From positions 1-24,695 of IMG/VR virus record IMGVR_UViG_3300007539_000203: a stretch of DNA of 24,695 bases. One strand, given 5' to 3'. The notes beneath the pieces were generated by a model, which worked only from the letters and a program-made list of their open reading frames with translations, did no database searches and was not told the origin of the DNA. Below are positions 1 to 24,695 of this stretch, one piece after another. The position numbers and the translations under genes were made by a program. Positions within the stretch are counted from its first letter, which is position 1. Every line of letters begins with the position of its first letter. This DNA is from a virus.

Positions 1-98
1 ATTCTTTGTCGGATAAGATGAATGAACTATACATTGAAATGACCGAGAAGGTCGGAAAGGACGTAGTAAATGCGTACATACGAGCTATTAATCAGTGA
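1..98 (+). CDS. C-terminal end of an unknown protein (cut by the window edge)
   Basis: The reading frame starting at base 3 is open from the window edge to a TGA at 96-98 and encodes a short charged helical tail ending VNAYIRAINQ. An in-frame ATG at 18 would give only 26 residues and lacks a clear ribosome binding site, so this is more likely the end of a gene that starts upstream. The next gene starts inside it at base 70. I do not recognise the family. Confidence 0.5.
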   Translation, partial: SLSDKMNELYIEMTEKVGKDVVNAYIRAINQ

Positions 99-243
99 GT
101 CAATAGGCTATTGCGTACAAGTAGAAGCCAATAGTCTTGAAGAGGCACATACAAACTACCATGCAGGACTGGCAACAGAGCCTTATGGTGAGTGGACTGT
201 AGATAGATTTGTAGTAGAAGGAAAGGAACTAAACGATGACTAA
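70..243 (+). CDS. Small unknown phage protein, 57 aa
   Basis: An ATG at 70 is preceded by an AAAGGA ribosome binding site about nine bases upstream, inside the end of the preceding gene. The product begins MRTYELLISESIGYCVQVEA and ends VVEGKELNDD. It is acidic and has a beta-alpha-beta look: a strand, a helix containing SLEEAHTNYHAGLA, then the strand WTVDRFVVEG. It overlaps the next gene by eight bases, so translation is probably coupled. The next gene encodes a protein of the same size and layout and may be a paralogue. No function can be assigned; small early phage proteins of this type are often host-takeover factors, which is only a guess here. Confidence 0.6.
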   Translation: MRTYELLISESIGYCVQVEANSLEEAHTNYHAGLATEPYGEWTVDRFVVEGKELNDD

Positions 244-406
244 GCGATGGTATGTCGTAACAGTAACTGAGCTTGTTACTCAGTATGAGGTCGAAGGTGA
301 AACTGAACAAGATGCATATGATAACTTCTGGGAAGGGTCATATACAAATGAACAGGAGATTGACCTAAGAAACGAAGAGATAATGGAAGCATATGAGATA
401 AAGTAA
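236..406 (+). CDS. Small unknown phage protein, 56 aa, possible paralogue of the previous gene
   Basis: The ATG at 236 overlaps the previous stop (ATGACTAA) and has an AAGGA site about nine bases upstream. The product starts MTKRWYVVTVTELVTQYEVE and is strongly acidic after that (ETEQDAYDNFWEG, then a Glu-rich helix). The order strand, strand ending in a Val-Glu pair, then acidic helix with aromatic residues resembles the preceding 57-aa protein. The gene is joined to the next by TAATG. No enzymatic motif or membrane segment is visible. Function unknown. Confidence 0.65.
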   Translation: MTKRWYVVTVTELVTQYEVEGETEQDAYDNFWEGSYTNEQEIDLRNEEIMEAYEIK

Positions 407-510
407 TGGAATGGTTAGACTCATGGACTCATTGGTGGTTACTTGCTATGGTAACTATCAATACAGGTCTTAACACAATAGTATTCTTTAAGCACAGGTT
501 TAAACAATGA
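406..510 (+). CDS. Tiny single-span membrane protein, 34 aa
   Basis: The ATG at 406 shares its A with the preceding stop codon (TAATG) and the stop overlaps the next start (ATGA at 507). The product begins with a Trp-rich stretch (MEWLDSWTHWWLLAMVTINT) and continues through hydrophobic GLNTIVFF to a basic end, KHRFKQ. That is the profile of a one-pass inner-membrane peptide with the basic tail probably in the cytoplasm. There is no separate ribosome binding site, so expression would depend on coupling. It could be a superinfection or host-inhibition peptide, but nothing in the sequence proves this. Confidence 0.5.
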   Translation: MEWLDSWTHWWLLAMVTINTGLNTIVFFKHRFKQ

Positions 511-674
511 ACGAAAAAATAACAATACTTAGCTATGAAGATACAGACGATGGGGGTGCTATATTACACCTCTCTATTTCACCTGAAGTGCAGCAAGCTC
601 TCATACAAGAAGGGTTTACTGCAGTAATTAAACGTAGTATCGAGGAAGGATATTGGGATGAAGAAAGCAGTTAG
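507..674 (+). CDS. Small unknown phage protein, 55 aa
   Basis: It starts at ATG 507 within an ATGA overlap and ends at TAG 672-674, inside the next gene, which begins at 658. The product begins MNEKITILSYEDTDDGGAIL, has two predicted strands followed by a helix (SPEVQQALIQEGFTAVIKRS) and ends acidic. No cysteines, membrane segment or known motif. Support is the continuous overlap chain with its neighbours and the phage-like composition. Function unknown. Confidence 0.55.
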   Translation: MNEKITILSYEDTDDGGAILHLSISPEVQQALIQEGFTAVIKRSIEEGYWDEESS

Positions 675-948
675 TCCTAAACACTACAAAGATGTAGTTC
701 CAGGCTTTCAATACATGAACTTGATGGTCTATCTACTAAAAGACTTTGTAGGCGTTGAGTCACACTTGATGGGTCAGATCTACAAGTATCTTATGAGATA
801 CGGTAAGAAAGATACCAAGACTCAAGAGCTAGGCAAGGTACTCTGGTACACCACACACCTGATGGTGGGTCAAGGAGCTAAGCCCGAAGAAATAAATGAA
901 ATAGTCAAGGAGGCTATTGATGCCTACAGGAAAGGAAATAACTTGTAA
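658..948 (+). CDS. DUF3310 family protein (T7 gp1.7-like)
   Basis: The 96-aa product has the DUF3310 pattern: an N-terminal SPKHYKD box, a central hydrophobic helix, then KYLMRYGKKD followed by a helix containing KVLWYTTHLM. In T7 the DUF3310-bearing protein gp1.7 acts on nucleotide pools as a dTMP/dGMP kinase; whether this homologue is a kinase is inference. Length is close to a bare DUF3310 domain. AGGAAGGA lies seven bases before the ATG, and the start overlaps the preceding gene by 17 bases. It sits before replication genes, as gp1.7 does in T7. Confidence 0.75.
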   Translation: MKKAVSPKHYKDVVPGFQYMNLMVYLLKDFVGVESHLMGQIYKYLMRYGKKDTKTQELGKVLWYTTHLMVGQGAKPEEINEIVKEAIDAYRKGNNL

Positions 949-1057
949 ACACTGTAAGAACAAACAATACGTCTCTCAAGCTTTAGCAGAGCTTGGGAGG
1001 CTATACTGTTACTGTTGTCAAAATGAAATTAAATTAGAGGAATATAAAGATGATTAA
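920..1057 (+). CDS. Small zinc-ribbon peptide, 45 aa
   Basis: The ATG at 920 has one of the best ribosome binding sites in the region (AAGGAGG, seven bases upstream), placed inside the DUF3310 gene. The 45-aa product begins MPTGKEITCKHCKNKQ and has two Cys-x2-Cys knuckles, C9/C12 and C30/C33 (CYCC), separated by 17 residues, followed by an acidic tail. This spacing suggests one bound zinc. It overlaps the SSB start by eight bases, so the two are likely co-translated. Function unknown; a nucleic-acid or protein adaptor is plausible. Confidence 0.65.
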   Translation: MPTGKEITCKHCKNKQYVSQALAELGRLYCYCCQNEIKLEEYKDD

Positions 1058-1544
1058 AGAAGCACGTACTGTCATTATCCGTGATGTTGAACTACACTAC
1101 CCTAACCTGAACCCAGAAAGTCCTAAGTCACCTTTTGGTACTATGCAATGGGATGTGCAGATCAGAACACGAGATAAAGCTGCTGCAAAAGAAATGCAAG
1201 AGAAATACTACATCACCATGAAGAAAGAGGAAGATGAACAAGGTGATTACTGGAAGGCAAACCTTAAGCGTAAAGTTGTTAAACGTGATGGCTCAAAGAA
1301 TACACCGCCAGAAGTAGTTGATGGTAATAAACAACCAATTAGTAGTATCAATATTGGTAACGGATCTGTAGGTAATATCATGCTATTCCAGTATCCATAT
1401 GATACAGCTGGACGTAAAGGTGTAGCCTCAATGCTATCCAAAGTACAAGTAGTGGATCTTAAATTATATCAACCGAATAGCGGAACTGACTTCGATGTTG
1501 TAGAAGGTTCTGCACCAACAGAAGGTGCTGCGGTAGACTTTTAA
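1050..1544 (+). CDS. Single-stranded DNA-binding protein (T7 gp2.5-type role)
   Basis: A 164-aa protein with a beta-rich body consistent with an OB fold and an acidic, low-complexity C-terminus that ends in phenylalanine (EGSAPTEGAAVDF). An acidic tail ending in Phe is the hallmark of gp2.5-like SSBs, where it contacts DNA polymerase and the helicase-primase. The N-terminus reads MIKEARTVIIRDVELHYPNL, and size, gene order (before polymerase) and tail all agree. It may belong to the phage DUF2815-type SSBs. GAGG lies about nine bases before the ATG. Role: coats ssDNA at the fork and in recombination. The SSB call is good; the exact family is less certain. Confidence 0.75.
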   Translation: MIKEARTVIIRDVELHYPNLNPESPKSPFGTMQWDVQIRTRDKAAAKEMQEKYYITMKKEEDEQGDYWKANLKRKVVKRDGSKNTPPEVVDGNKQPISSINIGNGSVGNIMLFQYPYDTAGRKGVASMLSKVQVVDLKLYQPNSGTDFDVVEGSAPTEGAAVDF

Positions 1545-1864
1545 TGGCTGAGATAATCGACTTTAGTACAAGACTTGCTGATAAGAAAATTGAAGTCGAG
1601 CTAGAAAACAATGGGCAACTATTACTCGAAATGGGTATAGTTGCTCTTTGGACTGCTATAGGCGGTCATAGGCTTAAGGACTTGATGGAACATGAAGCAT
1701 ATATGTTCTTCTTCTTACAATTCTCTGGTATCTGTTTTGAATCAATGGAAGCAGAGCTATTAGTTGTAGATGAAGATGGTAACTTAGGAATTGAATCAAG
1801 CTTAAGGGAGCAATTGGAAAGTGCAGTCACAGACGTTGAGAAAGAGCTTGCAACCAGTCATTAG
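1544..1864 (+). CDS. Unknown protein, 106 aa
   Basis: The start codon shares its A with the SSB stop (TAATG), so translation is coupled to the SSB. The product begins MAEIIDFSTRLADKKIEVEL and has a hydrophobic middle (MGIVALWTAIGG and YMFFFLQFSGICFESM) framed by acidic helices. The middle could be a buried core or membrane-associated. No catalytic motif recognised. Its neighbours suggest a role in replication or nucleotide metabolism, but this is not shown by the sequence. Confidence 0.6.
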   Translation: MAEIIDFSTRLADKKIEVELENNGQLLLEMGIVALWTAIGGHRLKDLMEHEAYMFFFLQFSGICFESMEAELLVVDEDGNLGIESSLREQLESAVTDVEKELATSH

Positions 1865-2096
1865 CGACTTGCAAGATGTAATTGATTATTGGTCTGAAGC
1901 CACTGTAAGAGGTGTATCGGATCATACTAATTATTTGTTTCTTATCAAACAGTTAGAACAAATAAAACTATTTATAATAGAGGCAGAAAGGAAAGAGCGT
2001 GATGAAGAATTACGTTTACCTAGCAGGACCGATGGAGGACTGCACAAAACTAAGAATGAAACGGTGGAGGACTCAGGCATCGAATACTTTGGATAG
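1821..2096 (+). CDS. Unknown helical protein, 91 aa, GTG start, tail overlapping the next gene
   Basis: It begins with GTG at 1821 inside the preceding gene, with GGGAG about ten bases upstream. The first two thirds look like two amphipathic helices (VISDLQDVIDYWSEA and YLFLIKQLEQIKLF) ending in a charged stretch, ERKERDEEL. The last ~30 residues are read from the same DNA as the start of the following gene and are low in predicted structure, so the functional part is probably residues 1-60. No known family recognised. The long double overlap makes the exact start and the reality of the tail uncertain. Confidence 0.45.
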   Translation: MQSQTLRKSLQPVISDLQDVIDYWSEATVRGVSDHTNYLFLIKQLEQIKLFIIEAERKERDEELRLPSRTDGGLHKTKNETVEDSGIEYFG

Positions 2097-2436
2097 CTTG
2101 GGTATTAACTGCTTAGACCCAACTAGACGAGTAAGTTTCCATGATGAGTTATATCTTGAGGAAACACAAACACCAGTACAAAGTACTTGCAGACGCATCT
2201 TTAAGATGGACATGCAAGACATAGCTAATAGTACTGTAGTGCTTGCTGATGTCAGGCGAGATAGCGGTAGGGGTACAGGTACTTCTATGGAACTTATGTT
2301 TGCCCATATGAAGAATAAGATAATTATCTTATGGGCAGGTGAAAACGACCTTATACATCCATTCTACGAAAGTATTTATACAGAAAAGTATTTTACTCTT
2401 GAAGAATGTCTTGATGCAATTGTATACTATTATTGA
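2002..2436 (+). CDS. Nucleoside 2-deoxyribosyltransferase-like protein
   Basis: A 144-aa protein with the hallmarks of the nucleoside 2-deoxyribosyltransferase fold. A first strand runs into YLAGPME, with R and K after it. A middle section reads IFKMDMQDIANSTVVLADVR, and RGTGTSMELMFAH carries the helix-starting Glu of the active-site region. A final strand is KIIILWAG. Enzymes of this fold cleave or transfer the N-glycosidic bond of deoxynucleosides or nucleotides; phage copies are presumed to remodel nucleotide pools. I start at ATG 2002; GTG 1999 directly before it is possible. AAAGGA lies upstream. Substrate is not predictable. Confidence 0.65.
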   Translation: MKNYVYLAGPMEDCTKLRMKRWRTQASNTLDSLGINCLDPTRRVSFHDELYLEETQTPVQSTCRRIFKMDMQDIANSTVVLADVRRDSGRGTGTSMELMFAHMKNKIIILWAGENDLIHPFYESIYTEKYFTLEECLDAIVYYY

Positions 2437-2447
2437 GGAGAACTAGA

Positions 2448-2666
2448 ATGAAATTACGTTTTGATACATACACTAAAAGTCTTAATGAAGCAACTAAAGT
2501 ATTCCATGATATTATGGCAACTAATAAATGCGATGATATCAGCTTGCAATACTATGAACATAACGCTTGCTATAACCTGATGGGAAGCATCGATAGTAAA
2601 GAAGTTGCTTATGTTGCTGACCTACTAGATAATGAAAACTGGAATGAAGACTCAAGCGAACTCTAG
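2448..2666 (+). CDS. Unknown small acidic protein, 72 aa
   Basis: The ATG at 2448 is chosen because GAGGAG lies eight bases upstream; an earlier in-frame TTG at 2433 would place that site inside the gene. The product begins MKLRFDTYTKSLNEATKVFH, has a possible beta-alpha-beta layout and ends acidic (ENWNEDSSEL). Two cysteines do not form a zinc motif. It starts 11 bases after the stop of the deoxyribosyltransferase-like gene. No family recognised. Confidence 0.6.
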   Translation: MKLRFDTYTKSLNEATKVFHDIMATNKCDDISLQYYEHNACYNLMGSIDSKEVAYVADLLDNENWNEDSSEL

Positions 2667-2678
2667 AAAGGAATAGAG

Positions 2679-2954
2679 ATGCCTTATATTAAAGAAGAAG
2701 ACCGTACACGCTTTATGTGGGTTGATGATGCACTTAAAAATAGCCCACCTAGAACAGCAGGAGAATTACAATATGTAATTGCTCTTGCTATACATGAGTT
2801 CTTGATGGAGAACCAGTTAAACTATCAATACTGTAATGATGTTATGGGTGCGCTGACAGGTGCTAACATGGAATTCTACAGACGCTTTGTAGCCCCTTAT
2901 GAGGACACAAAGATAAGGGAAAATGGAGATGTATACTATGAGGTATATGAATAG
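2679..2954 (+). CDS. Small conserved phage-type protein (DUF6899-like), 91 aa
   Basis: The sequence MPYIKEEDRTRF, then RTAGELQYVIALAIHEFL, NYQYCNDVMGALTGANMEFY and RRFVAPYEDTKIRENGDVY closely matches what I remember of a conserved family of about 90 aa found in phages and prophages (DUF6899). The function of that family is not known to me. It is all-alpha with a conserved Arg-Arg-x-Val-Ala-Pro-Tyr-Glu box near the end. AAAGGA precedes the ATG by seven bases. The family name is from memory and should be treated as tentative; the CDS itself is secure. Confidence 0.7.
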   Translation: MPYIKEEDRTRFMWVDDALKNSPPRTAGELQYVIALAIHEFLMENQLNYQYCNDVMGALTGANMEFYRRFVAPYEDTKIRENGDVYYEVYE

Positions 2955-3081
2955 CATACGGTCATTCATAGCAACGCCATTTAAAGTAATTATGTTTAGT
3001 TGTGCATGGATATCTTGTCATATAGATGGTAAACAAATTGTAATAGCTATGGTAGACTATGATGACAATAGTAAAATGTAA
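2938..3081 (+). CDS. Possible small membrane protein, 47 aa
   Basis: This frame fills the only sizeable gap in the + block. The ATG at 2938 overlaps the previous gene, with GGAG about ten bases upstream, and the stop is at 3079-3081 inside the next gene. The product begins MRYMNSIRSFIATPFKVIMF, continues SCAWISCH and then has a second short hydrophobic run (IVIAMVDY). It could be membrane-associated. Moderate ribosome binding site and short length make this tentative. Confidence 0.4.
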   Translation: MRYMNSIRSFIATPFKVIMFSCAWISCHIDGKQIVIAMVDYDDNSKM

Positions 3082-3259
3082 TAATAAAGACTCGCTAGGT
3101 AGACCTTGTAGTCAATTTAAAGATGGAGAAAGATTCTGTGGATATCCCAATTGCAATCACATCGCTACTCAGTATCTTAGATATAAGGAAGGATTATCCG
3201 ATGAAGGGAGGCGATGGCTTACCAAACATAGACCAACTGAGCTTCATAAATATGCATAG
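3059..3259 (+). CDS. Small Cys-rich protein, possible zinc finger, 66 aa
   Basis: The start is two adjacent ATG codons at 3059 and 3062, without a strong ribosome binding site. The product carries C7 (VKCNNKD), C17 (RPCSQF), C27 (RFCGYPNC) with C32 and a following H34, a cluster compatible with one zinc site, then a basic helix (EGRRWLTKHRPTE). The gene is overlapped at its end by the next zinc-ribbon gene. Function unknown; nucleic-acid binding is plausible from Cys clustering and basic tail. Confidence 0.5.
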   Translation: MMTIVKCNNKDSLGRPCSQFKDGERFCGYPNCNHIATQYLRYKEGLSDEGRRWLTKHRPTELHKYA

Positions 3260-3371
3260 AACAGTTAGGCTTTGTGATGAATGTAAAACGCCCTTTAAGG
3301 AGGGGGCATTGGACTTTCTCAGTGATGAGTTTGTCTGTCCATATTGTGCAAACGGAAAGGACGAAGAATGA
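3201..3371 (+). CDS. Zinc-ribbon protein coupled to DNA polymerase, 56 aa
   Basis: I choose ATG 3201 because AAGGA lies seven bases upstream; an internal ATG at 3252 would give a 39-aa version with a weak site. The C-terminal part is a clear zinc ribbon: LCDECKTPF, about 20 residues later VCPYCANG, giving two Cys-x2-Cys knuckles. The stop codon overlaps the DNA polymerase start as ATGA, so the two products are probably made together. A polymerase accessory role is possible, but only the coupling supports it. Confidence 0.55.
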   Translation: MKGGDGLPNIDQLSFINMHRTVRLCDECKTPFKEGALDFLSDEFVCPYCANGKDEE

Positions 3372-5170
3372 AACTCGTATTTGACATCGAGACAGACGGT
3401 ATTGAAGCCACAAAGGTGTGGTGTATCGTAGCTCAAGATGTAGACACAAAGAAAGTGTACAAGTGGAGACCAGATGATTTACAGTCTGGTCTTGCTTTTC
3501 TGCAACAAGCAGACGCTTTGATAGGGCATAACATAATTGGTTATGACATAGCAGTACTCAATCAGTTGTATGATATTGATTTATATCAGAATAAAAAGAT
3601 ATATGATACATGGATTATGAGTCAAGTCCTCAACTATAAACGAGGACACAAGCATGGCTTGGCTGGTTGGGGTGAACACCTTAATTATTCTAAGCTAGAG
3701 TTCAATGAATGGGATAAGTTCTCAGAAGAGATGTTAACATACTGTGTTAGAGACGTTGAACTCAATACAAAGGTCTATGAAATCCTAATGAAAGAATTCA
3801 AAGACCAATCAGCTAAGAAACCTCTTATTGCCGCTGGCTTGAGAGCAGAACATGATGCCGCATTATTCGAAGCCAAAGTGAGAATGAAAGGTTGGCTGTT
3901 TGATGTTGAAGCTGCCAACAAGCTGCATAAAGAGATGTGCATTGAAATGGAAGCTATTGAGTCTAGAGTACACCCAAAGTTACCTGAGATGACTATCTAT
4001 GTTGATAAGCAACCTAAGCTAGCTAAGTACACTAAGAAAGGTGACTTTACTGCTGTAACACGTAGACTTCTTACTGAGTATCTGGGTTATGAACCTGAAG
4101 TAGACGACTGGGATCCACAACAAGAGTTCCAACGTAGCTACACTACTCAAGTTACACTCGGTAACATGGAAGAGGTTAAAGAATATCTGTTTAGTATAGG
4201 ATGGAAACCCGATGATTGGAACTACAAGAAGCAGGGATTTGAATTCATTAAGACAAGCCCGAAGCTCACTACAACATCTCTTGAATTACTTGGAGATGTC
4301 GGAAGAGATATTGACCGATACTATACAACAAGATCGAGAAGGTCTATACTCGAAGGCTGGCTTAAGGCGTGTAAGGGAAACAGGCTACATGGAAGAATGT
4401 GGGTTATCGGTACACCTACGTTCAGAGCAAGACACGAAGTAATTACTAACCTACCTAGTGTTGATGCCGCATGGGGTAAAGAGATGCGTAGTCTCTTTAT
4501 CTGTGAGGAAGGATACAAGGTAGTTGGTGCTGACTCAGCTGGTAATCAGATGAGAGCATTATGTCACTACATTGGTGACGAGGACTTCACTAAGGAGGTA
4601 ATAAGTGGTGATATACATTCCTATAACGCAAACATCTTGGGTTCTTCCAGAGGAGATGCGAAACGCTGGCTTTATGCTTATCTATTCGGTGGAGGGGCGA
4701 AGAAGCTTGGTACTATCTTAACAGGTAAACCTGATGCTACTGCTGGAGATACCAGTAAACGAAAGTATCAATCGGCAATTCCTGGATTGGGTAAGATAAA
4801 GTCTAAGTTAGATGAGATATTTAATCAAACCAAATCAGGCTATGGTAAAGCCTTTATTCCTGGTCTTGATGGACGCAGAGTCTATGTAGAGTCAGGACAC
4901 CAAGCACTTAACTATCTATTGCAAAGTGCTGAAGCTATTACCTGTAAGGCGGCTGTTGGTTATGCAATGGAAACAATAGCTTATGAGAACTTAGATGCAT
5001 ATCCTGTCATATTCTATCACGATGAAATGGCATGGGTAGTTAAAGAAGAACACGCTGAACGGGTAAAAGAAATATGCGTTGAGGCATTCCGTGAAGCACC
5101 TAAACAATTCAATGTACAGTGTATGGATGGCGATGGTGTCATTGGTAACTGCTATGCAGACGTACACTAG
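3368..5170 (+). CDS. Family A DNA polymerase with 3'-5' exonuclease domain (T7 gp5-like)
   Basis: The 600-aa replicative polymerase starts at ATG 3368 (AAAGGA upstream); a longer TTG form from 3344 has no such support. Exonuclease motifs: VFDIETDG (D6, E8), GHNIIGYD (D60) and YCVRD (D129). Polymerase motifs: VVGADSAGNQMRAL (catalytic D389), DAKRWLYAYLFGGG (K432, Y436) and FYHDEMAW (H551-D552). Y436 sits where T7 has Tyr526, the residue that accepts dideoxynucleotides. The Glu of T7 motif A is Gln here, as I recall from other phage polymerases. The protein is about 100 aa shorter than T7 gp5 and may lack a thioredoxin-binding loop. It copies the phage genome with the helicase-primase and SSB. 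Confidence 0.96.
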   Translation: MKLVFDIETDGIEATKVWCIVAQDVDTKKVYKWRPDDLQSGLAFLQQADALIGHNIIGYDIAVLNQLYDIDLYQNKKIYDTWIMSQVLNYKRGHKHGLAGWGEHLNYSKLEFNEWDKFSEEMLTYCVRDVELNTKVYEILMKEFKDQSAKKPLIAAGLRAEHDAALFEAKVRMKGWLFDVEAANKLHKEMCIEMEAIESRVHPKLPEMTIYVDKQPKLAKYTKKGDFTAVTRRLLTEYLGYEPEVDDWDPQQEFQRSYTTQVTLGNMEEVKEYLFSIGWKPDDWNYKKQGFEFIKTSPKLTTTSLELLGDVGRDIDRYYTTRSRRSILEGWLKACKGNRLHGRMWVIGTPTFRARHEVITNLPSVDAAWGKEMRSLFICEEGYKVVGADSAGNQMRALCHYIGDEDFTKEVISGDIHSYNANILGSSRGDAKRWLYAYLFGGGAKKLGTILTGKPDATAGDTSKRKYQSAIPGLGKIKSKLDEIFNQTKSGYGKAFIPGLDGRRVYVESGHQALNYLLQSAEAITCKAAVGYAMETIAYENLDAYPVIFYHDEMAWVVKEEHAERVKEICVEAFREAPKQFNVQCMDGDGVIGNCYADVH

Positions 5171-5182
5171 AAAGGACACATT

Positions 5183-5386
5183 ATGGGTAAGTTAAAGAAC
5201 CACCTTATAGGACTCGAAGATGAGTTCTGGGCTGAAGCTAATAATATAATTGGAGCTTGCGCTAATGCAGGAGACTTTATACAGACTATGTTAGAGCATA
5301 GAGATAAACTTCCTCTTGAAACACAAGAAGATATCGTATGCCTACTTGAAGATGCTTGGTATGATAAGTGGAGTAGCTACCAATGA
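5183..5386 (+). CDS. Unknown small acidic protein between polymerase and exonuclease, 67 aa
   Basis: It begins at ATG 5183 with AAAGGA eight bases upstream and ends in an ATGA overlap with the exonuclease. The product begins MGKLKNHLIGLEDEFWAEAN and is predicted all-helical and acidic (TQEDIVCLLEDAWYDKW). No motif recognised. Its place inside the replication core suggests a replication accessory role, without direct evidence. Confidence 0.6.
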   Translation: MGKLKNHLIGLEDEFWAEANNIIGACANAGDFIQTMLEHRDKLPLETQEDIVCLLEDAWYDKWSSYQ

Positions 5387-6069
5387 TAGGTATTATTGAT
5401 GCAGATAGCTGTATATATCAATGTGCTTGGCAACAACCAGACCTTGATACAGCATACAAGAACTATTTAACAGTGGCTAGTAAACACTGGATAGACCCTA
5501 TTTGGGCTGATGAAAACTTTGTTTACTGTGGAGGTAAAGATAACTTCAGATACAAGCTTTGCCCTGACTATAAAGCCAATCGTAAAGAACCGCCTGAAGA
5601 TGCTAACTTGTTTAGACCGCTTATGGAGCGTATCATTGATGAGGGCTTAGCTATACCAGCTCATGGTATGGAAGCCGATGATATGGTGAGAATCAAGGCA
5701 ACTGAATGTGCAAGTCTTAATAAAGAATTTACTGTTGTACATATCGACAAAGACCTTGATTGTATTCCAGGAAAGCACTACAATCCTCGCAAGCAAGAGT
5801 TCTATGAGATTGATATAGATAGTGCAGACTTATTGTATTGGCTTCAGATGCTTAAAGGTGATCCAACGGATAACCTTCCTGGACTACCTAAAGTAGGACC
5901 AAAGAAAGCAGAGAAGATGCTTGCAGGTGTGCCTATGGGTAGACGTAAGCAAAGAGTATTAGCCGCTTACAGAGCTAAGTATGGGATAGTAGACTGGAAA
6001 GAAAAGCTACTTGAAACAGCAAACGGAATTCATATCTTGCGTAGCGAGAATGACTTCTTTGAGATATAG
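5383..6069 (+). CDS. 5'-3' exonuclease, FEN/T7 gp6-like
   Basis: The 228-aa protein has the metal-binding layout of the flap endonuclease/5'-nuclease family: IDADS (D6, D8), YKLCPDYKANRK (arch-region basic residues), GMEADDM (E97, D99, D100), HIDKDLD (D122, D124) and LKGDPTDNLPGLPKVGPKKA (D160, D163 and the helix-three-turn-helix DNA-binding motif). This family removes 5' ends and RNA primers and, in T7, helps degrade host DNA and process concatemers. It is shorter than T7 gp6. Its start overlaps the preceding stop (ATGA). Confidence 0.93.
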   Translation: MIGIIDADSCIYQCAWQQPDLDTAYKNYLTVASKHWIDPIWADENFVYCGGKDNFRYKLCPDYKANRKEPPEDANLFRPLMERIIDEGLAIPAHGMEADDMVRIKATECASLNKEFTVVHIDKDLDCIPGKHYNPRKQEFYEIDIDSADLLYWLQMLKGDPTDNLPGLPKVGPKKAEKMLAGVPMGRRKQRVLAAYRAKYGIVDWKEKLLETANGIHILRSENDFFEI

Positions 6070-6078
6070 GAGAGGACT

Positions 6079-6753
6079 ATGTCACAAGATCATCAACGAT
6101 ATGAAGATGTGATCATTAAAGAAGTGACTAAAGTAGATGCTGGCGGTTGGGTCGGCATCCTTACTGAGGAACACGGTGAGATTAGATGTAAGTCTAATAT
6201 CAGAACAAAGCTTAAGTTAAAGAAGGGTTGGGAAGGCGACCTTACTGTATGGGTAAATCCTAAAGGCGGTACTGTGTGTGTAGCCTTTGACCAGAAAGCT
6301 TGGCAAGCTACAGGGGCAGATGCAAAACCGCATGGTCAATGGGAACTACTAGACAACTTAGAAGGCATTAATCCTTATGAGAAAGAAGGGTTTGTCTATA
6401 TGATTACCGAAAAGGCTACTGGAAAGAAGTATATTGGTAAGAAATCATATTGGAACTACAGTAAAGGTAAACGAGTAAGACAGTCTAACTGGAAAACATA
6501 TAGTTCTTCTGGTGTAGATACTGCTCAGAAGGTCTCGGATAACCCTGAGGAATTTGACTATCTTATCTTAGCTGAAGCACCCGATAAGTCTGGTTTAAAC
6601 TATCTTGAAATAGTTTGGCAAATTAAATTAGCGGCACTTACTACCGTAGATGAAAACGGTGAAAAGGTTTACTATAATAAGACACTTGGTAGTGAGAAAT
6701 GGATGTTAACTAAAGCGTTTATTGAGGAATATAATGCGAAATCCAATGTATAA
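6079..6753 (+). CDS. GIY-YIG endonuclease (SegE-like) with N-terminal beta-rich domain
   Basis: Residues about 100-205 of this 224-aa protein form a GIY-YIG nuclease: GFVYMI (Y107), KKYIGKK (Y118-I-G), KGKRVRQSNWKTYSSSG (the Arg-bearing helix), LNYLEIVW (E177, metal ligand) and YYNKTLG (N200). This matches the phage SegE-like GIY-YIG group. Residues 1-95 are beta-rich with Lys patches and may bind DNA; I do not recognise that domain. In T7 the equivalent neighbourhood holds endonuclease I (gp3), so this nuclease may serve host-DNA breakdown or junction resolution. A homing role is possible, but the gene is well integrated (ribosome site AGAGGA, tight spacing), which argues against recent invasion. 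Confidence 0.82.
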   Translation: MSQDHQRYEDVIIKEVTKVDAGGWVGILTEEHGEIRCKSNIRTKLKLKKGWEGDLTVWVNPKGGTVCVAFDQKAWQATGADAKPHGQWELLDNLEGINPYEKEGFVYMITEKATGKKYIGKKSYWNYSKGKRVRQSNWKTYSSSGVDTAQKVSDNPEEFDYLILAEAPDKSGLNYLEIVWQIKLAALTTVDENGEKVYYNKTLGSEKWMLTKAFIEEYNAKSNV

Positions 6754-6943
6754 TAAAGTACCACCACAACAAGTTATCAATGGAAAGAAAGCAGAACCAG
6801 AGGTAACTGACTATGATGAATACTTAGTTGATTGGTTGACTACTAAAGAAGAAAGACGAAAGAATATTACTAAGTCTAGTAAGACACGGCAGAAGAGAAG
6901 GGATAATCGATATGCCAAAGAAGAGCGATTATACGGAAAGTAA
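6734..6943 (+). CDS. Small basic unknown protein, 69 aa
   Basis: ATG 6734 is preferred (GAGGA seven bases upstream) over a TTG at 6722. The product begins MRNPMYNKVPPQQVINGKKA, has a short acidic centre (VTDYDEYLVDWL) and then a very basic tail (TKEERRKNITKSSKTRQKRR). It is overlapped by the nuclease end on one side and by the primase-helicase start on the other. The tail suggests nucleic-acid binding. No family recognised. Confidence 0.6.
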   Translation: MRNPMYNKVPPQQVINGKKAEPEVTDYDEYLVDWLTTKEERRKNITKSSKTRQKRRDNRYAKEERLYGK

Positions 6944-8567
6944 AGAAATTGGTAAGACTAAATGCCCTGCTTGTCCCTCGTCAGATGGCTTTGCTATGTA
7001 CGATGATGGGCATGGGTATTGTTTTGTTTGTAATCATTATGAAAAGAATATAGAAGAGGAAGAGGACATGGCTGTTGCAGCACCTCAAATTACAAGTCTA
7101 GAATTATTTGAGTCTCAGTTAGGTGACTATCGTGGTTGTCAAGAACGAGGCATTACTAAAACTATTTCAGAGCATTATGGTGTTAGAGCTACATATGATA
7201 GCGAGCGTAACATCACTGCTTTTAACTATCCTTACTATAAAGACAACGAACTGGTTGCCTATAAAGTAAGAACATTACCTAAACAATTTAAAACTGTAGG
7301 AGACTTTAAAGATGTCTGGCCTTTTGGTTGTCAAAGCTTTGGAATGGGGGGCAAACGACTCGTCATCACTGAAGGTGAATTCGATGCGATGTCCGTTGCA
7401 CAAGCCTCGTTGGATCACTATAATAAAATCTATCCTGTCATTTCTGTTGCGTCAGCAAGCAACCTCAAGAGTCTGTTGCAAGCAAGAGAATGGATCAGAT
7501 CATTCGAAGAAGTCGTATTGTTCTTTGACAATGACTCAGCAGGAAAGAAAGCAGTTAAAGATGCCGCAAATATTATCGGCATAGATAAAGTAAAGGTAGT
7601 TAGTACTACTGCTAAAGACCCTTGCGAACTTTATACTGCTGCAGGTCATCATGGTGTAATGCGTGTTATCTGGGATGCACAGCCATTTAGTCCTGCTGGT
7701 ATTGTAGTAGGCCACGAGCCTGTATGGGAACAGTATCTTGCTAGGCGTTCTACTGAGTCTGTTGCTTATCCTGATTGTCTAGCAGGCATCAATGATAAGA
7801 CTAAGGGTATGCGCTTCGGTGAGATTACTCTGTTTACTAGTGGTACTGGTAGCGGTAAATCTACAGTCATTAAAGAAATTGTACTTGATTTATTAGATAA
7901 GACTGATAATAAAGTCGGCATGATTTCTCTTGAAGAATCTGTTGGTGATACAGCAGAAAAGTTTATTCAGATGAAGTTACAACGTAACCTACAAGAGTAT
8001 GATGTGTCTCTTGAAGAACAGGAGGAAGCAAGTCGTGCAGTATTCGGAACAGAACAGCTTGTATTACTCGATCATCAAGGCTCTGTTGGTGATGAGTCTC
8101 TTATTGATAAAATTGAATATATGGCTCTCATGGGGTGCAAGTACCTTATTCTTGACCATATTACAATTGCTGTATCAGAAGGAGCAGAGGGTTACACTGG
8201 TAACGAAGCCATTGATAAAGTCATGTCAGATCTTCTTAAGCTTACTAAGAAGCACAACATATGGCTTGGAGTCATCTCTCACTTGCGTAAAGTTCAAGGG
8301 GGCGGTTCGACCTTTGAGCAAGGTAAACTTCCTAGCATGGATGACATCAAAGGTAGTGGTTCAATCAAACAGATTTCATTTGATATCATTGGATTCGCTA
8401 GAGACATGGCTAACGAAAACGAAGAAATCAGAAACACAATTAACTTTATTGTGCTTAAATCTAGGTTTACAGGTAAGACTGGTCCCGCTGGACATGCCAA
8501 GTATAACCACGATACAACTCGATTAAAGTACCATGATGAACATGCTATTGACTTTGAGGTAATGTAA
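6912..8567 (+). CDS. Primase-helicase (T7 gp4-like)
   Basis: The 551-aa protein has three modules in T7 gp4 order. The zinc-binding domain is KCPAC (C18, C21) with CFVC (C37, C40). The TOPRIM primase core is VITEGEFDAM (E154) with LFFDNDSAG (D206, D208). A DnaB-type helicase follows: Walker A SGTGSGKST at residues 310-318, catalytic Glu in ISLEES, Walker B region YLILDHITIAV, then a SHLRKVQGGG segment. It unwinds DNA at the fork and makes RNA primers for the polymerase. AAGGG lies upstream of the ATG. An internal start at residue 53 may yield a helicase-only form. Confidence 0.95.
   Translation: MPKKSDYTESKEIGKTKCPACPSSDGFAMYDDGHGYCFVCNHYEKNIEEEEDMAVAAPQITSLELFESQLGDYRGCQERGITKTISEHYGVRATYDSERNITAFNYPYYKDNELVAYKVRTLPKQFKTVGDFKDVWPFGCQSFGMGGKRLVITEGEFDAMSVAQASLDHYNKIYPVISVASASNLKSLLQAREWIRSFEEVVLFFDNDSAGKKAVKDAANIIGIDKVKVVSTTAKDPCELYTAAGHHGVMRVIWDAQPFSPAGIVVGHEPVWEQYLARRSTESVAYPDCLAGINDKTKGMRFGEITLFTSGTGSGKSTVIKEIVLDLLDKTDNKVGMISLEESVGDTAEKFIQMKLQRNLQEYDVSLEEQEEASRAVFGTEQLVLLDHQGSVGDESLIDKIEYMALMGCKYLILDHITIAVSEGAEGYTGNEAIDKVMSDLLKLTKKHNIWLGVISHLRKVQGGGSTFEQGKLPSMDDIKGSGSIKQISFDIIGFARDMANENEEIRNTINFIVLKSRFTGKTGPAGHAKYNHDTTRLKYHDEHAIDFEVM
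7052..7070 (+). promoter_or_regulatory. Candidate internal ribosome binding site and start inside primase-helicase
   Basis: Purine-rich AGAAGAGGAAGAGGAC directly precedes an in-frame ATG at 7068, codon 53, just after the zinc-binding domain. Initiation here would give a 499-aa protein lacking C18/C21/C37/C40. T7 makes its short gp4B form from an internal start at codon 64. The site also encodes a run of Glu residues, so the purine bias may be only coding. Confidence 0.45.
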
Positions 8568-8737
8568 TGGAAACAGAACTTATTTGTAAGTTGGGAATGG
8601 CTCAACAAGAAATTCAAATTCTTAAACAAAGAAATACAGAATTAATCTCTGAACGTAATAAATATCGCAGTCAAGCTCTTATGCGTGCAAATAAAATAGA
8701 GCTATTAGAGAAACAACTAGAACAGGCTTATGAGTAA
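8567..8737 (+). CDS. Small coiled-coil protein, 56 aa
   Basis: The ATG shares its A with the primase-helicase stop (TAATG). The product is nearly all charged helix: METELICKLGMAQQEIQILK, then QRNTELISERNKYRSQ and a leucine-rich end (IELLEKQLEQAYE). Heptad-like spacing suggests a coiled-coil dimer. It also ends in a TAATG junction with the next gene. Function unknown. Confidence 0.6.
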   Translation: METELICKLGMAQQEIQILKQRNTELISERNKYRSQALMRANKIELLEKQLEQAYE

Positions 8738-8853
8738 TGGCAAAGAAAGTAACTAATGATTCAATGTACTTCCAGTTAAAGGATAGGAAGCGTACTACCT
8801 TTACAGGAAAGAAATATAAAACACGTAAAAAATATCGAGGACAAGGTCGATAG
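8737..8853 (+). CDS. Very basic peptide, 38 aa
   Basis: The ATG at 8737 shares a base with the preceding stop. Fourteen of 38 residues are Lys or Arg, including FTGKKYKTRKKYRGQGR at the end. Such a peptide would bind nucleic acid or acidic proteins. The tight TAATG coupling on its 5' side and the well-spaced gene after it support it as real. No family recognised. Confidence 0.5.
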   Translation: MAKKVTNDSMYFQLKDRKRTTFTGKKYKTRKKYRGQGR

Positions 8854-8862
8854 GAGATTACA

Positions 8863-9300
8863 ATGGACTCAATAAAGCAAGCTCGTTATGACAGTATGTA
8901 TATGGATATTGCCGAACGAGTAAGTGAGATGTCATATGATATAGAAACTAAAGTTGGAGCTATTATTGTCAAAGATGGAAACATTATTTCGATGGGCTGG
9001 AACGGAACTCCTTCTGGCTTTGATAACGATTGTAAGCATCCTAGTACTGGGGCTACTCTATCTACTGTTATTCATGCTGAAGCTAATGCTATCTGCAAGC
9101 TGGCTCGTACTGGAGGCAACGGATCTGATGCCACACTGTACACTACGCTCTCGCCTTGTATGGAATGTACTAAACTTATCCTGCAATCTGGGATCAGTGA
9201 AGTTGTCATTGTTAAAGCAGATGAGCGATATATGGAAGGATATAAAATCCTCAAGGACAAGGAGATGATTAGACTATGCAAGTCCACTTCCAAGAAATAG
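8863..9300 (+). CDS. dCMP deaminase-type zinc deaminase
   Basis: The 145-aa protein is a cytidine/deoxycytidylate deaminase family member. KVGAIIVKDG and SMGWNGTPSGF form the nucleotide site, VIHAEANAI carries zinc ligand H71 and catalytic E73, and LSPCMECTKLI carries zinc ligands C99 and C102. Overall layout and length match dCMP deaminases, which convert dCMP to dUMP as substrate for thymidylate synthesis. No thymidylate synthase is in the window. AGGAGA lies about seven bases before the ATG. A related ComEB or general deaminase specificity cannot be excluded. Confidence 0.9.
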   Translation: MDSIKQARYDSMYMDIAERVSEMSYDIETKVGAIIVKDGNIISMGWNGTPSGFDNDCKHPSTGATLSTVIHAEANAICKLARTGGNGSDATLYTTLSPCMECTKLILQSGISEVVIVKADERYMEGYKILKDKEMIRLCKSTSKK

Positions 9301-9536
9301 AAGGTGACCCTGACCATGTTGCATGGGTTCAGTGTGAGCCTGAAGACCTCGATGAGGTAAGAACAATATTTCCTGTCGAAAAATATGAAATTTTAGTCGG
9401 AATTAAAACAAACTACGATCCGCTTACTTGTGATATAAATACACTACATAACCCCCCTGCCCCTACCTGGGGCGTAGATGTAAGAAAGAGGACTGATGGA
9501 AGATATACGACAATACCTACTAACAAAGATTCGTAG
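9276..9536 (+). CDS. Unknown protein upstream of RNA polymerase, 86 aa
   Basis: The ATG at 9276 lies inside the deaminase gene, with AAGGAG upstream at a long spacing of about 12 bases, and the stop lies 40 bases inside the RNA polymerase gene. The product begins MQVHFQEIEGDPDHVAWVQC, is acidic in the first half and rich in Pro and Thr at the end (LHNPPAPTWGVDVRKR). No motif recognised. Long overlaps at both ends and uncertain ribosome spacing keep confidence moderate. Confidence 0.5.
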   Translation: MQVHFQEIEGDPDHVAWVQCEPEDLDEVRTIFPVEKYEILVGIKTNYDPLTCDINTLHNPPAPTWGVDVRKRTDGRYTTIPTNKDS

Positions 9537-11613
9537 TGAGGATCTTGGCGTAAAACCTAGACGTAACCTTCAGCTTATGCGTATGATTGATACTGATGGT
9601 GTAGATATGCTTGACTTCTTAATTGAAGACATGATTATCTATGCTCGAAAGTATATTCAGCGTTGCTTTAAACGAAGTAAAGTTGAAGGCGAAACACCTA
9701 TTACTCAGGCTTCAATGGCAATTGGTAAATACATTGTCGAAGGCTGGGATAGTAGTAATGTAAACTTCAGAGATCATATTAGAGTTGGTGATCTCGTTAT
9801 CGAAGGCTTTGTTATGTGTAGCTACCTGACTATCAGTGTAGGGCATATGAAAAGCCGTAAGCCAGTTACTATTCATGCCACCTCTAAATGGGGTGAAATG
9901 GAAATTGTAGCTGGTAAAACTGTTTGTATCAGTGAAGATGCAATACCACCTATTACAAGTCTTATCCAAAATAACGGTAAAAGCGTTATCAAGACTTGGG
10001 ATAAGTCTAAGGAATACTTATTTCTTAAACACAAGGATGCACCCTTTGTCAAGGCAATTGATAAGCTACAATCAACTCGCTTTAAAGTAAATCAAGCAGT
10101 ACACCAAGCTATCCTAGATAACTGGGATATGTTTATCAAGACTGAGACATTCAAAGGTGAAGACAAGAAAGAGAACGATAAGCTATATCAGCGTCAAGCC
10201 TCAAAGAATAGAGAAGTAAAAGAGATAATGGCTACTGCAGGTAAGTGGCTACATAAAGAGTTTTATTTCTACATTGACGCAGATTATCGTGGTAGGCTTT
10301 ACTATAGCGAACCCTTCTTTAACTTTCAAGGGTCTGATATAGCACGAGGACAACTCTTGTTTGCCAAAGGTAAACTATTTGATGAACAAGCTAGCTTCTG
10401 GTTAGCTGTTCATACTGCTTGTTGTTATAATCAGTCTTATACCATTGATGAGATACCTGAATGGGTCACTGCTGATTATCGTTCTGTACTTGAAGAAGAA
10501 GGTCTTGATACTATTTCAGTAGACAAGATGACGCTTGAAGACAGGGCTATGTGGACTCAGCAGAACATCAATATTCTTATTGAAGCAGGTAGAACAGGTT
10601 TCTTATTTGAAGAAGCTGAAAAGAGTATTTCATTACTGGCTTGCTGTATTGAATGGTATAACTATTCAACAGCAGAAGGTGACTACTATACTCACTTACC
10701 TGTGCCTATTGACGGTGCTAACAATGGATGGCAACATCTTGGTGCTATGTCTAAAGATAATAAGACAGGTAGCTTAGTCGGTCTTGTACCTACTGAGATA
10801 CAGAATGACTTCTATGTTCAGATAGCTAAAAGGCTTACTGAGCGTATGCCTGAATGGTTCTCTGAGAGAGATATACCCATGAAGCATATTAGGAAGGGTA
10901 TTGCTAAGCGTGCTGCTATGACTAGAGCTTATAGCTGTGGTCAAAAGAAAATGGCTGAGTCAATGTACTCTGACTGTTATCAGTATGGTTATACCAAAGA
11001 CTATGACATTAGCGAGTACGACTGTATTGATCTCAGCGGTCAGATAATCAAAGCCATTGAAGAAGTCTGTCCAGGTCCATTGACAACAATGAAATATCTC
11101 CAGCGTCTTGCTGACCAAGAGATAACTAATTGGATGGGCTTGTATGGTACTGATAGAGGACATGGCATTGAATGGACAACCCCTTCAGGCTTTCCTGTTA
11201 TCTATGAGTGCTACCGTACTAGACCTGCGAAGGTAGACTGCTACGGGTTTAATACCCCTGATGGTGAGATACGCTTTAAGCATGTCATCAGAGAACAAAC
11301 AGATATCCCTGATAGGCGTGGCTTTATGTGCGGTATCAGCCCTAACTTTGTTCATAGCATGGATGCTAGTCACATGGCACTTGTAATTGCTAATTGGCAT
11401 GAAGACTTTGGTGCTGTGCATGATTCATTTAGTACTTATGCTACTGATGTAGAGCCGCTTATGGAAGTCACTCGCACCACCTTTGTTGATATGTACGACA
11501 AAGAAAACTTCTATGAGTCAATTCCATTTGGCAAAGGCTTTAATGGAACTCAACCAACTATAGGCAACCTCGATGTTAAACAGGTTGTTAACTCAAATTA
11601 CTTCTTCTGTTAG
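9496..11613 (+). CDS. T7-like single-subunit RNA polymerase
   Basis: The 705-aa protein has every motif of the T7 RNAP family: DADYRGRLYY (D263, R267), motif A VPIDGANNGWQH (D406), motif B KGIAKRAAMTRAYS (K467, K471, M475, Y479), SPNFVHSMDASH, motif C AVHDSFSTY (H642-D643), and an aromatic C-terminal foot NYFFC comparable to T7 FAFA. It is about 180 aa shorter than T7 RNAP, mostly at the N-terminus, so promoter-contacting parts are reduced. It would transcribe phage genes from its own promoters. AGAGGA lies just before the ATG. Unlike T7, where RNAP is gene 1 and early, here it is nearly last in the replication block. Confidence 0.96.
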   Translation: MEDIRQYLLTKIRSEDLGVKPRRNLQLMRMIDTDGVDMLDFLIEDMIIYARKYIQRCFKRSKVEGETPITQASMAIGKYIVEGWDSSNVNFRDHIRVGDLVIEGFVMCSYLTISVGHMKSRKPVTIHATSKWGEMEIVAGKTVCISEDAIPPITSLIQNNGKSVIKTWDKSKEYLFLKHKDAPFVKAIDKLQSTRFKVNQAVHQAILDNWDMFIKTETFKGEDKKENDKLYQRQASKNREVKEIMATAGKWLHKEFYFYIDADYRGRLYYSEPFFNFQGSDIARGQLLFAKGKLFDEQASFWLAVHTACCYNQSYTIDEIPEWVTADYRSVLEEEGLDTISVDKMTLEDRAMWTQQNINILIEAGRTGFLFEEAEKSISLLACCIEWYNYSTAEGDYYTHLPVPIDGANNGWQHLGAMSKDNKTGSLVGLVPTEIQNDFYVQIAKRLTERMPEWFSERDIPMKHIRKGIAKRAAMTRAYSCGQKKMAESMYSDCYQYGYTKDYDISEYDCIDLSGQIIKAIEEVCPGPLTTMKYLQRLADQEITNWMGLYGTDRGHGIEWTTPSGFPVIYECYRTRPAKVDCYGFNTPDGEIRFKHVIREQTDIPDRRGFMCGISPNFVHSMDASHMALVIANWHEDFGAVHDSFSTYATDVEPLMEVTRTTFVDMYDKENFYESIPFGKGFNGTQPTIGNLDVKQVVNSNYFFC

Positions 11614-11622
11614 GAGGTTACT

Positions 11623-11874
11623 ATGGCAGAAAATAAAAACTGGCTTGCCCAAAGAGGGCATGATATTAACGATAATGATTATAAAGCATTAGGTATTAGC
11701 GAAGATACCATTGCTAATGGCAATTTTAATCGTGAAATGTTAGACCTTGTTCATCAGCAAAACATGGCTGGCTACATGAAGCAAGGTATGTCTGAAAAAG
11801 CAGCAAGGCTTAAAGCAGACAAGCAAAGAAGTCAGGCAATTAAAGCAGCAAAGGCTAATGGTCTTAAAATGTAA
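11623..11874 (+). CDS. Small helical unknown protein, 83 aa
   Basis: AGGAGG lies about seven bases before the ATG, a strong site, and the gene follows RNA polymerase by nine bases. The product begins MAENKNWLAQRGHDINDNDY, is mostly helical, and ends basic (KAARLKADKQRSQAIKAAKA). It is the last gene before the convergent terminator. No family recognised; the position invites a guess of RNAP regulator, without evidence. Confidence 0.7.
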   Translation: MAENKNWLAQRGHDINDNDYKALGISEDTIANGNFNREMLDLVHQQNMAGYMKQGMSEKAARLKADKQRSQAIKAAKANGLKM

Positions 11875-11876
11875 AT

Positions 11877-11929
11877 AAAAAACCCCACAAGGTTTCCATA
11901 TAGGATTCCCTGTGGGGTATTTTTTTTTT
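11877..11929. terminator. Bidirectional intrinsic terminator between convergent gene blocks
   Basis: ACCCCACA at 11882-11889 pairs with TGTGGGGT at 11911-11918. A ten-T run follows on the + strand (11920-11929), and A6 at 11877-11882 gives T6 on the - strand. The inner region GGTTTCCATATAGGATTCC can pair further. It ends both the + replication block and the - virion block. Confidence 0.93.
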
Positions 11930-14900
11930 ATGAGAATTGATTGATAAACTCATTCATCATTTCTTCAGCAACTGCTTTGTTATTCCGTACTTTCTTTTCA
12001 AACTTCTCTAAGTCTTGACGTATTTGCAAGGCTTCAATTGAGTCTAAAAACATTCTAAGAAATACTTTTGGTGAAACAATATGATGTTGAGGTGGAAATC
12101 TAAGATTAAAGCTAGTATCATATTGCGCTATAGTAGCAACTTTATCATACGCATTTTTCTTTTTATCATCCATTTCTTTTTGAGCAGAACCTTCTGCTGC
12201 AGTACCAAACCTTTCATCACCAATAATAGTAAAACTATTTTCAATGGCTGTTCTAGGTTTAGTAATAAACTCACCGATCATACGGTACTCACCTTGCATT
12301 CCAATGTCAAAGCCTGTTCCGTTTTTAGTTTTACGCTCAACTTCTTTTTTAACTGATTTAATAAGATCATTAAACGCTTCAACTTCTTTACGAACCATAT
12401 TATACTTCTTATTAACAATTTTAAATTGCTTATTAGCTGTATCTCTAAGATCAGCAAAAGTAGCTGCATCTCCCATGAATGCATCATAAACTTGCATCAT
12501 TAGCTGTCCATTTCTGCGCTTACCTACTTCAGCTACTGTAGCCTGGGCAATTGTAGCGTCAATATTTTGAGTAGCATTAACAGCCATTTGATTTCGTAGT
12601 TTACTTCCTGTTCCTGGATTGCTTCTTGAGTTATCTCTTAGTCTACGAGCATCTGCTTTTGCTTGGGCTGAAGGAATATTACGTGCAAGTCCTACAGTCA
12701 TTGTACTTTGACGTAATGGTTCGCCTGCTCTTTGAACTCCAGGTTGTTTCCTAAAGTCTTCTGCAAGCTGAATAATTTCTGCACCAGTTTCTACTCGCTC
12801 CCATCCACCTGATTGAATCAGATAGCCGTTAGCTCCTTCTGTTTGGTTAATTTGATTAGCAAAATTAAAAGCATATCCTACACGAGACATAATTTTACCA
12901 TGCTCAAACGCACCACCAAGCCTATGTTTAAGACCAAAAGCTATTTGATCTTGTAAGAATTTAACTGCCTCATCTCTTTCAAAATTAGCAAACATAGTTC
13001 TATTAGTAACATAAAACTCTTCAGCAGTATCTTCGTGCAAGTTAGGGTCTTTACCATAGATACTAGTCATAATAGGAATCTTTAACAATTCTTTGCGCTT
13101 GCCTGCAGCCTTAATGTTTGCAACTAGCTCTTGCTCCTTCTGACCGTATCCTGCCATAACATTTTGTTCGATAGAGTCAAACACTTCATCTCGAATATCT
13201 TGCTCAAGGTCATCTGCGCTAGAGTAAATAACACCACCTCGACTAAGAATATTAATCAAACCCATTTGCATAGCTTGAATAACAGCACCATTAGAGTTAC
13301 CGTCAACTTCTGCTTTAACACGAGTAATAAACTCTTGATTAGGGCTTGTAGGATCTATGCGGTTATATCTTCCTAGCTCATATAAAGCATCTAATGCAAA
13401 ATAAAAACCATCTTTACCCATTTTATCTAGATGATTAAGGGTTGTAGTACTTAATGATTCTTCAAGAGAAGGGACAAGACCTTGCTGAATTGCAGTTTGA
13501 AGTGCAGAAGCAGGATCATCTGGTAAATCCATTTGTTTAGCAACACCACCTACACGATCCATGTAGTTCATTACATCTGCAGCCATGTTGTCAAACATTG
13601 CTCTTTGCGAATTAAATAAAGCAATTTGATCTGCAGGAAGTTTCTTGTCTGCCTTTTCAACAAGTGATCTTGCAAGAACTCCAAAGAAACCTTTTTCTAA
13701 AGTAGAGCCAGAGCCTTTTCTAAACTTAACAGGTTGCGCTCCATCAACAAGGAAACGAGCTACTTTGTCTGCTTGATAATTAAGCTCAGTATTACTAATC
13801 ATCATACGAGATGAATTATTAATAGCTGTATAACCATAGTAGAAAGAAGTACCAATACGATTAGCACCATCCGCTAATGTTTCTGCACGCAAATTATAAT
13901 GAATCTGTTGAATTCTTCTTGCTTGATTAAATGCCTCATCTCTAAGTTTCTTTTCTACTTCTTGACGAGTAGGCCGATATCCCTGTGGAAAAAACTTTCC
14001 AAGAGATAAAACACCGTTATCAAAATCAAAAAGAAAACGCTCATACAATTCATTAGTTTTATCTTCAAGATATTTAGGGTCTTGCTTAGTGTATTTAGCA
14101 AACAATCCTGTGTTATTCATAGTGGCACTAGCCATAACCCCTGCAAAAAGAGTTACTTTATGCGGAGAAATAGTGTGTGCTACTTTAGATAACGCAGATA
14201 TACCTTCTTTTACTTTTTTAGTAAGGCGATTAGGTACTACTTGTCTAGTAATTTCATTTTGAGTATAACCAGATTCACTAATTAAAATACCTTCTGCAGT
14301 TGGAACAAGAGAAACAGGACGCTCATGCCCTTTTAGGCCAAGCTCTTTAAGCAAAGCTCGCCTTAACCGAGGCACTTGATGCGCACCTGCATCGCTAACT
14401 ACATAAGTGTACTTAGGCTTTTTATTACCTGACGGATCAGGTACAGCAATAGTATTAATCCAATTAAACATTGGACTATCAGCAAACCCTTGAAGGATCA
14501 CTTGACCAAGAACATCTTTTTCATCTGAAGTTAATCGAGACTTATATCCTGGACCTTTAATTTCTCCTGTAAAAGAACTTGCATCAATGTCGCCTGAATG
14601 AAATAACATCTGTTCAATACGGTCAGCTACTGCACGACCAAAAACAGTCCGATCCATAGCATTATCATGTAACCTTTCAGATGCTACTTTATCAATTTCA
14701 GTAGACTGTAAGTTAAGACGATTACCTAGCTCCATTAATACAGCAAGGTAGGCAGTTGCTCCAAATGCTGATTTAATTTCTGAGTTAGGATCAGCATCAT
14801 TTTCAGCCATACCTAGTTTATCTGTTGACTTAACAATATACTGAAAGGTATCTGCATTTTGTCTAATGATATCTTGCGCTCGTGCTACATTACCAATTTC

Positions 14901-15701
14901 ATCTGGCTTCATAAAAGAATTAGGTATTTGAACCGCAAAAATATTTGATTTACCACCATCAAATCTAAATGCTTTACCTGCATTCTCTAAGTCTTTTTCA
15001 ATTTTGATAATATCAGCACCATCAGCAATACTAAGATCACGATAATGCGATTGCATAAGCTTATTATCAATATAGTTACCAAAGTTTTTTGCGCCTTCTT
15101 CATCTAGGAAAGCACCTGTTTTTTGAAAGTAGCCTTGCTGAAGCTCTTGTTGCCCTGCCTCAAGTGCTTCTTCTTCGGTCATTGTACCTAAGTACTGACC
15201 TCTTTTGTCTAGCTTTGCTAGTTGTTCTTGACGAAGTCTATTAGCAGTTTCTTGAGTAAGGCTAAAAGTTGTAGGGTCAGTCGGATCAAGAGCTAATGCC
15301 GCCTCTTCAGGCGACATGCTATCAAATCCCTCTACTGTCCTTTGCCTTGGACGGTCTGCTACTGTACCAAGAACTCTTTCTTCTCCAGGAACAGCAAGAC
15401 CTTTTATTGCAGGTTGATCTGATTCAGGTAAGTTAACTTGTTGACCTGCAAGCTCAGCTAGCTCAGCTTCTGGTTGTACTGCAAATTCATCCCCTGTCGG
15501 AGCCATTGGTACTCTGCGTTGCAGTTCTTCTGCTGGAAGAGAAATAGAGCTTCTTTCTGATAACTCATCACCAAGATTTATTGCTTTTTGTTTTCCTTCT
15601 TCAGAAAGCCCTGCTTGTTTTCTTTTTTCTGCTTGTATTTTTGCAAAAGTTTCTTGCCGCAAAGTAGAGGCTATATTTGTGGCTGATAGTTTCCCTGCCA
15701 T
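11928..15701 (-). CDS. Divergent single-subunit RNA polymerase in the virion operon (probable virion RNA polymerase)
   Basis: A 1257-aa protein whose position suggests an ejected internal virion protein. From residue ~600 it carries single-subunit RNAP motifs in order. YYGYTAINNSSRMMISN with R632 corresponds to the T7 DxxGR region, followed by NYQADKVARFL like NPQGNDxxxxLL. Motif A is KAEVDGNSNGAV (D800). Motif B is KELLKIPIMTSIYG, where K870, K874, M878 and Y882 keep the exact four-residue steps of T7 R627, K631, M635 and Y639. NATQNIDA leads to motif C, MQVYDAFMGD (D1073). R-to-A, A-to-B and B-to-C distances are 168, 74 and 199 residues. Residues 1-600 are unrecognised and may handle packaging, ejection or promoter binding. 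Its start follows the previous stop by one base, with GGGAG six bases upstream. N4 vRNAP is the closest known concept. Packaging is inference. Confidence 0.85.
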   Translation of the reverse strand: MAGKLSATNIASTLRQETFAKIQAEKRKQAGLSEEGKQKAINLGDELSERSSISLPAEELQRRVPMAPTGDEFAVQPEAELAELAGQQVNLPESDQPAIKGLAVPGEERVLGTVADRPRQRTVEGFDSMSPEEAALALDPTDPTTFSLTQETANRLRQEQLAKLDKRGQYLGTMTEEEALEAGQQELQQGYFQKTGAFLDEEGAKNFGNYIDNKLMQSHYRDLSIADGADIIKIEKDLENAGKAFRFDGGKSNIFAVQIPNSFMKPDEIGNVARAQDIIRQNADTFQYIVKSTDKLGMAENDADPNSEIKSAFGATAYLAVLMELGNRLNLQSTEIDKVASERLHDNAMDRTVFGRAVADRIEQMLFHSGDIDASSFTGEIKGPGYKSRLTSDEKDVLGQVILQGFADSPMFNWINTIAVPDPSGNKKPKYTYVVSDAGAHQVPRLRRALLKELGLKGHERPVSLVPTAEGILISESGYTQNEITRQVVPNRLTKKVKEGISALSKVAHTISPHKVTLFAGVMASATMNNTGLFAKYTKQDPKYLEDKTNELYERFLFDFDNGVLSLGKFFPQGYRPTRQEVEKKLRDEAFNQARRIQQIHYNLRAETLADGANRIGTSFYYGYTAINNSSRMMISNTELNYQADKVARFLVDGAQPVKFRKGSGSTLEKGFFGVLARSLVEKADKKLPADQIALFNSQRAMFDNMAADVMNYMDRVGGVAKQMDLPDDPASALQTAIQQGLVPSLEESLSTTTLNHLDKMGKDGFYFALDALYELGRYNRIDPTSPNQEFITRVKAEVDGNSNGAVIQAMQMGLINILSRGGVIYSSADDLEQDIRDEVFDSIEQNVMAGYGQKEQELVANIKAAGKRKELLKIPIMTSIYGKDPNLHEDTAEEFYVTNRTMFANFERDEAVKFLQDQIAFGLKHRLGGAFEHGKIMSRVGYAFNFANQINQTEGANGYLIQSGGWERVETGAEIIQLAEDFRKQPGVQRAGEPLRQSTMTVGLARNIPSAQAKADARRLRDNSRSNPGTGSKLRNQMAVNATQNIDATIAQATVAEVGKRRNGQLMMQVYDAFMGDAATFADLRDTANKQFKIVNKKYNMVRKEVEAFNDLIKSVKKEVERKTKNGTGFDIGMQGEYRMIGEFITKPRTAIENSFTIIGDERFGTAAEGSAQKEMDDKKKNAYDKVATIAQYDTSFNLRFPPQHHIVSPKVFLRMFLDSIEALQIRQDLEKFEKKVRNNKAVAEEMMNEFINQFS

Positions 15702-15702
15702 A

Positions 15703-18700
15703 TTAATCTCCCATACTATGTAATTTATCGTTAATCCAGTTTCTTCCTACTGGTGTTGTACCTACTCCAGGGATAAGCTTCAGAGTATGGTTAACAGCTC
15801 TTTCAGTTTCACCTTGGCCTAATGCTTGGATTGCTTTAACACCTGTCCCTATGTTTCTAAGTGTTGGTGAACCGCCTACTGTTTCACCAAAGAGACGCTC
15901 AACAAGACCTTGATCTCTGCTTTCGTACATCGGCAAACCCATCTGAAGAACACGTTCACCTGTACCTAATAGACCTGCTGATTGTATTGCCCTTTGAAGC
16001 AATTGATAGTCATTAAGATAGGGTGTAGAACCACCAAACTTAATAAAATCTTTAAGCCATTGAGATGCACCTGCAAATGCCATTAAAGTTACTACCATTG
16101 CAAACGTGTTATACTGCATACGAGGACTACCTTTAGCAACATAATCTTTCCATAAACGAGGAATAATATTAGCTGTAAAGGTAGACAAAAAGCCATTAAA
16201 CTGTACTATAAGCTGAAAACGAGGATCTTGAAAGAACAAAGGTCTGTTGTATGCTTGGGGGTTTTGAACACGATCGTTAACAAAATACCAAATAGCAGTG
16301 TTTAATTGATCATCAATAAACCGTGAATCTGCATTAATATCACCATCGTAGTCGTCATCCATGTATGCATCAAACATTTTTTGATTGCCATTATATTTAT
16401 TAAATACACCGACAACACCTTCAACGTCCATACCAAGATTTCTTAATTGTAAATATACATCAAGTTTTTCTTGGCTTAACGAGTTAATATCAATATTACC
16501 GTTTTCATCGAGGTTAGCGGCAAGCATACGAATTCTGTCACTAATAAAGCTAGTAGCTAATGCTGCAGATATACAACGTTGAAAATTAGTAATGCCAGCA
16601 ATACCTACCCATTTATAAAAGTTCTTTTGCCACCACGCAGTAGTGATATCTGTTTCACCCATACCAAGACGAGTTGCAACTCCTGCTGAGTCTCTTAGAT
16701 GACCTATTTTAGTCAAACGTTTTTGTGCTTTGTTATCAATATGCGCACGAGGAACATTAAACAATGAGCCATGTATTTCCATAGCACTAACATTTTGCAT
16801 AATGTTTTTAAGCTCACCCGTAGCAGCAACTACAGCATTACGAACATCTCGCATATCTTTAGCTTGCCACACTGCCATCACAAATTCAGGGACTGAACTA
16901 ATCATAGCTAATGGAAGACCAACCATTGCAGAATAAAAGGCCGCTTGACGCTGCATAAACGCAAGCTTTCTGTTTTTAATAGGATTATAATTCCCTGTAC
17001 CAGCATCAATAATATTTTTAGTAAAGTAAGCAACATGGTTTAATGTTTCATCACTAACCCCATCTTTCCTAGCTTCGTTAAGAAGATAATCAATATGTTT
17101 ACCGCCTGCACCAAAGTAAGTTGTATAAGCATAATACTTAGCTGTTTCACCTACTGAGTTTAATGCATTCTGAATTATATCAGTATTAGCAAACTCTTCA
17201 AACCCAGGAACAGAAGCTAAGTCAAGACCTTCTTTAGTACGTCCAGGAACATACTCAACTCCTTCTACTATAGAAAAGTCTGTAGCATTTTCATTATTGC
17301 TTACTCTATTATATAAGTCATCTAATGCTACTTTGTTTTCAGGCTTACCATAATCAGTATTTTCTTGCATCCACTTGTACCAAGCTTCACGATTGTTTCT
17401 TACTTTTTTCCAATCAAAAACACCACGATTAAGCCAACCTGCTCTATCAAAATCAAGACCTTTACCTCGTTCTAAACGGCTTGCATCTTGATTAGTATAT
17501 GCCATATTACGATATTCAAACTCTTTTTCGTTTAGCATATCAAGTTCTTTAATAGTTTCAACAATGGCATCCATATAAGTTACTAAATCGTTGTCTAACT
17601 GAGTACCTTTTGGAATAGTATAAGATACAATTTCACCTGTACTTTGATCTCTAGTAAATTGAAGTTTAGGATATGCTCGCCTAATCATATCCGATATACG
17701 ATTAGAATTAGTAAGGTTATCTTTAAATCCAAATCGTTTGAATACACCAATAGGATCAAAAATAGCAGATAACTCACCTTTAATTGCTGACTCTTCAGCT
17801 TGAACATCTCTACCATTATAAAGCTTACCAAATGGTTGACCAACCAACGCATAAAGTTTTCTTAATGCAGAAGAAAGTCTGAGATCTTCAGGACGAAAAG
17901 CAGAAGTTGCAGCTGTTCGAGTTAACTCAGGATACTTAGTTGGGTCTTTAAGCTTATCCATAAAAGTGCCTCTAGCAGTTTTACCTGCTCCAGCTCTTTG
18001 TTTAGTAATGCTTTGAGAGGAAGTCATCTCATACCCTTCAGTATTTACACTTGTTTCTACGACAATATCTGCAACAGAAGTTCGTTGATCATTAAAGTCA
18101 ATCATTATTTTATCATAAGGATTTACTTTACTAATATCGCCTAGCATATAGCCTTTCTGCATAGCATAGCGATCACCAGCTTCAACAGTAGCACCAGCTA
18201 CCCCTAATCCACCACCAATAGTGCCTCCTGCAATACCAGCTTGTAGCAGTAAATTAGTAAATTCATTAGGATTAAAGTTTTCTTTAAATCGACCTTCTGA
18301 CATAGCTGCAGACGCAGAATAACCAAGCCCTTCCTGTGCCATTTCAGTTATGCCTTCTGCAAGAAAACCTCTTCCTGAAGCTTTAAGAAGCTCACGCATA
18401 ATTTGGCTATTATTAATATTATCTGCTGCAAAATTGTTAAGCCCACTAATTAGAGCTTTTGTTTCTGCTTTTGTAGCCTCTAATACCAGCTTTCTTGCTT
18501 GTGTTTCTGTTACGCCTTTTGTAGCAACAATACCTTTTATTAATTCCTCTCTACCTGCTTTTGTAAGCAAGTCAGAAGGCTTCATAAAAGTACTCATGGC
18601 AAGACGATCAAGAACAGCCATTGCTGTACCTGCCATGATCGAACCTACTGCTTCAGCACGACCTTTTTTCCCTTCAATGTCATTCCAAACTTGACCTGCA

Positions 18701-19749
18701 TAAGATGCACCAGTAGAGCTATAAGCAATAACTGCAGATGCACCACCAGTTACAGGTGCAAGTAAACCACCAGCAACAAGAGTAGTCATATAAGGCGCAG
18801 ACATAGCAGTGTTATTAATCATAAAGTCGAGACCATCCCAGATGCTATCAACATCCCGATAATCAAGGTTACGAATAATAGGAGCAGAAAGCAAATCAGC
18901 TTTAGCATCATCTACTTTATTGCGACCCCATGTTTCTATTTGTTCGCTACCTAGAGTAACGCCAATCAACTCTGCAAAACCTGCAAGGCCAGCTCCCATG
19001 CCACGCCAACCTTGATTCCAAGCTTCAGTAGTTTGATTATAAGCAACACCTTCTTTAGTTCTGTCTTGCGCTCTAAAGTCAATCCCTGAAAAAGGAATAC
19101 TTCGCATGTCATAGTTAGCGTCTAGTGCATAACTCATTGCAGTACGATAATCTTTTTCGTTTGCTAAATTAAGACCTTGTTGCAATGCAATTGTTTGAAC
19201 TACACCATCAAGATATTCTTGTTCATTAATTGCATTATCTTTAAATTGAAGTGGTTGATTTTGTATTTCAGAAAGCTCATCAGCAATAATATGATCAAAC
19301 TCACCTTTAGCCCCTATTTCTTTAAGGAACTTACCACGTTCAGCCGCTTGCAATCCTTCTTTATCTGTAAAAAGATTAATATCAACTGCACCAGATTTAT
19401 AAAGAGCATTAGTAAGGTCATTACCGTCTTTATCAAGGAGCTTTACTCGCTCACGACCAAATGAATCAGTATAACCTGAAAATTCAATATTATTAAATCC
19501 GCCTTCTGCTACAATTTTTTCAACTGCACGCTGGGTTTCTTCACCACCGAGTTGTCCTGCTTTAAATCGAGGTAGATCTTCATCATCTTTAAATACTTTT
19601 TGTGTTTCAGGAGCGTTATAACCCTGAATACGATAAGACTTATCACCATCAGTAAACGTATCAGCGTCTATCCAACGATAAGACTTACCATCTGCACCTT
19701 TAAAAGTGCTTTCTACGGCTTCGTTATCACCGCCTAATAGTCCAGCCAT
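15703..19749 (-). CDS. Giant ejection-type protein with N-terminal staphylococcal-nuclease domain, 1348 aa
   Basis: Start ATG 19749 is chosen because AGGAGG lies about seven bases upstream; a longer frame reaching 19788 would run into a terminator. Residues ~15-150 match the SNase/thermonuclease fold: IDADTF (D30), YRIQGYNAPET (R40, N45, E48) and DSFGRERVKL (R99). SNase Arg35, Glu43 and Arg87 equivalents are present; the calcium-ligand Asp40 is Asn45. Hydrophobic helices appear near 317-345, 369-385, 504-523, 939-963 and 1215-1231, suggesting membrane insertion as for T7 ejection proteins (gp16 is 1318 aa). It lies between the transglycosylase and RNAP genes. It may form the ejection channel and carry a nuclease; the nuclease target is unknown. 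Confidence 0.8.
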   Translation of the reverse strand: MAGLLGGDNEAVESTFKGADGKSYRWIDADTFTDGDKSYRIQGYNAPETQKVFKDDEDLPRFKAGQLGGEETQRAVEKIVAEGGFNNIEFSGYTDSFGRERVKLLDKDGNDLTNALYKSGAVDINLFTDKEGLQAAERGKFLKEIGAKGEFDHIIADELSEIQNQPLQFKDNAINEQEYLDGVVQTIALQQGLNLANEKDYRTAMSYALDANYDMRSIPFSGIDFRAQDRTKEGVAYNQTTEAWNQGWRGMGAGLAGFAELIGVTLGSEQIETWGRNKVDDAKADLLSAPIIRNLDYRDVDSIWDGLDFMINNTAMSAPYMTTLVAGGLLAPVTGGASAVIAYSSTGASYAGQVWNDIEGKKGRAEAVGSIMAGTAMAVLDRLAMSTFMKPSDLLTKAGREELIKGIVATKGVTETQARKLVLEATKAETKALISGLNNFAADNINNSQIMRELLKASGRGFLAEGITEMAQEGLGYSASAAMSEGRFKENFNPNEFTNLLLQAGIAGGTIGGGLGVAGATVEAGDRYAMQKGYMLGDISKVNPYDKIMIDFNDQRTSVADIVVETSVNTEGYEMTSSQSITKQRAGAGKTARGTFMDKLKDPTKYPELTRTAATSAFRPEDLRLSSALRKLYALVGQPFGKLYNGRDVQAEESAIKGELSAIFDPIGVFKRFGFKDNLTNSNRISDMIRRAYPKLQFTRDQSTGEIVSYTIPKGTQLDNDLVTYMDAIVETIKELDMLNEKEFEYRNMAYTNQDASRLERGKGLDFDRAGWLNRGVFDWKKVRNNREAWYKWMQENTDYGKPENKVALDDLYNRVSNNENATDFSIVEGVEYVPGRTKEGLDLASVPGFEEFANTDIIQNALNSVGETAKYYAYTTYFGAGGKHIDYLLNEARKDGVSDETLNHVAYFTKNIIDAGTGNYNPIKNRKLAFMQRQAAFYSAMVGLPLAMISSVPEFVMAVWQAKDMRDVRNAVVAATGELKNIMQNVSAMEIHGSLFNVPRAHIDNKAQKRLTKIGHLRDSAGVATRLGMGETDITTAWWQKNFYKWVGIAGITNFQRCISAALATSFISDRIRMLAANLDENGNIDINSLSQEKLDVYLQLRNLGMDVEGVVGVFNKYNGNQKMFDAYMDDDYDGDINADSRFIDDQLNTAIWYFVNDRVQNPQAYNRPLFFQDPRFQLIVQFNGFLSTFTANIIPRLWKDYVAKGSPRMQYNTFAMVVTLMAFAGASQWLKDFIKFGGSTPYLNDYQLLQRAIQSAGLLGTGERVLQMGLPMYESRDQGLVERLFGETVGGSPTLRNIGTGVKAIQALGQGETERAVNHTLKLIPGVGTTPVGRNWINDKLHSMGD

Positions 19750-19763
19750 ATTGAACCTCCTGT

Positions 19764-19819
19764 TAAATAAAAAATCCCTAGAGATCACTCCCCTATAAGG
19801 GTGTTTTAATCTCTAGGGA
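19764..19819 (-). terminator. Intrinsic terminator or processing hairpin inside the virion operon
   Basis: Reading the - strand, TCCCTAGAGAT (19819-19809) pairs perfectly with ATCTCTAGGGA (19785-19775), followed at once by six T. A smaller inner hairpin (CACCC/GGGGAGTG) fills the loop. It starts eight bases after the stop of the transglycosylase gene and ends just before the AGGAGG of the nuclease-domain gene, leaving no room for a promoter. Partial termination or mRNA processing is likely. Confidence 0.85.
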
Positions 19820-19826
19820 ATATTAG

Positions 19827-22634
19827 TTATAGCTTAAAGTGATCAGATAATTTTTGAATTTCATCAAGGGAAGTATTTGCTAACCAAAGAGAAAAAGCAG
19901 TTTCATCTTTTCCTTCAGCACGATTAGTCCAATCTTCTCTTGGTACGATCTTTTTAATACCAATACTTTCAGCTAAAGCATCTGCAGCAACTTTATCTAC
20001 AGGTACTCTGTTAAAGACTTCTTCAACAATCTTCCAATTTTCTTGATAAGCTACGTCATAGCCATCTTCATATGGATTCATATTAGTGCTTTGACTAATC
20101 TTTTTATCTAGTTTAGCCATTGATTTAGTACTAATACCATTAAGGAAAGCACTATTAATCCCCGTTAATGGAATTACCATTTCAGATTGTACGTATGCTG
20201 CAATATCTGTAGGCACAGGTGTACCTTCTCGTTTTGCTTTTGCAACATCTGCCATAAACTTATCTACTACTTCTGCAAATTGAATTCTGGTACGCTCTGC
20301 TTCGTTAATACCGACACCATGTTTGCGTACATAATCATTAAACTCGGCATTAAGTTGAGTAGCTAGCTTAACAGGTAATGGATCTATTTGAAATTCATCA
20401 GTGCTAAAATTCTTTCTAGATCTTTCTAGCATATCTGAAAAATAAGAACGATTAGCAGCAGCTCCCATAGTCTTTTCATCCCAGGGTTGAATATATTTAC
20501 CTAGTACTGAAACAGGAACATAACCATTAGGATAACCTAATTGTTCGGCTTCATTTAATTTAACATATTCAATGCCATCATCATCTTTATAAGTATTAAC
20601 TCTACCTTTACCAATAAAGTTTACACTTCCAGAAACTTCTTTAATAACTGTCCCTTTAGTTGACTTAGGTACAAGATCATTTGGATCTAAAGTCTCCATA
20701 AACTTCTGAGCAGATGCTGCAGTGTAGTTATCGAGATTACTCTTAGCCAAATCAAATCTACGTTCTTCTAGTTTAGCTTCTGCTGCTTTTTTATCTTTAG
20801 CTGCTTGGTCTACTCTAGTTACATATTGTTTCATTGAATAGTTAAGAGAGCTACCATGATCGTAACCCAATGCACGAGAACCAACATAGTTAATAACCAT
20901 ACGTGCTAATTCAGGTCCACTAAACATATCTTTAAATGCTTCAGCAAACCAACCTTTAGCAGTATTTAGTTGTTCATCAAACTTAGATTTCTCTTCAGAA
21001 TTATCATCAAGACTAGCAAGATAATTATTGATAGAAGCATCGCCTTCAGGAGTTATCTCATTAACAGGACCAAGCTGTTTAATAACACCTTCTGCTGCTT
21101 TCTTTTGTGACTCTAAATCTACCGTATCTATCTCATATTCTGGAATAGCCTCTGGTTTATCAAACTTACCTGTTTCAGTATTATAGGTTTGTGCCTTTGC
21201 AGTTGCTTCTGCTGCTTCTGTTACTTTAGCACTTACTTCTGAAGCATGTTGTTGTTGTATTTGCTGTGCTTCTTTTAAGCTTTGAGTTGCTTCTTGATGT
21301 GCAGCAACTAGCTCTGGAGATACAGGAATACCCTTACTTTGGTTTTCATTAATCCTGTTTGCTAGCGTATCAACCTTTGCTTGACGGTCAGTAACTCTAT
21401 TTTCATTGAGATTTGCTATGACTTTATCTTGGTCAGGTAATAAGTCCAATACATTAGGGTTAGGGACTCCAGGAGCATCTACAGGTACTGGTAAGCCAAT
21501 AAACTCACCAGGATATTTAAGCGCACGTTCAGCTTGTTCGTCCTTAATAATAGTAGACTCTGTTCCAAATAGTTTATTCCCTACTGGTTCTCCAGGAGCG
21601 TCTTCAGGTACAGGTACTCCGAATGACTCTAGTGGATACATAAGGAATCTTTTCATTTGTGGAGAAAGAAAACCTTCTTCATCAGGCTTTGGAACTGATG
21701 CTGCTTGCATTTTAGGAACAGATGCTTCTGCCGCTGAAATAGGGTTTAATGCAGATAGTATTTTACCAGCATAAGATTGACCTCTTTCACCAAGTGTTTC
21801 TGTACCTTCTTTTGCTTTACGAACATTACCAGCCCCTGAATGATACGCTGTCAAGACCTCTTCTTGAGTAAAGTCTGGATTTTCTCTAGCAATTGCTGTA
21901 AGATAATCTTTAGCAAATTGACGAGACTTATCAGGATCTCTAATGTCTTCGATAGCAAGTGGAGTAACACCCATTCCAGGTTTTGCGGCAGTAGAAGGCA
22001 TAATTTGATAAGCGCCCATAGCACCAGCTTCAGATGTTGCATCAACGTCACCTCCTGATTCAACCATTTTAAGACTATCCAATAAATCATCTGTCAACCA
22101 TGAAGGAACGTTTGTACCTTCTTGGGCATAGATGGGTCCACCTTTTGAGTTATACAAAGAACTAAAGTCAAACGTATCTCTGTCTTGTTTAGTTGGTTTG
22201 CTACTTTCTAACTTACCAAGATATCTACGGCCACCACCTGTTCCAACACGCTTAGTGAATTGACCAATGCTACCATCGGGCATTCTTCGATACTCAATTC
22301 CTGGAGGTGCTTGTGGCATAGTTATACTGTCTAAAGCATCTTGGAAAAACCCAGTAATACCGCCTTCACCTTTATATTCAGGAATAGTACCACCTTGTGC
22401 CTGTTGTATGGCTCGTCCTTCATTGTTTATTTCTTCAAGTAATGGTTCATACTTTCGAGTAGCTTCTGCATTGATAACAAATTCTCCTGGAGTTAACCAA
22501 GCAGGTACTGTGTCTGGACCTTTAGGTTCTCCTGGATGATCGTATTCAGGTGTCTGCATAGGAGGCACATCATAGAATTCTACGGACATTTCATTACCGT
22601 AGCGATCTTTCCGCATAAAACTTTTTAAATGCAT
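19827..22634 (-). CDS. Virion protein with lytic transglycosylase domain, 935 aa
   Basis: Residues ~178-297 form an SLT-type lytic transglycosylase: SLKMVESGGD (catalytic E192), EAGAMGAYQIMPSTA and VLTAYHSGAGNVRKA. It would cut peptidoglycan locally during DNA entry, the role of T7 gp16's N-terminal domain. Residues 43-73 have the phage-typical segment VPAWLTPGEFVINAEATRKY followed by EPLLEEINNEG. Residues ~326-407 are two imperfect copies of a Pro-rich unit, and ~405-490 look coiled-coil. The C-terminal ~350 residues are unrecognised. The ribosome site AGGAGA lies in the last codons of the preceding gene, one base separating stop from start. A terminator follows the stop codon. Confidence 0.86.
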   Translation of the reverse strand: MHLKSFMRKDRYGNEMSVEFYDVPPMQTPEYDHPGEPKGPDTVPAWLTPGEFVINAEATRKYEPLLEEINNEGRAIQQAQGGTIPEYKGEGGITGFFQDALDSITMPQAPPGIEYRRMPDGSIGQFTKRVGTGGGRRYLGKLESSKPTKQDRDTFDFSSLYNSKGGPIYAQEGTNVPSWLTDDLLDSLKMVESGGDVDATSEAGAMGAYQIMPSTAAKPGMGVTPLAIEDIRDPDKSRQFAKDYLTAIARENPDFTQEEVLTAYHSGAGNVRKAKEGTETLGERGQSYAGKILSALNPISAAEASVPKMQAASVPKPDEEGFLSPQMKRFLMYPLESFGVPVPEDAPGEPVGNKLFGTESTIIKDEQAERALKYPGEFIGLPVPVDAPGVPNPNVLDLLPDQDKVIANLNENRVTDRQAKVDTLANRINENQSKGIPVSPELVAAHQEATQSLKEAQQIQQQHASEVSAKVTEAAEATAKAQTYNTETGKFDKPEAIPEYEIDTVDLESQKKAAEGVIKQLGPVNEITPEGDASINNYLASLDDNSEEKSKFDEQLNTAKGWFAEAFKDMFSGPELARMVINYVGSRALGYDHGSSLNYSMKQYVTRVDQAAKDKKAAEAKLEERRFDLAKSNLDNYTAASAQKFMETLDPNDLVPKSTKGTVIKEVSGSVNFIGKGRVNTYKDDDGIEYVKLNEAEQLGYPNGYVPVSVLGKYIQPWDEKTMGAAANRSYFSDMLERSRKNFSTDEFQIDPLPVKLATQLNAEFNDYVRKHGVGINEAERTRIQFAEVVDKFMADVAKAKREGTPVPTDIAAYVQSEMVIPLTGINSAFLNGISTKSMAKLDKKISQSTNMNPYEDGYDVAYQENWKIVEEVFNRVPVDKVAADALAESIGIKKIVPREDWTNRAEGKDETAFSLWLANTSLDEIQKLSDHFKL
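21414..21659 (-). repeat. Two-copy tandem repeat within the transglycosylase protein
   Basis: Residues about 326-366 and 367-407 of the 935-aa protein align as two ~41-residue copies. Core 1 is YPLESFGVPVPEDAPGEP and core 2 is YPGEFIGLPVPVDAPGVP, with Q-x-x-R-x-L-x before each. DNA identity is lower than protein similarity, so the duplication is old. It probably forms a Pro-rich linker or binding site. Confidence 0.7.
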
Positions 22635-22635
22635 A

Positions 22636-23418
22636 TTACTCTCCTGATAGTTCTAATTCTACCTTACCACCATCTTGTTTGTATTTAATTTTACGCAAAG
22701 CAAGAGGACCAATCAGCCCACCTTCTTCTTTATGTTCTGACATTAGTCGTTTAATTGCTTTAGGATGATTTGTTTTTAAATCTTTAATAGTTTCTTTTCG
22801 CGCTGCTTTCTTTCCTTCAAAAGAACCATCGTCCATAATCCCATAATTAAAGCTAGCATAATCTCTTGCTTTTTTATTCATTTCTTCACGAAGATTAGCA
22901 GGTGTAGGAATGTCTCCACCTTCTGCTTTATACTCAGCTAATGGGTCTTTCATAAGATCTACCTTACCGCCTTTATTAAACAGACCAAATGCTTTACCAG
23001 CAAGAAGTCCAGCACCAATATAAGGTACTGCAGCACCAAGACCAGCCATTGCACCCGTAGTAGCGGCTCCTGTAGCAGCACCTGTTAATGCTGGTGCGCC
23101 TGCTGCTGTAGCAGCTGTGCCTGCTCCCATATAGCCTGCAGGAGCTACCCCTGCTGGTAATGAAGCGGCTAACTGAGGTGCTGCTTTACTAGCAAACATC
23201 TCTGCACCTTTACTATAAAGAGCCTCTGTACCAGCACCTAATGCATCACCCATTATTTTTTGTTGAGCCATCTCACTAAACTGAGAAAGAGGTCCTTGCT
23301 GTTGTGGGAGTTGTACTTGTGGTTGTCCTTGTTTAGCTTTAGCTTGATTAAGCTGTTGAAGCATTAACTGTTGTTCATCTTCGGGTGTGCTTTTATTTGC
23401 TACAAGACTTAACGCCAT
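22636..23418 (-). CDS. Ala/Gly-rich membrane-active virion protein, 260 aa
   Basis: The start overlaps the preceding stop (TAATG). The N-terminus is Gln-rich (AKAKQGQPQVQLPQQQG); residues ~75-145 are an Ala/Gly-rich hydrophobic stretch (GAATGAATTGAMAGLGAAVP, YIGAGLLAGKAFGLF) that could insert in membrane; the C-terminus is basic and holds Gly-Gly motifs (EGGDIPTP, EEGGLIGP, QDGGKVELE). Position between a gp14-like gene and the transglycosylase gene fits an internal/ejection protein. I do not recognise a named family. Confidence 0.6.
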   Translation of the reverse strand: MALSLVANKSTPEDEQQLMLQQLNQAKAKQGQPQVQLPQQQGPLSQFSEMAQQKIMGDALGAGTEALYSKGAEMFASKAAPQLAASLPAGVAPAGYMGAGTAATAAGAPALTGAATGAATTGAMAGLGAAVPYIGAGLLAGKAFGLFNKGGKVDLMKDPLAEYKAEGGDIPTPANLREEMNKKARDYASFNYGIMDDGSFEGKKAARKETIKDLKTNHPKAIKRLMSEHKEEGGLIGPLALRKIKYKQDGGKVELELSGE

Positions 23419-24023
23419 TACTTACCTCCACCACTTTGTGTTGTTGTAGTTGTTTGGGGTGCATTAGTCAGGTATCCAAAGTAACGACTTGCAGCAGTGT
23501 GAGGTGCATCCATACGGGCTTGCTCATACTGTTGTTTAGCAGAACCTACTTGACCTAGCATTTCGCCACCTGCCAATGCTTGCTGTTGACGTTGTTGTGC
23601 AAACTGAGAACCCATGTCAGCTAATGCTGCTTGTTGCGCACGTTGCGCTCTTGCAGAGCCTAATGCACCAGCTCCTGCTTGACCAACCATACTACGACCA
23701 GCAAGATTTGCAAGTTGTCTTTGTGTTTCTGCCTGTGTATCAAAGATACCAGTGCCAGCCATCATTTCTTCTGCCTGTCCTTTTTGAGCAGCCATTGCAG
23801 CTTGCTGTTCAGGGGTCATCTTAGCAACAAGTGCATCAGGACCAGCTGCAACATCAGCTTCATACTTAGTAGTGACGTCTGAAAGTACTCTTTCTAAATA
23901 AGGCTTAAATTCAGGGTCAATACCTGAAGTAGTAGTTTGAGTACCACCGCCTCCTCCTTTAAAGACTGCACGTCCACCAAATTTAGAGTAGGCATCGCCA
24001 GTCATATACTTTATTAAAAGCAT
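23418..24023 (-). CDS. Internal virion protein, gp14-like by size and position, 201 aa
   Basis: The product has a Gly-rich start (KFGGRAVFKGGGGGTQTTT), then IDPEFKPYLERVLSDVTTKY, long Ala/Gln-rich helices (RAQRAQQAALADMG, AQQRQQQALAGGEM) and a Thr-rich end. T7 gp14, the outer-membrane ejection pore protein, is 196 aa and also precedes the large ejection proteins. Homology is not proven; composition and order support the call. AAGGAG lies six bases before the ATG, inside the end of the preceding gene. An internal Met at residue 7 is a less likely start. Confidence 0.6.
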   Translation of the reverse strand: MLLIKYMTGDAYSKFGGRAVFKGGGGGTQTTTSGIDPEFKPYLERVLSDVTTKYEADVAAGPDALVAKMTPEQQAAMAAQKGQAEEMMAGTGIFDTQAETQRQLANLAGRSMVGQAGAGALGSARAQRAQQAALADMGSQFAQQRQQQALAGGEMLGQVGSAKQQYEQARMDAPHTAASRYFGYLTNAPQTTTTTQSGGGK

Positions 24024-24497
24024 TTAATTCTCCTTAATAACGCCCCTTACAGAGACGTGTATTGCCGCATCATAGCGGTGTTGCAAGAAACGACCATAAT
24101 CAAAAGCTTCTTGCTCACTTCTGATTGAGTCGGCTCGCCAATGTTTACCTCCATGTTGTTTAACATGGGCTATCATGGCATCGAATAAACGATAGACAAC
24201 AAATGTATTATTGTGGTCATGATCCACTATACAATCTTTAACATCCATCACCCATTCTTTTGTGTAATAATTAGTAAATGTTTCTGCTGAAAGAAAACCC
24301 CTAAGCTCTTCGTCTTTATAGCTACCTATAACAAGAACGTGTGGGTCTCCTTTAGCTTGTCTTTCAACTAGACTAAGAAAATATTGTATCCAAACAGATT
24401 CATTTCTGCTATATCCAAAGTATTCATTGTCTATAGTTGACTTGTCCATAAGCTTAATAGCCTCTAAGACATCATTATCTTTAATAGTTCGTATCAT
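24024..24497 (-). CDS. GNAT-like protein, T7 gp13-like by position, 157 aa
   Basis: It begins MIRTIKDNDVLEAIKLMDKS, the usual strand-helix opening of GNAT-fold proteins, followed by HVLVIGSYKDEELRGFLSAE (central strands), a helix RLFDAMIAHVKQHGG and KHWRADSIRSEQEAFDYGRF near the end. The clear acetyl-CoA loop of active GNATs (Q/R-x-x-G-x-G/A) is not visible, so it may be a structural derivative. T7 gp13, a small morphogenesis protein just before gp14, has a similar GNAT-like look. GAGG lies five bases before the ATG, directly after a hairpin. Confidence 0.55.
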   Translation of the reverse strand: MIRTIKDNDVLEAIKLMDKSTIDNEYFGYSRNESVWIQYFLSLVERQAKGDPHVLVIGSYKDEELRGFLSAETFTNYYTKEWVMDVKDCIVDHDHNNTFVVYRLFDAMIAHVKQHGGKHWRADSIRSEQEAFDYGRFLQHRYDAAIHVSVRGVIKEN

Positions 24498-24506
24498 GTT
24501 GTCCTC

Positions 24507-24545
24507 AAAAGGGCAAACACCAGTTTCCCAGTGTTCGCCTTTGTT
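24507..24545 (-). terminator. Hairpin before the gp13-like gene, terminator-like on both strands
   Basis: On the - strand GGCGAACACTG (from 24539) can pair with CTGGTGTTTGCC (to 24512) around a GGAAA-type loop, followed by CTTTT. The + strand also has T-rich sequence after the stem (TTTGTTTT). It lies six bases after the stop of the upstream gene and only a few bases before GAGGACAAC-ATG of the next gene. Confidence 0.7.
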
Positions 24546-24695
24546 TTATAGCTTATTAATCTTTTCTTTTAACTCTGTTAGCGTAGCTGATTCTTTAATA
24601 AAAGTAAGTAAAGTATTTAGCTTTAATTCATTCTTATTAATGTTTTCAGTTGCTTCAAAGTGCCAAGATGATAATGTATTATCTTCAACTACAGG
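24546..24695 (-). CDS. C-terminal end of an unknown virion-operon protein (cut by the window edge)
   Basis: The - strand frame is open from the window end to TAA at 24548-24546 and gives 49 residues, ending ATLTELKEKINKL. The visible part contains SSWHFEATENIN and a leucine-rich helix. By T7 gene order a tail or tube protein would be expected here, but this fragment is not recognisable. Confidence 0.6.
   Translation of the reverse strand, partial: PVVEDNTLSSWHFEATENINKNELKLNTLLTFIKESATLTELKEKINKL

Follow-up and report, generated by a model that had tools for sequence, protein, structure and literature searches.

A putative compact relative of the N4 virion RNA polymerase alongside a T7-type RNA polymerase in CRP-7-type marine podoviruses

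The window analysed here, a stretch of 24,695 nucleotides from the IMG/VR virus record IMGVR_UViG_3300007539_000203, comes from a marine podovirus of the CRP-7 type, whose genome is organized in two convergent gene blocks (Table 1). As the sequence-only reading had proposed, T7-style replication genes lie in the + strand block, the second-last gene of which encodes a T7-type RNA polymerase (RNAP1), and a 1257-aa open reading frame, the final gene of the virion block, faces it across a terminator; this arrangement is borne out by the open reading frames, by Pfam matches to RNA_pol, DNA_pol_A, Toprim and DnaB_C and by the inverted repeat. The terminator has folding energies of -22.9 and -26.2 kcal/mol, one per strand, and is missing from the list of a consensus terminator scan that permits loops of 3-8 only and stayed at chance level over positions 1-20000 of the window (14 vs 11.9). 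For the 83-aa protein encoded at the end of the + block, no Pfam match was obtained at E 0.01, and identities are 51-93% in those 8 of 18 compared loci that gave a match. Upstream of the 1257-aa gene, the listed reading frame of the 1348-aa virion protein opens with an in-frame GTG and would give 1361 aa; the likely start is the ATG at 19749. RNAP1 was found in 37 loci, 26 of which are long enough to judge the downstream region, and all 26 carry a long reverse open reading frame immediately downstream; the other 11 end too close to RNAP1 for this purpose. Four pairs of loci share one record each (L004/L005, L019/G001, L021/G002 and L031/G003).

Table 1. Features of the window, with position, strand and supporting evidence.
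Feature	Position	Strand	Evidence or remark
Family A DNA polymerase	3371..5170	+	Pfam DNA_pol_A 1.2e-16
T7-style primase-helicase	6912..8567	+	Toprim and DnaB_C
RNAP1, T7-type single-chain RNA polymerase, 705 aa	9496..11613	+	Pfam RNA_pol 1.2e-55; phrog_414 9e-104
83-aa gene, final gene of + block	11623..11874	+	ORF list
Bidirectional terminator separating the convergent blocks	about 11880..11930	.	strong inverted repeat, T-runs both ways
Compact N4-vRNAP-type ssRNAP (predicted), 1257 aa	11928..15701	-	28-sequence alignment, hhalign, AlphaFold, PDB/BFVD fold searches
Motif C, catalytic Asp1073 (QVYDAF), Asn1090 17 residues further	12417..12503	-	family alignment
Motif B, K870 = Arg627 slot, K874 = Lys631 slot, Y882, G883	13032..13103	-	family alignment
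Motif A, catalytic Asp800 (EVDGNSNG)	13260..13328	-	Asp in 28/28
TxxGR-type block and N-x-Q-x-x-K-x-x-R block	13755..13850	-	R632, K646, R649 invariant in 28/28
Virion protein, 1348 aa	15703..19749	-	phrog_6958 virion structural protein 1.4e-20
Inverted repeat TCCCTAGAGAT...ATCTCTAGGGA with T-run, terminator-like, promoter motif in loop	19769..19819	-	
T7-like promoter motif ACACCCTTATAGGGGA	19789..19804	-	reads into 1348-aa and vRNAP-type genes
Virion protein with lytic transglycosylase (SLT) domain, 935 aa	19827..22634	-	Pfam SLT 1.5e-15

RNAP1 shares 34.7% identity over its full length with gp30 of the Roseobacter phage CRP-7, and its group matches the T7 family with an hhalign E value of 4.3e-80. 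In a tree of single-subunit RNA polymerases (ssRNAPs) this group (UFboot 100) falls inside a clan (UFboot 99) made up of T7-type RNAPs and N4 RNAP1/2, clustering with the enzymes of T7 and the Autographiviridae. The N4 RNAP1 and RNAP2, which entered the tree as one composite row, likewise fall on the T7-type side; like the window RNAP1 they are the second, non-virion ssRNAP of their phage, but they form a split T7-type enzyme for the middle genes, whereas RNAP1 of the window is a single chain with presumed promoters that precede late genes too. Unlike in T7, the RNAP1 gene stands near the end of its block, a placement at first regarded as special that turned out to be ordinary for a T7-type RNAP, since Paku and Valrath show the same. 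At the slot of T7 Arg627, RNAP1 carries Lys, with an Arg one residue before, and Lys occupies this slot in all six T7-type RNAPs of the group. No close relatives of RNAP1 turned up in a search of bacterial genomes, nor did 205 bases of its gene match anything when searched against plasmids. With the Autographiviridae the window shares a single-chain T7-type RNAP combined with T7-style replication genes. Autographiviridae are known to carry all genes on one strand, whereas the window and its relatives have two convergent blocks.

The 1257-aa protein is far less conspicuous. On its own it gave no RNAP match in Pfam, PHROGs or PDB sequences and no match by tblastn against GenBank phages, and a profile search of the PDB that used 23 members of its family found no RNAP. 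Among 23 family members scanned (with E values up to 1 considered), five match Pfam RNA_pol (best 0.0013), five match the phrog_414 RNA polymerase (best 4.7e-8) and one, the L025 protein, matches the phrog_2206 'virion RNA polymerase' (6.7e-8). The latter protein matches 10 phage records, all from Vibrio phages (best E 5e-4), whose annotations vary between 'virion RNA polymerase' and coil-containing or lysozyme-domain protein; the L035 protein gave no match to phage records.

More informative is a family alignment of 28 rows, which omits the redundant or truncated loci L005, L011, L017-L019, L040, L041 and L047-L049, takes in L012 and L022, both cut at a contig end, and spans identities down to 13%. 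The catalytic Asp residues of motifs A and C are both kept in every row, and the motif B Tyr is found in 27 rows, with Phe in the remaining one. The Arg627 slot holds Lys in 25 of the 28 rows; the early observation of Lys in both polymerases of the window is confirmed. The Lys631 slot holds Arg in 12 rows and Lys in the window protein, in which the TxxGR position reads NNSSR. Three signatures were compared with 11 N4-like vRNAPs and 13 T7-type RNAPs: Asn at position +17 relative to the motif C Asp occurs in 28/28 family rows, 11/11 N4-like and 0/13 T7-type enzymes, the whole N-x-Q-x-x-K-x-x-R in 16/28, 10/11 and 0/13, and K-x-P in 20/28, 10/11 and 1/13, respectively. The hhalign profiles point in the same direction, with E 1.7e-18 against N4 vRNAP and 1.2e-9 against T7-type RNAPs for the whole family, and 3.7e-11 and 8.9e-5 for the window sub-clade alone (lowest E among eight reversed control alignments, 0.02); for the CRP-7 clade alone, the comparison with N4 vRNAP is non-significant (E 0.0053). 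In the tree, the family lies outside the T7-type clan (86); with three clans and no root, the tree cannot place it as sister to N4 vRNAP. By profiles and signatures, the nearer relative of the 1257-aa family is N4 vRNAP rather than the T7-type RNAPs.

An AlphaFold model of the 1257-aa protein reached pLDDT 71.4 and pTM 0.71. All of the best 50 Foldseek matches of the model in the PDB are ssRNAPs; N4 vRNAP is missing from these 50, and is present among the VIA-align matches of the window model and the fold-search matches of the L044 protein. Within the best 50 VIA-align matches, the N4 vRNAP alignments are the longest (740-769 residues, Z 14.7-17.1), and by Z the T7 and mitochondrial RNAPs rank above them (T7: Z 21.2 over 532 residues). 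The alignment to the N4 RNAP domain covers the model from residue ~132 through its end. These fold searches settle that the 1257-aa protein has an ssRNAP fold, and together with motifs and profiles they identify it as a compact homologue of the N4 vRNAP RNAP domain that looks catalytically intact. The second ssRNAP in the virion block, initially suggested from the letters of the window, is therefore supported by the Pfam and PHROG matches of its relatives, the fold searches and the catalytic residues.

The same gene is present at the same place in a cultured isolate, Roseobacter phage CRP-7 (MK613349), which has the same two-block genome and in which the product, gp33, is annotated as 'hypothetical'. 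CRP-7 gp33 joins the family by motif alignment and by the fold search of the L044 protein, to which it is 78% identical, and differs from the window protein by an Arg in the Lys631 slot. A blastp comparison of the window protein with gp33 was not significant, and a search of 50,697 phage records with gp33 returned only gp33 itself. In its accessible part, the CRP-7 paper (PMC6918029) reports ORF30 as RNAP, terms the RCA phages non-N4-like and does not recognise a virion RNA polymerase. Divergence of the gene proceeds together with that of the virion module (20-38% identity or undetected, with the exception of the near relative L004; many cells of this comparison are empty because the loci are truncated). 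The replication module is 68-95% identical among the same loci, with the 83-aa protein as the exception in the + block (51-69% in seven loci besides L004). Between the window and L004, a dN/dS of about 0.08 indicates purifying selection on the 1257-aa gene.

Comparison with N4 itself reveals both likeness and difference. N4 gp50 (vRNAP) and the 1257-aa polymerase have the ssRNAP fold and motifs in common, including the Asn at position +17 and, in many family rows, N-x-Q-x-x-K-x-x-R and K-x-P, and both genes are terminal in a leftward virion block that converges with a + block. With ~3,500 aa, however, gp50 is a giant vRNAP with domains flanking the RNAP, and its ~1,000-residue N-terminal and ~1,400-residue C-terminal parts are missing from the 1257-aa protein. 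The genomes of CRP-7 and the relative G001 measure ~58 kb, compared to 70 kb in N4. As the window itself is without a portal gene, portals were judged in these two relatives, both of which share phrog_1216 with N4 gp59, as expected of Schitoviridae, but their terminase large subunit and major capsid protein belong to phrog_2 and phrog_1328 instead of phrog_38 and phrog_1357 as in N4. In place of the split RNAP1/RNAP2 of the Schitoviridae, the window has a single RNAP1. N4 uses host RNAP for its late genes, whereas in the window phages T7-like promoter motifs precede them. The proposed N4 logic combined with T7-style replication is partly supported: it holds for the N4-like profile and the terminal gene position, and departs from N4 in these late promoter motifs. 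The accessible part of a 2025 N4 preprint (PMC12633501) calls the large vRNAP unique to the N4 family, and our search in print for vRNAPs outside the Schitoviridae covered one open-access library. According to the part consulted of a further study, 3,786 vRNAP-associated proteins were collected from IMG/VR by iterated HMM search and later filtered by N4 hallmark genes (PMC10654107), a set that may already contain relatives of the 1257-aa family.

The T7-like motif ACACCCTTATAGGGGA occurs only once in the window, against a mean of 0.0 in 20 shuffles (an expectation that is post hoc because the motifs were spotted by eye in intergenic listings before counting), and its position is matched in six relatives; the corresponding motif of CRP-7 is AGTCCCYTATTAAAAGG. 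Motifs of this kind precede late genes, among them the operon of the 1257-aa polymerase. DNA folding of three versions of the surrounding inverted repeat gave z values of -2.65 (window), -4.13 and -1.71. In seven relatives, a sigma70-like promoter is located 33-35 nt upstream of the T7-type RNAP gene, where host RNAP may start the cascade, which argues against complete host independence of these seven phages. Consensus sigma70 scans remained at chance level in window positions 1-20000 (54 vs 58.7), as did a strict scan of the window, G001, G002, G003 and CRP-7 (1, 2, 0, 2 and 2 vs 1.2, 1.0, 2.1, 1.5 and 1.0). The early promoters of N4 vRNAP are short DNA hairpins with a 3-base loop. The window is without the early region; in relatives, 6-bp hairpins with a 4-nt loop recur before early genes inside a larger covarying element (14 matches to the hairpin pattern vs 5 to a reversed control pattern). 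A model of this element yielded 18 sense matches at E < 0.001, 12 of which are the rows used to build it, one match in 11 further records (E 0.66) and only one in the G006 early region (L084; 0.94). A first repeat search for promoters yielded repeats of the tail-fibre region, and an Rfam scan of seven sources gave no match.

With a second polymerase, distantly related to that of N4, encoded last in their virion block, these phages may start transcription with a polymerase that they bring along. Considered as a whole, the data are probably best explained by two ssRNAPs of different lineages, of which the compact one would be packaged and act early and the T7-type one later. Packaging and early transcription most likely fall to the 1257-aa polymerase, with its presence in the virion and its injection suggested by gene position and co-divergence. 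It would be packaged alongside the neighbouring ejection-type proteins, enter the cell with the DNA and transcribe the early + strand genes. The T7-type RNAP expressed from the + block could then read the T7-like promoters before replication and late genes, and would thereby transcribe the operon that carries the packaged polymerase of the next generation. A more specific cascade, in which the injected compact vRNAP uses hairpin promoters for the early genes and the T7-type RNAP serves the middle genes and the late ones, among them the vRNAP operon, is conceivable, and we put it forward only tentatively.

As a gene of the late block that follows a T7-like promoter motif, the 1257-aa gene would also suit an active, late-made and non-packaged polymerase dedicated to late genes, with host RNAP or the T7-type RNAP starting infection; given the sigma70-like promoter that seven relatives have ahead of their T7-type gene, an injected polymerase would then be unneeded. 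We regard this as unlikely, as the gene adjoins those for the virion structural protein and the SLT protein, occupies the same terminal position as that of N4 vRNAP and diverges in step with the virion proteins, and as its profile resembles N4 vRNAP more closely than it does the T7-type RNAPs. Less probable still is a former polymerase that has been retained as a structural or ejection protein and has lost its transcription activity: the very fast divergence, the Arg in the Lys631 slot of 12 of the 28 members and NNSSR in place of TxxGR in the window would be in line with such a fate, yet both catalytic Asp residues persist in all 28 members and the motif B Tyr in 27 while nearly all else is variable, and the low dN/dS of about 0.08 likewise speaks against it. 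Finally, a duplication within the phage lineage, in keeping with the original suggestion that Lys in the Arg627 slot (6/6 and 25/28 members) marks shared ancestry and with an E value of 1.2e-7 between the whole second family and the T7-type RNAPs of the group, as expected of distant ssRNAPs, is rejected as highly improbable on the basis of the tree, in which these RNAPs nest in the T7-type clan (UFboot 99) and the second family lies outside (86), and of hhalign (4.3e-80 for the T7-type group against the T7 family vs 0.069 for the window sub-clade against that group).

If the cascade with an injected compact vRNAP is true, N4-type virion transcription would be an older, exchangeable virion module of portal plus vRNAP rather than an invention of the Schitoviridae, and the phages described here would carry this module in minimal form. 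The 1257-aa protein may also represent a small, new polymerase for biochemistry. With CRP-7 as a cultured isolate and a homologue of about one third of the size, it becomes testable which parts of the giant vRNAP are needed for packaging, ejection and the use of hairpin promoters, and a compact homologue in a marine lineage bears on the origin of virion polymerases.

The 24,695 bases of the virus record hold two convergent gene blocks, which meet at a strong bidirectional terminator where the sign of the GC skew flips. As the sequence-only reading had stated, the plus-strand block carries T7-style replication genes (family A DNA polymerase, Toprim/DnaB primase-helicase, 5'-3' exonuclease). It also encodes RNAP1, the 705-aa T7-type RNA polymerase (Pfam, 1.2e-55; RNAP1 group against the T7 family, hhalign 4.3e-80), whose closest GenBank phage match is gp30 of the cultured Roseobacter phage CRP-7 (34.7% identity, full length). 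The position of this gene late in its block, earlier regarded as special, is ordinary: Paku and Valrath have their T7-type RNAP gene at ~16-19 kb of ~43 kb. The window is presumably a fragment of a longer genome, since its nearest long relatives measure ~58 kb and the six right-hand ORFs scanned with Pfam and PHROGs gave no match to terminase, portal or capsid families. By eye, the N-terminus of the 1348-aa virion protein resembles a staphylococcal nuclease fold; Pfam gave no match there.

Coordinates of features, in the window unless a locus is named
Feature	Position	Strand	Remark
DUF3310 protein	block ~0.66-11.87 kb	+	plus-strand block
Putative ssDNA-binding protein		+	plus-strand block
Family A DNA polymerase		+	plus-strand block
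5'-3' exonuclease		+	plus-strand block
GIY-YIG nuclease		+	plus-strand block
Toprim/DnaB primase-helicase		+	plus-strand block
dCMP/cytidine deaminase-type protein		+	plus-strand block
705-aa RNAP	9496-11613	+	plus-strand block
1257-aa ORF	11928-15701	-	minus-strand block (11.93 kb to right end)
1348-aa virion protein		-	minus-strand block; N-terminus 19400-19749
935-aa SLT protein		-	minus-strand block
Two smaller proteins		-	minus-strand block
Acetyltransferase-like protein		-	minus-strand block
Hairpin with T7-like promoter motif	19769-19819		
Conserved in second polymerase	R632		TxxGR-type motif
Conserved in second polymerase	K646, R649		
Conserved in second polymerase	D800		motif A
Conserved in second polymerase	K/R pair, Y882, G883		motif B
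Conserved in second polymerase	D1073		motif C
Conserved in second polymerase	N1090		
Arg in Lys631 slot	L010, L020, L021, L022, L035, L002, L042-L046, L050		motif B
Sigma70-like promoter before RNAP1	L024:3103, L026:5137, L031:2410		
Ribonucleotide reductase, CRP-7	L002:35552-38170		gp44 + gp46
Early leader element	L071:616-689, L076:9690-9763, L079:1508-1581 and others		

Taken alone, the 1257-aa protein yielded nothing recognisable in Pfam, PHROGs or GenBank phages, the best PHROG being an unknown family (0.0015). Its family was collected mainly via the neighbouring RNAP gene at 37 IMG/VR loci, 26 of which reach past the convergence, all 26 with a long reverse ORF there; nine loci were added with CRP-7 gp33, annotated as hypothetical, as the query. 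Despite identities to the window protein as low as 13%, the best-kept residues in the alignment of 28 proteins are those of single-subunit RNAPs (ssRNAPs). An Asn 17 positions after the motif C Asp is found in 28/28 members and 11/11 N4-like virion RNAPs (vRNAPs) versus 0/13 T7-type RNAPs, the pattern N-x-Q-x-x-K-x-x-R in 16/28, 10/11 and 0/13, and K-x-P in motif B in 20/28, 10/11 and 1/13, respectively; the CRP-7 clade has neither of the latter two. The slot of Lys631, the presumed general acid in T7, holds Arg instead of Lys in 12 of the 28.

Profile-profile comparison (hhalign) matched the whole family to N4 vRNAP with an E of 1.7e-18 and to the T7-type profile with 1.2e-9, while the lowest E of eight comparisons with reversed alignments was 0.02. 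The window sub-clade alone gave 3.7e-11 and 8.9e-5, respectively, and the sub-clade of locus L024 alone 2.8e-14 and 5.9e-7; N4 vRNAP itself reached 1e-9 against the T7-type profile. On its own, the CRP-7 clade was matched significantly neither by N4 vRNAP (0.0053) nor by the window sub-clade (0.2); its comparison with the L024 sub-clade gave 1.3e-8. As a yardstick, the E of the Pfam RNA_pol model is no better than 0.0075 for the N4 vRNAP gene and is 5e-4 for the second polymerase in record G004. An AlphaFold model of residues 60-1257 (pLDDT 71.4, pTM 0.71; core mostly 80-95) retrieved exclusively ssRNAPs, mitochondrial and T7, among the best 50 Foldseek PDB rows, N4 vRNAP not being among these. 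With VIA-align, Z was 21.2 for T7 RNAP (532 residues aligned), at most 20.5 for mitochondrial RNAPs and 14.7-17.1 for N4 vRNAP, whose alignments of 740-769 residues were the longest among the best 50 rows. The weaker model of the CRP-7-like member L044 (pLDDT 58.1, pTM 0.55) likewise found only ssRNAPs in its best 50 rows, including N4 vRNAP. Residues, profiles, and structure and fold searches hence bear out the earlier proposal of a second RNAP in the virion block, convergent with the RNAP1 block: the 1257-aa protein is a compact ssRNAP with affinity to N4 vRNAP and looks catalytically intact. Because it lacks the giant domain structure of N4 vRNAP, we do not class it as N4 vRNAP proper.

The two polymerases had also been suggested to share ancestry within the phage, based on a Lys in the slot of T7 Arg627. 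This slot is indeed Lys in RNAP1 of this group (6/6) and in 25/28 second polymerases, and Arg in 11/11 N4-like vRNAPs and the seven other T7-type RNAPs examined. In the ssRNAP tree that had been called for, built from 53 rows and 98 columns in four motif blocks free of gaps, the RNAP1 sequences of these phages form a group (support 100) within the clan of T7-type RNAPs and N4 RNAP1+2 (UFboot 99), apart from the clans of N4-like vRNAPs (99) and the second family (86). The tree thus separates RNAP1 from the second family; being unrooted, it does not by itself join the latter to N4 vRNAP. The common Lys is best read as convergent rather than as a sign of shared origin. Separate lineages also agree with the divergence between the window and its relatives, excluding near L004 as well as CRP-7 and L041, which are distant. 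Identities are 68-95% for RNAP1, DNA polymerase, exonuclease, primase-helicase and deaminase, and 20-57%, or no detected match, for virion proteins, the second polymerase among them; an 83-aa protein at the block border is intermediate (51-69%). The virion module and the second polymerase travel together. Conservation drops sharply at the convergent terminator (11.9 kb) in the window and its relatives, as if replication and virion modules were exchanged or evolved separately.

CRP-7 contains five copies of AGTCCCYTATTAAAAGG with at most one mismatch (mean of 50 shuffles, 0.0), two on the minus and three on the plus strand, one of these directly before the RNAP gene, where all nine CRP-7-like loci have it. 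Window-type phages carry ACNCCCTTATAGGGGA in its place, which is close to the T7 promoter core. In the window this motif occurs once, on the minus strand immediately ahead of the genes for the 1348-aa protein and the second polymerase, and six relatives (L004, L013, L015, L027, L031, L032) have it at the same site; it lies in the loop of a terminator-like hairpin that relatives keep with changed stems, and the upstream transcript could end and the next one start here. Record G001 carries the motif three times, ahead of an early gene, of the DNA polymerase gene and of the late block at its terminase end; four of 12 further loci scanned lack it (L021, L025, L028, L041). Both motifs are best read as RNAP1 promoters, and RNAP1 therefore probably serves middle and late genes. 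Ahead of the RNAP1 gene, at a distance of 33-35 nt, seven relatives (L024, L026, L027, L030, L031, L038, L039; L030 by pattern, the other six from 28 listed loci) carry a sigma70-like promoter (TTGCMA or TTGCGA, 17 nt, TATAAT with extended TGT), which argues against a wholly host-independent programme; the window lacks it, an 86-aa gene overlapping that place.

CRP-7 (58,106 bp) shares the layout of the window. G001 (57,850 bp), probably complete (end overlap of 128 bases, 126 identical), has one block per strand, the minus block running from terminase, portal, scaffold and capsid to the second polymerase, the virion-block gene order of N4. The portals of G001 and CRP-7 share the N4 portal PHROG (CRP-7 portal against N4 gp59, blastp 4e-8), whereas terminase and capsid PHROGs differ from those of N4. 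According to an N4 survey (PMC10654107), portal and vRNAP trees are the most similar pair, which fits a shared portal-plus-vRNAP module. We do not place the window phage in the Schitoviridae. The CRP-7 ribonucleotide reductase is annotated in two pieces; what lies between them, a small ORF and a gap that looks structured, by eye resembles a group I intron with homing endonuclease.

As the window lacks the early region, early elements were studied in relatives. Hairpins with a 6-bp stem and 4-nt loop recur before early plus-strand genes (14 matches in 8/10 records versus five for the reversed control). They belong to a longer covarying element, seen in 12 copies (95.6% of cells paired versus 39-54% when slid; changes on both sides in 13/19 pairs), and an alternative hairpin overlapping this element is conserved too (97.2%). 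The longer element, a hairpin with two 2x2 internal loops, lies 27-47 nt before early gene starts and has no Rfam match. Over 578,562 bases, its covariance model gave 18 sense matches at E < 0.001, all in early regions and 12 being its own rows; the other matches at this threshold were their complements. It found none in CRP-7, the early region of record G006 (best 0.94) or 11 further records, the majority of which probably stop short of that region. N4 promoters are simpler hairpins with 3-base loops (PMC4496689); the longer element is a candidate vRNAP promoter, processing site or RNA switch.

Taken together, the second polymerase belongs to the virion block of phages with T7-type replication, a lineage that includes a cultured isolate. 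It would be packaged in the virion, injected into the cell and transcribe the early genes, and in all quite probably works like N4 vRNAP.

Follow-up and report, generated by a model that had tools for sequence, protein, structure and literature searches.

The window analyzed here, a marine virus contig of 24,695 bases taken at its full length, raises the question of what is encoded by the gene that closes its - strand block. This gene, P0001, is the final one of a block that also contains genes for a 935-residue and a 1361-residue protein, and it faces a + strand block encoding a DNA polymerase, an exonuclease, a primase-helicase and a T7-type single-subunit RNA polymerase (RNAP). Virion-packaged single-subunit RNAPs (vRNAPs) are treated as a signature of N4-like phages, and as giant proteins of about 3,500 residues. 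A preliminary description of the locus had read P0001 as a hidden, compact second single-subunit RNAP within the operon of virion genes. Support for this reading is strong and comes from profiles of the family, the mapping of residues, a confident structural model and a fold search.

Taken by itself, the window protein had no hit to a polymerase family in either Pfam or PHROGs, and used as a single query it yielded nothing useful with phmmer against the PDB or with tblastn against phages at E 0.01; hmmsearch of the family profile against PDB sequences returned no polymerase either. Profile-profile comparison was therefore needed, and the case for a polymerase thus rests on the family. The latter comprised 40 BLAST-linked sequences, to which further members were added by a profile-guided scan. 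Using the neighboring T7-type RNAP as bait, we recovered 37 related contigs, and a convergent family member adjoined the T7-type RNAP gene in all 26 of the 26 contigs that extended at least 1.2 kb past the RNAP gene; three members (L033, L035, and L039) were included by position first, then confirmed by profile (100, 96.2, and 96.2%, respectively). Identity to the window protein ranged from 92% down to 14%, and complete members were approximately 1,167-1,370 residues long. Comparison sets were drawn from public records and consisted of 15 Schitoviridae-type vRNAPs and six T7-type RNAPs. With hhalign, the whole family matched the 15 vRNAPs at 99.3% (E 1.1e-20), and the BLAST-linked members only did so at the same 99.3% (E 1.6e-20). 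Matches to two T7-type sets reached 97.1 and 96.4% with the whole family and 83-95% with the BLAST-linked members only, so that the family versions together covered 83-97%, with E-values from 1e-5 to 1e-11; the family was thus related by profile to both N4 and T7 enzymes. The 15 sequences closest to the window, compared alone, scored 97.6% against the vRNAPs and at most 0.5% against the T7 sets. Control profiles, namely reversed and column-shuffled vRNAPs and four unrelated protein families of the same phages, gave 0-0.2% with the whole family and at most 0.5% throughout.

Searches with single sequences of the family were in line with these profiles. Among 24 single members, four matched PHROG 2206, "virion RNA polymerase" (best 6.7e-8), six matched PHROG 414, RNA polymerase (best 4.7e-8), and four matched Pfam RNA_pol (best 0.001). 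In a sub-threshold tblastn of the window protein, the best among the matches listed were Schitoviridae vRNAP genes, and the best match to an N4 protein anywhere in the window was P0001. When the family alignment was compared with the single N4 sequence or with the single T7-type RNAP sequence of the window, the motifs were aligned correctly and the scores were weak. On these sequence comparisons, the core of P0001 is homologous to the N4 mini-vRNAP, which we take to be residues 998-2103 of gp50 (PDB 2PO4, 3C3L, and 9PNQ), and has N4 vRNAP rather than T7 RNAP as its nearer relative. The protein had been placed outside the N4 type, which stands for its size and genome context but not for its core, of N4-vRNAP type by profile. 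Likewise, its N-terminal 600 residues had been regarded as unexplained. Since homology to N4 begins at about residue 295, the region that precedes the TxxGR motif is the counterpart of the N-terminal segment of mini-vRNAP, with which residues ~295-600 were aligned; the first ~290 residues were indeed unmatched.

At the level of single residues, the motifs listed in the preliminary description were all present in the 1257-residue reading frame at the positions given there, and the profile alignment placed each of them on the matching T7 residue. HMM-HMM mapping to T7 RNAP paired R632 with R425, D800 with D537, K870 with R627, K874 with K631, M878 with M635, Y882 with Y639, D1048 with D787, and D1073 with D812, in agreement with the motifs assigned earlier by eye; the likeness of NATQNIDA to a T7 segment was also borne out, with Q1045 on H784 beside the D1048 pair. 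Mapping to N4 gp50, whose residue numbers are the positions printed in the alignment plus an offset of 850, paired R632 with R1421, D800 with D1556, K870 with R1663, K874 with K1667, Y882 with Y1675, and D1073 with D1948. The order of motifs is that of the superfamily, i.e., the Arg of DxxGR/TxxGR, the Asp of motif A, the R/K-x3-K-x7-Y-G of motif B and the Asp of motif C, and an NxQxxKxxR block after the TxxGR motif is common to the family and N4 vRNAP. Replacement of DxxG by NNSS, previously taken as a mark of strong divergence, holds for the clade of the window, but other members retain xxGR (for example, SSVGR and TAVGR).

Prediction of the structure led to the same family of enzymes. The AlphaFold2 model of residues 190-1257 of the window protein, built without templates, had a mean pLDDT of 78 and a pTM of 0.79, and in a fold search of the PDB its best 50 matches were all single-subunit RNAPs, including yeast mitochondrial RNAP (3.8e-17), N4 mini-vRNAP (from 2.4e-14), and T7 RNAP (5.8e-14), in agreement with the fold that the preliminary description had expected. 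N4 gp50 (9PNT/9PNQ) had the top query-normalized TM-score (0.48) among the matches listed. TM-scores were moderate (0.4-0.5) and the global rmsd was high, as would be anticipated when a homologue is remote and flexible. Among predicted viral structures, the best matches were phage RNAPs and N4-type vRNAPs. According to this model, P0001 has the right-hand palm/fingers fold of single-subunit RNAPs. Coordinates are collected in Table 1.

Table 1. Features of the P0001 locus in the window, followed by copies of a leader element in related contigs (positions are those of the window or of the contig named).
Feature	Position	Strand	Basis or remark
Predicted compact N4-type single-subunit RNA polymerase gene (P0001)	11928..15701	-	1257 aa; profiles, motif conservation, model
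Poorly conserved N-terminal tail, residues 1-190	15132..15701	-	Lower identity, higher dN; omitted from model
Polymerase core, residues ~295-1117	12351..14819	-	Aligned to N4 vRNAP ~1130-1991, within mini-vRNAP; 707 columns
TxxGR/DxxGR-like motif with R632, then LNYQADKVAR (N4: NPQSAKLVR)	13755..13820	-	
Motif A EVDGNSNG, catalytic D800 (= T7 D537)	13287..13310	-	
Motif B KELLKIPIMTSIYG, K870/K874/M878/Y882 (= T7 R627/K631/M635/Y639)	13053..13094	-	
NATQNIDA, Q1045 and D1048 (= T7 H784 and D787)	12555..12578	-	
Motif C QVYDAFMGD, catalytic D1073 (= T7 D812)	12468..12494	-	
T7-type single-subunit RNA polymerase (705 aa), a separate gene convergent with P0001	9496..11613	+	Pfam RNA_pol 1.2e-55; PHROG 414 9e-104
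1361-aa structural/ejection-type protein, GTG start, upstream in the operon of P0001	15703..19788	-	PHROG 6958 virion structural protein 1.4e-20; CRP-7 gp34 homologue
935-aa SLT transglycosylase-domain protein, probable ejection/wall-degrading virion protein	19827..22634	-	Pfam SLT 1.5e-15
Leader element, L109 (G002)	122-205, 625-692, 2909-2975	+	
Leader element, L114	14195, 14699, 16640		
Leader element, L117	14687-14760	-	
Leader element, L119, L172, L144, L160, L142			

From a functional point of view, P0001 is quite likely an active DNA-dependent RNAP, nearest to the polymerase domain of N4 vRNAP, which is made late, packaged, and ejected to transcribe early genes before the T7-type RNAP takes over. 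It would be expressed from the late virion operon and enter the head together with the ejection proteins, whose genes lie directly upstream; once ejected with the DNA, it would transcribe the early genes, and the separate T7-type RNAP of the + strand block would then handle middle and late transcription. Catalysis is an inference with good support; packaging and ejection, as well as the division of labor between the two polymerases, are suggested by gene position together with homology. Like P0001, the gene of N4 gp50 ends the late strand and faces the + strand block, an arrangement kept by the P0001 family in 26 of 26 contigs; the aligned residues of the catalytic core and the predicted match to the N4 RNAP domain are further likenesses. 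With T7-type RNAPs, i.e., gp1 of Autographiviridae and mitochondrial RNAP, P0001 shares the superfamily fold, as predicted, and the catalytic residues. It differs from them in that its profile similarity to them is weaker than to N4 vRNAP, that it lies in a late virion operon, and that its genome holds a separate T7-type RNAP besides.

Some phages encode two RNAPs, one of which is absent from the virion. P0001 could accordingly be an active second RNAP that is made late and kept in the cell unpackaged, for example for late or structural genes, leaving middle genes to the T7-type enzyme; its polymerase identity is well supported, and its location is drawn from gene context. We consider this unlikely. 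P0001 closes an operon for proteins of the structural and ejection type and faces the block of replication and RNAP genes, as in N4, and its nearest characterized relatives are virion-packaged vRNAPs. In addition, a late-only polymerase could not start early transcription, and the T7-type enzyme would be present by then.

The conservation of the family bears on whether the packaged polymerase proposed above has remained an enzyme. A vRNAP descendant turned into a structural ejection protein devoid of polymerase activity would be in line with identities as low as 14%, with the Arg that sometimes replaces the Lys of motif B (position K874 is K or R, CRP-7 gp33 and several family members having R), and with the Glu found at the D1048 position in one member (L029). 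In the alignment of 24 sequences (A1), D800 and D1073 were invariant, and R632, Y882, Q1045, and D1048 were conserved at 90% or above; fixed or nearly fixed columns of the family include R632, K646, R649, D800, G801, G805, Y882, G883, D1048, and D1073. Over sequences that are mostly 14-40% identical, then, neither metal-binding Asp varies, and R632, Y882, and G883 hardly do, which argues against an inactive descendant because these are the very residues that a protein without activity should lose. Between P0001 and its 92%-identical homologue, dN was 0.048 and dS 0.613 (dN/dS ~0.08), which places the gene under strong purifying selection. Residues 3-200 were less constrained (amino acid identity 0.83, dN 0.105) than the rest of the protein (0.92-0.94, dN 0.03-0.04), and dN/dS was low throughout the core. 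Loss of activity consequently appears improbable. The reading as a common internal virion protein of the T7 gp16 kind, with motif matches due to chance, corresponds to the usual annotation for such a gene and agrees with the lack of a polymerase family hit for the window protein by itself. It can practically be dismissed, being contradicted by profiles, fold search, and motif conservation, as well as by the dissimilarity of Zobellviridae internal virion proteins to the P0001 family.

Those proteins had been of interest because a "putative vRNAP" was proposed in phage StenR_269 and in Zobellviridae from size, helical content and absence of cysteine (PMC10747016). They resemble P0001 as large late-operon proteins of podoviruses. 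Considered as relatives, StenR_269 WQZ00968.1 (L122, 20236-27048) and the Zobellviridae internal virion proteins (L121, L123, and L124) were rejected, with profile scores of 0.1-0.2%, and no profile similarity to the P0001 family, N4 vRNAP, or T7 RNAP was found in them.

A cultured relative can be recognized in CRP-7, a podovirus of a Roseobacter RCA strain in which a T7-type RNAP (ORF30) is the sole RNAP reported (PMC6918029). Its gp33 (MK613349), of 1235 residues and annotated as hypothetical, is convergent with the T7-type gp30, in the same layout as in the window, where the T7-type RNAP is 34.7% identical to gp30. CRP-7 gp33 joined the P0001 family by profile (98.3%, E 1.4e-14) and is about 14% identical to the window protein; a profile of its own subfamily is too shallow for a direct match to N4 or T7 profiles. 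A weaker model of a CRP-7-type member, L101 (pLDDT 62, pTM 0.56), whose input alignment also contained window-type sequences, gave 29 significant PDB matches, all of them single-subunit RNAPs. Two of the related contigs (G002 and G003) shared 53-54% identity with CRP-7 in the major capsid protein and 38-39% in the scaffold protein. CRP-7 gp33 is therefore probably a diverged copy of the P0001-type polymerase, and a probable function can thus be proposed for this hypothetical protein.

The genomes that carry P0001 differ from N4 in several respects. Unlike the vRNAPs of reference N4-like genomes, which span 2,842-3,820 residues (PMC10654107), family members are about one third of that size, and P0001 has no counterpart of the flanking regions of gp50, which are ~1,000 residues long on the N-terminal side and ~1,400 on the C-terminal side. 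P0001-type phages also carry an undivided T7-type RNAP, and their other genes had no N4 match by tblastn. Indeed, when N4 proteins were compared by tblastn with G002, G003, CRP-7, and the window, none matched better than E 0.1, and the match at that weak level was the vRNAP core; N4 hallmark genes (major capsid protein, portal, and full-length vRNAP) were not recovered, which suggests that these phages fall outside Schitoviridae. We lean slightly toward a broader view, in which marine phages of the CRP-7 group, outside Schitoviridae, carry a stand-alone compact N4-type RNAP in the virion and, with the T7-type RNAP, would have the whole genome transcribed without host RNAP. If so, ejectable polymerases would make up a class with a wider distribution than has been assumed, in which the giant N4 enzyme is one form and much smaller ones occur; the strategy of bringing one's own polymerase would be more widespread too, and feasible with a third of the protein. 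Compact forms would have escaped a survey of N4-like viruses because vRNAP-related proteins below 2,500 residues were discarded (PMC10654107). Our search of the open-access literature, most subscription journals being outside it, found no description of compact N4-type vRNAPs. Such a form would make the minimal requirements for packaging a polymerase and threading it through a phage tail testable, and would provide in vitro studies with a naturally small enzyme.

As for promoters, a search of CRP-7 and related contigs for N4-type hairpins revealed no recurrent one with a 3-nt loop; the window itself stops short of the early genome end. Near that end, related phages contain about three copies of a covarying leader element of ~66 nt (Table 1), usually located 13-42 nt upstream of small early genes, among which are Enc34-type single-stranded DNA-binding paralogues. 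The element fits a hairpin plus pseudoknot, with 95.6% of pair cells paired against 36-47% in slid controls and two-sided changes in 13 of 18 pairs, and no Rfam family matched it. It was considered as a vRNAP promoter and set aside, since its conserved G-U pairs suggest RNA rather than a DNA hairpin.

Other genes of the window deserve mention. The N-terminus of the 1361-residue protein resembles a staphylococcal-nuclease motif (DADTF...IQGYNAPET), without confirmation by Pfam. In the replication block, the + strand genes at 6079-6753, 8863-9300, and 2002-2436 resemble a SegE-like GIY-YIG endonuclease, a dCMP-type deaminase, and a nucleoside deoxyribosyltransferase, respectively. Finally, positions 1050-1544 (+) encode an Enc34-type single-stranded DNA-binding protein (PF10991, 3.1e-6), of which several paralogues occur in relatives.
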